Source: Cubamyces lactineus
Lineage: Eukaryota; Basidiomycota; Agaricomycetes; Polyporales; Polyporaceae
Direction of reading: 5' to 3'
DNA length: 64,000 nt
NCBI GenBank assembly: GCA_022376465.1
Contig: JACDTU010000013.1
Span: 1 to 64,000 of the forward strand
The notes below the pieces were generated by a model, which was given only the letters and a program-made list of their open reading frames with translations, was not told where the DNA came from and made no database searches. Below, piece after piece: positions 1 to 64,000 of this stretch. A program made the translations under genes and the position numbers. Position 1 is the stretch's first letter. Each line of letters opens with the position of its first letter.

Positions 1-99
1 GCGAACATTGTTGTATCCTGAGCGAAGATCCAGCTTGGAAAAGACCTTTGCGCCGCGTAGTTTGTCGACCAGTTCCGAGATGAGTGCAGCGGTACTTGT
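1..99 (-). pseudogene. Ty3 pol fragment, reverse transcriptase core (element A)
   Basis: Read on the minus strand this encodes the RT segment ISELVDKLRG...FSKLDLRSGYNNVR, the stretch just after the PLPLIS motif of Ty3-type reverse transcriptase; the rest of the element lies beyond the window edge. It continues, in the same orientation, the RT piece at 2938-3193, from which it is separated by the foldback element. When the two flanks are compared with the expected codons, two single C residues appear to be missing just after the insertion point, so the frame is broken. Element A is therefore a decayed host copy for later insertions. Confidence 0.8.
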
Positions 100-289
100 C
101 AGCTGCTGCTGTAGAAATAATGCATTACGAACAGGTAGTTCCCTACACCGTTATACAACTAAACCTGGCTGGTTCCTAATACTTTACGAATGCCCGGGGT
201 TTCCGGGATAGCCTCCATAGGTCCGGCTCGGCTTCTCGGCTTCCTTCCTAATATGGTAGGTGTCCCCGGCAGGCCCTTTCTCCCGGTCT

Positions 290-535
290 GGCGCTTTTTA
301 TGGGCGCTTTTTTCGGGCTTTTTGGGCGCTTTTCTGGGCGCTTTTCCCACACCTTTCTGGGCACTTTTCTGATGCTTTTCTGGGCGCTTTTCTGGCGCTT
401 TTCTGGGCGCTTTTCTGGCGCTTTTCTGGGCGCTTTTCTGGCGCTTTTCTGGGCGCTTTTTTGACACTCTTTGGGCGCTTTTTGTCAATGATCTGGGCGC
501 TTTTTGGCTACTATCTGGGCGCTTTTTGGGCGCTT
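290..535 (+). repeat. GCGCTTTT minisatellite, left arm of foldback element
   Basis: Tandem, slightly variable units of the form GGCGCTTTTCTG / GGGCGCTTTTTG, 10-12 bp each, run for about 240 bp. Because the array has few stops it gives Phe/Trp/Leu/Gly-rich frames on one strand and Lys/Arg/Ser/Pro-rich frames on the other; these are composition artefacts rather than genes. Confidence 0.85.
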
Positions 536-2497
536 TTTGCGTCCAAAAGGTAGATATATTCTACACTCCCTGCACCCCCCCTCTGGGGCTCTATTAGGGA
601 CCTGTTGGCTAAAAATATGCATGTTATGTATGTGTATGCTGTAGTATATCTCTGTGTGCATAGGCATAGAATAGGGCAGGAAAGTAGCCTAAAAATGCGA
701 CCTCAGGGCAGGAGCCACCAGGAGGGGACACTGCAGGGTGGCTGGGCTGTCATCTCTGGGCCAATTCTATGATAGTATATCATTCAAAAGTGCTTGAAAG
801 GCTTTCCAATGCAATTTTTTTCAGGAGGAACCATGCATATTGGCAGAGATATAGACATCGCATTTTCGCCAAAAATGGCCATTTTGTTTCTTTGTTACTC
901 TGCACCCAGGGGTCCCCTCATGTTGCCTTGGTACCGTTGGATTCGCGTTTTTAAGGGCTTTCTAACAGTAGTAAATACATGAAATTCTGACCACATGCAT
1001 TGTCGCCCTCCTCCTGCCCTCCCCACTTACCACCTCATAGCTCCTGCAGTTCTTGGTCTTTCTCTGTGAAGTTTTTGATCCTTGTAGTATACATACGAAA
1101 CTATGTATTACCGCTTTTCACGCCCTAATATGGCCTACCCCCAATGGAATTCATCTAGGTGCATTTTCGCACTTTTCAGATTCTTCCCTCCATATCTCTG
1201 CACCCAGAGCAGATATTGCCTTCGTTCTTTTTGCATTTTGTGCCTAGACAGCGATACTAATGTCTGTAGAAGCTCATCTTATCGAATGCAGCGATCAGAA
1301 TTGAGCTCCTTATCAGCTGTAGTAGGGCAGATCCTGTTTTGGCTTACACCCAGACATATTCTTTAATCGGATGGTACATTCATATTCTACTCGTTGATAG
1401 CTACCTTGCACAACAAGAATAATGGGATTTGGTTGAGTGGTTGCAGAGAATGGCTCACAGGCACCAAATGCTGCCCGCTCAGCTGTGCACTGCATGCATT
1501 TCCGGAGCAGTGCAGCTGCACACACTGCAACTTTGGGTGTCCAGGAAGTCCATCTCCTGTAGCTCACTCAATTCTTCACCAAATCTCATGATTCCCATCG
1601 TTACAGGTAGCTATCAACGAGTAGAATATGAATGTACCATCCGATTAAAGAATATTGTCCTGGGTGTAAGCCAAAACAGGATCTGCCTACTACAGCTGAT
1701 AAGGAGCTCAATTCTGATCGCTGCATTCGATAAGAATGAGCTTCTACAGACATGTAGTATCGCTGTCTAGGCACAAAATGCAAAAAGAACGAAGGCAATA
1801 TCTGCTCTGGGTGCAGAGATATGGAGGGAAGAATCTGAAAAGTGCGAAAATGCACCTAGATGAATTCCATTGGGGGTAGGCCATATTAGGGCGTGAAAAG
1901 CGGTAAATACATAGTTTCGTATGTATACTACAAGGATCAAAAAACTTCACAGAGAAAGACCAAGAACTGCAGGAGCTATGAGGTGGGTAAGTGGGGGAGG
2001 GGCAGGAGGAGGGCGACAATGCATGTGGTCAGAATTTCATGTATTTACTACTGTTAGAAAGCCCTTAAAACGCGAATCCAACGGTACCAAGGGCAACATG
2101 AGGGGACCCCTGGGTGCAGAGTAACAAAGGAAACAAAATGGCCATTTTTGGCGAAAATGCGATGGTCTATATCTCTGCCAATACTGCATGGTTCCTCCTG
2201 AAAAAAATATGCATTGGAAAGCCCTTTCAAGCACCTTTTGAATGATATACTACTCATAGGAATTGGCCCAGAGGATGACAGCCCAGCCACCCTGCAGTGG
2301 TCCCCCTCCTGTGGCTCCTGCCCTGAGGTCGCATTTTTAGGCTACTTTCCCTGCCCTATTCTATGCCTATGCACACAGAGATATACTACAGCATACACAT
2401 ACATAACATGCATATTTTTAGCCCAACAGGGTGCCCTAATAGAGCCCCAGAGGGGGGGTGCAGGGAGGTGTAGAATATATCTACCCTGTTTGGACGC

Positions 2498-2750
2498 AAA
2501 AAAGCGCCCAAAAAGCGCCCAGATAGTAGCCAAAAAGCGCCCAGATCATTGACAAAAAGCGCCCAAAGAGTGTCAAAAAAGCGCCCAGAAAAGCGCCAGA
2601 AAAGCGCCCAGAAAAGCGCCAGAAAAGCGCCCAGAAAGCGCCAGAAAAGCGCCCAGAAAAGCATCAGAAAAGTGCCCAGAAAGGTGTGGGAAAAGCGCCC
2701 AGAAAAGCGCCCAAAAAGCCCGAAAAAAGCGCCCATAAAAAGCGCCCAGA
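2498..2750 (-). repeat. GCGCTTTT minisatellite, right arm of foldback element
   Basis: Inverted counterpart of the left-arm array, read here as AAAAGCGCCCAG / AAAAGCGCCAG units. The unit number and order differ slightly between arms (the right arm has a shortened AGAAAGCGCC unit), so the arms have diverged by slippage since the palindrome formed. Confidence 0.85.
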
Positions 2751-2937
2751 CCGGGAGAAAGGGCCTGCCGGGGACACCTACCATATTAGGAAGGAAGCCG
2801 AGAAGCCGAGCCGGACCTATGGAGGCTATCCCGGAAACCCCGGGCATTCGTAAAGTATTAGGAACCAGCCAGGTTTAGTTGTATAACGGTGTAGGGGAAC
2901 TACCTGTTCGTAATGCATTATTGTTGCAACATATGGT

Positions 2938-3858
2938 GTACTTGTTGGGGACGGTTCCTTCGTTGAGGTATCGATAGTCTTGACAGGGTCGTAGTGTCCC
3001 GTCTTTCTTGCCGACGAAGAAGAATGGGGATGCCATCGGCGAGTTCGAAGGTCGGATATAGCCTTTTCGTAGGTTCTGCCAGATGAATTCTTCCTCGGCT
3101 TCGAGTTCCTTGGGCGTGAGTTGATATCGCTTGAAGTCCTTCGGGGTAAAGCCTTCCTTGAGTTCAATGGCCAGGTCCCAGGGTCGTGATGGTTGTGAGA
3201 GACCGTGCCCGGACAATAACACAATCTAACAACTGGGCCAAAAGGCCACTATGCTGAGGTTATCAGCATAGTTATCCGGATCTATATAAGCAGTTCCTAA
3301 TGCCATGACATGCCATTCCAGCACGGATCATGACAGTGCCCCCCTTTAGGCACCAAGCCCTCGAAGGTGCTAGCCTGACACATCAAACCAGGGTTCTCCA
3401 GGCCCTGGGGCTAGCTTAACCTTCTAGGACCCAGGAATGCTTTTTATAGCAGACCCCCAGAGGTTTCCCAAGCCTCTGTAAGCCACTAGTCTGGGGCCCT
3501 GTGGTGCGGAACAGAATGCAACCACCAGGGTTTGAACCAGTGACCTGGGAACCTCAGCATACTGTGAGAGACCGTGCCCGGACAATAACACAATCTAACA
3601 ACTGGGCCAAAAGGCCACTATGCTGAGGTTATCAGCATAGTTATCCGGATCTATATAAGCAGTTCCTAATGCCATGACATGCCATTCCAGCACGGATCAT
3701 GACAATGGTGGGAATCGTTCGGACGCCTTCTTTTCAAAGATGGTGGCATATCCTTGGTATGGTTCAGGGAGCATTTCTTCGAACGTCTTCTTCTCTTCCT
3801 GTGCTTGGTGCTGTTGTGCGAGTGCCATTGCGGGGTTGACCTTTGCTCGGATCCAGAC
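2938..3858 (-). pseudogene. Ty3 pol fragment: protease-RT linker and RT N-terminus (element A)
   Basis: Minus-strand reading from 3858 gives a linker ending in [24 protein letters not shown], then [36 protein letters not shown] and [19 protein letters not shown]: the standard start of a Ty3 RT domain. The same motifs occur in element D (FEKKAASRFPPSRPWDHAIEF), so A belongs to a related lineage. The gene is cut at 3193/3705 by the TRIM, at 2937/2946 by the foldback element and at 3858 by the LTR of element B. No protease or gag of A remains in the window. Confidence 0.85.
3194..3704 (-). mobile_element. TRIM: miniature LTR retrotransposon, 511 bp
   Basis: Two 142-bp direct repeats (3194-3335 and 3563-3704) look identical, start TGTGAG and end ATGACA on the plus strand, and are flanked by the 5-bp duplication ATGGT (3189-3193, 3705-3709). 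The 227-bp interior encodes nothing. Orientation is minus: a purine run (3336-3346 read in reverse, AAAGGGGGGCAC) precedes the 3' LTR, and next to the 5' LTR at 3550-3561 lies a 12-nt site complementary to LTR sequence 3619-3630 located about 27 nt past a TATATA box (3652-3657), i.e. Tf1-type self-priming. A box-B-like GGTTCAAACCC is present on the minus strand at 3528-3538. Identical LTRs imply a recent insertion, so a related autonomous partner probably exists. Confidence 0.9.
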
Positions 3859-4529
3859 TGTTAGGTCCGTGCCGTCCGGGGGTATAACTCCGGTGGTCGG
3901 GGCTTGGACGGAGTTCGGGGTCGGAGTACGACCGGAGGTCGGACTAGCACTGGGGTGAGGACTTTCGCGAAACTATTGGTAACGCACAGGTTCCGACTCG
4001 GTGTCCTCTATTTGCGGACTACGGAGTTCGGACTTGACAGGACGGAGGTCGGACTTGGGAACGAAGGTTGGTCGGACTAGGGGGTCGGGGGTGAGTGTCA
4101 GAGTACGGACTAGAAGTCCAAAAAGGCGAGTGTTCAAGGTTAACGAGATTTCCGAACTGAGTAGCTACTACATTCTGGGGCAGTATTTATACTAAGTCAG
4201 AAACCTGATAGAAACAATAAGAGATGTACGTGATAGGAAGAGGAGAACGAAAGTACGAAGTAACTTGCCAAGGGTAAGATAACGTAGATAGCTCAGTAAG
4301 CAAAAGCCTCATGTAGGTAGCGCCATGAGGGGTTATCTGAGACATGTAAGTCATGGGGTCGGGGGAAGTCCGAAGTACGGAGTACGAAGTGCGGAGTACG
4401 GAGAACGGAGCCGGGGGTACGGGGTACGGAAGAGCGGAGTACGGGGAAGCGGAGTACGTAGTGCGGGGTAAGGAGCGGAGTACGGGGGTTCGGGGATCGG
4501 ACTTCGGGGTTACAGCACGGAGCGTAACA
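3859..4529 (-). repeat. 3' LTR of chromovirus B (671 bp)
   Basis: Begins TGTTAG and ends GTAACA on the plus strand and matches 11465-12123 over its whole length with small indels. Contains a TATAAATA-like box on the minus strand near 4185-4192 and many CGGAGTAC-type purine-rich octamers between 4365 and 4500. Confidence 0.92.
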
Positions 4530-4739
4530 GTGCCTCCCCCCTAGGCCCGAACCCTTGAGGGCCTATAGTGAAGGGAAATGGAAGTCTGCCCAAAAAAGGT
4601 AATCCGATAAGTCCAGGGACGGAGATCAAGAATCGGGGCAGGGTCAGAATCGATGAAGAAAGGTGTATATAAGACGGGGGTGAGACTTAGCCAGTTCTTC
4701 CTCGCTCTCTCTCAGCTACCACCACCACCACCACCACCA
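4530..4739 (+). promoter_or_regulatory. Purine tract, hairpin and antisense promoter of element B
   Basis: Next to the LTR, 4530-4542 read in reverse is a polypurine tract (GGGGGGAGGCAC). Beside it AGGCCC (4543-4548) and GGGCCT (4559-4564) can pair as a hairpin; comparable hairpins flank the purine tracts of the TRIM and of element D. On the plus strand GTATATAAG at about 4663 is a good TATA box for the antisense gene, followed by a pyrimidine-rich stretch and a run of ACC triplets leading to the ATG at 4740. Confidence 0.7.
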
Positions 4740-6140
4740 ATGTCTTCAACTCTCGACAACATCCAGGCTCTGGAGGCGCACCTCGCGCAACTCTGGATGA
4801 AGGCGGCGGCAGAGGAGGCCGCAGCAGCCGAGGCGTAAGTACCGAGGTTGTCGGAGTTCGGGGTACGGAGTTCGGACTAACGGTAGTATACAGGGCGCGA
4901 AGGGCGGAGGAAGAGCGAAAGCGGAGGAGGAGCGAGCGCGGGAGGAGAAGGAGCGCGCGGAGTACGAGGCCGCGCAAAAGCAGCGGCGTTGATTCGCCAG
5001 GCTGCCCTCGCGAAGGCCAGAACTTCCGCGCGGGGGAGCAAGCGTCCCGCGGAGGACGACGAACCGGAGTCGGAGGAGGAAGAGGATGATGCGGAGTTGT
5101 TGGTCCCGCGGTAAGTCCGGTCGGGGTACGGAGTGCGGGGTTCAGGCTAACGGAGTTCCACAGGACGAAGTGCGACCGGTGCGCGGCGAAACAGATCGTG
5201 TGCCGGTTCCGCACGGGGAAGAGGACGTCGAGCTGCGTCCAGTGCCAGAAGGCCCGGTTGCGCGCGTGCGTCGGGGCTCGCGGACTTCCCGCGGACATCC
5301 AAGCCCGAATCGCGCGCAAGGAGGAGGCCCCAAGCCCGCAGCGCAAGAAGGTCAAGTCCGCCGCCATCGTCGTTGACGACGACGGGTTCGAGACCCCCGC
5401 GCCCACCGGAGTACGGAGTTCGGAGAAGGTGCGGGTGGACAAGGGCAAGGGAAAGGAGAAGGAGAAGGAGAAGACGGCGGAGAAGCCGCTGCATCCAGGT
5501 GAGGTCCGATGGACGTTCGTAGCACCGCCCGGGATTAACCCACCAGCACGCACGGTCGTAGCCCGAGGCCCGAGTCTTGCGGGCTCGTCGACGGGCCCCC
5601 GATGTCTGCGAGCTCCGGACTTCCGGAGGTTGGGAAGTCCGACCTCTGGTGGTCCGACGACCCGGAGAAGCTCTCCGACCGGGAGCTCCTCGAGCACCTG
5701 CTCGTCGCGGTGCAGCGCAACCGGCGCACCGCGGGGCGGGTCATCGACCTGCTGGTCGACGAGGAGGAGCAGCGGGAGGAGATGATGCGGGAGGAGGTCC
5801 GGGGTCTTGGCGACGCCATCGCCAAGATCGTGCGGAAGGAGCTGAAATCCGCCATCGGCGAGGCCGTCCGCGACGCGGTCAAGTCCGAACTCGCAACGGA
5901 GTTCGGCACTATGCTGCGGGAGATCCTGGAGATCACCTCGCAGGACAAGGAGGACGCGATCGCGGATGCGCTGGAGCGGGCGGGCGTGGCTGGGTCGGAC
6001 TGGGAGGAGGAGGAGAGTGGGACGGGGTTGGCGACAAGTCCGCGCGGGGCAAGTCCGGTGAGGTGGAGGAGGAGCAGGGCGAGGGCGCGAAGGAGGGAAA
6101 GGGGCCGGAGGACCCGGCGGACATGGACATGGCGGAGTAG
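4740..6140 (+). pseudogene. Antisense accessory gene of chromovirus B: coiled-coil, Zn2Cys6-like protein
   Basis: Lies between pol and the 3' LTR, opposite in direction to gag-pol. Starts MSSTLDNIQALEAHLAQLW at 4740. Two canonical introns can be placed: 4835-4893 (GTAAGT...CTAAC...ACAG) and 5111-5163 (GTAAGT...GCTAAC...CACAG). The protein would have an Ala/Glu/Arg-rich coiled coil, an acidic stretch, then a cysteine cluster CDRCAAKQIVC ... SCVQCQKARLRAC (C-x2-C-x6-C-x11-C-x2-C-x8-C) resembling the fungal Zn2Cys6 DNA-binding fold, a bas/acidic linker, a predicted alpha-helical region (LSDRELLEHLL... to about 5950) and an acidic tail ending DPADMDMAE. About four single-base frame breaks (near 4920, 4990, 5595 and 6030) disrupt this copy. 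Function unknown; a nucleic-acid-binding regulator is an inference. Confidence 0.7.
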
Positions 6141-6244
6141 GGCGGAGTACGGACTACGGACCTCGGACATCGTAGGTAGCAATTTGTAGTCCGAGTGCGG
6201 AGTAGTATAGAGAAATCTGTTGGTGAGAACTCCGCGTGTGTATC

Positions 6245-9200
6245 TCAAGACAACTTAGCAAGAGGTCTGGGCTTGTCCGGGTAAGCTGCGTGGAAGTCCG
6301 AGACTAGCTCCTGGGCATGTCCGAGCTCCGTGGCTAAGATCCATGAAGTTTCTTCGTCCGTACCTTCGTAGCCTGCCCATCGGACTAGGTACAGGAGTTG
6401 ACAACTCCGACGCCGGCGGTCAATCTTGGAGTCGAGGATCTCCGAAATCTCGTACTCCGGTTCTCCGTCCACCAGGATCAGAGGTGGCGGAGTTTGGACA
6501 CGGCCGGGGATGGTGTTCGGAGTTGCAGGCTCGAGTTGCGAGACATGGAAAACGGGGTGTACCACGCGCATAGAGTCCGGTAGTCGGAGGGTGAAGGAGT
6601 GAGTTCCGACTTGCGCGATGATAGTGAACGGACCTAAGAACTTCTCGGACAACTTTTTGGAAGGACGTGTAGTCCGGATGTGCTGAGCTCGGACATAGAC
6701 CTGATCTCCGACCTTGAAGTCCGGCGCCGGTAGACGGTGTTTGTCCGCCTGTACTTGGTATCGGGCCTGGGCTTCGGAGATCTGCTGTCGGAGTTGGGTG
6801 TGAAGTTCGTCGAGGTCGACAGTGTAGTCACGAGCTCGAGCGGAGGTGAGGTCCCGCTCGGGGTAGATGGAGATGGCGGGGTTGTAGCCCTTGTTCGCGA
6901 AGAACGGGGATATACCGGTAGTTGCGGACGGGGCATTGTTATACGCGAACTCCGCCAAGGGAGGAGTTGGGACCAGTTGTCCTGCTGGTAGTTCGAATAG
7001 ATCCGGAGGTACTGCTCGAGGGTCTGGTTAACCCGCTCGGTTTGACCGTCGCCTTCCGGGTGGTAACCGGAGGTGAAGTGAAGGCGCATGTCGAGGGCCT
7101 TACCGAGGGAGCGGAAGAAGTGAGAGACGAACTCCGAGCCCCGGTCGGAGGTAACGTGCGAGGGAACTCCGTGCTTGGAGAACACATGGAGTACGAACAA
7201 GTCCGCTAACTCCGAGGCTGTAAGCGTGTCGTGGGTAGGGATGAATATACCTTGCTTAGTGAGCCTGTCGACTACCACCAAGATCGCGGTGTAGCCAGCG
7301 GAGTTCGGGAGTTGCTCGATGAGGTCCATGGAGATGGAGTTCCAGGGTCGCTCGGGGATCGGGAGTTGCTTCAAAGTACCGTAGGGAAGATGCCGGGGGA
7401 CTTTAGCTCGCGCACAGGTAGTACAGGACTTACAGTAGTCCCGGACGAAGAGTCGAAGTCCGGGCCAGGCGTAGTCCCGCAGGACCAGGGCTTGCGTCTT
7501 GTTCTGTCCCCAGTGTCCGGCGGTAGGATGGTCGTGACAAGCTCGGAGTACGCGAAGGCGGAGGTCGCCGGAGTTCGGGACATAGACTCGACCTGAGAGT
7601 CGGAGTAGCCCGTCTTCATCGCGGGACCATCGGGAGTTGCCTTCGGAGGCGAGCTTGAGTGCGGCAGATAGTTCGGGGTCAGGAGTCGGGGTTGCTTGAG
7701 CGGACTTGATGTCCGAGAGGAGCTGTTTGGAGTCGAGGATGAAGGAAGCTCGGAGTACGGGGGGTCGGAGGTAGGTAGCCCGGAGGGACGCGGCGAGCTG
7801 CTCCTGGGTGAAAACCGGTCGGTAGTTGTGTGGGTTGACGACGGAGTAGTCACTGCCCCCCTCTTTTGGGTAGACGTCCCAACGGCGTGTCAGTGCGTCG
7901 GGCTTCGCTCCAAGCTTACCTGGCCGGAATCGGACTACGAGGTTGAACTGCGAGAGGAACTCCGACCATCGGGCTTGGCGGCGGGTCAGTAACTTCGTAG
8001 TCGCGAAGTATACCAAATTCTTGTGGTCCGTGACAACGTCGATCGGGGTTGCCGAACCTTCGAGGTAGTGCCGCCAGGTCTTGAAACATTCGAAGATCGC
8101 GAGGAGTTCCTTGTCGTGGGTGTCGTAGTTCAACTCCGCGCCGGTCAAGGTGCGGGAGTGGAAAGCAATGGGGTGGAGTTCACCGGACTCGGTGGTAAGG
8201 GAGAGAATGCCGGCGATGGCGTAGTCCGAGGCGTCAGTCTCGACGGTGAGGGGTCGGTCGGGCATCCAGTGGTGTAGTACCGGAGCTGTCGTGAACGCCT
8301 TCTTGAGAGCGTTAAACGAACTCCGACATTCCTCGGAGAAGTGCCAAGGCACGGACTTGCGGGTTAAGCGGGTCAGCGGTAGTACGATCTCGGAGTAGTT
8401 TGGAATAAACCGTCGATAGAAATTCGCGAACCCCAGGAACGACTGTATGTCGCGAACCTTCCGGGGTTCGGGCCAATCCAAGATCGCCTTAACCTTCGAC
8501 TCCGCCATGGTAAGTCCGGTGGGAGAGAGGATGTACCCGAGGTACTCGACGGAGTTGGTGTGGAACTCGCACTTGTCAGCGCGGGCATAAAGCCGGTGCT
8601 TGCGGAGTCGCCGGAGTACCTCTTTGACGTGCTTGCGGTGTTGCTCGGGGTTGTCGGAGTAGATGAGGATGTCGTCTAGGTAGACGATGACGCACACGTC
8701 GAGCATATCCGCGAAGATGTCATTGACGAACCGCTGAAAGGCAGCGGGCGCGTTCGAAAGTCCGAACGGCATGACTAACCATTCGAAGGACCCATAGCGA
8801 GTCCGAAACGCGGTCTTCCACTCATCTCCGGGAGCTATGCGGACTAGATTGTAGGCGTGACGGAGGTCGATTTTGGTATAGATCCGGGCCTTCCGAGGTG
8901 CGTCCAGCAAGTCCGAGACGAGAGGAAGGGGATAGCGGTCCTTCCGGGTGATCTTATTCAAACCCCGGTAGTCCACGCAAAGGCGAAGGGATCCGTCCTT
9001 CTTTTTGACGAAGAGGACGGGAGCTCCGCAGGGGGAATTGGACGGACGTATGAACCCCGAACGGAGGTTCTCGTCGATGTACTCCCGAAGCGTGTCGAGC
9101 TCGAGTTTTGAGAGAGAGTAGATAGGCCCGAGTGGCGGAGTAGCCCCTTCTTCCAGGTCGATCTTTAGGTCGTAGGGGCGATGCTCCGGTAGGATGTCAG

Positions 9201-9969
9201 CCTTGGTCTTGCTGAAGACGTCCGCAAACTCGTGGTACTCCTCCGGAACTCCGGTGAGGTCCGGGGGAGAGTCGGAGATGGACGAACTCCGAGCAGTAGC
9301 CAAGTCCGGGGTAGACAGATTCAGGGTATAACTCGCGGACCCCGGGAGTTTGCAAGCTCGAGCGAAAGCAGCAGCGTTCACCAGAGAGATCCGGGGAACG
9401 GAGGTCGGAGTAGGAGAAGTCGGTAGTTCCGGAGTAGCCGGAGTAGACGGAGTAGACGGAGTACGCTCAGCCGGAGCTGGCGGGGGTACCATGGTGTCAG
9501 AAACAGGATGCGGCGGGGGTGCGGAACGGAATTGGATGCTGCGCTTCTTCCAGTCAATCAACGGATTGTAGGCGGAGAGCCAGCTGTATCCCAGAACGGC
9601 AGACACGGACTTGTCGAGCGGAGTAACATAGAAATCTATATTGAGGACTTCTCCAGACGGAAAATGTACGGGCAGGGTGGTAAACGAAGTAATCAGGTGG
9701 TTAGAAGTACCGTCGAAAAGCTGAAGACGGAGCGGGGTTACTGCGGTAGTTGGGAGTTGATACGTAGTCGCGAAATCGGAGTCGATGAAACAATGGGAGG
9801 AACCGGAGTCGATAAGGGCGCGGAACGGAGTTGGGATAGGATCGGAGTACAAGTCGAGGAGGAGTGCATGGGGGTCGGAAAGAGCGGACGCGTTGAGCCT
9901 GAGGATCTCCGTACCGGAGGAGTCAACGCGGTCCTCACGGGGTACGGAGTTCGGAGGACTGCGGACTAA
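6245..9969 (-). pseudogene. pol: Pol polyprotein of chromovirus B (PR-RT-RH-INT-chromodomain)
   Basis: Entered by -1 frameshifting at the gag stop (TTA codon at 9969). Domains in order: aspartic protease with DSGSSHCFID; reverse transcriptase with LRLCVDYRGLN and the YLDD catalytic motif; RNase H with TDASDYAIAG and DKELLAI; integrase with the HHCC zinc site (HDHPTAGHW...CKSCTTC) and DDE residues (SMDLIEQLP, VTSDRGSEF, GYHPEGDGQTERVNQ); then a linker with GPFTIIAQVG and VHPVFHVSQLEP; and a chromodomain (YEISEILDS...YLVRWAGYEG...TSWI) near the C-terminus at about 6270-6450. One missing base at about 6957, between SQLLP and AEFAYNN in the integrase, breaks the frame; otherwise the protein is complete. 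Chromodomains of this class target integration to modified chromatin. Confidence 0.92.
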
Positions 9970-9975
9970 TTTTTT
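9927..9975 (-). promoter_or_regulatory. gag-pol -1 ribosomal frameshift site of chromovirus B
   Basis: On the minus strand the last gag codons read ACA AAA AAT TAG. The heptamer A AAA AAT (9975-9969) is a classical -1 slippery sequence; slipping one base back continues as TTA GTC CGC in the pol frame. After a 5-nt spacer, CGC-A-GTCCTC (9963-9954) can pair with GAGGAC-C-GCG (9936-9927): nine pairs with one mismatch and a 17-nt loop, well placed to stall a ribosome. Confidence 0.75.
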
Positions 9976-11433
9976 GTCTCCTTTGAGGCTGCAGCCGGAG
10001 CAGGCGCAGCGGGAGCGGGGTTGGCTTGTGCAGCGCGACCCTTAGTCGCGGACGAGGTCTTCTTCGGACAAGCACTCGCGGTATGACCAGCTCCACCGCA
10101 GAAGAGACAGAGATTTGGCGAAACGGCGTTGACGCTCCTCGGGGGTGAGTTTTCCGTCCTTACCGAGCTTGTCGGCGTACGTCTTGGCCGGGGTCTTCGG
10201 AGTCTTAGGAGACTTCGACGAAGTACCGGAATTGCCGGACTTGGACGGGGTAGACGAGGAGGCCTGCCCGGAGTTGTTACCTCCGGACTTGTTACCGGAG
10301 TTGGAGGACTTGGAGTCGGAGGTCGACTTGCTGCCGGACTTTGAAGGTCCGGACTCGCGCGAGACCTCGGCCTTGCGCTCCCAGTAGCGGTTGTCGATTG
10401 ACTGCGCGAGGTCGCGGAGGGCCACCAGGGTCTCGGGTTTGCCGACCTCGGAGATGCGGTCCTTGAGACGGTTCGGAAGCCCGTCGTAGAACCGGTACCG
10501 GAGCGGAGCATTCCCCCAGCGGACTTGAGTAGCGAGGCGAGTGAACTGAGTGATGTACTTAGCTATCCGCTGGTTGTCGCCCATCCGGAGGTTCATCAGC
10601 TCGTGCTCCGCAGCTCCGGAGGCGTCGTAGGGACCGAAGTTCACTCGGAGTTCCTCCTGGAAGTGGTCGTAGGATGTGAGGAAAATGGGGGGGTTGTCCG
10701 AGTCGCCTTCGAGGAGGTATGGCTCGAACCACTGTAGTGCGGTGCCCTTGAGGAAGGAGATGGCGTAGGTTACCTTCTTCTCATCGGAGTCGAAGGTTCG
10801 GGGTCGGGCCTTGAAGACAAGTTCCAACTGCGTGAAGAAAGACCGGAGTTTGTTGGGGTCGGACCCGTCGAACTGGTCCGGCTCGCGGACGTTGTGCCGC
10901 TCGTTGTTCGAAGGTTGGGTAACCGCCGGAGTTGGAGCGGTAGTACGTTCGAGGGTACGCGCGATGAGGGAGATCGCGGTCGCTAGTTGCGACTGAACTC
11001 GGTCTTCGGAGTCGGAGGAGTCCGAGCTTGAGCTAGTGTCGTCGTCTCCCGGCCCTTGTGGGTCGTTGTCCGGAGGACCTGGCGGTCCTGGAGGGCCCGG
11101 CGGACCTGGAGGACTAGGCGGACCTGGAGGCCCGCGGCTCGGACCTGAAGGCTGACCCTCGGAGAACGGGTTCCCCGGGGATGGCTCTCGGGGTACCTGC
11201 GAGGCAGTCGCGGTAGAGATGACCAGAGGCTGAGGCGGGTCACCTTCGTCGTCCCCATCGGAGGATGCTTCGACGATTGTTCGAGCAAACTGCCCGCGGC
11301 GGCTCGGAGTAGCTTCTTCTTGCGTCGCTGAGTCGCCTCGGCGAGCTGTCCAGCCACTCCAGTTCTCGGCGGGGTCTTCTTGCTCTAGGGCGCGAGATTG
11401 AGTCTGAGTGCGGACTACGGTTCGAGTGGACAT
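9966..11433 (-). pseudogene. gag: Gag polyprotein of chromovirus B
   Basis: Starts MSTRTVVRTQ at 11433, the first ATG after the predicted transcript start, about 320 nt away. A Pro/Gly-rich collagen-like segment (GPPGPPSPPGPPGPPG) precedes a retrotransposon gag (capsid) domain from FDGSDPNKLRSFFTQLE to about IDNRYWERK, then a Ser/Lys-rich linker with TYADKLGKDGKLTPEER and a CCHC zinc knuckle CLFCGGAGHTASAC. The knuckle and the tail to the TAG at 9966 are in a different frame from the capsid, because of a one-base insertion or two-base loss at about 10112; the tail frame is the one compatible with the -1 site. Assembles the particle and packages RNA. Confidence 0.9.
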
Positions 11434-11451
11434 ATTGAGTGAAACCCGGTG

Positions 11452-11462
11452 AGTTCGGAAAT
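11452..11462 (-). other. Self-priming primer-binding site of chromovirus B
   Basis: Two bases inside the 5' LTR, the minus strand reads ATTTCCGAACT, the reverse complement of AGTTCGGAAAT found in the LTR (11751-11741), about 30 nt downstream of a TATAAATA box. A transcript beginning there can fold its own 5' end onto this site, as in Schizosaccharomyces Tf1; no tRNA 3'-end complement (TGG...) is present. Confidence 0.75.
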
Positions 11463-11464
11463 AC

Positions 11465-12123
11465 TGTTAGGACCGTGCCGTCCGGGGGTATAACTCCGGT
11501 GGTCGGGACTTGGACGGAGTTCGGGGACGGAGTACGACCGGAGGTCGGACTGGCACTGTAGTGAGGACTTTCGCGAAACTATTAGTAACGCACGGGTTCC
11601 GACTCGGTGTCCTCTATTTGCGGACTGCGGAGTACGGACTTGACGGGTCGGAGGTCGGACTTGGAAACGAAGGTTGGTCGGACTAGAGGGTCGGGGTTGA
11701 GTGTCGGAGTACGAGTTGAACCAGTAATGAGTATAACGAGATTTCCGAACTGCGTAGCTACTACATTCCGGGGCAGTATTTATACTAAGTCAGAAACCCG
11801 ATAAAAACAATAAGAGATGTACGTGATAGGAAGGAGTAGAACGAAAGTACGAAGTAACTTGCCAAGGGTAAGATAACGTAGATAGCTCAGTAAGCAAAAG
11901 CCTCATGTAGGCAGCGCCATGAGGGGTTATCTGAGACATGTAAGTCATGGGGTCGGGGGAAGTCCGAAGTACGGAGTACGAAGTGCGGAGTACGGAGAAC
12001 GGAGTCGGGGGTACGGGGTATGGAGGAGCGGAGTACGGAGGAGCGGAGTACGTAACACGGAGTAAGGAGCGGAGTACGGGGGTTCGGGGATCGGACTTCG
12101 GGGTTACAGCACGGGGCGTAACA
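11465..12123 (-). repeat. 5' LTR of chromovirus B (659 bp)
   Basis: TGTTAG...GTAACA, matching the copy at 3859-4529 with scattered substitutions and about 12 bp of net length difference. TATA box about 11778-11786 read on the minus strand; predicted transcript start near 11751. Its outer edge at 12123 abuts, without a target duplication, a copia LTR remnant. Confidence 0.92.
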
Positions 12124-12239
12124 GTACTATGCAATATAGTCGTTCGCTCACAGACTGAAGACTCTCTTTGTGTCGCTTACAGGTCGCTCCCAGCCTTCCA
12201 GGTTCAGAAGTTCGTCAGGTTATGAGCCCTGCGCTCTAA
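12124..12239 (+). other. Copia 5' LTR remnant, half-tRNA(Met) primer site and mini-uORF
   Basis: 12125-12217 matches the last part of the 3' LTR and ends GTTCGTCA. The next bases, GGTTATGAGCCC (12218-12229), are complementary to the anticodon stem-loop GGGCTCATAACC of initiator methionine tRNA, the half-tRNA priming used by Drosophila copia and yeast Ty5. The site necessarily contains ATG, the complement of the CAU anticodon; here this ATG (12222) opens a five-codon frame (MSPAL) closed by TAA at 12237. Confidence 0.8.
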
Positions 12240-13189
12240 CTTGTTGCTGCTTCTGTCGACATCTCTGCGCGCACCCTCCCTTCGTCGACATCGCTGTTGT
12301 GCACCCTCCCCTCCATAATTCCTTAACTCTTGACTGTTGCCCGCCGACACTGCTACCAGGGGGACATTTCTGCGCTCGTGACGCAGCCCTGAGTGCTTTT
12401 ACTATAGCCCTAGTACTCAGTAGGCTGTACAGCTCTTTGTAGCGAGCTCTTTCTAGTATCCCTGGGTCAGGCCTCGCACTTGCGACAGCCAGCCCTTGTA
12501 TCCGGGTTCTTTAGGAACTTAGGACCGGAGGACAACCGTCTGGACCCTCCTTACGATACTCTTTTTGTCGGATAGCAGTACATAGTTTTTCTTGGGCACA
12601 GTTGGCAACTTCTACCCAGATTTTCGGGCATTTCGGCTGTCTGGATCTCTGGTTCTCCTGAACAGGTGTTCCCATCTACCAGGACTTCTCGGTGCACACA
12701 GCAAGTCAATCATCGCGTTTTTTCTGAACCGTTTTGGAGCCGACCACAGCGGAACCTCTTGCCATAGATTCTGAGGAGGAAGTCGACGCCACTCTCGACA
12801 ACCCTTCGGAATCATCTGCCTTTGATTGTTCTGGGCTTATCCACTTCTTCGACGTCGACGAGAACCTCGACCGTTACTACGACCCAGAAGACGACAGCTA
12901 CTTTGCTTGCGATAGCTTCCCCTGTCCTAATCGCTACCAGAACCTTCAAGAGCCTCCACCCGGTAACGTCTGGGCTGTAGTCCCAGAACCTTGGCAAGTT
13001 ACTCCGCTTCCTCCTTCTTCGACAGAAGAAGAAGAAGACCTAGAATCAGTCTACGAGCCTTCACCTCTCCTTGCTCCCACACCCCTTCCTCTGGACGCGC
13101 CTCTCCAATTCGCGCCTCCACAATCTCCACCTCCTACACTCGATCTAACCGAGAACCTCGTCGATTCGCCCCAATTCTTTCTCCTCACT
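12240..13189 (+). other. AUG-free leader of copia C with open N-terminal extension
   Basis: No ATG occurs in any plus-strand frame from 12225 to 13189 (about 965 nt), after which the first ATG is that of MGDIKPES at 13190. From 12734, behind an in-frame TGA at 12725, the gag frame is open for 152 codons and looks coding: acidic and Pro-rich, with FDVDENLDRYYDPEDDSYF and NVWAVVPEPWQVTPLPP. Either a non-AUG codon or an upstream spliced exon would be needed to translate it. Confidence 0.75.
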
Positions 13190-16100
13190 ATGGGCGACAT
13201 CAAACCTGAATCTGTCCCTCTCCTTTCTTCAGCCAGCCAGTACGCTGACTGGGCTGCGAAGATGAAGGGTCTCCTCATGTTCATGAACTGCTGGGATGTA
13301 GTCTCTTCGGAGACGACTGAACCTTCCGACGCTGAAGAGCGCAAGGAGTATAGGAAGAAGAATGCTCAGGCATGCGGTCTGCTCTTCATGCGGACTGGGC
13401 CTAGCTTCCACTATCTCCTTGAGACGAAGATGACCAACGGCACCTCCTCTCCGGCTAATCTCACTGCCAAAGAGATGTGGGATGCGCTGAAAGACAAGTT
13501 TGGGAAACCGAACTCTGCGCACGTTTGGGGTCTTTTCGAGTCACTCATCAGTGAGTCTCGCATGTCGGACCAGCGTTCGCTTCAGGATCAGATGAGTCGG
13601 ATCGTCACGCGTATCCGCGAGATCTCGACCAACGGCCTGAAGTTAGAGGATAACATTCAGGCCCTCATCCTTCTCTCCAAGGTCCCGGAGTCCTACCGAC
13701 CTATGATCTCTGCGCTCATGGCCACTATGGACCTCGACAAGATCACCGTCGACGTCATCCTCGAGAAGTCTCTCTCTGAGGAAGCCATGCGCAAGACCGG
13801 TCAATCTGCTGCTCGGATCTCCAAGACCAAGCCCAAGCCGTCCGGCCCCTGCGACTTCTGTGGCAGTCAGACCCATCATGAGTCGACTTGCTACAAGAAG
13901 CACCCTGAGCTTCGCCCCAAGGGCAACAAGGGTAAGGGCAATGGTGGCAAGAAGAAGGACAAGGATAAGGAGAAAGACAAAGGGAAGGGAAAGGACAATT
14001 CTCATGACCATGCGCACGTCTCGGCCAATGTACTTGTAGCTGAATCCGGCTCTAACATGCACGCTTCTTTCTATGATGCGGCGAAAGCTGCTGCTGGTGT
14101 GCGGTATACTCGTTGGCTGATGGACTCTGGCGCATCTCAGCACGTCACTTGGTGTTTTGACGACTTTACCGAGTACGAACCCTTTGACAAACCGCTGACC
14201 TTCAATACTGCCTCATCTGGCGAAGGTTCGGTTATTCAGGGACTTGGTCAAGGCACTGTTAAAGCTGAGACTCTTGTCGATGGTCAACGGTGGACTATCA
14301 CTCTTCCGAACGTCTGCTATGTGCCTCAGGCCTCTGCACGACTGTTCTCCACTGGTACCATTGAGAAGAATGGTTATTCTCTCTTCCAAGGAGCGAGGAA
14401 GATGATGATCTTCGACAAGCAGCCGGAAGGTGCTGTCAACTCAGGCTCGACGATTCGCATCAAGGGTCGAAAGATCCTTGAAGCACCGTACAATCCTGCG
14501 AGCAATCTCTATGATTTGACTCTGGAGATTATCCTGAACAGGCATGTCCACCTAAACGTTCGCAGTTACAAGACCTGGCATCGTCGCTTTGGTCATGCAG
14601 GCAAGGAGCCTCTTCGCCACCTGCCTAAGAACGTTAAGGGTGTAGACCAGCTTGATCCCGCGGATGATGAACCGTGTGAAGGTTGTGCCTTTGGCAAATC
14701 CCACAGACTCCCTTTCCCGCCATCAGAAAAGCGTGCGACTGAGCCCCTTGAGCTCGTCCACACTGATCTTGATGGGCCAATGCGCACTGCGTCAGTTGGC
14801 AGCGGATTCAAGTACTTCGCTAGCTTCATAGATGATTACTCCGGTCTCGCCCGTGCTTATTTCCTGAAGTACAAGTCGGACGCCTTCAAAGCGTTCAAGG
14901 ACTTCAAGGCTTGGGCTGAGAATCAAACTGGGAGGAAAATCAAGCGAGTCCGCTCTGATCGTGGTGGGGAGTACACGTCAAACGAGTTCTCCGAGCTTCT
15001 CCGCAGTTTAGGGATTGAGCACCACAAAACCATGCCTGATTCGCCTCAGCAGAATGGACGCGCTGAACGCTGGAACCGTACAATCACTGAGAAGGCTCTG
15101 TCTATGCTTCACCATGCTGGACTTAGTCACGGTTTCTGGCAACTTGCTATCGAGGCAGCCGTTCATATCTATAATCGTCAGCCTATGCGTCGCCTGAAAT
15201 GGCGATGTCCCATCACTCTGTGGGATGGGACCATCCCTGATGTGTCCTATTTCCGCGTTTTTGGCTGCAAAGCCTATGTTCATGTGCAAAAGGACAAGCG
15301 CAAAGGGAAACTCGACAAGAAGGCTGTCGAGATGATCTTTGTCGGGTATGAGCAGGGTTCCAAGGGGTATAAATTCTGGAATCCAGCCACCCACTCTATC
15401 GTCGTATCTCGCGATGTGATCTTCGACGAAGAGTCTTTTCCTGCACGTAAGATTCCTGGCAATCGTCCTGTTACCCCAGACGATAGTCCGTTCTCAGATC
15501 AAGAAGTCCCTTCAGACGATGCCTCCAATGCTGAGCCTGAAAACTTCGAGATCGATATCCCTCTTCCTATTCCTCTCCCGGAGGCCGCACCTCCTGCGCC
15601 TCCTGCACCTCCAGAGCAACCTGCTCCCCCTCCTCCGCAACAACCTAATCCACCACCTGCTGTTCCTCCGCCACGGCCTAACCATCAGCGAAATCGTCAT
15701 GAGCCAGTGGGAGGTCCTAGCATAGCGCGTGATCGCCCTCGTCGCGAGAACGTTCCTAGACCTCAGCGCTACAGGGACAGTGTGTACGGTGATGAGCCAC
15801 CTGCAAAGGTTGATGCTCGTACAGACGCGGAAGGGAACTTGGAGGACGATGAACAAGTTGTACAGTCTATCATTGCAATGCTCGCCGCCGCAACCCATAA
15901 GCCTGGCATTCCTAACTCTCATCGACAAGCCATGGCATCTCCAGACGCGGAGAAGTGGCGTGCAGCTGAGAAAGCAGAGTACGACTCGCTCATTGAGAAC
16001 AAGACCTGGCTCCTTGTGCCTAGGCCAAAGAACCGACAAGTCGTCGCCAATCGTTGGGTGTATGACATCAAGCATGATGGTCGGTACAAGGCTCGTCTTG

Positions 16101-17451
16101 TGGCCAAGGGTTTTACTCAGGTCTGGGGGGAGGATTACAATGAAACCTTTTCGCCTGTTGCGCGTTTTGAGTCGATTCGTTACCTCCTCGCGCACGCTGC
16201 GCTTGAGGACTGGGACATCGAGTCGATGGATGTAAAAACTGCGTTCTTGAACGGCGACTTGGAGGAGGAGATCTACATGGAACAGCCTGAGGGCTGGGTT
16301 GTTCCTGGCAAGGAAAACTTCGTGTGTCTGTTGCTGAAAGCTATCTACGGCTTGAAGCAGGCGTCTCGTCAATGGAACGCCAAGATACACCAAATCTTGC
16401 TAGATCTGGGATTCATACAGACATACTCTGATGCCGGAGTCTATGTATATCGGCGACATAGGGGGATTCCGTCACGATCATCGTTCTGTATGTCGACGAT
16501 CTACTCCTCATGGGTGACAAGCCTGGCCATATCAAGGCTACCAAGGAGGCCTTGATGCAGCGGTTCAAGATGACGGATCTGGGTCCTGTCTCGCGTTTTC
16601 TTGGTCTGAACATTGTTCGCGATCGTAAAGCTCGAACGATCGACATCGACCAGATAGACTACATCCAGTCCGTTCTCGAACTTTTGACATGGCCGACTGC
16701 AAGCCGGCTCGCACTCCTCTCCCTGCTGGTGCTGTACTGGAGAAATCTAGTCACACCGCTGCCGATCACTCCCGGAAACGGTACCAGAGCCTAATTGGCA
16801 GTCTGCTCTATGCGACTTTGGGTACACGTCCGGATATCTCCTTCGCGGTCCAGAAGTTGTCTCAGTACAACTCTAATCCTAGTGACGCACACTGGAACTA
16901 TGCCAAGTATGTTCTGCGGTACCTGCAAGGGACCAAAGACTACCGGTTGCGTTACTTCGGTTCCTCGAATGACGGTCTTTTGGGTTATTCAGACTCGGAC
17001 TGGGCTGAGGACCGGGATGACCGCAGGTCCACTGGAGCTTACGTCTTCTTGATGGCGGCGGCGCTATTTCCTGGCAGTCTAGGAAACAGCCAACTGTTTC
17101 GCTCTCCTCGACCGAGGCGGAATACAAGGCTGCGTCAGACGCTTGTCGTCAAGTTGTATGGCTTCGCACGTTTGGTGAAGAGTTGGGGGACGACATCTCT
17201 CGCCTACACCCTTGTGTCTCGACAACCAAGGGTCCATCTTCTTATCGGTTAATCCAGTCACCGAGCGTCGCACGAAGCACGTCGACGTCCAGTACCACTA
17301 CACTCGCGAACAGGCTGAGTTAGGGACGATCGACATCTTCTACGTAGCGACAGAGGATCAACTAGCTGATTCCTTGACGAAGAACGTCTCCTTCTCTATA
17401 TTGGAGCGCTTCAGAAAGGCGATTGGTCTAGTCTCTCCCTCCGCAGTTTGA
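12734..17451 (+). pseudogene. Copia gag-pol polyprotein
   Basis: From the first ATG (13190, MGDIKPESVPLLSSASQYA): gag region; CCHC knuckle CDFCGSQTHHESTC (about 13850); protease with WLMDSGASQHVT (about 14115); GAG-pre-integrase zinc motif (HRRFGHAG ... CEGCAFGK); integrase with HTDLDGP, SDRGGEYTS and QQNGRAERWNR; reverse transcriptase with ARLVAKGFTQ, DVKTAFLNGDL, YGLKQASRQW and LYVDDLLLMG; RNase H with YSDSDWAEDRDDRRS and TKHVDVQYH, ending at 17451. The frame is intact to about 16465, then broken by four single-base losses (about 16465, 16690, 17057, 17190), each where a short run of one base appears one too short. The coding region upstream of 13190 is treated in the leader entry. Confidence 0.9.
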
Positions 17452-17462
17452 ACGAGTGGGAG

Positions 17463-17999
17463 TGTTGAACTTCCAGGTTATCAGCTGTGCCGGACCGGGA
17501 ATGTGGACTTTGTGGCTGTGGCGCCTACAACGCGCACAGCATGGACTTTGTTCCTTCCTTTTATGGACTGCTTAGCATACGTACTGTAGTTAGACATTCT
17601 TTCATTCCCTCCATCTTTCCGTTGCGTTCTACACTGCTATGGATCCTTCTAGAGGGTTCTATATCTATGACACCATATGTCGCGATACTCGCACCATGGT
17701 CTTACTCATCATACATAGCGATCACATGCCTCCTTTCTTCGCTTACTCATGGCACTCCTCTCTCAGTATATAAGGAGGACATTCTTCGCCCCTGCTCTTC
17801 AGTCGTTCGCTCACAGACTGAAGAGTAAGTTCCCTTATTACCTATGGTTTATATGCAGTTACTTACTGAGTACTTGTAGCTTCTTTGTGTCGCTTACAGG
17901 TACTTATACTATGCAATATAGTCGTTCGCTCACAGACTGAAGACTTCTTTGTGTCGCTTACAGGTCACTCCCCAGCCTTCTAGGTTCAGAAGTTCGTCA
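17463..17999 (+). repeat. Copia 3' LTR (537 bp) with intron-containing and intron-less R copies
   Basis: TGTTGAAC...GTTCGTCA. TATATAAGG at about 17767 predicts a transcript start near 17800. Unit 1 (17801-17900) carries a typical small intron at 17825-17879 (GTAAGT...TTACTGAG...TTGTAG). Unit 2 (17921-17962) repeats the same flanking sequence with exactly that intron absent (GACTGAAGA joined to CTTCTTTGTG). A 20-bp spacer separates them. The 5' LTR remnant keeps only the region from the spacer onward. Confidence 0.88.
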
Positions 18000-19520
18000 T
18001 CCCTCCAGCCACGGATGTCGATGACGACTGCGGTTCCAGGATCTAAAGCTCCCGGGGCTGGTCCAGGTAAGTTCTCTGTCAGACTCAGGTATTTTTGGAA
18101 GAGCCGAAACGACTGAGCCCTCAATGTCAGGGGAACCGCCTAAGAAGAGGCGGCTTGGAACACGTTGAATCCACCACGTCTTCAAGTTGTATTTCTTACA
18201 TAGGTGTGAGCGCACGGACACATCAGCAAAACTGTACATTTAATTCCATAACAACATATACGTATGTATACCCATGGCAGATGACCTTTCAGAACTTAAA
18301 CCTCCTTTCTTTTTTTATGCTATGAGTGAAGAGTACTTCTGGGCAACGGATAATATTCACTATACCAGGATTTTAGGAATTTTTGTCCGAGATCTCCTGG
18401 TTTTGGGTGGCTTTCTGGACTAAAACAACAACTGAGGCCTTCATGCGCATTCGCCGGGACGTGTAGGGAGACGAGAACAATTCGCAATAAGATTCCCGCA
18501 CGGTTCTCGGTCCGTTCGTCCCGGCGCGTGTGCTCAGCGGTCTGCCAAAACCCCGTCATCATCTCCACAGAGCTTCAACGCTTTCCCCATCTTACTGGCC
18601 CCTCCTGCTCATTCGATGCCACTGAGAGTGAGCTTAGGCTCCGGCTTTGAGGTACTGTGGTCTACATTTTTCGGCGTGCAGGCCCAATTCGGAGATACAA
18701 TTGTATCAAGTGTTATGTTCAAGTCGGGGGACGAAGGTGTGTACAGGTGGTTTAACATACTTGTTTATCCATTTTCCAGCGTTTGACATGGGGAAATACT
18801 CGCTTCCATTGAAGATTGTACCATTTCCCCGGACAAAGAGCACACGAGCCCGCTCCACCCCTCTTCCCAGCCCTGGATGCCGCCGGAGTCGCCGGAGTCG
18901 CGTCCGAGGCCGTACGAGCATTTAGCAGTGCTCATTCCACGCTATCTATGGAAGGTACGTTAAATCTCGTGTATGCTACGTTATTCCAATGAGTAGTGCC
19001 ACTGAATCTTTCGCCACAGCCCGACGCGGAAGCTGTTTGTTGTGCTACTTTCAGCTGTCGTAAACCTTTCTCGTGGGCTAAAACGATTTTCAGCATTGCC
19101 GGAAGTGCGGCGACTTTTTTGTGCAAACTGCTCGAGCAGCACCGCGCTGCTTCTCGATACGTCAACTTGGCTCGCCTTCCTTAATCCCCCACGGAATATC
19201 TGCATATCCACTTTCCACTCACCCCCGTCCCCTGTTGTGGACGGTCGCGTTTGTGACGAATGCTGGGAGCAGATACACTGCGGTGGTCGTAATCGCAGAC
19301 CGCCGTCTACCAGCAGGCCCTCGACGTCTCTTTTCATGCTGTACAATGCCAAACCTGAACGTGGCCCACGCTCACTACACGACGATACACGCCGATATGT
19401 CCTAAAGCGGGCCGTTCAAACCGAACCCCCGACCGGCATACCCGCCCTGTCCCCTCCCCGTCTGCACTTCAAACAAAGCTTCGTGCTTCATGCTTTTCTC
19501 GGTGGCGTCAAGCATCAGGA
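18000..19520. other. Interval without a confident gene; possible exon fragments
   Basis: Directly after the copia element, 18015 starts MSMTTAVPGSKAPGAGP followed by a GTAAGT signal and, after a possible CAG, EPSMSGEPPKKRRLGTR with a nuclear-localisation-like KKRR, stopping at about 18166: perhaps the first exons of a short gene. On the plus strand, about 18830-18957 (ending GTACGT) and 19020-19184 (after CCACAG) can be joined into an Ala/Ser-rich reading with SWAKTIFSIAGSAATFLCK and LLEQHRAASRY. Neither resembles a family I can name. Confidence 0.3.
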
Positions 19521-19861
19521 AAAACCTCACTTGCCAATTATCATAATTTGGTCATAATTAGTGGTAAATATGGTCTAATTGTTGGCCTTAGAAGAGTTAT
19601 CCTTATTCACTATGTGGTTTTCTAATTAGTGTGCTTATAATGTCTTAGTGCTAGTTTAGCTAACATTTGCTGAGGGTGTTATATAGAAGTACTATGCTTT
19701 TACAAGCTCAGATTTTAGCTGTCATAAGGGTATTATTAGTACATGATTAGCATGTTTACTGACCCGATGACTTGTAGTACAGGATTAGCATCAGTAAGAA
19801 CCATTATTGAGGGTAAGTTGCACATCATTATAATCTTAGGCTAATTGTCAAGTGAGGTTTT
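19521..19861. mobile_element. AT-rich MITE with about 20-bp terminal inverted repeats
   Basis: Left end AAAACCTCACTTGCCAATTA and right end, reverse-complemented, AAAACCTCACTTGACAATTA differ at one position. The 341-bp body is strongly AT-rich against GC-rich flanks and encodes nothing. The immediate flanks (ATCAGGA and CCCGGCG) show no convincing target duplication, so the superfamily is not assigned. Confidence 0.75.
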
Positions 19862-20294
19862 CCCGGCGCATACACTCGGTCGGACCGCACTCTGGTACCT
19901 ATCTTCTACCTATATATCCCGGACGTTCTGTTGCTGCGCTTCTGCTGGGGACATGCAAGGGGGGGCTGTGGTTGCGGACTACCATGTGTGCGTGCGGCAG
20001 CCTTGTGAACTATATTCGTGGATGTGTGCAAGTGCAGCCGGAGAGCAGAGATATGAAGGGGGAAGAAGTACGCGACGGGAATAGGGTAGGCAGAAAACGT
20101 AGAGATACATGCGTCACGAATCCGGACTCCATGCGCACCGGTCGCGGAAGCGGGAAACCCCTCTGGAAAACTCAAGAGCAATCATCAACAAACTCAGACA
20201 GCAGACACGCGATACAGTCGCCCTCGATGGGCGGGCCCTGCGGGGCGAGCCAATCGGGTGTCGGCTGTGCAGTTTTCGACCGATCTATGGTCTC
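19862..20294. other. Interval without recognised gene
   Basis: GC-rich sequence between the MITE and the 3' end of the Ca2+/H+ exchanger gene. Several overlapping short open frames exist on both strands but none shows family motifs or splice structure; part of it probably is the 3' untranslated region of the exchanger gene. Confidence 0.4.
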
Positions 20295-22896
20295 TTAGCA
20301 CATGAGCGAACGGCCGAGCTCGGAGACACCTAACACGAGCCAAAAAGCAATATGAGCACGCTGCACGGCTGCGGACACGCGGATCAGGGGGCACGCACCG
20401 GGGTAGTACCAAAACACGACCTCACCACGATCACTGTGGGTGGGTGCGACGGGAACGGGCGAGGTCAGTTCTGGGTTGCATGCGGGCGCGGGCGGTGCGG
20501 AGCAGGCACGTACCTGAGAAAAAGAAGACGATGGACTCGAACGGGTCAAAGAGGAGGCTGAGGGGCTTTCCCATGATCCACGCCAAGGTGACAATGAACG
20601 GAATGACAAAGAGCGCGATTTGCTGTGGATCAGCCGCCAAGAGGGGATGACGAAATGGCGGGGCGCATCAGTATGCATACGGGCGGTGCCAGGGGGGTCG
20701 GGACGTACGATACTGGAGCCGACAGCGACGCCAAGACTGAGGGTGAGTTTGTCCTTCACTGACACCGTGACGGCCGTGACATGTTCTGGCGGGCGTGAGA
20801 ACGCGGTATCAGCACGGGCTCACAGGGACCTCGCGTGTTCGCCGTTGCCGGCGAGCCAGACGGCGTACGCACCTGCGGCATTCCCGACAAGCGGAAGGAG
20901 GATAAGCCCGATAAACTCCCGGTTGACATGTCCACCGTCGACGAGGCCGTTAATCGAGTCGACAAGGAACTCTGCAGTTACTGCCACAAGCTATGGTGGC
21001 GATACGATTGGTCAACCGTCGGACAGAACGGGGACAGCCCCTTCAGCACAACAGGCAGCAGTACTCACCACAGTGACAACGGCAAGCAGTCCGATGGTCA
21101 TCGGCACGCTCATCTCCGGTTGCTCCTCCTCTTCCTCTTCGGCCGCTTCTGACGGAGCAGCGGTCATGGCGGCCTCAAGATCATGGCCGTTCGAACTCCC
21201 GGTCGGTGACCCCTGAATTCGCTCGCCGGTGACGCGGGTCAAGGGTGTTGAGCTGCCGTTTGCCTCAGCAGCCGCCTGTTTCCGCTTTTCCCGCGCCACA
21301 TAAGGAGTTGACTTGAAAACGTCGGGATGACAATCATCGTAGAGCGTCTTATGGGAGAAGAGCTGGAACACCAGATACGAGCCGTAGACTGCAAGCCAAG
21401 GAACAGGTTGTCAGTCTTGCGTGGGCGGAAAGGGGTGAGCATTACGCACTGAAGAGGAGAATGATGGCAGTCTAGTAATAATATGCGGTGTTGAGTTTCT
21501 GAAGGGATATCATGATGGACGGAATGGGATCTGACATACTCCGTGACTGACAGCGAGGATGTCTACGGCCTCCTTGGGGTCCTCTATCTGCTTGCCAGCC
21601 GTAAAATGGAAGGCGGCCGGGATAAGCACCGCAATCACGGACATCATGAGCAGCGAAGAGTTAAGCTGTGTGACACCTGTCGGGGGCGTGCGTCAGCGAG
21701 AGCGATACAGCAACCGAACCCGCAGATGGGATGATACGCACTGATACCGAAGCCCTGTTCCGAAAACCTCGTACCACCAGCGAAGAAACACATTCCAAGC
21801 ACGAGCACTACAACACCGGGGTGAGCGCGCGTCAGACATCTTCGAAAGGCGCGCTTACGGAGATTGCTCAGAATTGAGCCGATCACTGTAAGGCGAGCGT
21901 CAGTCAGGGTTCGATAAACCACAATACGCGCGCAATATGCAGATATGCCGGCGGTCTAGGGAAGATGGACTGTGGAAAATGTGCCCCAAACGCTTCAAGA
22001 ACGTACATAATGATTGAACGATTTGTAGTTCGCATTTGATGAGGGCAATGATCTAACAGCGATGGGCACTCATTAATCGCTGAGGGTGTGCCAAGACCCA
22101 ACTGACACGTACGGCTACAATCAGCTCAACGCTGGTGGTGGGATGATCAGTATGGAGGTGGTGATCGGAGGTCAGACGACGTACGCGTTGCCCTGGCAGT
22201 ATCGTGTCAGTATGAGATGGTGAGATGGTTCAATTGTGGCGAAGTCCGCTTACAAGAGTGGCGTTGAGAAGACCCGCAAGAGTTTGACCAACTCGCATAG
22301 ACAGTTCGTCAGTTGCAAAAGCAAGGAGCTGGGAAGTATATGAGCATGGGATGGCCATTGAGACAGGAGTATTTTCACCTTCGCGAGGGGTATAATGGCG
22401 AGGAAGGAGACTGCGGCACGTGAGTGATACCAAACGCTTTACAAGGAAACAGATGAAGATTATACTGTCATTAGAATTCGTTTCGGGGAGGGCGAAGTGC
22501 AGCGCCCACTAATATAAAGGAGAGATTAGAACATACAGGATGTTCGAGAAGGATGTTACACACCGAGACTAGGATGCACACAAGGAGGACATTCAGCCCT
22601 GCAACGAGTAAGCCATGGACGGTAGATGCATGACGAGAATACGGACAAGACATGACCACGACGGCCCTTATCTGCTGGAGGATAGGTGGCGGGTGTCCGA
22701 CAGGCTTCTCAGGCATGGTGAGGGTGCGGATGAGTGACCTGGGACCCGAGAGCTGAAATGTGCGTGAGGTAGCCCGAGAAACTGCGCCAGTGGTATTTGT
22801 AGAACGCCTCTGGGGACCCACACTGCCTTCCTGTTGAGGAACGTCGAAAGTGGGGTGACGCGAAACGGCAGATGTTTGTATGTGCTCAGAACTCAT
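20295..22896 (-). CDS. vcx1: Vacuolar Ca2+/H+ exchanger (CaCA family, VCX1-like), damaged 3' end
   Basis: Multi-exon minus-strand gene starting MSSEHIQTSAVSRHP at 22896. Joining exons by GT-AG signals gives, in order, GLNVLLVCILVS / WALHFALPETNSNDSIIF / SFLAIIPLAK / LLAFATDELSMRVGQTLAG / GNAVELIVA / IIALIKCELQIVQS / IGSILSNL / LVLGMCFFAGGTRFSEQG / TQLNSSLLMMSVIAVLIPAA / VYGSYLVFQLFSHKTLYDD, an acidic loop (EEEEEEQPEMSV), LVAVTAEFLVDSINGLVDGG, FIGLILLPLVGNAAEH, VKDKLTLSLGVAVGSSI and QIALFVIPFIVTLAWI. The two GNAVE/GNAAEH repeats are the cation-binding alpha motifs of the family. Protein would sit in the vacuolar membrane and load Ca2+ using the proton gradient. Near the end, FFSVIVV meets VFWYYPG without the usual segment of about 25 residues, and one splice junction (about 22400) is out by one base, so this allele may be non-functional. 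Confidence 0.85.
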
Positions 22897-23843
22897 GACA
22901 GGCAACTGGGCGGCAGGGAGCAAGGCCGAGTACATAGGGTCCGGTAAATAAATGCCCGAGGACTTTTTTACATTTGTAACTTACACGGCGGTTAGTAACA
23001 ATTTCTTACATTTAGGCGCCCGACAAGCGCTGGACATCAGTAGCTTCGAAAATCCTCCCAGTGATCCATTGTGGTACAGGTGTTGAAGGCATTATTAGCT
23101 GAGAAGCATGGAAGTCTCAAAGCTGTGCTCCTGTTGGCACTGGTTGGTCGGCAAGAGGATGTTAAGTAGTCATCGCACTACATCGGGCGCTTAAATACCC
23201 ATTGACGCCCATCTGGAAACTCTCGGTGAGAGGATGCCCTGCAGCAGCGGCTGCCCCAGTGATGAAGTTTCGAAGCTTAAAGTGTGCCATGGGTGTCATT
23301 GGCCCTAAATACAACCGTCATTATGCCTCTGTGGCGTGCTGAGCCACCAATGGCCCTCATACTTTTAAACATGGTATAAAATGCTCCCCATAGACCCCAT
23401 GTAAATTACATGTTAATAACATGTTATTAACACGATTAATATACGATGTATATTAATCGCGACTTTCTTACCGAACCCCTACGAGTACAGGTGTCCTAGG
23501 AATCCGGTGCAGGGCAGGGTGAGAGAAGAGGCGGGATTAGCAGGCCTGCGGGTTGAAGAAGAGAAGAGGACGATTCGAGGCGGTGAGTCCTCTGCCGCTC
23601 CCAGATAATATACTCGAGTATCCCACACAAGGGGCATTGTCCCATTTCTTGAGGGAAAACATGTCAAAAACGTGACAGGCAACGAAATAATGATTTCAGC
23701 ATGTTTCCCAGAATAAAATGTCAGGTCATTCGCCGCTCTCATCTTAGTCCAGCATAGTGCCTCATCCCTTCATCGCCCTTCCTTACGTCACAGAGCCCGC
23801 CCGGGACCCTATGGGAGGCGATCTCCTCGTCAAGCGGGATAAC
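22897..23843. other. Intergenic interval with AT-rich palindromes
   Basis: No gene seen. Contains the probable promoter of the exchanger gene and, at 23395-23460, three adjacent palindromes: a near-perfect one of CATGTAAATTACATG type, a perfect 22-bp palindrome at 23411-23432, and a 27-bp near-perfect palindrome (CGATTAATATACG...) at 23433-23459. The 5-bp target ATAAC of element D closes the interval. Confidence 0.6.
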
Positions 23844-24373
23844 TGTTACGCTTTCGAGCGTGACTCTTAAACTATCAAGCCTTAAGACGTCAATGAATAG
23901 AGAGCTTGTATCTATTCAGCTACTAGCCCTAGCTTGTCGAAGATAAGCGCGTAGTAGTATTTGCAGTTGAAAGCGAGTTAACGAGCAACCAAAGTCGTAT
24001 TTCGCGAAGAGACTGAAAGCTGAGGGTCGCTCTATGGCGTCGCCTCTTATATACATGTATACCAGCCTGTAGACGGAACGTTCTAGCGTATACAAGGACT
24101 TTCTGGTGCGTAGTAGTCAGCGCTAGTCGAACCTAGTAACACTGTGGCAGTGCCGCTGTGCACTGCGCGGAAGCGACTGTGCACTGTGCAGAAGTAACTG
24201 TGCATGGAAAGTCCTAGAGCATCCTAGATAATACGAGACTGTTCCATAGAATCCGCCATATACAATCGTAGCTGGAGTCCCAGAGCCTACCATACTTGTA
24301 TCGTACAGAGTAAGTACTAGAAACCGTTACCAGTTCGTCGAGACGTCGCAATACCTATTGTACATTCGTAACA
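23844..24373 (-). repeat. 3' LTR of chromovirus D (530 bp)
   Basis: TGTTACGCTTTCGAGCGTG ... TACATTCGTAACA, identical by eye to 32193-32722. Contains short internal direct repeats of the form CTGTGCACTG at about 24165-24200. Confidence 0.95.
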
Positions 24374-24409
24374 TCAGCTCCCCCTCCGCTGAAGGTCGTC
24401 CTCGACCTT
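24374..24409 (-). promoter_or_regulatory. Polypurine tract and adjacent hairpin of chromovirus D
   Basis: Minus-strand GGAGGGGGAGCTGA directly precedes the 3' LTR and would prime plus-strand DNA synthesis. Just 5' of it AAGGTCG and CGACCTT (24392-24398 and 24403-24409) form a 7-bp stem with a 4-nt loop, overlapping the ORF3 stop codon. Confidence 0.75.
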
Positions 24410-25703
24410 AGAGGTGAACGATAGCATTGTTTCTCTCGACGACCTCAGGACGGAAGACATCCAGGGAGATCTGGACGAGCTCCGCATCGCTACCTACTGC
24501 TCGAATGCAGTCCCATTGAGCAGTCTCTGCCGCCGACATGCCTAAAGCCTCGCGATAAGTAGTCGCGATGCGTTCAGCGTCGACCTTGAAGGCGGGGTAA
24601 TTTCCACGCCGGGCGATGACATCGTCGATGAGTAGGGAGGCGGCTTGGGTGGTCCTGACTGAAGCTTCCGGCCATCGGAGATGGTATGCGACCATGATCC
24701 GAACGTCAGAGATGCCGAAGGAACTGTTGGGGACCATGAAAATGTCGCCTCGAGAGTTGATGTATCCGAACCGATCTTCTCCGGTTCCACGAAAGAAACC
24801 GCATCGTCCATGGGGTTCCTCGACGTGCTTGGTGATCGTAGTCGGGGGAGGAGGAGGCGGGGAAGGGGCCCTTACTGCGACTTTCATGGCTTCGTGGAAC
24901 TCCTCTTCCGAGAGCTCGTCGATCGTGCTAAGCTCTAGTTGTTCGAGCTCAGGGAGTAAGTCGAAAGACTCGACTTCCGAATAGGAGGAGTCAGAACTTG
25001 AGGAGGATAGGGTCGGGGTCGACCCCTCAACTGAAGTCGGACCCCATTTGATGGCTTCCTCCTCAGGATCAGGAGTGGAAACCTTCCAAGGGTCAGTCGA
25101 GGGAATGGACCATCCACCATCCGAGCGTACCTCGTCCTCGTCTTCTTCCTCATCCGAAGAATCGACCTCGATAGCTTGCGGGTAGTCATCGAGGCGTTGC
25201 GGCCAAAAGACATGCCCCCAACTATGCGTACCGTGTTGGTTACGCAGGGGCATCAGGTCCGAGAGTGCTCCCGCGACCTGAGGGTTAGCGAGCATAGAAA
25301 TTACTTTCTCTGCCGCTTGAACCACTGCCTGATAGGCCTCGCTCGCAACTTGAACTACCTTCTTCTTCTCGGACTTGGGCGCCGACGTTCTCTGGTTGTG
25401 TTTGATGAGAACAGAGTAAGAGGGGGCGGCCCTGGCGAGAGCGCGGTAGACGTCGATGAGGTCCTTGACCTCAGAAAGATGGGCAATACGGGCCTCGACA
25501 TGGCTGTAGAGGTCGGGGTGCACGATGACCCAGCCGACACGATCGGCGAGGGTGCCTTCGTCGTTGCACGAGACGGTGTGTCGGGGAAGATGGTTGTAGA
25601 AAACAGTGCGCCGTGCCCTAATGAAATTGGGGGGACGGGGAATGTTGCGACGAGTCGCCTCAGAGAAACGGCGACCAGTAAGACGAGTGTTGGTGTAGAC
25701 CAT
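24408..25703 (-). CDS. ORF3 of chromovirus D, 431-residue accessory protein
   Basis: Begins MVYTNTRLTGRRFSEATRRN 67 bp after the pol stop, in sense orientation, and ends 35 bp before the LTR. The N-terminal third is basic and helical; the middle has acidic low-complexity stretches (EVDSSDEEEDEDEV, SSSSSDSSYSEVE) and a poly-Pro run; the C-terminal third looks globular (HGRCGFFRGTGEDRFGYI, DIFMVPNSSFGISDVRIMVA, AETAQWDCIRAVGSDAELV). No signal peptide or membrane segment is visible, so it is not an envelope. I recognise no family. Position matches that of accessory genes in some plant Ty3 lineages; function unknown. Confidence 0.8.
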   Translation of the reverse strand: MVYTNTRLTGRRFSEATRRNIPRPPNFIRARRTVFYNHLPRHTVSCNDEGTLADRVGWVIVHPDLYSHVEARIAHLSEVKDLIDVYRALARAAPSYSVLIKHNQRTSAPKSEKKKVVQVASEAYQAVVQAAEKVISMLANPQVAGALSDLMPLRNQHGTHSWGHVFWPQRLDDYPQAIEVDSSDEEEDEDEVRSDGGWSIPSTDPWKVSTPDPEEEAIKWGPTSVEGSTPTLSSSSSDSSYSEVESFDLLPELEQLELSTIDELSEEEFHEAMKVAVRAPSPPPPPPTTITKHVEEPHGRCGFFRGTGEDRFGYINSRGDIFMVPNSSFGISDVRIMVAYHLRWPEASVRTTQAASLLIDDVIARRGNYPAFKVDAERIATTYREALGMSAAETAQWDCIRAVGSDAELVQISLDVFRPEVVERNNAIVHL

Positions 25704-25770
25704 AGTGAATAGAGGAGAAATTTGTTCAGAAAATTCGAAGAGATATTGGGTGAGGAGTGGGTTGAGTCCT

Positions 25771-28700
25771 TCACGACAACTTGTGCCTCTTCTTATAGTT
25801 GCGCAAGATCGACTGCGCGTTCTTGAGATGTCTTTCTGGTTCCCAAGAATTTTCCGATGCGGGCCAGCCCTTCCAAGCCACTAGATACTGCTTTTGGGTA
25901 CCTCTAGTGCGGTGGCTCAGAATTGCTTCTACCTCCCATTCCTCTCCTTCAGTTGATTCAGGAGTGGGAATCGGTGGAGGTCGGACATAGTCTGGTCCGT
26001 GCTCCTTAGTTGTGTGGTACGGGGTAAGTAGCGCTGCGTGGAAGACGGGGTGTATCTTCCATTTCTCCGGAAGTTTAACTTAAATGTAACCGGTCCCAAG
26101 ACCTTGACGATGGTGAACGGTCCCACTCGTTTTGGAATCAACTTCCTGGAGACATATGGAAGCCTGAGGTTCTTTGTATCGAGAAGAACCTTGTCTCCGA
26201 GCTTCAGCGGAACTTGCGCAGCGGGGAGCCTTCTTGACATAGCTGCGGCGGCCTGCGCATGCGCCGCTATTGTATTCTCCCTGGCTTCCTGAAGACTTTG
26301 AAGCCTCTGCTCCGTACTTGGATGCTTTGGGGTGGTTCGGACTGTCCCAACGGCCTCTGGCTGAAACCCGTAGAGTAGCTCAAACGGGGATTTTCCCGTG
26401 ACAGAGTGTGTCCGCTGATTGTGCGCGAATTCGAATTGAGGCAGCAGTTTGGCCCAGTTCTCCGGATTGTTAGCACAGTAGAGCCGAAGTGCTAAGTCGA
26501 GTTCTTGATTTACTCGCTCCGTTTCCCCATCTGTCTGAGGATGGTAGGCCGTGCTGAGTGCCGTTTCAATTCCGAGGCTATTGTGTAGTTCTTTGAATGC
26601 CTTGGATATGAATTGCGGCCCCCGATCCGAGATGACCTTCGCAGGTAGTCCGAATCTGCGATACACATCCCTTTGCAGAATATCCATGGCTCCTTCTGCC
26701 GTAATATTCTTGGTGCAAGGGGAAAATACCGCTGCTTTGGATACATCATGGTCGACTACCACTTGGACGGCATTAAAACCATCCGATTCTGGTAGATCGG
26801 TGATATAATCCATGGTAATTGTCCGGAAAGGCCTAGTATCCCCACTGTGTTGAATGGGAATTAAGCCTGGTTTAATGGGATGCGTATTGACCTTGCTTGT
26901 TTGGCAAGCGGCGCAACCTTTGACATATTGCGCGATGAATTTCCGCATGCCTGGCCACATATATTCCCGTTTAACCAGATCATAGGTTTTCTGGATTCCT
27001 GGGTGTCCCATAATCGGTGCGTCGTGATGCATCTTGACTATATCACGATACAATTGATTATCTGGTGGAACGTATACTCTGTTCTTGTACAGGAGTATTC
27101 CGTCGTCGTCGGACCAATCTTCTGGTTTGCCGAACTCTGGGCGTTTGGTAGCCTTTCCTTTTAGAGTAATGTACTCTACTACCGAGTTGTCCCGTAGCTT
27201 GCTATCACGGATGCGCTCTTGTAGCTCAACGTTGACAGCTTTGGCAAAAAGTTCTGGCCCTAGTAATACGACGTCCTTGTTGTCATTTTCCCCCCCATCA
27301 TGCCCTGATCTCCGAGAAAGGGCGTCTGCTTGAGTGAGGGATTTTCCGGGCTGGTGCTTGATTACGATGTTGAACTCCGAGAGGAATAAATGCCATCGCG
27401 CCTGTCTGCGATTTAACTTCTGCGCCGTACGGAAGTAGGTCAGATTTTTGTGATCTGATAGGATTTCTGTAGGGTGTGGGGAACCCTGCAAAAAATGTCG
27501 CCATGCTTCGAGAGCTCGAACAATGGCTAACAATTCTCTATCATAAATCTGATAGTTCCGTTCCGCAGGAGTAAAGGACTTGGACAAATAGGCACAAGGA
27601 TGCCATAGTCCGTCCTCTCCTTGCTGTCGTAGTACAGCACCTGTTGCGACCTTAGAAGCATCGCACTCAATCTGAAATGGTTTCTCCGGATCCGGGATTT
27701 GTAGGATCGGTTCTTCAGTAAACCGCTTCTTGAGTGTATTGAATGCTTTCTGACAATCAGAGGTCCACAGAAAAGGCTGGTCCTTCTTGGTTAATTCCGT
27801 GAGGGGTCGGACTATCTTTGAATAATCCCGAATGAACCGTCGGTAGAAATTACCGAACCCTAGGAATGCCTGAACCTGCTTGACTGTTTTCGGTGGTTCC
27901 CACTCGATAATTGCCTTGAGCTTTACTGGATCCATAGCGACTACCCCTGGCCGGATTATTGATCCTAGAAATTCGACTTCTTGTCTGTCGAATTCGCATT
28001 TTTCCGCCTTGAGGAATAGATCACTGTCTTGAAGTCGCTGTAAAGCTCTTCGCGTGCGTTTGTGATGGTCCTCGACATTGTCTGAGAATATCAGGATGTC
28101 GTCCATGTAAATGACCATCCATCCTTCCTGAAGCATGTCCCGGAAGAGATCGTTCATCATGTTCTGGAATGTGGCCGGTGCGTTGCACAAACCAAAAAAC
28201 ATGACTGTCGGTTCGAACAATCCGCTGGGTGTTATAAACGCAGCTTTCCACTCATCACCCTCTTTGATGCGAACATTATTGTACCCTGCTCGCACGTCGA
28301 GCTTGGTGAATATTGTGGCCCCTTTCAGCCGGTCAATGATGTCGCTGATGAGCGGCAAGGGATATGCGTTTTTGATAGTCCCCTCGTTAAGAGCCCTGTA
28401 GTCTTGAACAGGTCGAAGACTCCCATCCTTCTTGGTGACAAAGAAAAATGGCGAGGCTAGTGGAGACTTGGATTTTCGAATGTAGCCCTTCTCGAGGTTC
28501 TCCGCAATGAATTTGTCGAGTTCTATACGTTCCGTATAGGTCAGAGGGTAGATTTTCCTCCAAGACCCCTTGGTATGATGGTCGAAGTCCTTCTTGAATT
28601 CGATAGCATGGTCCCATGGTCTCGAGGGCGGAAATCTACTTGCTGCCTTTTTCTCAAAGACCTGTCGATAGTCCTTTACAAAATCAGGTAGGATTTCGTC

Positions 28701-29423
28701 CAAGGTCTTCTCCTTCTGGTCTTTCTTCGCTGCTATAGCGATCTCCGTAGACTTATTAATCTTTCGGATTTTCTTCTTGCGGTACCATAGCTCGATGGCC
28801 CTCGAAGGATTAAATGTAAGCCTTTCGGAGTCTGGGTCTGCGTCGTCCTCGTCCGGTATAGCACGTACGAACGATACGACCAGATCTTGATTTAGAGGTT
28901 TTACTGGAAAATTCCACAGCATCCCTTCGGGTGGGTCGTGCTCGCATTGGTATTTATGGATCTGCTGCTGCTTCTTGATAATATCCGACTTGAAAGTAAT
29001 GCGTCCACTTTCCCAGTCGATATTAGGATTGTACTTGCGGATCCATGGCATGCCGAATAAGACATCGTCCCGCCCAATGTCGGCCACATACCAATTTGTT
29101 GGGAGCTTCTTCCCGTGTAGATTAAATGTCCCCTCCACCCGATGGGTAATGGTTCCCATGCTATTAACGCTATCGTCCGCGTTCCGGAAAGTCAGAGTCT
29201 TCGGTAGTCTGACTGTCGGAAGATTGTACTTGTCCACAATCTTTTTATTGACGATCACGGCATCCGCACCAGTGTCGATGAGCCCCTTGATTTCGACGGC
29301 TTTGTCCTGAACCTGCATGTAACCGGGTATCAGCAGAGCACTGCGTCTCCGCTCTGTATTGGTTACAATAGTTACATGCAGTTCCTTGGGCAAGTCAGGC
29401 GTCGAGTCTGCTTGCCTGCCTAA
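25771..29423 (-). CDS. pol: Pol polyprotein of chromovirus D (PR-RT-RH-INT-chromodomain)
   Basis: Entered at TTA 29423 by -1 frameshift. Aspartic protease GLIDTGADAVIVNKK with DVLFGMPW; RT with LRPVQDYRALNEGTIKNAYP and catalytic YMDD; RNase H with IECDASKVATGAV, NYQIYDRELLAI and LSDHKNL; integrase HHCC (HHDAPIMGHPG ... CAACQTSK) and DDE region (TMDYITDLP, VISDRGPQF, YHPQTDGETERVN); GPF/Y-type module GPFTIVKVLGPVTFKL; then, one frame over from about 26075, HPVFHAALLTPYHTT and a chromodomain EEWEVEAILSHRTRGTQKQY ... AWKGWPASENSWEPE ending RHKLS at 25771. The step between frames needs one extra base in TTAAAC. Unbroken otherwise over more than 1,100 codons. Confidence 0.94.
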
Positions 29424-29429
29424 AAACCC
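29389..29429 (-). promoter_or_regulatory. gag-pol -1 ribosomal frameshift site of chromovirus D
   Basis: Minus strand: ACG GGT TTT TAG. The heptamer G GGT TTT (29429-29423) is a -1 slippery sequence ending at the gag stop; after slipping, reading continues TTA GGC AGG in the pol frame. A 6-nt spacer is followed by a hairpin, GGCAAG-CAG (29416-29408) pairing with CTG-A-CTTGCC (29398-29389), nine pairs and one bulge. Frame arithmetic agrees with the pol frame (29423 and 29393 are in phase). Confidence 0.8.
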
Positions 29430-31294
29430 GTCTCAAAATCTGTAGCTCTGAGTGCGTTAATAGAAATATTGTCCTCTTCGTCCTCTTCGTCCTCTTCGTC
29501 TGAGATCTCCTCAGACTCGTCCTCTAAGTCCTCGTCGGTAACCTGTCGTACCTTCCGACTAACAGGTTTGCCGGGCTTCTTAGGTTTAGAAGGACAGTCT
29601 CTGGAAATATGTCCCGGCTTCCTGCACCGGAAACATAGTCCCTTGTCTTGCAGCTCCTGTCTCTCCTTGACAGAGAGCTTGTTAATATCGAGCGAGTCGT
29701 CCTCGATATTAACCATCTTGACGTTCTTCCTAGTCTTCGCGGTTTTGGCCTTGCGTCCTCTGCGATTAGCCAAAATCTTTTCCGTAAGGTGATAGCTATG
29801 GTCGATCTCCTTAGTCCTAGTCATCCACTCTTCAATGGTCGTCGGCGGAGGGTACGACATGGATATCTTCTTCAGTAAATATTCTGGAAGCGCATTCCTG
29901 TACAGGGCCAGTTGCGCTGCTGGATCCAGAATTTTTCCCTTGAGAGCTAGATCCATGAACCTCGCATTGAACTCATCGACTGAAGAGTAGTCCTTGAGCT
30001 GTATCGTCGTGAGATTAACCATAGAATCGTCCACCTCGTCTACTGGGGCAAAGGCGAGTAGGAAATTCCTCTTGAAGACCGGCCAAGAGTCAAATCCTCG
30101 ATATACTCCCGGTCTAATTTCCTCTTCAGCTCGCTGAATTGTGATGTCCTTCCAGTAGTTTATATTGTCCCCTTCCATGAAGGATAGGGCCGTCGCCACC
30201 TTCGTGTAATCATTAACGAAGTCGTAGGGTCGCGCCGTGAACAACAGGAACAGTTGATTGAGGAAGGACCTGGTTTTGTCTCGGTCTCCGTTGAAGACCT
30301 CAGGGTCCTTGATCTTGCCCTTTCCGTGTCCTTGCGGCGCATTTCCTGGAGCTTCTTGCGGTTCCGGGTCTGGGTCTGGTCCTGGTGGTCCTCCTCCTGG
30401 GGAGTAGGGATCTGAAGGCTCAGGGTCAGGCCGACCTCCGGGCCTACCTGGTCCGCCTCCTCCTCCACCTCCAGAAGGATTGATAACTCCTCCAGAAATT
30501 GCCGTTGCCCGAGGGGCTGGTCCACTTGATAAAGACCCGTATCTTTCTCCTTCTGAGCCTTGCCCTTGCGGAGTGAACGCATATCTATGGGCTCCAGAAA
30601 TGGACTCTCCTGTCGCTGTTCCCGACATGTACGATGGTACTGATTTTCGTACAAATTCTGGGGTTGCGCTGCGACCAGTATACTCCAATTCTGATTTAGT
30701 CTCCTCGACCTCTGTCTGAATATGCTCTTCTCTCGGTTCAGGTGTTTCTGCCTCGACCCGAGTGTCTTCTGTTTTCGGTGCAGGTACTACGACCTTAATC
30801 CGAATAGTTTCTTCGATTTTCGGTTCAGGTGCTTCGACCGTCGTCCGAAAAGTCTCGTCCTCCTTGTCCGAGTCCTCTACCTTAGGCGGTTCGGTCTCCT
30901 TTCCTTTCTCCTTGAAGGATGGACCTGATTCCTTAGGTGATTCGGATTCTTGAGGTTTTGGGGTTCCTACTCTTGAAGTCGGAAACGATCCTGACACAAC
31001 TCTTGGACTATTAATCCGACCAGTAGCTTTTCCAGCAAGTAGTGGCTTCTTGACTAACGCGGGTTGTCGTCCGTGGGTGTTAGTAATATCCCGCTCTTGT
31101 GAAGAGTGTGTTAGGATTAAAGCCGATGCGTGCTTGACGTTTGGAACCTCCTTAGTGTTGTACCGAAGTGGACACCTTTCGTTGGTGCAAAAATTCCACT
31201 TGTCTACGCTTTCTCGATAGTATACGTCCCGAGCTTTGTCGGAGTTGTAGAGATGATATAACCTTGAACAACTATATGGTTCAGCTGAACTCAT
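29420..31294 (-). CDS. gag: Gag polyprotein of chromovirus D
   Basis: 624 residues from MSSAEPYSCSRLYHLYN at 31294, the first ATG on the predicted transcript, overlapping the ORF0 stop as ATGA. An N-terminal segment with NFCTNERCPLRYN is followed by a long acidic, Pro/Glu/Thr-rich region, a Gly/Pro tract, the gag capsid domain (DPEVFNGDRDKTRSFLNQLF ... SYPPPTTIEEWMTRTKEID), a basic stretch (NRRGRKAKTAKTRK), one CCHC knuckle CFRCRKPGHISRDC and an acidic tail (SDEEDEEDEED). Longer than most fungal Ty3 gags because of the N-terminal region. Forms the particle; the knuckle binds RNA. Confidence 0.93.
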   Translation of the reverse strand: MSSAEPYSCSRLYHLYNSDKARDVYYRESVDKWNFCTNERCPLRYNTKEVPNVKHASALILTHSSQERDITNTHGRQPALVKKPLLAGKATGRINSPRVVSGSFPTSRVGTPKPQESESPKESGPSFKEKGKETEPPKVEDSDKEDETFRTTVEAPEPKIEETIRIKVVVPAPKTEDTRVEAETPEPREEHIQTEVEETKSELEYTGRSATPEFVRKSVPSYMSGTATGESISGAHRYAFTPQGQGSEGERYGSLSSGPAPRATAISGGVINPSGGGGGGGPGRPGGRPDPEPSDPYSPGGGPPGPDPDPEPQEAPGNAPQGHGKGKIKDPEVFNGDRDKTRSFLNQLFLLFTARPYDFVNDYTKVATALSFMEGDNINYWKDITIQRAEEEIRPGVYRGFDSWPVFKRNFLLAFAPVDEVDDSMVNLTTIQLKDYSSVDEFNARFMDLALKGKILDPAAQLALYRNALPEYLLKKISMSYPPPTTIEEWMTRTKEIDHSYHLTEKILANRRGRKAKTAKTRKNVKMVNIEDDSLDINKLSVKERQELQDKGLCFRCRKPGHISRDCPSKPKKPGKPVSRKVRQVTDEDLEDESEEISDEEDEEDEEDNISINALRATDFETGF

Positions 31295-32187
31295 ACACGT
31301 TGTGCTTGTCGTAGGAAAGCCTGATGTAGTTCCCTAGCTCGGAGGCAACTACGAAATTTCCTAAGATTTTCTTCGAGGTCTATATCTGCGTAGTTCTCCG
31401 GATTGAGGATCTTTGCTCGCAGGTAGTCAATCTGGTTCTGAAGATATCCCGCAAAGTTCCGTACCCTCGTTGGAGGCGTAACAGCTTGTCTTGGAATAAA
31501 TTCGAGTGTCTGGATGACCTGAGTTATGTATCGATGGGCTCGTTCGAGAGTCGCGTGATATCTCCTCGTGAAGTCTTCCTGTCCTAGTACTTCCAAGTTA
31601 TCTGCTATAACTCGAAGTGTATCGATCGCGTGCACCGGAAGCTGTGTTCTCCGATAGAATATCCCTGCCGTTGAGGATGCTTCTTCAACACTAGTTTCTG
31701 GAGTCGATCGATCCGAACTATCCGTTCCTGGACTCGCTCGGGTTGGAATGGGTACGCCTATTGCTACTCCTGATTCCGCCTGAATGGCCAGAGAATTCCT
31801 ATATTCTCTCCACTCGTCTGTTCTCTGAAACGCGGGTTCTTGTTCCGATACTCGAGTGCTCCGACCCGACGATGTCGAACTGGTACTTTCTACGTAAGGG
31901 ATTGTCGAGCTAAAACCTCTTATCAAGGGGAATGGGGATCCTCCTGGCGATCTTGGGAGAGCAACTATATTCTCCGGGATCGCGAGTGGTGGTAAGCTCG
32001 GCAGTGTTTTGTTCCTTCCGCCTAGTACCCTGGGTGATTGTCGCAATGGGGGTTGTGTAGTTCCCTCCGTATTGACTATCGTCTCTCTGTACGTTACGAG
32101 CAAGAGAGAGTTCTGATGCGTTTCGTAGTCGTTGTCTTCCGACGTAGGCCTCTGCACTTTTAACAAGTGGAGGGTTAAAGCTTTCAG
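31291..32187 (-). CDS. ORF0 of chromovirus D: 290-300 codons, no AUG
   Basis: An open frame between the 5' LTR and gag with no methionine codon anywhere in it; indeed no ATG occurs in any sense frame from the predicted transcript start (32370) to the gag ATG (31294). It stops at TGA 31291-31293, overlapping gag as ATGA. Possible starts are near-cognate: CTG at 32187-32185 (A at -3, inside the primer site) or TTG at 32166. The N-terminal half is Ser/Thr/Pro-rich; the C-terminal half looks folded and helical (LPVHAIDTLRVIADNLEVLG, TRRYHATLERAHRYITQVIQ, NFAGYLQNQIDYLRAKILNP, RKFRSCLRARELHQAFLRQ). No family recognised. Absence of other stops over 290 codons supports coding. Confidence 0.65.
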   Translation of the reverse strand: MKALTLHLLKVQRPTSEDNDYETHQNSLLLVTYRETIVNTEGTTQPPLRQSPRVLGGRNKTLPSLPPLAIPENIVALPRSPGGSPFPLIRGFSSTIPYVESTSSTSSGRSTRVSEQEPAFQRTDEWREYRNSLAIQAESGVAIGVPIPTRASPGTDSSDRSTPETSVEEASSTAGIFYRRTQLPVHAIDTLRVIADNLEVLGQEDFTRRYHATLERAHRYITQVIQTLEFIPRQAVTPPTRVRNFAGYLQNQIDYLRAKILNPENYADIDLEENLRKFRSCLRARELHQAFLRQAQRV

Positions 32188-32190
32188 TCT
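32179..32190 (-). other. Self-priming primer-binding site of chromovirus D
   Basis: Two bases from the 5' LTR the minus strand reads AGACTGAAAGCT, fully complementary to AGCTTTCAGTCT at 32370-32359 in the LTR, which lies about 32 nt past the TATATAA box (32402-32396) and so should be the RNA 5' end. Same geometry as Tf1/sushi elements. Confidence 0.85.
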
Positions 32191-32192
32191 AA

Positions 32193-32722
32193 TGTTACGC
32201 TTTCGAGCGTGACTCTTAAACTATCAAGCCTTAAGACGTCAATGAATAGAGAGCTTGTATCTATTCAGCTACTAGCCCTAGCTTGTCGAAGATAAGCGCG
32301 TAGTAGTATTTGCAGTTGAAAGCGAGTTAACGAGCAACCAAAGTCGTATTTCGCGAAGAGACTGAAAGCTGAGGGTCGCTCTATGGCGTCGCCTCTTATA
32401 TACATGTATACCAGCCTGTAGACGGAACGTTCTAGCGTATACAAGGACTTTCTGGTGCGTAGTAGTCAGCGCTAGTCGAACCTAGTAACACTGTGGCAGT
32501 GCCGCTGTGCACTGCGCGGAAGCGACTGTGCACTGTGCAGAAGTAACTGTGCATGGAAAGTCCTAGAGCATCCTAGATAATACGAGACTGTTCCATAGAA
32601 TCCGCCATATACAATCGTAGCTGGAGTCCCAGAGCCTACCATACTTGTATCGTACAGAGTAAGTACTAGAAACCGTTACCAGTTCGTCGAGACGTCGCAA
32701 TACCTATTGTACATTCGTAACA
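32193..32722 (-). repeat. 5' LTR and promoter of chromovirus D (530 bp)
   Basis: Identical by eye to 23844-24373. Minus-strand TATATAA at 32402-32396; predicted transcript start about 32370, giving U3 of about 350 bp and R-U5 of about 178 bp without any ATG. Confidence 0.95.
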
Positions 32723-33339
32723 ATAACCCGCCTCTCACGCCTCTGACCTTCGCCTCACCGACCGCAGTAATACCACAGCATCGATCCCCTCCAAGCGTAC
32801 CAATCGCGCCGACGTCGGACGGCTGTGCGGAGGACTGTAGTCGGAAGATCGAAATATAACTCACTCACTCACTCGGACATGCCATCAGCAAATTGTGCAA
32901 GGTCCTGCCAACCGGTTTGCATAGTAATGCAATCCCGAAAATCGTTGACTTCCTTGACAGGGTTGCGCGGGTTAGATCATTCCGGTCACAGGTGAGAGGG
33001 GTTCTCGCACTCCAATGCCGTCGATCGCCCTCCCGCTGCCATCCGAATGCCCGCAAGGTATCGGCTTGCCTTCCCGGCCACGCACGTCGAGGAAGGTGAC
33101 GCGAGACGATGTCAGGCAGTCCGAGGCAATTGCAAGGCATACGAAGGGGAACGTTTGGACTAGCAAAATCACTCCTTTACCAACCAATTATCTGGAGAGG
33201 AAACTGCTGCCCGGCCATAGCAGCACATCGACATCTTTCTCAATTGCATAACCGATCCATAGAGCAATTGTCGTCCCATCCGTGAGTAATATCCCTCTGC
33301 CCTGGCCCCGCTCAAATTGCTCCCAGCCGGGCTGCGGGC
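32723..33339. other. Interval without a confident gene
   Basis: After the ATAAC duplication the sequence holds short open frames only. One plus-strand stretch (about 32888-32990) reads SKLCKVLPTGLHSNAIPKIV and DFLDRVARVRSFRSQ before a GTGAGA signal and may be an exon, but no partner exon could be joined with confidence. Confidence 0.3.
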
Positions 33340-33927
33340 ATGCCGGAAGCGCTCATGTTGGCAGGTGCACTGACTCATCGTACTTCCCCTCCGCCCAGCG
33401 TGTACGGTACACCTTACGACCCAGTATACAAGGACACAGTGGACGAGTCGAACGTGCGCAATAACACAATCCTCACCGCGCCCGGGCTCATCCTCATCGG
33501 GGTGAGCTGGTCATGGGCGGTCGGGCTCAAGCTCGTTCGTTATCAGAAGCACGACCCGCAGGATATCGCGCACATCCTCCGGCTCGGCTATCGCCTCCGC
33601 AACGTCCAGTGGACACGGCGTGTGCTCGAGAACTGGCTACTGTCGATGTGCGCTCCGATGGGCTACATCCTGTGCTCGCCATGGCAGATCCAGGCGACAC
33701 GGCAAAAGATACGCCACGCGATCCAGCTCGCGGGCTTCACAACCACGCATAACCATAACCAGGTCCACCACCGTGACCAGCCAGCGTCATTCTTGCAGGT
33801 CCACCTTCCTCTCAACGTCGAGCAGCCTGGGCATGTGGCATGCACTATGTCTCATGAGTGGCGTCAGGTGGTGCCACTGTGGGCATCGCGCGCGGAGGAG
33901 GGTCGGTGTGCCAGTGACGTACAGTGA
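33340..33927 (+). CDS. Hypothetical protein (partial exon)
   Basis: The reading from about 33385 to 33725 looks coding: YGTPYDPVYKDTVDESNV, NNTILTAPGLILIGVSWSWA, LKLVRYQKHDPQDIAHILRL and NWLLSMCAPMGYILCSPWQI. The pattern (paired hydrophobic helices, conserved Trp) resembles small conserved hypothetical proteins of agaricomycetes, but I cannot name the family. The last 60 codons lack this character, so the true 3' end is probably an intron near 33725. A possible upstream exon starts MPEALMLAG at 33340 with GTGCAC...CCCAG intron signals. Confidence 0.4.
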   Translation: MPEALMLAGALTHRTSPPPSVYGTPYDPVYKDTVDESNVRNNTILTAPGLILIGVSWSWAVGLKLVRYQKHDPQDIAHILRLGYRLRNVQWTRRVLENWLLSMCAPMGYILCSPWQIQATRQKIRHAIQLAGFTTTHNHNQVHHRDQPASFLQVHLPLNVEQPGHVACTMSHEWRQVVPLWASRAEEGRCASDVQ

Positions 33928-34622
33928 CACATGTTGTAGTCTGCCCCACCGTTATGCGAGAGGAAGTTCATGGAGTTGTTGGGTGCGAGGTATTGGGGGT
34001 TGGCGTTGATGAACTCTGACGAACAAGACTGTCGTGAGTGAGCTGTGCGGGTTGACGATCAAGCATATGGCACCCTTCACGGTGTCCCATAACGTAGCGA
34101 CTGTCTTGGGCCACTCGTACAGACTGCGCACTTACCATACACCTTGTCGTTCTCTTCCATGAAGAGAAAGGGGTCGTAGTCGGTGTCGCAGTGAAAATGC
34201 ACGTTGGGTCTGCAAACCGTTAGTCAAGGAGGATACACGAGAGCGGTACTAGGACTTACTCGACCCGCCAGTACCACTTGTACCTGAGCAGGATGTCTAT
34301 AGAAGAACAGCGGATAGGCGTCAGGGACCAAGTTCATTAGCAATTACCACCCGCTTACCCCAGAGTTGAATCTACACATGTTGCGATAGCTGACGGGGTT
34401 CTGTTAGCGCACACGATCGAGTGGCGGTCGAGATACTTCTGTAACATACGAGACGCTCCCTGCGTGAAATGTGAGCGCAAGGGTCAACAAAGGAAACGCG
34501 ATTACATACCTCCATATACAACGTTCTCACCATCTGCGCCCGGCTCGCCGCCGCCTTCTCCTTGTCGATCCAGTCCGGCTGGTACCAATGCTCCGCAGGA
34601 ATAGCGCATACGTCCCTATCAG
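33918..34622 (-). pseudogene. KRE2/MNT1-type alpha-1,2-mannosyltransferase (GT15) fragment
   Basis: Short exons on the minus strand, joined at GT-AG signals, read IPAEHWYQPDWIDKEKAAAS (34619-34508), NPVSYRNMCRFNSG, DILLRYKWYWRVE, PNVHFHCDTDYDPFLFMEEN with DKVYG, SLYEWPKTVATLWDTVK, and INANPQYLAPNNSMNFLS with HNGGADYNMC (to about 33918). These are the characteristic catalytic-domain blocks of Golgi mannosyltransferases that extend protein O- and N-glycans. The N-terminal membrane anchor and stem, the early catalytic part, and the C-terminal WSNFEI block are absent, so only the middle of the gene survives. Confidence 0.75.
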
Positions 34623-34627
34623 GACAG

Positions 34628-37132
34628 TCAGCGAGTTGTTGGGCGTAGGACGAGCGTCACGTACTTGGGTTTGGGCTTTGGGTCGTCCGATGGTGGGGGA
34701 GGCCATACAGCGGGTTTCTTGCCGGCCGCCTTCGAAGAGCGTGTGGTCTTGCTGTGAATCATCGACGTGCTGGACCCGACGAGGGCTGGTGCATTGATCA
34801 CACCATTCGAAGCCACGGTCTTCTCATTGGCCACCGTTTTGCCCATAGTCGACATGGCCTTTGCATCCATGGTCGATGCCATTGCTGCACCAGCAGGTGA
34901 CGCGGTCCACGCGTCGGCAGTCAATGCAGTCATTCCCTCACTGGGCGTTGCGGCGGTCGTTGCAGGCGTTCCGTCACTGGGCGTCGCGGTCGTTGCAGTC
35001 GTTCCATCGGCGGGCGTCGCGGTCGTCGCAGTCGTTGCAGTCGTTGCAGTCGTCGCAGTCGTTGCAGTCGTTCCATCAGCGGGCGTCGCAGTCATTCTGT
35101 TAATGGCCCTCGCAGCCACGGCTCTCATTTTGTCAGCGGCTGTTGCGGCCGCTGAATGAGTAGTCATCGCGGTCATTGCGCTCGAGGTTGTTGCGGCTGT
35201 TGCGCTCGAGGTTGTTGCGACCGTTGCACACGAGGTTGTCACAGCCGTTGCGCCTGAGGTATTTGTCTGACAATCTAAGGGTTCTGACGTTGCATGTCAA
35301 TCAGTGCATGAGGAAATGGGACATTGTGATGGCTCACCTAGGCGTTTGTCATCCCACATATTAGCACTAAGGACAGATTGTGTTAGGCACCCTGGACAAC
35401 ATATCAGTGAATGACGCTCACAAGGGATCTGGGATGGACTGTGGAGCCTAGGTGAACAAATGTTAGTACGGGTTGCTGCAAAAGGAGATCTACTCGCCTT
35501 TGGGTTGTGGTGGTCGGCACCTTTGGGCTCCTCCGCTGATGGGCTTCTGGTTTTGTTGTTATGGCTCAGCGGAGAAGGGTCGCTTGTGTCGCTCTTGGAT
35601 GTCGATGATCCTATCTGCGAAGTGGGCATGGCAGTGTCAGCTTCGGCATTCGGGCTGATCGTATGGAGAGGCCCGTCAAAAAAGGCTGAGACGTCTTGCA
35701 CTGCACGCTCTTCGTCAGCGCGAGGATCGTGTGCGCTGAGGTTATCTTCGCTTGTCTCAGAGTAGCCTAGATGTAAGCCGGGATGATGTTAGTGTAGGCG
35801 GAGTGCGTTCTAGAGGTTCAGTCAGAGTAAACATACCTGACTGTTCTTTCTCTGCTGCTGAGGCGGCCTTGTGTGCGTTGCCAGTCTTCTTGCAGTCGCG
35901 CTTTGCAAGGTAGGCAATATGCTTCTTGCGCCACTGAGAGTAGTTGTCCACTGCAATCTCCTCGGACCACCAATCATCCTCGCACAGCATGAGTTCCTCG
36001 TGGTGTGTGTTCATCCAGGAGTGGTAACGTTCCGAGATCCAAGCGTCCATTCCTCGTCGCCATGACCGTACTGGGGCGCACGTTTCTCCTGCCATAGCCA
36101 GACGCAGAAGATGCGGAAGGAACGTCGCATCACGCTGGCTGTGTACCCATCAATTATGTTCCCGTCGGCGTCACTGATGTAGCGCATAGTGACGTTGATG
36201 CCCTGTGCAGCTCGTGTGCTTCCACGGAGAGTGACCTGCCCTGGCTTCTGAACGGGCTTGGCCTCTCGGCGCCAGTCCTGTTTGCGCCAGAATGGGACCT
36301 TGTGTAGGCATACGCATCAGCCTCGGAAATTTCTGACATTGGGCAAATTCTACCTTTGGATAATCGTCACGAGACTTCTTGACAAAGACAGCAGGACGCA
36401 GTTGAGGCTGCCTGTGATCCAGGATATTGTGTGGCGAAGCTGCAGGCCCCGTTGGCAAACCCAAAGGGCTACGGGCTGGTAGTGAGCATACCAGGGCGTT
36501 AGTACAAGGTGGTGCATCATTAGTGTGGACGACTAACTGTGTAAGCCCGTTGGGGTCGCCCACGGAGCCGGCATGGTAGACAAACTCGTATTTTGCATGC
36601 TAAAACAAGGTGTGAGTATATGTACAATGATTTTGAGGTGCGCGGGCACCTTAATTGTGATCTAAATAATCGTTAGTGCATACCGTGGGCACTGTGCCAT
36701 ACAACTTACTGTAATGTTGCAATATAACGTAACGCTGCTGCATGTTGTGTGTAAACGTCGGCAGGCAGTCCCGTTAATGCCACCCCACCTGCATTGGGCT
36801 GTATGGAGACCATGTTGAGTGGTGTAGTGATAAGAGAAGAAAAATAATGACGAACTTACCGGCATGGGTGCACTGGGCAATGTTTGGTGGTCAAAGCTGG
36901 ATATATGCGGGGTGAGAATGGCGGCACCAGGTGTATTTTGACATTGAGACTGGATTTGTAATGTATTCTGCAAATTATGATTAGAAGCAATCGGGATGAG
37001 GCCATTTTGGCCCCCCGGGGGAGCGTCCAGCGGCGAAGTAGCAAGAGAAGGAAGGAGAGGGAGAGACTGAGAACGATGGAAAGCAGCGAGTTCAGAGAGT
37101 GCAGGAATTTCTTGCAAGGAGTGTGCAGACAT
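34628..37132 (-). CDS. Hypothetical multi-exon protein, possibly transposon-associated
   Basis: Exons: 37132-36860 (MSAHSLQEIPALSELAAF), 36798-36710 (PNAGGVALTGLPADVYTQ), about 36593-36532, about 36478-36360 (SPLGLPTGPAASPHNILD ... KKSRDDYPK), then about 36304 to 35837 containing PFWRKQDWRREAKPVQKPGQ, INVTMRYISDADGNIIDGYT, RSFRIFCVWLWQEK and, one frame over at about 36075, GMDAWISERYHSWMN with LCEDDWWSEEIAVDNYSQW. A Ser/Thr-rich exon and a final exon of Ala/Thr repeats end PKPKYVTLVLRPTTR at 34628. The middle block, with conserved Trp and acidic residues, looks like a domain seen in many agaricomycete repeat-borne hypothetical genes; function unknown. A one-base frame break in the middle suggests decay or a sequence error. 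Confidence 0.55.
34950..35100 (+). repeat. 9-bp GTTGCAGTC microsatellite-like array
   Basis: Imperfect 9-bp units GTTGCAGTC / GTCGCAGTC interrupted by longer TTCCATCAGCGGGCGTCGC units. Lies inside the last exon of the minus-strand hypothetical gene, where it gives Thr-Ala-Thr repeats. Confidence 0.8.
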
Positions 37133-37384
37133 AATACGGTATAGTTACATAGAGTACAGAGAGAAATTCAGAGTCCAGGATGGTGAAAGTGGTCGTGTGA
37201 GGGTCAGAGCAAGAAGGACAGGGTAGGCGCCACGCGATTTGCTGGAAAGCGCCCAGGCCACACAATGTCCGCTCGGATGGGTGCTTGATCTTCTCTCTCC
37301 TACGTTCTTTCGCTCCCTCGCGACACTGCAACTCTCTTTGGCTGTCTGGCACAATGACCGAGGCTCAGACAATGCAAGTGATTT

Positions 37385-38164
37385 ATGTTTAACATTTGCT
37401 TTTTGCTCACCATCCGCACTCACAGGGCACTTGACGAGGAATTCCTCCATGTCGACTTCCTTAAGCACGCATATACCCTCATCACCAAGGGCGATCGTCC
37501 TAGCGATGTCCATGTCGCAACCCTCGTGGATCGTCTTCTGGACCTTGCGCGACTCTCAGCACGCATTGCCTGCGAGTTGACATGGGACAATATCCGCGCA
37601 GAATGCAAGGGAATTGAGACGGCAGGCAGGGATATCAATGTCTGCGTCTACAGACTCAGCGACCAGTTCAACCGCACACGCTCTTCGGGAGGTCTTGGAG
37701 TCACCGCCCGCAAACCTCCTGTACCTGGTCATCCTGCTCGTCCGCTGGCCACCACTGTTTCCCAGCTCGTGGCCAATGGGTCAGTCCCCCTCGATGCTGC
37801 CTCTGCTTGGTCTTCGCCCGAGACTATTCAAGCGCTTCGTACAACACTCTTTGAGCGGCTGAAAGAGCCCATCTATGCTGCGCTAGAGGAGAAGTTGTAC
37901 AATGAGCTCTCCGAGTCGCTCCCCCGTCAATTCGAGGCACGCCTGCGTCTCGATCTGGAACCCCGCATCTTGGATGGACTGCGAACAACACTCCTGGAGA
38001 CCCTGACACCACGCGTGGTCGACGCTCTGGTCGATGAATACACCAACCGAAACCCTTTAAGCTGCAACCCACGTGTTGTCACCACCGCGGGTCGCCTTGC
38101 GGCCATTCGCTCCTCCATCATGCGCTTGGATCCGTCCGCGAGGGTCGAGAGCGATGACGATTAG
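37385..38164 (+). CDS. Hypothetical protein, 259 residues
   Basis: Open from ATG 37385 to TAG 38162-38164, divergent from the preceding gene with a 250-bp shared upstream region. The first 14 residues may be an intron tail (CACAG at 37427), in which case the start is the ATG at 37354. Content is mostly helical: LDEEFLHVDFLKHAYTLITK, LVDRLLDLARLSARIACELT, then a Pro-rich linker and amphipathic repeats such as LFERLKEPIYAALEEKLYNE and RLRLDLEPRILDGLRTTLL; acidic C-terminus ESDDD. No family recognised. Base composition and GC-rich codon choice match host genes. Confidence 0.55.
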   Translation: MFNICFLLTIRTHRALDEEFLHVDFLKHAYTLITKGDRPSDVHVATLVDRLLDLARLSARIACELTWDNIRAECKGIETAGRDINVCVYRLSDQFNRTRSSGGLGVTARKPPVPGHPARPLATTVSQLVANGSVPLDAASAWSSPETIQALRTTLFERLKEPIYAALEEKLYNELSESLPRQFEARLRLDLEPRILDGLRTTLLETLTPRVVDALVDEYTNRNPLSCNPRVVTTAGRLAAIRSSIMRLDPSARVESDDD

Positions 38165-38350
38165 ATGTACCGTATGTAATCCCTATGTTCTGCAGACCTC
38201 TTTCGTGATGAATGTCTTCTTAGCTTGTTCGCGCTGTGCCTGTAGTACCATGCAATGTCCTGTAGCGCTTCAGTTTTATGTTCTGTTCCGCCACTCTTGT
38301 TGTACCAGTAGAATCCCAGAAAGCGATTGGATGTATTAGACAAACGGCGC

Positions 38351-38617
38351 ATGGAAACGATAATCGTGCGATACAGAGTGAGGTTACATGTACAGCAAAA
38401 GGAAGGCCCATCTAGCTATATGGCATGGTCCTGGTCCCCGTCCTTGTGGGCTCAAGGAAACATATGCTCATCGTGCAATATCAACTCCAAGATCGTGGAC
38501 GTCGCTTGGGTGCACAATGGTACTTGGCACGATAGCACCTATTGCCCAACGGGCCACTCGCCAAGTACTATCACGACGTCGTTTACTGGGCAAGCGGTCT
38601 ACGTATTCAATGTGATT
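38351..38617 (+). pseudogene. N-terminal part of membrane-protein gene split by CACTA element
   Basis: Reads LWAQGNICSSCNINSKIVDV, AWVHNGTWHDSTYCP and TSFTGQAVYVFNVI, the ectodomain start typical of a large agaricomycete family of single-pass membrane proteins (Trp-aromatic beta-sandwich with FTGTAVYVF-like strand). It stops exactly at the left end of the CACTA element; the rest of the strand, VNTVESTTTYTNLTF, resumes at 48427 in frame. No signal peptide was found upstream; the first in-frame ATGs are 38351 and 38432, so the real first exon may lie further 5'. Confidence 0.75.
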
Positions 38618-38915
38618 CACTGCGTAAAGACCTATAATCGCCGCCTTGTGCGACCTGTGTAAACGTGAGATCTCCTGCGTAGTACTCACGTTTCCGGTGG
38701 TCGTACGCAGATCGCGCGGCGGCTGCGACGCTTAGTCTACGCAAGTGTGATCGACGTAGTAGTTTCCAAGAATACACGCAGGATTTTATGCGTAGCACAC
38801 ATCGCCCTCGCGGGCTACGAGTAGTCGGGTTCGTCGGTGTCTGGTGCGGCTTTTCGCCGTCACGCACGCGTTACGACTCGTACGATCACACGTCGCGCGC
38901 CGCGCGCGACGCAGT
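38618..38915. repeat. Left TIR and subterminal repeats of the CACTA element
   Basis: After the TIR, the hexamer TGCGTA or its complement TACGCA recurs at about 38621, 38676, 38704, 38738 and 38789, spaced about 28-55 bp, as expected for transposase-binding subterminal sites of CACTA elements. A GC-only near-palindrome (GTCGCGCGCCGCGCGCGAC) lies at about 38899-38917. The stretch to 39035 has no gene. Confidence 0.65.
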
Positions 38916-39035
38916 CTTTCTGCCGTCTCCTGCGTCGATTCCACATCGGATATGAACCAGGAGTAGATAAATTGACCTGGGGCTGCAGTCGCCCGGCCTT
39001 GTCTCTTCCTACCTCTCATCCACCCTCAAGACCTC

Positions 39036-39930
39036 ATGGCTCCTCCAGCGCGCTTTCGTCCGTACACCCTGCGCGATCGCCTTCTCATCGCGGAACGCAC
39101 ATCCATCCCACTACGACCCCGAGACTTGCGCCCACGGCCGCGGCCGCCCCCTGAACAGAAGGCACGCTATGCTACTCCGGCCGAAGAACTGGTCGAGGCG
39201 CTGCTATTCGGGAAGACTCTTGATCTCCACCATACGGATTTCCTCCATCCGAGCGATTATAACAATTTCGAGATCGAGATTCGGGTACGCAAGGCGCCGG
39301 TGAGTATGAATACCGCCTTTGAACGGAGCCTCGGGTCGTGCTAATCAGCAGATCCACAGGGCAAAGTAGATGGTATTTATCAAGACGATCCGACATACAC
39401 CTTGTCCATTTACCTCAAGCCCATGCGCTACATGCGTACCCTCACCGTGACCCTCGAGTCATGGAAGGGGGTCCTACACCAGGATATGCACTCCGCGCCC
39501 TCCTGGACATGGGGTATCCAAGGATCTTTCGGGCTCCATTATGTCAAGTGCGACGGGGTGTGGAGCGCGCGGCTCGTTCGGAACTACATGTGGATATGGG
39601 AGTTCATCGGTCGACTCTTCTTGGCGCCAAATCGTGTCATCCCCGCGCTCTCTGCGTGGGTCAAGCTTTGGGAATATGTCGATGATCTCAAGGTATGTGG
39701 TCCACGCGTATGCCTTTCTAGGCTGATTGCTGATGATCCATTTGAGGCAGGCATATGACCGGGTAGCTGGACAGATTGCGGCGGCGGCGGCGGCGCGAGG
39801 ACCACACACGCGTCCGCGCCCGCGCCCGCGCCCTGTCCCTTCGTCGCGCGATCTTGTTGTGCCCTTCACCGCGTTGAACATCAAGGATGAGGAGGAGGCT
39901 GCTACCCATTCTGACAGTCACGCCAGTTGA
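39036..39930 (+). CDS. Hypothetical protein encoded in CACTA element, three exons
   Basis: CDS 39036-39299, 39360-39692, 39751-39930, with introns GTGAGT...CACAG and GTATGT...GGCAG, both in phase. 258 residues starting MAPPARFRPYTLRDRLLIAE. Exon 2 is the conserved-looking core: GKVDGIYQDDPTYTLSIYLK, RTLTVTLESWKGVLHQD, SWTWGIQGSFGLHYVKCDG, VWSARLVRNYMWIWEFIGR. Exon 3 is a low-complexity Ala/Arg/Pro tail ending with acidic residues. No family recognised; rich in aromatic residues, probably beta-rich. The location within a CACTA element suggests an accessory role in transposition or cargo. Confidence 0.7.
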
Positions 39931-40301
39931 GCGTAGTATAATGCGTATTACAATTGTTTTAAAAGGCCATGAAGTTTTGAATACATTGGCTGTGAACTGT
40001 GCTAGCCTGTCTTTGTGTGTCCTCGGAGGCTTGGTGAGATACAAGTAGGCTGAAGAGTGATAAGTCCGCGCGTGGTCACGTGAGCGCCAAGCTATGAGCG
40101 TCTCATCCCTTGAAGTCGCACAGTGCGTACGACGAAGGACTAGCCAAAGAATCCTCTCATCGCACGCAGTCTAAGTCAAAATACGCCAGCAACCAAAAAG
40201 TAGGGCGTGCTCGCTTCCTCGCCTCTTGTCACGAACGCTCACTTGTCATCCAGATCTTGCAGAACAAAACAAACCGGGTACCCAGGCATACACCGACCAC
40301 C

Positions 40302-43300
40302 ATGGCTCGCGCTCCTGCTAAGAGCAAGGTAAGGACAGACTACACAAAGTATCAAAACTATCTGTTCACTGACAACCACGTCTGGATGCAGAAACGTGAA
40401 GTGCCATGCTTCTGCAGGAAGTGCAAAGGCATGCCACGCGCCCGAGCAACCCGGGACGGCCATTATGCTCAAGAGCGCCGTCGCAATTCTACCGTCTTCA
40501 ACTCCGAGAGCAAATACAATCGCCACACAGATCAACCTGCCGTTGACGCTCCTTCAAGCTGGACCGAGGAGGTCAGCGGGCAAGATAAGCCGGCGGAAAT
40601 AGCCCCTATGAGCGAGACCCAGGGGTCACCGAGCGTGAGTGCTACTACACCGCCTTGTCCCTATTCGCTTTGTACTGACACTCGTTTTGTTCTATTTTAG
40701 CAAAGGCATGGTCCCACGCCGGGTACAGGTGAAGCGGGAGCGCCTGCGGTTTCCGCCGGCTCTCCGGCAGCGCCGTTCTGGGCGTTCATGTCGTCTCTCT
40801 CACAGGTCCTTCAACCATCCTTCCCCCCACGTCGTCAACCCTTCTCGCCCTACCTGTCTGCCCACCGCCCCCTCCCTTCTTGCCCAAACCTGTCCAGAGC
40901 CGACACACCGAGGATGAAGATGACCAGCTCGACCCCGAGGACGTCCCTGCATTCGTAGGATGTCCGGAAGGCCTCGCAGGTTCGTTTGCAACACTAGACC
41001 CTCAGTTCAGGAGCTCATTTGCACAACAGGTCCTATTTGCGAGGATGACTGGGAGGATGTTGACGAACACGAGGACTTGCCCGAGGCTGAGGCGAGGACA
41101 GACGAGGGACCGGGCTCAACCTCCTCTGCGATGTCAGCTGGCTTGACGGATACCGCTGAGCCATCCTCGGGCGGCTGTAAGCCCGATGCGCTGGCCAACG
41201 CCATCGCTCTTGATGCGATCGCCCTGGAGAACATGAACAATGACAACCCCTTCTCAGCTTCGCCACTCGTTCCCGAGCCAGCATGGTCTATCTTCAGCGT
41301 ATCCCACCCCGCAATTGTGCTCGCGATGCTTCTGACAGCGTGGCTCCACCTCGCGGCCCACCTGCCATTCCGGTTTTGCAACGTGGTTCTCTCTGTGACC
41401 GGCTTCATCCTCGCTGAGGCCGGTCAGGGTTCATTGGTTCCGTCTTTGAGGACGACACTGAGCAGTACGCTATCTGCCCTTCGCCTCGAGCCGACGTTCA
41501 AGGTCTACCCGACATGCCCCGTATGTCTACGGCCTTTCCCGTGCGAGACCAATGACAGTGCAAGTTGTCTGTCATGTGGCCATCCTCTCTTCAAGCCGGC
41601 TTCCGTGCGTTCTAGTGCCCGACGGTCTCGCAAGCGACGTGGTCGTAAGCCGTTTCTGCGCACTCCTGCCAAGTCAATTGCGGAGCAACTAGGAGACCTC
41701 CTTGTCCAGCCTGGTATGGAAGATGCCCTCACGGGCTGGCGGAAGCGGTCACGCGTGGTTGGCTGGCTGTGCGACTTCTTCGACGGTGCCATCAGTCGTT
41801 TACTTCTCGGGGCCGATGGCTTGCCTTTCTTCAGGCATGAGTTGGATGAAGATCCTGACGGCGAGCTTCGTATTGCTCTCGCATTGGGTGTGGACTGGTA
41901 CGCATCGGTTTCACCTTCTCAGAGGTAGTGCTATCTGAGTTCGGTCTGAATTCAAACCTAGGTTCTCGTACTTGCGAAGTCTCATAGCCCCCTCGTATAC
42001 GTCATGCCCAATGTCATTCAATATCATCAATCTTCCTCCCTCTCAAAGGTACGTCCTCATGTTCACGTTACGATGTGAGCCATAGTTTGATGTCCTTGGA
42101 TTGGCAGATACCGTGCTTGCAATCTTCTCCTCAGCGTCATCATTCCCGGACCCAAGGAGACCGACCCTGACCAGACCCAACATTACCTGAAGATCTTGGT
42201 CGATGAGCTCCTATGGCTATGGCGCGATGGAGTGGTGTTACGTACTCAGCGTTTCCCCCAAGGTCGCCGCGTCCGTGTCATTCTCGCCGGGGTGTTCTGC
42301 GACAAGCCTGCGGCGCACAAGATCGGTGGTTTCGGCTCACATGCGCATACGTTCTTTTGCACCCGCGACTGGATAACTCAAGGCTTCAAGGCTACGGTAC
42401 GCGCGTTCATGCCAGGTGGTATGTGCATTACCTCGGGGTTCAGAATAGCACTGACTACTTGGACTCCTACATTCATAGCTTTTAACACCCGTACGAACGA
42501 ACACCATCGAGACATGATGCGTGAGTATAAAAACCTTGACAGCAAACATGCCCGGGACGAGTATGCGAAGGCGTATGCGACACGGTGGTCAGAGTTAGCA
42601 CGTCTGCCATACTTTGATCTCTGTCGCATGATCGTAGTTGACCCTATGCATAACCTCTTTCTCGGTAGGTCTTTGGGGACTTCTGCACGATACATACGCT
42701 GACCGCTATCCTAGGTGTGGTAAAGACACACTTCTATCACATCTGGGTCCAGTTGAAGATATTTCGCAAGACGAAGGAGATCCGTCGTCTCCACGAAGTC
42801 CTCGCTAAGGTTCGTGTTGCGTGCCTCACTGTGGCTTGTCCAAATTGCTGATAGGGCCTATATACGACAGATGACGTTGCCGTCCAAGCTAGGACGACTT
42901 CCACGGTTAATTGGAGAACCCGCAGGAGGATCTCTCACCGCTGATCAATGGTTGATCCTTGCGACTACGATAGGACCTCTGGCGGTCAGTTTCTCTCACA
43001 TACTGTGCCCTCGAGCGTCACTCAATGATTCTTCACTCATACAGCTTCCTGAGTTATGGCAAGGGCTCGACGTTGATAACATCGATGTCGACTTCATCGC
43101 AAAGCGGCTAGAGCGCATCCGAAAGGCAGTTCAAGCTCAGAAGGACAAACAGAAGGCCCAACGTCAAAGGGTTGCGAAGTCCCGGAAGAACAAGGCACGT
43201 AAGAAAGCCAATGCGGCGACGGAGGTACGTCACGCCATTGCGACCATGAGAGACATATGTTGACATTTTCATAATATAGGCTGACGCTGCAGCTCCTCTG

Positions 43301-44798
43301 CGTCGTTCGAGTCGTCTACCTAAACCGACAGAGAAAGCAAGGGAGATGGTCCTGGAAGAGGATGACGCAGGTGCTATTGTCGAGGATCAGGATGACGACT
43401 GGGAGGATGATGAAGAGGACGACACGGATCCCAGCATGCGAACATGCCAACTGCACCCTCGCGACCTTGACAACTTCCTCAAATTGTGTCGTGCACTGCG
43501 GCTCTTCACTTCGGATGTCATGAGCGAAGAACAAATATCGTCCGCAGACACGTTGATCAGGGAATACTGCACTGAGCTCATGGAGGTACGTCTTGCTCAT
43601 TCGTGTTCATGTATGTCCTAACGTGAGTATTCTCCAGTTGTACGGTCCAGAGGTCATTCGACCGAACCACCATTATGCCACACACACCGGGGATTTTATA
43701 CGCGACTACGGCCCTCTTCGGTCCTTCTGGACATTCCTCTTCGAACGCCTGAACAAAGTTCTCAAGGGATACCGAACTAACAACCACGAGGGCGGTGAAA
43801 TTGAGGTCACGTTCTTTCGTGAGTTCCATCGTGCCGCGCAGCTTCAACGAGTGGTGAGTCTTACCGCTAGCGACTGCGAACGATCATCATGTTAACTACC
43901 CCTGCAGCTTGCCAGTGGCCTGCAGCAGCATGACACAACTACAATCCACCAAACGTGTCGCCTGATGTACGAGGCGACTGCTGATAATCGAGGTACACTA
44001 CAACAGCTTGCGGAGGAGCTTGATCGAGTACATGAAGATGGTACGTTGGGCGAAATTCATATCGGTGATCCTGAATACTGACAACACGTTCTCAGACAAT
44101 GTTTCACTCGCTTTCAGCCCGCGCTCAGCCTACGAAAGGCTTGCACCATACGTTTACTTTGCTCTTGTGGCACATATGCGTGTGCATTTCCCACTGGAGA
44201 CTTTCCATTCTGAGCTGGCCGCGCGCTCGTCAGCACAAAGCATATATCTTGTCAACATGGCGACCGTGTTCGACTACGCCATCATCGCTGGACATCGCTA
44301 TCATGCCAGCACCCGCGCAACTACGGAAGAGAATTCGTTGTCCCTCATTCGGACGTCAGGTTCTGGTGCGACATGGGCCGGTGTAATACAGCATATTGTG
44401 TACTACGAGGGCAGTGCTGCCCATCGACGGTGGTTTGCGTATGTTCGGTGGCTTCGCCCTGCGTCCAAGCAGCTGAGCGATTCTCCGTGGTCTTCGAGGT
44501 AAGTGTACGGTGAGCTGTACTTTGTCAACAATACTGAAAGCAATACCTCACAGCCAGGACTCATTCGCATTGCAAATGTGGGACGCCGAGTCCTACCTCG
44601 ATACCGAATCCGAGTCAGCTCCAAGTCCCATCGTACAGCTGAGCGATATCCTTGCGCCGCTTGCCCGTCATGTAGTGACGTTGGATGGCATTGCGTACTG
44701 GCTTACTATGCCGTTGAGTCGTAATGTACGTGCCATAGGATGCAGACCGATGATTCCTGTGCTGACGTCTTCTACTACAGGCTGTAATGTTGTCATAG
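40302..44798 (+). CDS. Tnp2-type transposase (CACTA superfamily)
   Basis: About fifteen exons with canonical small introns, the first 40302-40328 (MARAPAKSK) and the last ending PLSRNAVMLS at 44798. N-terminal cysteine motif VPCFCRKCKGM; then PAIVLAMLLTAWLHLAAHLP, a CPVC...CLSCGHP zinc-ribbon-like pair (about 41515-41580), KSIAEQLGDLLVQPGMEDAL; catalytic-core blocks LALGVDWF, YRACNLLLSVIIPGP, RVILAGVFCDKPAAHKIGGF, LARLPYFDLCRMIVVDPMHNLFLG and VVKTHFYHIWVQLKIFRK, IGEPAGGSLTADQWLILA; C-terminal HHYATHTGDFIRDYGPLRSF and LKGYRTNNHEGGEIEVTF. The DPMHN block is the hallmark of fungal Tnp2-like DDE transposases. All exons can be joined without frame breaks, so the gene may be active. Cuts and pastes the element by recognising its ends. 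Confidence 0.88.
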
Positions 44799-44988
44799 CA
44801 ATATCTCAATGTGCCATGCGATTCGAAGTTGAACCGAGCGTGGTTGTACAGTACATACAGTAAGGCACGTATTGGACTGACATGGACAGCTCGATGACAC
44901 TACGCATGCAACTGTACCTGCACATTCCTTCCATGCCCACCTCCTGAGAACTCTGCACGTGTACGCGACGCCTGTCCATCTCACAGCA

Positions 44989-47376
44989 CTAATCGTCCCC
45001 AGCGCCTTCGTCCTCCGAGTCTGCCAGCCAGCCCTTGTCGTCCTCCGGGAGAAGCGTGAGGGGGATCTCCAAGTCGAAGATGGTGAAGTCCTCGGGGCAG
45101 GATCTTGCATGATCGTAGTAAGCCTGGTGTTCTGGATCCGTACTTGCCCAAGTCCTGCTGAGACATTCTCGATAGATTCCATCTTGTACGCCATCACGGG
45201 GCAAGCTCTCACACACATCTTCGGGGCCCCTGAACCGTTCGTAATGGCGGCCCTTGTGAACCAGTACTGTGCGCCATGCACGCACTGCTGAGCCCATTCT
45301 GTCGAGAAACGTCTCGCGTGCACCGTCAGACAGATCAGATGAGTGCTCGTTGTCTTCACCGTCCCCTGCTGAAACCGACGTAGTTTGGGCAGCACGGTCT
45401 TTGTTCTTCAATGTCACCTTGCGGTCGCGCATGAAGCGACGGAAGATGGCGAGGACGAAATAGATGATGTAGAGCTGGGCGAAGAGCGGTCAGTACATCT
45501 CTCATCGCACACAGACCAAGTACTAACCTTGCGTGAACGCCACAGAGGTGAGCATAGCTCCCACGCGCTTGGGCCTACGCCAGCCTTGTGTCGCCGTTCC
45601 TCTCGTTCCGGATCCTCCTCACCTTCGCCTGCACTGTGCTCGTCACTCATCCAGCCAACCTGCACAACGTCCTCGATGCCGACCGTTTTGGCATGGCCGA
45701 AAACCTTGCGAAATGCAGGGATTGCTTTCACCAGGTAGTCGTATTTCTAAAATTCACCGGATCAGTGTCTTTGTCATTGATGCACTGGCTTCCTAGGCTA
45801 CGCACACGTGCTCGCCGACCGTGGTATTTGTCTGCGATCTGCTTTTTGGCTCGCTGCTCAGTACCGGACTTGCCCTGAAGCATGAAAGACCGCTTGAGAG
45901 ACTTCATGTACGACTTTGCGGCAAGTGTGATAAGTGCCTTGTCGCTGACCTCCTCGGGGGATAGGTTGAATGGGGGCGCACCTGTGGTTGTAGAAGCAGC
46001 AGCGTCAACGTTAGTCTTCTCTTCCTCTCCATGCTACACAATGGAATACTGACCACCGTTACTCATAGTCAACTTAACCACGGCCGAAAGGAAGAGATCG
46101 TTGATGCCTTTGTCAATGGGCAGCGTCCAAATCGGATTATACAGGCGAGTGCCATCCCGCGCGAACCGAATAGGGTCCTCTGGTTTCAAGGGCAGCGGTA
46201 GTTCGAAATGCGACGGCTTACCGGTTTGGGTGATAGTCGCCTCGTCGCCCGTCCCAAGCAAGAAGTGGGTGTTTGTCCAAACTGCGTGCTGAAGCATATC
46301 AAAGGTTAATATTGTTACGACTTCGATTCAACCCCCCGCCGAGTGATGAGATGCTCACCCTTATATTCGCAGGAACCTCACGCGCGTCCTGAATGACTTG
46401 ACGTTTCTTTTTCGTTGCTGGCGCTGCCGCAGGCTCCTCGGGAAGTCCTCGTTTTTTGAACGCGACTTGGATGCGATGGTCTATAAGCTCGACCAAGGCT
46501 GCTTTACCCGCTGGGCTGAGCCGGAGCAACTCCTGCGCACCGTCTGACACCGGCGGTAGCTGCGCTGTTTCAGGCTGTAACAGCCTCGGGTCTACTACGG
46601 CGGGTAGGTTGACATTGCTATCACCACCGCCAGTATAATCCCAAGGCACAGTGGAGTGCGCCTGCGCCCTAGGAGCTGACCATGCCAAATGTGAGTTATC
46701 TGAGCCCTTCGTGGTACCAACATCTTACGCACCAGCAGCATGGTTTACAGATGGTGTTGTATGGCCCACAACCATCATGGGCGAAGGCGGCAGTTCCTCA
46801 GGCGGGACAATGTGATGTCCGAAAGCGGTGTTCATTGTTGCTGGGACTTGCGGGTGCAGTGTAGACGACCAAGAACCTAGGGCTATGTAAGTATGCAAAC
46901 ACTTGAAACATAGCGCATACTCACCGTTGCGACTGTTGTCTGGTACAGGTTGAGTAGGTATCGTGCTCGATTGGCTACCAGCAGCCAACGTTGCTAACAT
47001 GGACAACAACACGGCGGGATCTACTGCCATGCCGTGCGGGATCACATGTGGCGCGGCTGGGCTACCGTTGGTCATGAAAGCCTGGAGCATTGGGCGTGGT
47101 GAGCTTCGCTCGAGCTGTCTCATACGATGTCACACTTACCCCATGTCTCGGAGTAGATGGCACCACTACGGTGGGATCTTGAAGCCTTACGCCTGTCCAC
47201 CCGGTACCTGCGATACCAGTCGCTCTGTGACTGGTTTGCTGTTCATTCGATGGACTCGGAGCGAGCGAGCGAGCGCTGGTGGAGACACCGTCTGGGAGAT
47301 TCATATCCTGGCTGGTCTGTTGTGTAGATGACACATGCGATTGGACGCGAGGAGAAGTGGGATGGGACTCAGACAT
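44989..47376 (-). CDS. Second gene of CACTA element (TnpA-position, hypothetical)
   Basis: Convergent to the transposase with 190 bp between stops. Starts MSESHPTSPRVQSHVSSTQQ at 47376. Exons: to about 47148; about 47088-46924 (AFMTNGSPAAPHVIPHGMAV); about 46889-46729; about 46678-46357 (ALVELIDHRIQVAFKKRGLP, then nuclear-signal-like KKKRQ); about 46291-46058 (HAVWTNTHFLLGTGDEATIT, GINDLFLSAVVKLTMSNGG); about 45980-45530; about 45480-44989. The middle part looks like a conserved domain (FNLSPEEVSDKALITLAAKS ... EQRAKKQIADKYHGRRARVR); the end is acidic (ADSEDEGAGDD). One frame step is needed at about 45748. CACTA elements commonly encode a second DNA-binding protein; that role here is inference. 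Confidence 0.65.
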
Positions 47377-47929
47377 AGCCAAGACGAAGGCCTGAGGTGA
47401 GCACAAGTGTTCCGTGAAGCTTCCCGCAGTCGCTTACACTTTATATGAAGCCCCAGCCCACAAACCCGCAGAATGAGCAAATATTCCCTGGTCAATATCG
47501 TCTCGTTCATGCAGACGTTCACCCGTCGGTGCGCCAGTGGTCCGAGGTGGGGCAGCCTATCGGCGTGCAAGGTTGTAAATTGTTCCCTTCGAGGTGCACC
47601 CCAGTGCAATCGCGTCGCCTTGCCTGGGTTTCGGCACACGCCACCATCTTCGCGGCGGATGGGTATCCCGGTCTTTCTAGCAGCTACGATCCATCCCCTT
47701 CGTGCTCCACAACTCTCCTCGACCTCGAACATCCTCAATTGTATACATTCAGATAGTAAGTAAGCACAACGTTCTCATCTGGTAGTGAGTCCCTAGTAGA
47801 AGAGCGATGTAGTACTGCAGCTGCCTAATCTACCCTGGCCCGGGTGCCAAGGATGTACCCCATCCTAAGCTCCCGGAAACCTGTTCCTGATCGACGTAGG
47901 ATACCTGAAAGTTTCGCAAGCGCACAAGC
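47377..47929. other. Upstream region of the CACTA second gene
   Basis: No gene recognised. Holds the probable promoter of the minus-strand gene; open frames on both strands here lack splice structure or motifs. Confidence 0.4.
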
Positions 47930-48275
47930 CGGGCGACGTGTCGTAGCAGCGCGTCGGGCTCGGGGCTCGGCTCCTAATCGCCGCCATCTCGCACGGCGGA
48001 GATGGCTAATCGTAGCAATCGCGCAGCGCGTACGAAGGGGCGTCGCGCACATCGTGCGATCTGTTCGATGACCCATCGTACAGATCGTACAGTGCATTCG
48101 TTGACCCGTCGCACAAATCGCGCCGCGCGCCCGACGAGTGGTTGCACACATCGCGCAGCAGATGCAACCACCCATCGCTGTGATCGAGCCGCGCGCGCGT
48201 TGAGTAAACGCGCAGGTCGTGCAGTGGGGGCGAAGAGCCATCGCACTCCGTCGTTCGCGCAGTAGTTCCCTCATC
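47930..48275. repeat. Degenerate 33-bp tandem repeat, right subterminal region of CACTA element
   Basis: Units such as ACCCATCGTACAGATCGTAC..., ACCCGTCGCACAAATCGCGC..., AGTGGTTGCACACATCGCGC..., ACCCATCGCTGTGATCGAGC... follow one another at 33-bp steps, about nine to ten copies. Because 33 is a multiple of 3, every frame shows an 11-residue periodicity, including a 149-codon Cys-rich frame on the minus strand (48274 to 47825). Most likely transposase-binding subterminal repeats. Confidence 0.7.
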
Positions 48276-48423
48276 GCGCTCCAGCAGTGCGACGTGGGCT
48301 GCGTGCCGCATTCGTGGATCGAACGCGCCGGATTCTTCAGCGCCTCCTCCGCAGGATACGCCGAGGATTTTCGACGTATACACGCCGTATCCTGCGATAC
48401 AGACTATGTGGCATTACGCAGTG

Positions 48424-49719
48424 ATTGTGAATACCGTGGAATCTACGACGACATACACCAACCTCACCTTCTACGCCGACGACGCATTCGCTGGCGACTA
48501 TGCACACATTCCCGACCCTAGTTCAAGTGTCATGTACGATGTCCCAGTGTTCAGTGCTACACTACACCCAGGACAACACACGCTCGTGATTAGCGCGGAA
48601 GGTTCAAATGAATCGCTAGTCCTCTTCGACTACATCCTCTACACTGTGGACGATGAGGTCAGGTCTCAAGGCACGGAAACCCCCCCATTACCCAGAGAAA
48701 GTACTAGGGCTTCAGTGGGACCCTCAGGACCACATTCCCTCTCGTCGTCCCCAACGAGGTTCAGTACATCGGCGGGGATCCCGCGGACTCCAGTAACAGG
48801 GGCGGGCAACTCAGAGCCATCGGGAGCCCCGGGATCAGTTACGTCGATCATCGCAGGGCCAACACAATCCGCTACCCCAGAACCATCTGTCTCTAATCCG
48901 AACGAGGAGCACCCCGCAAAATCCCCTGCTTTCGCTGGGGGGATAGTTGGAGGTATCGTTGGTGGTGTGGTCGCGATACTTGTGATTCTGTTCGTCACCT
49001 TCATCCTTCGCCGGTATGCGCACTTGCTACGATGGCCCAGGAAACCTGCTCCTATCTCCAAGGACGAGCGCGTATTCAAGTTCGACCATCACGACAACGC
49101 TGGGCCATCGTTCCCCGCTGAGGGCGGCGAGCCGACCACAGCTCCTCCCCTAGGTAGCCAGCACGATACAAACTCCTTGTCTTCTCTCCTGCCATCCTCC
49201 GCAAGCCGTTCCCCATCCCCGCTCGCGTCCGAAGACTACACAGCCGTCGCGCCTTACTCCGACCCCAAATTCGCGCGTCGCCTCACCGACGTCTCAAAGG
49301 ACTCGCGCCCCTCCTCCGCACCACCCGGGACCGAGATTGGATCGCGAGCTTCGTCCTCCCTGTTCCCCGCGGAGTTCACGTTCGTTCGAGCGTCGGCAGC
49401 TCCCCCATCACACGCAGTGGACGTCCCCGCACCTGCACTCTCTGTTACGAGCACCGCACGATCGGTGAGATACGCCGAGCTCAGTCGCCAAATCGAGGCA
49501 CTTGAGTCCGCCATCCAACGCCTCCACTATCCTGGCCAGCCCGGATCCACACCAAATCCGGAGACGCAACGGGTGAAGCGCGAGAGGCTGCGTGCGTTGA
49601 AGGGGCAGATAGCTGAACTGCGTACCGAGCTCGCGAAGGAGCACAGGTTAGCAATGGAGGCGGCTCCGAAGAACAAGCGGAAAGGTAAACAGCCCAGGCA
49701 GCTCGCAGTAGTGGTATAG
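48424..49719 (+). pseudogene. C-terminal part of split single-pass membrane protein
   Basis: Continues the gene interrupted at 38617. The ectodomain resumes VNTVESTTTYTNLTFYAD and ends LVLFDYILYTVDDEV; a Ser/Thr/Pro-rich stalk follows; then one transmembrane helix (GGIVGGIVGGVVAILVILFV, about 48938-49000) with basic stop-transfer residues RRYAHLLRWPRK; a long cytoplasmic tail with Ser/Pro stretches and a predicted coiled coil near the end (RYAELSRQIEALESAIQRLH ... LKGQIAELRTELAKEHRLAM), finishing KNKRKGKQPRQLAVVV. The ATG at 48406 lies inside the transposon end, so a chimeric short protein beginning MWHYAV is conceivable but would lack a signal peptide. Family is common in mushrooms; function unknown. 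Confidence 0.85.
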
Positions 49720-50014
49720 ACTCATTCTCCTCGATGGACTCTTGTCATGCATTGGTTTCTTCGTCACTCCTTATGTCCGCATCACATCCGGAGATATGCT
49801 TTGTTGTTCTGATCTATAGATGTCATGTACATAGTGCATATTCCTGAGGGCATGGGATAGATAGCATTGCAACTAACATACCCTGATACATAATAACGGA
49901 ACACATGGAAGTTTGAAGTTACAGTACAAGGCCGCAAGGACCAACAAGACAGAAGAGACGAATACAGAGTAATATAGCCGATGTCAGAGACGAACGAGTC
50001 CGTGGATAAGGTGC
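49720..50014. other. Convergent intergenic interval
   Basis: AT-richer sequence between the end of the membrane-protein gene and the end of the minus-strand H3 gene, with no open frame of note; probably the two 3' untranslated regions. Confidence 0.5.
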
Positions 50015-50695
<681 letters not shown>

Positions 50696-50710
50696 ACTGT
50701 GGTCCTGAAT

Positions 50711-50924
50711 CCGGGTGAAAATCACCACCTAGTAGGCGCGAGAAATCACTGGTATAAGTGGTGAAATTATCGACTAAGACGGGAAATTCACCGGTCACGC
50801 TGCCGTTTTCAGGAGGTGATCTTCACGGTCTATATGTCCGTTTTCAACGGTTTTTTTCCTGGTGATTTTAGAGGGTCAGAATCGCCTCTCGACGTGGGCA
50901 TACTTACCAAGCTAAATCACCCGG
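50711..50924. repeat. Possible small inverted-repeat element upstream of H3 exon 2
   Basis: Left CCGGGTGAAAATC and right end (reversed) CCGGGTGATTTAGC share eight terminal bases; GGTGATTTT/AAAATCACC motifs recur inside. No target duplication is apparent. It lies where the first H3 exon should be, so it may mark the lesion that removed it. Confidence 0.35.
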
Positions 50925-51984
50925 AGCGGTGTTGATTTATGTGCGGTATGCAGGTGATATTGATGCATCTTTTGTTCTATTGTTCGACACATCGGTTGAA
51001 TGGCGGCCACAACTTATATATTTATTACGGAGTACAGCTGATACTACTACATCCATGGTGCATGTATATATCGAGCTCGAGGGAGAAACTGGGACAGGAG
51101 GGAAAGAGCTAGATGATTAGGGGGGGGGCGCAAAAATTGTAATTGGCGAGACCAACCCACGTAGCCGGGGCTGTTACCTATGATCTTGCTGACAGATCCA
51201 TCAAGTCACTACGCACCTTGAGACTAGGAGGAAGTAATACATGCAATGAGACGGCACTCACCTAGTACCCGATGATTGCCCTGCCACTTAGCCAGCTACC
51301 TGCGCAGACTTGTTCAGTACGAGGGCCCACAATTAAGGGAGGAGCATCAGCCATGCGTGTGAATAGACACCAGTAAGTACACAAGGGATCATCAGTCGAA
51401 ATACGTACCGTTGCCAGTGTCAATAAGGTAATCGTCGGAGGAAGGTGGTGGTCAGGAGTAAAGCGACATCGATGGCCGCGGCTGCGAGCAAGTGTCTGAT
51501 AAGGCGATAAGCGCTGGCATATAAGAAGCGCTGCTGTCTCTAGCACCACTATTGTAGGAGTATTCCTCATAGGTTGGTCTCTCCGAGAATATTCTCTCAC
51601 ATAGATGGCGTGAGTCGAATAACACATGAATCCCACCAAGATTTCATGGGGCAGAACTGCAAAAATTCTGTCTAATAGACATGACCAAAGCCTCTTCAGA
51701 GATGCAGTCTACAGTGATGGTAATCCTTGCATGGAATTTCGCTACGTATACACAGCTAGCTCAACAGGGTGTGGTTCTGACGGACATATATCCGCCCAAA
51801 CATGCCTGGGACGGCTGAGGATGCAAAGCCTCAGATACATTTAGGCGCTCGCCATGGGGCGTCTATGACAGGCCAGGCTGCTTGACCGACTTGACGTCAT
51901 TGCGCCCCAAGTCCCCCATATACTGACGTCGGTGCACCATCCGACGAGCAGTATAAGAAGCACAACGTCCTCGTCTTCGTCACC
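50925..51984. other. Interval without recognised gene
   Basis: Short overlapping open frames only. A CACTACGCACC motif at about 51207 resembles a CACTA end, and a G10 run lies at 51119-51128; neither could be tied to the neighbouring transposase remnant. Confidence 0.35.
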
Positions 51985-54900
51985 CATGTGAGCTTCCCCG
52001 ACACCGGACAGGAGTGCAACTGCTAATCCCGGCTTCTCGACCACAAAGTACCGGTCACCATATAGATTGCCACTTTGATCCCGTGCGGCCTCCTCCTGGG
52101 TCTTCGGCATTGGTACCATCGCAACCACCGCCTTGATCCCGTGAACGTCAATGATTTCGCGCGAGGCATCTCCTCGATACATACATGCAAGGACTGCGCC
52201 ATGCGTCTCCCGGGTAATTGTTGGATCAGCGTCCGAGAATTTGGAGATCATCGCAAACGTGTGGACGGTGTTGTTGAGATCGTACTGGAGAAAGTACTGG
52301 ACTTCAGCGAAGTGCTCGCCTCCAAGCTGCGAAAGGATGTCAGTATGTGCATGGAACATCTTGCATGCAAATGAGAACTCGCCTTTACCATGCGTGCTCA
52401 GCGCGGCCGCCTATCGCATGCCTCGAGCATGGTCTCCTTCCATGCAGCCCGCACAATCTGACCGTTCGGCAAGCGCAAACGAGCCCACCGTCGCGCCGAC
52501 GGCTTCCAACCGGTCTGGATGGGTACTCCATGGCACTCCAGCAGAGAGACTATGGAAGCTTGCTCGAGCTCATTTGCTACCAGGACTGGTTGTCGGTCGG
52601 CCGCACGGGGAAGGCGAAAACCACCCCCAAGGTCCACAGACCCCACAGGAGGGGAAGCGTCGGGCACAAGGTCAGGAATCATTGCCTTCAGCGCATTGGC
52701 CTGGCACCGACGAAGTGCATGCTCAGAGACATTAGCGTAAGGTGTAACATGTTGCTTGAGTTCGCGAGTAATGTTACCGATGAAATTCTCGAGAGTCCAC
52801 TGTGTGTAAAGACTCCCTGGGCCCGTACGGTGAGCCTCGTGTGCGATGTGCCCAGTCGCGTGCAGACTCTGCCGTACAAAATGCATACGGTCAGCGCGTC
52901 GTTGACAATACAGGGTTTCAAAATCTTCCGCGTGGCGAACAAGTAACTTGTGAGCGGTCCGGAGATGGGCAAGGGGTAGCTGATATTGAAGCAGAAGACG
53001 GATTCCGACGACGAGCTTGCAGAAGTGTTGATAGTAAAGAGGTCGTTGAACATGGCGGAGAAAGCCTGGCAAGAGGCCATAGACGTACAGTAAGAACTCC
53101 CAAGCCTTGTATCCGCTGGATATCTTGTCGGCAGGATTGCGAGGCGGTCGGTCGAACGATCCGGGAAGGTAGCGTGTTGCACTGGCAACAAGGGCCCCGT
53201 GCGTCCGCCAGACGTGCTTGTCACGAAAGATGGCCCAGCTCCAGGACTCCTTGTCGTCAGTGGAATCACATTGAAGGGTTCCGCGGAGGAGGCCAAGGAC
53301 AAGGTCAGTGATGTTGAGGGTGACAAGATGCATGAGGTCGGCCGGGAAGCAGAGTGGCAGGGAGAGAATGCGTGGGAGGCCGCTGAAGATGGACGGCTTG
53401 GCGATGCCCGTGTGCAGGCGTGTCCGTGTGTACGATGCCGAGTTGGGTGCGCTAATCACTCGCGCCAGAGCGTCAGAGTAGCGTTGGACTGTCTCGCTTG
53501 ACACAGGTGGGTTGCCACGCATGCTGGAGTCGGGATGGTCGGAACCAGGCACAGTGTAACTGGTGGGCCTCTGCATGACTGGATAGTAAGTTTGGCCGAT
53601 TGCTTTGTAGCGGCTGCGGAACCCACAGTAAAGACGACAACCATGGGCTCCCTGGTGGCCCACAAGACCGTTGAGGTATGCCATACCGGGGCCATCGGCT
53701 GTAGCAAAGAGGAGGAAGGGCTTCGAGGTGAAGACAGAATGGAGTGCGCCATTCCAGATCGGCAACCCTTCGCGCTGCAATGCGGCGAGGTGAAAGAGCC
53801 CAGGGAAGAGGAATGATTCGATGTTCTTTGGTTTGCGTGGACCTCCAATGACTGCGCCGGGAAGGACATATTGCTTCTTGTAGCGGCAGTCTGGTGGGAG
53901 GTCGCACAAGACCCAGATGTAAAACCAGCAATCACTCGCCTTGGACTGATACAACTGGGCGCCGTCTCAGTAGAGATCGTCTAGGATGTCGATGCTTTGT
54001 GGGTCCTGGCCAAGATTCGCAATGATCTCCTTGGTGCAGCGAGCGCGGTGTTGCATGAGTCGAGCGTTGTCCGGCGACGCCCACATCGCCTGCAGTTGCG
54101 GACCAATGGGGAACGTGTGAAACGTACGGCGAGCGACCTTCTTGCCACGCGCAGCGTTCCATTGGTCATAGCGGGCCTCGCCACAGTGGGGACAGGTCTC
54201 CAAATCAGCAAATGGGCCGGTGAATGCGACACACGAGTTGAGACACATGTCTGTGAGGATGGCACCGATGCCCGTCAAGGACTGGACGAGGTTCTTGACG
54301 CCATCGTAGGTTGGGATGTCGTCGTCGGGGTGAAGCTCAAGCATGACTCGGCGGTGGTCCATTTAGTTGTCCTCCGAGGCGTCGCCTCGAGCGAGGAACA
54401 TGCCGAGGGCTGCGCGCTCACAGGGTGAAATGTTGGGGGAACGTGTACGGGGCTCGCGAAGGCGCTGGATTGTACCTGCGTCAAGGTCAGAGGCCTCGAG
54501 GGTTGCCCCTGCCAATGCGCGAATGAAAGCTTGCACTTCACGAACCTCGCGGCGACGGGCCTCACGGGGAACATCGACGTCCTCGGAGTATCCGTGCTCT
54601 GGGTCGTCCGCAGGCGGGTTGGTGTCCTGGGGATTGTCAAGGGGTCGGTGGGGGGGAAGGCGGTGGTGTAGGTGAAGGAATCGGAGATGGGTTGGCCGGA
54701 ACTGCCAGCGGGGGCAATACAGGAACGGGCGGCACTGCGGGGCATCGGCTGGATCCCCCGCAGCAGGCCCAGATGCCTTACTGATGATTGCGACATGTTC
54801 AGCGTGGAAACCAGGACGCTCGGATCTCTGGTTATCGGCTTCATGAGCTGGAGACTGTGGCATATTGCTGGCAGGCCCGGGCTCGAGGTGACCAATCTAC

Positions 54901-55215
54901 AAGGGAAATAATATCAGGTCTACAGACTGAAATATGCAAGGAATGGCCTACTCGTTCACTCGGGCCGGGGGCGTTCTGCACGCCGTCGTACTGTGCAAAG
55001 AACGTATTGATGTCCGCATCCTCGCGGAACGGCGCGTGACGCCGGTAGGTGCGCTCGTCGACAGCACGCTGTTGTCCTTTGCAGTACTTCCAACAGTTGC
55101 ACAATTTGGACGTAGTGCTGCCAAAAGAGGACTGCATGTCGTCGTAGGGAATAGCTTGCAAGGGTAGGATGTTGGGAGGCTGCGAGCGTGAGGTGGTTGG
55201 CCCTATCGCGTACAT
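51985..55215 (-). pseudogene. Second Tnp2-type transposase, broken
   Basis: Starts MYAIGPTTSRSQPPNILPLQ at 55215 with a Cys-rich N-terminal segment (KLCNCWKYCKGQQRAVDERT); after an intron at about 54975-54910 follow HEADNQRSERPGFHAEHV and EVQAFIRALAGATLEA. The zinc-binding block LNSCVAFTGPFADLETCPHC and catalytic blocks DGAQLYQSKASDCWFYIWVL, VLPGAVIGGPRKPKNIESFL, ATADGPGMAYLNGLVGHQGA, FPADLMHLVTLNITDLVLGL and WTLENFIGNITRELKQH are clear; the C-terminal domain EVQYFLQYDLNNTVHTFAMI ... DRYFVVEKPGLAVALL is at about 52340-51985. In-frame stops occur at 54360 (TAA before MDHRRVM) and about 53967 (TGA between DDLY and DGAQLY, with some 25 usual residues missing), plus a frame change near 52385. Belongs to a different subfamily from the transposase at 40302. 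Confidence 0.85.
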
Positions 55216-56347
55216 CTCTTATACATTGTGCGTGTGGCCTGGCAAGTATATTGGTTAGCTATAAACTAGGGTGAGCAGAGATAGGGCCTAACTTCAGCCG
55301 AAGAGTGGAGTGCTTTGTAAAGACATCTTATAGAATGGCAAGTCTTGTGATATGTTCGTCGTAGGAGCCAGAACAGAAGTCATATTCTACCAGATCGGAT
55401 GGGCGAGCGGAGTATAGCACGCCCGACACATACCCAAAAAGGAAATCAATCGGCCTGGACACAACGGGACTGATATGGCTCGGTTCAGATCGATATGGCT
55501 CGGAATGGATCTTGTCGATCCTCACTGGGGATCAGGGGCGGGAAAACAAGGAGACGGGGAGGTACACAGGTGCTTAGCAGGTATGCTACCACGGCGACTG
55601 GCAGGCCTTAGGATCTCCGGCATTGCAGCCCCTATCCCAGGCGGACTGAACGCTCCACAGGAGATTCGAACCACTTACGCGCGCGCTCTCCGGCTTGAAG
55701 AACTTGCTTCAGACACATCCGACAAGATGGATGCGGAGGGCATCCAAGGAGCGCAGCGGCACATAGACGTCGTAGTAATCGACGGCGTCGAATTTCGGAC
55801 ATAGAAGTTGTAAAACGGGTACCCCGCCATGACCTGGAGAGCCGTGCGCCCTCCGCATTGGAAACGGATCTTGCCGCTAAGGTAAGTGATAATATTGTAC
55901 TCACTTCGAGCGACCTATGACTGAGAGGCTCTTGTGGCTGGTGACGGAACAGCGCATCTCAGTGCGCAAAATGCCACCTCAGCGATGATATGAGACGAAC
56001 AGGACACATATAGAGCTCTAGAAACTCGGAAGGAAAAGTTGGACGTATGTATCAATGCTCTGTGAAGGCAGGAAGCCCCCTGACAAGTCGATAACCTCCT
56101 CCCACTCTCCTCATGAACGACGGGACTTTTCAGGCTTTATTTATGCGTGAGCCGACGACGGGAGTTCCGAACGCTTGCACGCAAGGGCCCACAATTTATC
56201 CACAATATCCTTGACCCCTAATGAGAATATTTTAGAATCGACATACATATAATGATAGCCATGGGCGTACCTTCATTTGCATGGTCGAACCGGGGTCGAT
56301 TTCCGGTGCTGATGACTTCTCTGGTCCTATACCCCAGCTCGCTGTCG
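55216..56347. other. Interval with one possible exon remnant
   Basis: On the minus strand about 55860-55715 reads CGGRTALQVMAGYPFYNFYV and, after one missing base, FDAVDYYDVYVPLRSLDALR with IHLVG: it looks like part of a conserved protein but I cannot name it. A TATGGCTCGG motif is repeated at about 55475 and 55493. Nothing else was recognised. Confidence 0.3.
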
Positions 56348-56836
56348 CTAAATGGTCAGCGGCCGCCGGCTTCGCGACAAAGCAATGCGTGATACTGACC
56401 TGATTAAATCAGTCTTGGTGTCATCGGATATATTGTCGAGGACCACCGCCATTCTGTTTGCCGAGGTGGAGACCGTAGGTAGTTTCACAGAATATTTTTT
56501 TTCGAGTGAGCGTAGTTCGTTATCAACAAGGGTCCAATTGCGGTGGCGGAGGAACAAGAACGCCACCGGGTTGGAGTTCAATGTTGCAGACCACAGCTGG
56601 CCCTCCCATACCTCGTCCGAGGGAGCAAGTTTGCATGGTAGAGTGTTCGTCGACGAACTGAGATCCACATCCTCAACCAAGGCAAAGGTGTGCTGGGCAT
56701 ATTCGACGACTTCCATGGTGGGGTTGCAAAGGGGGTGTGCTACGATATGCTTCGCTGGCACGCGATATGCTTCGCTGGCACAATGACGGAGTCCCAATTT
56801 CCGCACGTCCGCCGAATAACTTGAAGCTCCGCTCAC
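56348..56836 (-). CDS. Hypothetical protein, 162 residues or less
   Basis: Open frame ending RSRRPLTI at 56348. The central part looks coding: PLCNPTMEVVEYAQHTFALV, DEVWEGQLWSATLNSNPVAF and LRHRNWTLVDNELRSLEKKY. The N-terminal end passes through a 20-bp tandem duplication (GATATGCTTCGCTGGCACGC, 56744-56781), so the true start is uncertain and an upstream intron is possible. No family recognised. Confidence 0.45.
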   Translation of the reverse strand: MSGASSYSADVRKLGLRHCASEAYRVPAKHIVAHPLCNPTMEVVEYAQHTFALVEDVDLSSSTNTLPCKLAPSDEVWEGQLWSATLNSNPVAFLFLRHRNWTLVDNELRSLEKKYSVKLPTVSTSANRMAVVLDNISDDTKTDLIRSVSRIALSRSRRPLTI

Positions 56837-57227
56837 TTCGTATCAGGCCGAACTCAAAATCCTACACGGCTAAGGGCCTAGTCTCCATGCCGCCCGTAAT
56901 AGAGATGGATGACAATCAATCAATTTCTTATAACGGTCTGCGCCTCCCAACTCGCATGCGCCCAATATGCTTCGAGCGTTGTGCCCGCTGCCCGACGACG
57001 TCGTCGAGCTCAGGACGCGTCCGAGTTGGTATACGCGCAGCGTCCGAGTCCTTCGGGTAAAAGTACGCCTGCGGGGCATCATGCTAGCGCTCGTTCATGT
57101 ATAAGAGGGCCACTCACCGTCTTCGGAATGCCAGTACCCAGTACTACTTCCACTCGTACACCAGCCCAAGCAAGGTACGCCAGTGCCATTCTCCCCCCAC
57201 TTTTCAACACTTCTAATGCCCTCATAG

Positions 57228-57778
57228 ATGCGCACATTCGCCCCGTTGATCACTGTCGCTGCCATCGCAGTCTCGTCTGTTACGGCCGTCTGTCCTGGCT
57301 ACGACTTCGCATTCCAGGACCGTGGTTACCAGAACTGTACGGCATACATGCTTCTTCCTGCGTCCGCCAGCGCACTAATTGTCCAACGATTCGCTTTAGA
57401 CGTCCTCCTTGACACCTCGTGCAACGGTGTCGAGACGTTCATCTACAACGGGGTGAATGCATGCACCCAGGGCACGCTCAAGTGCTCTCCGCCCCCGATC
57501 ACGATCACGGACGTGCTCGCTCCCGATGGGTACTGGTACGTCCCATATCTCTGTCTCCCACTACAATGTGAAAATACAGAGTTCTGACCGGCCTTCGTGG
57601 CGTCCACAGGTACGCGTGCCAGAGCGACGCGAACTCGGGCTCGTGCGTCGGGTGGCACAACACGTACTGTTGCTGGTGGAACGGCGGAGCGCGCTCGCTC
57701 AAGGAGGGTGAGGACGACGTCCCGCTCCTACGCAACGAGACTACGGAGGGGACGGTGGTATTCGCAAAGGACGCATAA
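57228..57778 (+). CDS. Small secreted cysteine-rich protein, 158 residues
   Basis: CDS 57228-57535 and 57610-57778; the intron is GTACGT...CCACAG and splits a Trp codon. The N-terminus MRTFAPLITVAAIAVSSVTA is a good signal peptide. The mature part has nine cysteines (CPGYDF, NCTAY, SCNGVE, ACTQG, KCSPPP, ACQSD, SCVGW, CCWWNGG) and two N-glycosylation motifs, ending VVFAKDA. Cysteine-rich secreted proteins of this size are often involved in wall or host interaction, but nothing in the sequence fixes a role. The gene is isolated: 390 bp upstream and 840 bp downstream lack genes. Confidence 0.8.
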
Positions 57779-58622
57779 GCTGCTGCATTGAAAACTTGTG
57801 ATGCACGAATCGGGACATGGACAATATTTGGATCTGAAGTTCTCTCGGGTTGCTGATGTTGTATTATTCCTGGGTACATGTATGTCACCAAGTATAACAT
57901 ATGGTTTCGTAGCGCATCGGCCCTGCGCGGCGTGCCAAGCAGTGATCAGGACTTGCAGATATCAACGTGGACTGATCCTCTGACCAAACATACTCTACTT
58001 TACCTTCAGGTTTTCTCTTCGGCCATGTTCGGCTCTCCGTCAATCCTTAGAACTTCAAAGCGACATGTGTTCACACACAGAATTTGTGTCGTACTATCCA
58101 CTGAGTACTGTGCTAGCACTTCCGATCTCATCTCGTATGAAAAGTACTGTGTTCAGCTAGCATCGAGTCATAGGTGAACCAACTCCTGATGTAACTTCTC
58201 ACTAGTGCAATTTCTCGGAAAGATTAACGGTAATGCACTTTGGAGGAGAGACCCATGGTATCATGAGCACGCACCACTAAAATCGGATGAAAGGGCTCTC
58301 TTGGGAGGACCACCGAGTACGTGCATTCTAGTCCCATCAGGTGAATCCCCTTCAGGAAACCCACGGTCTTCGTTTCAGCGATCTCGGAGGCAAAGCATGT
58401 TTGCCGGCCTCACTAATGCCAGGGACTCCTATGACTTGAAGATATCGCTCATCCGGCGTCGTCAGCACAACGACACCATCCAGTGTGCGACTCAACTCGC
58501 TTTCGTAACCCGAAGCGATGTACCAACTACGAATACGTGATAGTACAAAGTGTGCACGCTGGGCGCGCTTGAACCGATATTGATGTGCATCTGCAACTGA
58601 TTCTTCCACCCCAACAAGGCGA
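57779..58622. other. Interval without recognised gene
   Basis: 3' region of the secreted-protein gene and of the hydrolase gene, which converge here. Short open frames only. Confidence 0.45.
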
Positions 58623-59612
58623 TCAAGTACGCGCGGGGATCTTCCCGGGGAGGAACGCGCTGCCTTCTTTGTTCCTTCTGTACCACTCCTCGTCGTGCGC
58701 AAGGAGAACGTCCACCTTCGGCATCCCCAAGAGCGTCCTGACACGCCGAATGTGTTCGACCGCGTCCTCTTTATTGGCATGCGCACAGTGCGTATGGCCG
58801 GCGGGGTCAACGATGACCGCAACGTCCTTCTCCCCAGTTAAAAGGCGTTTGTCGTGCGCGGTATCGCTGCCGAGGTAAATCCACGAACCCTCAGCGGACG
58901 TGCGAGCGAGGACGTTGATGTGCCCCGCCAGATGGCCTATAGCGTCGATGAGATAGAGGCTGCCGTCTCCGAAATAGTCGTGAGCGCGCGGGAAGGGACC
59001 GATCGCGGTGTCGAAGACGGCGGCAGCGAGGAATCGAGTGCGTTCCGAGGGAACACACGACTGGAGGATGTCGGACTTCGGGTTCGTAGGAAAACCAGTC
59101 TCCAGCAATGCACGTCCGGCCTCTGCGACCACGAACGTCGCATTAACGAAAGGTGCGGGGTCGCCGATGCTGCAGTGAACACTATATGAGCTCTCTTGAA
59201 CGACATGATCATCCTATACTAGAGCCTACTCGACTCACTGGTCCCAGTGCAAATGGCTGATCACGATGGTTCGTACGTCTTTCGGATCAATGCCTCCTTT
59301 GAGCAACGACTCGTCGACGCTCTGAGGGACCGTATACGGCATGTACTTCTCCGCGATGCCTTGCACGAGAGGAGGGTAGGACGATGTGTCGCGCCGTAGA
59401 CCGAGGTCGAAGACGAGGTGCGCCCCGGAGGGGACATGACGCAAGGAGAACGCCAACGACGGGCACAACTTCACTTCGTTGGCGGCGGCATCCTTGATGA
59501 AAAACTGCATAGGCAAAGTCATCATGCCTGCTTCGAGCGCGGATACTTCGATATAGGCCTGGTTTGGCCCAGGATTGGGTAGAGCTGCGCCATCGGCTTG
59601 TGGAGTAGACAT
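58623..59612 (-). CDS. Metallo-beta-lactamase-fold hydrolase, 310 residues
   Basis: Two exons, 59612-59239 and 59181-58623, with a 57-bp intron (GTGAGT...ATAG) that falls inside the last His of the zinc motif. Start MSTPQADGAALPNPGPNQAY. Exon 1 has HLVFDLGLRRD (start of the fold) and VISHLHWD, completed by exon 2 to the HxHxDH zinc-binding motif, followed by CSIGDPAPF, LIDAIGHLAGHINVLAR (third metal His), YLGSDTAHD and VLLAHDEEWYRR. This pattern is that of the N-acyl-homoserine lactonase-like branch of the family, with many fungal members of unknown substrate. Cytoplasmic: no signal peptide. Confidence 0.88.
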
Positions 59613-60278
59613 AGTGTGTCGCTAGCTAGGTTCAGCGTCCGGCTAGGGTGGTTTCAAGTTGCTTTTATGCTCGTGGCCTTGGGACACACTGGCATCGACC
59701 TGACATCGCGACACACACACAATGTGAAATCCCGGGCTGAGCGCTGAGCGATTGTAATAGGGGCTGTGACCGTCCAGTCTCCGGACTCGCGATCAGATAG
59801 GGCACAGGGACTCAAGATAGTTGCGCACTCACCATGGCGTTGGATCTACAGTTTCGGCGTGCCGCACATTCGAGGCCGTGCGTCCCCGCTGGCGCTGGGC
59901 GCTGAGCGGGTTTGGGACAGTTGGAAGGTCAGCATCGTCACGATTTATGGCATGAGCGGCGAGCCTTACGCTCGATGCATTGACAACCTTCCAAAGCGTA
60001 CAAGTAATACATGCGAGTCGTACGATACGTGAGTAGGGGGAGAACATAAGGGTAGAAGGAGCGTGAGCAGGGTCTCGCGAGTGGAAATCTATGATAAAGC
60101 CAGAACTCCTCGGTAACGAGGGAAAATGACAAGATGAAGAAGCTAGCGCTTCGGAGCGAGGCCTTGCAGGAGAGTGCAGACTAAGCAATATACGGTCATG
60201 GAATGAAAAGCAAAGCTCGAAAGACGAACCGTGATCATGTACATATATATATCCAGTGTGTCGTCATGGGTGGGTCGT
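59613..60278. other. Intergenic interval
   Basis: Promoter of the hydrolase gene and 3' flank of the mitofusin gene; no open frame with coding character. Confidence 0.5.
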
Positions 60279-63053
60279 TTACGCGGCGGAGACGAGCAGC
60301 ACAGACTCGCGCACCTCGCTGGCGCGCCGCTCGACCTCGTTAAACCACTCGAGCGCCTTCTTCGCCCGCCGCTCAATCTCCTCTGCGCCATGCACCTCAC
60401 GGCCACGCTCCTCCATAGCAGCGCGGAACCGTTCCTTGAGGTCCCAAGATGCCAGACGCAGCACCTTGCGCGTCTCCCGGCTGACCCGAGAAGCATGCGC
60501 GCCTACGAACGAGCCCTCTTCGCCCAGCTCCTCTCCCTCTTTCGCCAATGATGCCTTGATCCGGCGGCCGACCGTGCGTGGGACAGTGCTGGGGAGCTCG
60601 ACAACAAAGTACGCAGCGAGGCCAAGCGCCACAGCGCCAAGGACAGGGGCTGCCCACTTCCGCGCCGTCTCGTTCTCGAGGAGGTCCCAGACTCGTACGA
60701 CGCCTTCCACCAGGCCTCGCACACCAAGCGCTTTGCCTCCAACCATAGTAAGCGCGCCGAGGCCAACGGACGCATACCCAAGTGTGCTGACAGCCATCTC
60801 CTCGTCGCCCTCGCTTTTGCCCTCGCCAAAGTGCACCCAGAATTGATGATGAACGTCGAAAAGATCGAAGAACGTCGTCTCGAGCATATCGTGGCGTTGC
60901 GCGAGGCCGATACCAAGCCCGTAGATGCCACCAGCAACAACAGTACCCGACGCCCGGCGCGACTTGCGGTTGTCCTTCTTGTCAGCGCGAGCGGAGAACA
61001 TCGCCTCGGGCATGAAGACCCGCCGTGAACGCTCGACGCCCTCTGGGAGGTGCTCGTCCCCAAGCTTGGTAATCTTATTGACAGCCTCAGTGGTGACCAC
61101 GCGCGCCTCGTCTTCCGCAAGCTTGACGGCTGCGTCGAGACTCAAGAGCAGCGCACGACGCACATCGCGGACATAATCCCAGATGCCGAGAAGTCCAGGG
61201 TAGGAGGGGAGGGAAATGGAGGGAAGGTCGACACCGAGCTTGCCCTGGCCGACACGCTCGACGGCGTCGGTGAGCAGCTCCTTGGTACGCATGCGAGTGC
61301 GAGAAGCGCCGTGATCCTCCACGGACTCGAGGGTCTCCTCCAAGATCTCCCGGCTGTTCTTCATCTTCTCGAGCACGGGACGCACGCGCTCGATATCATT
61401 CTGCGCACGGTCGAGCTCGGTCTGGGCAACGATAGCGTTCGCCCCCACGAGTAGATCGACGTCCGAAAGAAGCTTCGTGAGGTATGTTGATGCGGGCGCC
61501 AGTTTAGACTTCGAGCGCTTAACGAGCACGAAAGAGCGCAGAGCAGACTCGAGGTTGCTGAAGGACGGGGTATCCTCGTGAAGAGCCTGCTGGGAGTCAA
61601 CGAAGTGTACGAGATCCTCAGCGTCCTCGTAGGTCCGAGGGCTGAGCTGCTTGATCTGCTCGAGCACGAGACGCCTGCACTTCGCCTTGTCGCGAATCTG
61701 TTCGTACTTGTTAACGACAATGAAGAGATATGCCTTCTCGTGGCTCGCGTTCATCAGGAACTCCTTCGCGGACAGGGTGAAGTGGTTCTCCGCGGATACG
61801 ACGAAAACCACGACGTCGATCTCCTCCTGTCTAGCAAAGACGCGGGTGGTATGGGTGTTGTCGCGGTTGAGGCCCGGAGCGTCGATGAGAGATATATCGA
61901 CGATACCGTTGCTAAGCAGCGACGCCTGAGGATCACGGGGGTCCCTGAGGTAGACCTTGAGGACTTGCGAGTCGTTTTCGTTCTCCGATACGATCGCATC
62001 CAGATCAGCTAGGCTAGCCCGGGTAAAGGTGCTTTCGTCGGTGACCGAATACGCGACACCTTCCTTGAGGATATGGAGCTCCTCCTTCCCACCATTCTCG
62101 GTGGCGTCGTGCACCTCGCAGAACGCGGTAGTGCAAGGCTGCTGGTCCACGGGCATGACTTCACGGCGCAAAAGGGCGTTGACAAACGTGGACTTCCCCG
62201 CATTCAGATCACCAGTGACCAAGACCTTGGAAGACGTGTCCTCAATGCGAGAGCGGAGCTTATCAAGATGGTTGACAGCGTTGAGAATGCGGTCATCAAG
62301 CAAATTCGCGATGGAGGATTTTTCGAGTTGTGCCACAAGAGCAGCGGGGGAGGATGAAGATCCATGAGCACCGAGCTTGAGATCAAGGCGGAAGACGTGG
62401 AAGTCAGACGCCTCAGCGGGAGAAACAAGACGGTCGGCATCCTCTTCCGACTCGGCAGCAGGCTCCTCTTCCCTGTCAGCGATAGTCGCAAGGGTGACCG
62501 AACGAGTAAGTCCGGCTTTTGCTGGGCTAACGATGACTTCGGCTTCGAAAGAGGGGTCGTCGGGGAACGAAAGCGAGCGGCGCATGCTCTTGCGGCGCGA
62601 GGAGGCGGCCTGCTCCGTAGCGGGTGCTTGTTCCCTCAACTGAGGATAGCGCACGACCCATGAATCCTTGTTGAACTTGCGGAGGTCACCAAGGATGTTC
62701 TTCGTCGAGTCCAACGCTTGGAGCAATCTGCAGATACGTCAGAATGCAGAACACGTTGTTTTCGAACCACCGATCATATAAGTCAAGATCAGTGCGTGCA
62801 TTCCTATGGAAAAGGCATCATGGTCGACCGGGCGCGTCTATAGCGGACGGTGCGACCGTGATGCTCTACAGCCGTTTGCATACTGTCGCCCGTTGACCAT
62901 AGCAGTAGTAGTATGGAGATTCGCTTGAACGCACCTGTTCTTGTGCTCAACATACACCTCCTGCACTCCTTCAATTAGATGTTTGGGTGAACTCTCCACC
63001 GTGGGCTGCGGCGACCCAACGCGAGCAGCGCCAGGGAAATACGACAGAGCCAT
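60279..63053 (-). CDS. fzo1: Mitofusin (Fzo1), mitochondrial outer-membrane fusion GTPase
   Basis: CDS 63053-62935 and 62727-60279, 855 residues, intron GTGCGT...CTGCAG of 207 bp. Starts MALSYFPGAARVGSPQPTVE; the first exon contains HLIEGVQEVYVEHKNR. Dynamin-like GTPase: P-loop TGDLNAGKSTFVNALL (about residue 211), G2 CTTAFCEV, G3 IDAPGLNRD, G4 VVNKYEQI. A first heptad-repeat region precedes the GTPase (AQLEKSSIANLLDDRILNAV) and further coiled coils follow (ELDRAQNDIERVRPVLEKMK). Two adjacent hydrophobic segments near residues 700-765 (VGLGALTMVGGKALGVRG and WAAPVLGAVALGLAAYFVVE) would form the membrane hairpin, and a C-terminal coiled coil (EEIERRAKKALEWFNEVERR) ends the protein. Mediates tethering and fusion of mitochondria. 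Intact. Confidence 0.95.
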
Positions 63054-64000
63054 GTTGTTTCACGGAAACGTTGCTCGTTGTCGCTGCAGCAGCAGTAAAG
63101 CAGTAGCAGTCGTCGTCGTCAGTGGTGAAGATGGTGCCGAGCGTTCTCGACTCCGGTTGGTGCATAGGTTGTCATGATAATTCAGCATTCTCACGCCCCA
63201 GCTTGAAGCGGAGACTTGAGCAATGGTGGAGGAGCTTCCCGGCACTACTCGGCATTTCCTCTTTCTAGGGGTATGTCTCTGTTAATACAAGCTCCGCCTC
63301 TGTATGGAATCTCCGCTCCCGACATTCCCCGACCGGAGCATGAATCACTTGTCCTGGTCCAGCACCAGGCTCGGCGCTCTCTGGACTTGCTCTGGACCAA
63401 CTGCAGATCTACTGCACAAGCCCATCCTATTGACTGACAGTGACAGAACAGAGCCCCTCCCCTTGTCTCTCAGATCTCAACGTTCATAGTTAGATTGAGT
63501 ACCTCTACTGTTGAAATGCAGTGCTGACAAATCCTCGTTACGTGTCGCAACTTGAAGCACTAAGCGTAGGTTCTCTTAAATTGTTCATACAGCTCTCCAT
63601 AACAGTCACTCAGTTCAATACCCAAGCTACCCACGGCCATTGAGCACCCGCATATATTCGCCGCTCATAGGTTGGGGAGCCTCGGTTGAGCCATACGGTT
63701 GCGTGCATACATCCGGCCTTCGAATTCTGTGCTTTACCATTGACATCAATTCCTTGTGAGCGGCGAAACGAGAGCTGAAAATGCATCACGATGATGCAAA
63801 TACTCGTCTCCGGCAGCTGCTTTGTCGAAGCCAACTCAAATGTATACGATGCGCACAGACATTGAGTGCAGGTAAGTAACTGGGACGTTGTGGCACAGCG
63901 CACATGTGCTTCGCCACTGTCTGACGGTACCTGCACAGAACCGTCTGCTCCGAGGTACCTTACTTGTCAGGGCCCAGGACCGGCGTCATGTTGAATCAGG
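63054..64000. other. Upstream region of fzo1 without recognised gene
   Basis: Contains a short CAG/GTC-rich run (CAGCAGCAGTAAAGCAGTAGCAGTC) just before the start codon, in the 5' untranslated region. No gene was recognised up to the window end. Confidence 0.5.

Follow-up and report, generated by a model that had tools for sequence, protein, structure and literature searches.

In the window analysed here, a stretch of 64,000 nt of DNA, we found a minus-strand LTR retrotransposon of a wood-rot fungus in which no sense-strand ATG is found, in any of the three frames, between the predicted RNA 5' end (32370) and the ATG of gag (31294), as had been originally predicted. The element probably belongs to a recently active, putatively self-priming Ty3 chromovirus family whose single polycistronic RNA is read by leaky scanning, first for an upstream frame (ORF0) and then for gag; confidence in this joint reading is good though not full. 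The coordinates of the features are given in Table 1.

Table 1. Features of the element (window coordinates)
Feature	Position	Strand	Remarks
5' LTR	32193..32722	-	530 nt, TGTTACG...CGTAACA
Predicted RNA 5' end and self-primer AGCTTTCAGTCT	32359..32370	-	exact reverse complement of putative PBS
AUG-free leader	31295..32370	-	1,076 nt, 0 ATG in three frames
Putative primer-binding site (PBS) AGACTGAAAGCT	32179..32190	-	complementary to self-primer
Hairpin CCUCCACUU-loop-AAGUGCAGAGG	32149..32173	-	directly precedes candidate start; stem largely conserved in sister clade
ACG, candidate ORF0 start codon	32143..32145	-	inferred
ORF0	31291..32145	-	284 codons counted from the ACG, then TGA; free of Met
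ATGA overlap, ORF0 stop/gag start	31291..31294	-	weak context
gag	29420..31294	-	624 codons; contains a zinc knuckle; its Retrotrans_gag match falls below Pfam's cut-off
Second AUG-free tract	30629..31291	-	663 nt inside gag coding region
gag AUG2 (Met223), in-frame	30626..30628	-	possible start of shorter Gag
pol open frame	25929..29432	-	protease, RT, RNase H, integrase
Chromodomain	25771..26079	-	PF00385, E 2.6e-17; frame differs from rest of pol in window copy
3' LTR	23844..24373	-	530 nt

The element and its copies

The two LTRs are identical (530/530 nt, 0 differences) and their TG...CA ends were read from the sequence. Together with the pol domain order found by the Pfam scan and with the chromodomain positioned after the integrase, they place the element among the Ty3 chromoviruses. 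The pol frame of the window copy is broken near its C-terminus; across the chromodomain stretch (about 310 nt) one frame is open throughout in 12/12 fetched copies. The RNA 5' end is predicted from the complementarity of self-primer and putative PBS (12/12 nt), a pattern of the Tf1 self-priming type, and in the predicted fold this pairing closes the R-U5 domain. Within gag there is also an alternative overlapping frame of 208 codons in the window copy, the extent of which differs among copies.

The host genome holds at least 62 near-identical copies, window included; the genome search scored the best candidates only, so that copy numbers are lower bounds. These 62 account for most of the 86 tblastn rows and the other 24 fall in 18 further loci (L070-L087) or in L069. 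Loci L083-L087, with a longest match below 1000 nt, were excluded from the alignment, and L079, whose 5' part is unrelated, from the tests on majority states.

Absence of AUG from the leader

The chance expectation had been put at 15-17 ATGs. Base composition does give 16.1, but this is an overstatement, since the leader has few TG dinucleotides (26) and dinucleotide-preserving shuffles lower the expectation to 6.7; zero ATG was reached in 1/3000 of these shuffles. Synonymous shuffles of ORF0 alone lead to an expected 4.2 out-of-frame ATGs (P 0.001). The absence is specific to the sense strand, as claimed, the opposite strand of the same leader having 13 ATGs (13-16 at majority states). R-U5 is likewise AUG-free and the ORF0 frame itself is without Met. 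The ribosomes chiefly disturbed by an AUG in that frame would be those scanning on to gag, and the absence of such an AUG therefore counts for leaky scanning.

None of the 62 near-identical copies has an ATG in the leader, and the 92 distinct substitutions among them created none where 4.2 were expected (P 0.008). In the 13 alignable diverged copies there are zero ATGs in one, 1-2 in seven and 4-9 in five that are heavily decayed, so that absence from all copies holds for the near-identical set and not for most of the diverged ones. The diverged clade (about 78% identity) has no leader ATG at majority states, and the 189 differences between clades created none, the expectation being 7.7 or 6.6 (P 0.0006 and 0.0014), with the value of about 7.7 coming from type-matched substitutions. 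As a neutral control, 206 distinct events in 12 decaying copies created 20 ATGs, with 21.6 expected. ATGs and stops scattered through related copies, which would have spoken against the original prediction, do occur, but the ATGs are confined to copies other than the near-identical ones and arise at the neutral rate. Shuffles, between-clade permutation and decay control thus all argue for selection against AUG in the leader. The copies can be seen as a natural experiment, in which the recently spread, near-identical ones are AUG-free and the decaying ones regain AUGs at the neutral rate; if the proposed reading is true, they show ribosome scanning directly through its evolutionary effects.

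The window also contains another Ty3 element, with LTRs near 3857-4531 and 11463-12125. Taken as a control, it has 5 ATGs between 12140 and its gag-like ATG at 11433. It is a weak control because these all lie within its LTR and its RNA start is unplaced.

ORF0, its start codon and the start of gag

The uninterrupted frame was found as predicted, with 309 codons open (31291-32220) and a TGA at 31293-31291 that overlaps the gag ATG. It looks coding: between clades, in comparisons with ten diverged copies, it has a dN/dS of 0.36-0.41, a value taken over the whole open frame from 32220 and thus including the 25 codons before the ACG, whereas shifted frames gave 0.88-1.21 (against four diverged copies). 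Those 25 codons have two 1-nt indels in the sister clade, and ORF0 has no indel in the 4 diverged copies compared. The expected dN/dS below 1 is therefore seen between clades but not within the near-identical copies (1.15-1.54; four comparisons with 16-18 changes each). Constraint between clades is weak over codons 1-120, with pN/pS of 0.54-1.34 per 30-codon bin in two copies.

Eight relatives of ORF0 were identified in the protein database, none with a name or a Pfam domain, and ORF0 itself matched nothing in Pfam at E 0.1. Internal Met is absent from P0003, P0005, P0006 and P0008 (48-73% identity), for each of which, given the Met rate of the element, chance would produce this with a probability of about 0.01-0.04; being mutually related, they are not independent cases. 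P0002, which represents 215 sequences, has one internal Met. The C-terminus is reached in 7/8 relatives, and each of these seven has QR or RR before a final V or I, which, judged from protein sequence alone, fits [G/A]TATGA. The AlphaFold model (mean pLDDT 52.6, blocks above 60 only at residues 111-120 and 171-280) predicts a disordered N-terminal and a helical C-terminal part, and Foldseek searches of this model against PDB and BFVD returned nothing at E 0.001. A scan with alignment A1 found no relative. The sole locus from the ORF0 scan of viral contigs, L088 (30% over about 64 residues, phage-tail-like by eye), was rejected as a chance match. If the proposed reading is true, ORF0 encodes a conserved protein of a kind overlooked by ATG-based annotation.

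The CTG at 32187 and the TTG at 32166, at first proposed as ORF0 starts, are not supported, since stops separate them from ORF0 in related copies: an in-frame TAA in 5/13 diverged copies, those in which ORF0 is otherwise open, and a TAG common to four near-identical copies that form a clade, in which ORF0 is open downstream and gag is without stops. The predicted fold places the CTG within the PBS stem and the TTG within the hairpin that follows. The ACG at 32145 is more likely to be the start. It is found in 62/62 near-identical and 7/12 diverged copies (the others having ATG in 3 and ACA in 2); among the 5 diverged copies with an open ORF0 it is ACG in 2 and ACA or ATG in 3. Its context is poor (C at -3), and all 5 diverged copies with an open ORF0 retain an in-frame GTG immediately upstream and a TTG immediately downstream of it.

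In 75/75 aligned rows the gag AUG has a weak context (-3 U, +4 A), and the ATGA overlap is kept in both clades. The AUG desert runs on for 663 nt into gag, which the original prediction overlooked. In the subset fetched to cover the beginning of gag (a further 27 near-identical and 13 diverged copies), this second tract is AUG-free in 28/28 near-identical and 5/13 diverged copies (permutation without L090, L100 and L101, P 0.002-0.004). AUG2 is conserved in 10/13 diverged copies, those aligned there, and 4/13 have in common an ATG at +29 of gag, which weakens the part of the reading that concerns AUG2. Out-of-frame ATGs are mildly depleted in gag (7 against 12.9 expected, P 0.013).

Proposed translation and its alternatives

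We suggest that the 40S subunit would scan from the RNA 5' end through the AUG-cleared leader and that a minority of ribosomes would begin ORF0 at a near-cognate triplet, for which the ACG right after the conserved hairpin is the likeliest candidate. The remaining ribosomes would scan on through ORF0, all three frames of which are clear of AUG, and initiate Gag at the first AUG that they encounter, which has a poor context. Some may bypass this one too and make a shorter Gag from the AUG at 30628, and the ATGA overlap may additionally allow restart on gag once ORF0 is completed. A wider reading, to which we give somewhat less than an even chance, takes the whole as a 1.74-kb AUG desert with one weak AUG inside, a three-tier polycistron in which leaky scanning would yield ORF0 from the ACG, a long Gag from AUG1 and a short one from AUG2, and which would have evolved independently of plant pararetroviruses.

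Both leaky scanning and termination-reinitiation had been proposed, and the former best explains the avoidance of AUG together with the constraint on ORF0. Were most ribosomes to translate ORF0 and reach gag mainly by restart at the ATGA, the preservation of this overlap in both clades and the V/I C-termini of the relatives would be accounted for. We nevertheless consider this unlikely as the sole mechanism, because under restart there is no need to keep AUG out of the frames, the ORF0 one in particular, or out of R-U5, yet all of them lack it, and the desert extends beyond the gag start.

Splicing, either removing ORF0 or part of the leader for gag or creating an ORF0 AUG at the junction, would also have contradicted the original prediction. 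Partial splicing is known for some LTR elements (pea Ogre is named in a reference title), but here it is very improbable: the leader has no GTRNGT donor, and a region that is spliced out has no need to be AUG-free. A splice-made AUG for ORF0 was searched for in the leader and not supported, only 2 of the loose donor-acceptor pairs tested creating an AUG, both in the middle of ORF0 and neither with a CTRAY branch site. Slightly less probable still is a single ORF0-Gag protein from a near-cognate start and -1 frameshifting in the frame overlap of about 40 nt; the gag frame is indeed open from 31333 and is -1 relative to ORF0, but inspection by eye showed no slippery heptamer in the overlap, the ATG is conserved exactly there and the exclusion of AUG would be left without a reason. 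That composition or chance, with no translational cause, emptied the leader of AUG is hardly credible, as both kinds of shuffle, the permutation, the decay control and the antisense ATGs disagree with it, even though the scarcity of TG and the mild depletion in gag go in its direction.

Comparison with known systems

Among the titles and abstract beginnings listed by our searches of the open-licence PMC literature, no Ty3 element was described as having a leader without AUG or, ahead of gag, an ORF with a non-AUG start. To our knowledge no ORF0 or AUG-free leader belongs to Tf1/Tf2/Tj1 and the sushi group, whose members prime from the cleaved 5' end of their own mRNA and which the element resembles in having a putative PBS that matches the predicted RNA 5' end, and an SH3_Tf2-1 domain and a chromodomain after the integrase. 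In that group the PBS is complementary to the RNA 5' end, and the portion of the source consulted mentions neither feature (PMC4600332). The rice elements Retrosat2/FRetro3 have an extra ORF upstream of the gag-pol ORF, also named ORF0 and described as unique to rice; nothing was found on a non-AUG start or AUG exclusion, the text being without the words ATG or start codon (PMC3485330). The likeness to the fungal element lies in the extra ORF ahead of gag.

Rice tungro bacilliform virus (RTBV) is an episomal DNA virus, and the Caulimoviridae are not known to have LTRs or integrase; the fungal element has both and is therefore not a member of this family. Its ORF0 protein is set apart from RTBV by the lack of Pfam and BFVD matches rather than by direct comparison with RTBV proteins. 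The first ORF of this Tungrovirus starts from a non-AUG codon just after a leader structure, and the next AUG is in poor context, with no other AUG over about 895 nt, and is reached by leaky scanning (PMC3542737, PMC5902531). The fungal element has a similar AUG-free stretch, an upstream ORF under selection and without internal AUG, a weak next AUG and a candidate ACG likewise just after a predicted hairpin, and both are retroelements. RTBV ribosomes get to the AUU start by shunting across a leader that contains a short upstream ORF (PMC3542737, PMC5902531), whereas the leader of the element has no AUG at all and so no short AUG-started ORF that ends ahead of a leader stem, as in a shunt. ORF I and ORF II of badnaviruses, with weak or non-AUG starts, no internal AUG and predicted leaky scanning (PMC5902531, PMC4926197), are alike in start type and AUG-free ORFs and differ in family, host kingdom and genes. 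By analogy, the strategy of the element appears to match that of RTBV and the badnaviruses; if this is true, the translation strategy of plant pararetroviruses also arose in a fungal LTR retrotransposon.

Exclusion of AUG from the leader

The original prediction had claimed a leader without any sense-strand ATG, and none was found in any frame between the predicted RNA 5' end and the gag ATG of the window copy. Base composition alone would give 16.1 and dinucleotide shuffling 6.7, with zero in 1 of 3000 shuffles. Synonymous shuffling of ORF0, the open frame upstream of gag, predicts 4.2 out-of-frame ATGs (P 0.001). In gag, 7 out-of-frame ATGs were observed against 12.9 expected (P 0.013); the counts were 35 against 33.1 in pol and 15 against 10.7 in ORF3.

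Features of the window copy and of neighbouring elements
Feature	Position	Strand	Observation
LTR element, 8.88 kb	23844-32722	-	LTR, ORF0, gag, pol (protease, RT, RNase H, integrase), chromodomain, 431-codon ORF, 3' LTR
Leader	31295-32370	-	No ATG
R-U5 domain	32193-32370	-	Strongly conserved RNA domain; predicted stable multi-branched fold
ORF0 (from candidate ACG)	31291-32145	-	
gag AUG	31294	-	
AUG-poor tract within gag	30629-31291	-	Continues up to AUG2
AUG2 (Met223)	30628	-	In frame with gag, conserved
Chromodomain	25771-26079	-	Frame differs from rest of pol
431-codon ORF	24408-25703	-	Starts with ATG; between pol and 3' LTR
Second Ty3 element	3857-12125		LTRs near 3857-4531 and 11463-12125
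Ty1/copia-type polyprotein frame	12734-16555		

In the host genome, tblastn returned at least 86 rows, from which 61 near-identical copies were aligned with the window copy. Absence of ATG from all copies, the check originally proposed, held for the 62 near-identical copies but not for the sister clade (13 alignable copies, 63-79% identical overall to the window copy), where the leader carries no ATG in one copy, 1-2 in seven and 4-9 in five. These ATGs mostly occupy sites where other copies carry ACG, as CpG decay would produce, and the majority-state sequence of the sister clade contains no leader ATG. Counted as cells and not as events, ACG had become ATG in 31/264 cells of decaying copies versus 0/1550 of near-identical ones, and TCG had become TTG in 56/321 versus 11/1668.

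Because the copies are related, selection was tested on distinct events and not on copies, with substitutions matched by base change and CpG context. No ATG was created in 92 events among near-identical copies (4.2 expected, P 0.008), nor in 189 differences between the clades (7.7 expected, P 0.0006, in one direction; 6.6, P 0.0014, in the other), whereas 206 events in 12 decaying copies created 20 (21.6 expected). ATG thus arises by mutation at the normal rate in decaying copies but is purged from the transposing lineage, which bears out the proposal that selection keeps AUG out.

The predicted RNA opens with 12 nt (32370-32359) that match the reverse complement of 32190-32179, just inside the LTR, without a mismatch, and this complementarity is that of a putative Tf1-type self-priming arrangement. 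In the predicted fold of 32370-32120 this 12-nt stem closes the whole R-U5 domain (z -3.26; 0/200 shuffles equally stable). The clades differ at 13 of 177 R-U5 sites (about 7%). Third codon positions of ORF0 differ by 25-40%, with 40 of 133 changed in its C-terminal part. This contrast argues that R-U5 is itself strongly constrained.

ORF0 and its candidate start

ORF0 looks coding. Its dN/dS is 0.36-0.41 against ten diverged copies, compared with 0.88-1.21 for frames shifted by one or two (four copies) and 0.27-0.32 for the first 94-95 gag codons (seven copies), and from the ACG to its end it is indel-free in the four diverged copies compared. The predicted ratio below one is seen between clades but not among near-identical copies, where it is 1.15-1.54 on 16-18 changes. 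In 30-codon bins (two copies), codons 1-120 give pN/pS values of 0.54-1.34 and later codons 0.16-0.39, a pattern matched in outline by the structure model, whose confident helices begin at residue 171. Eight protein database relatives were found, among them P0003 (73% identity), P0005 (51%), P0006 (48-50%) and P0008 (49%). These four and the fragments P0004 and P0007 lack internal Met; P0002, representing 215 sequences, has one, and the fragment P0009 has two in its non-aligning first part.

The starts originally proposed, CTG 32187 and TTG 32166, are not supported: in 5 of 13 diverged copies a TAA precedes a 288-codon open ORF0, which cuts off both sites, and 11 of 12 diverged copies have TTA or TTC in place of TTG 32166. 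Four near-identical copies (L063, L065, L066 and L068) form one clade with a common TAG at codon 32154, which helps to place the start. Pairwise, 18-24 of their roughly 1,740 sites differ, a divergence that suggests spread by transposition; ORF0 is open downstream of the TAG and gag is stop-free. If they did spread in this way, ORF0 starts downstream of 32154, where ACG 32145, 3 nt past a predicted hairpin, is the first near-cognate codon common to both clades (62/62 near-identical, 7/12 diverged copies). Against it, the site reads ACA or ATG in three of the five diverged copies whose ORF0 is open, while all five retain the GTG before and the TTG after. We give ACG 32145 an even chance of being the start; given the poor conservation of the first 30 codons, the start may also lie further downstream.

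Gag and the remaining genes

In 75/75 rows the gag AUG is flanked by U at -3 and A at +4. In the window copy the next ATG is Met223, 666 nt on, with the same gap in all 28 near-identical copies examined and likewise no ATG ahead of the matching Met in 5 of 13 diverged copies; Met223 has a counterpart in all 10 diverged copies aligned there. The ATG count falls below expectation by permutation (0 versus 5.3-5.6, P 0.002-0.004) and by synonymous shuffling (P 0.023), and in the protein relative P0046 (63% identity) no Met follows residue 1 until the same SVPSYM motif is reached. An ATG at +29, in a frame other than that of gag, is common to four of the 13 diverged copies and speaks against strict exclusion in gag. 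The AUG-poor tract and the conserved AUG2 suggest two Gag forms, the shorter of which would contain the capsid-like and zinc-knuckle regions.

Both LTRs of the window copy are 530 nt and identical. All 12 fetched copies differ from it at the chromodomain stretch; its pol is therefore broken, and copies intact over that stretch exist. The 431-codon ORF, without match in a Pfam scan, may be an element accessory gene or a captured host gene. It has 33 relatives in the database; those with names come from Trametes, Cubamyces, Lentinus and Cerioporus. Its best named relatives, like those of the N-terminal part of gag, belong to Trametes cubensis (91% and 94% identity), which makes a polypore the probable host.

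Translation mechanism and comparison with RTBV

Leaky scanning past ORF0 to gag would require AUG to be excluded from the non-coding R-U5 and from every frame of ORF0, its own included. Reinitiation after ORF0, frameshifting from it into gag, or splicing could each deliver gag as well, but none of them needs this exclusion, and leaky scanning is thus the reading that the leader favours.

Reports on Rice tungro bacilliform virus (RTBV) describe a non-AUG first ORF, a weak second AUG and about 895 nt without other AUGs (PMC3542737, PMC5902531). The element would follow the same logic, with a probable non-AUG first ORF, a weak next AUG and an AUG-free stretch, although the RTBV shunting leader, as described there, has an AUG-started short ORF and that of the element has none. 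The element is not a caulimovirid, since LTRs and integrase are present, and the sequence features tested for a self-priming chromovirus were found in it. No description of such a strategy was found in the Ty3 literature searched (open-licence papers, listings and abstract starts). Taking the RTBV-like logic together with these features, we would call it a known translation strategy in another retroelement group.
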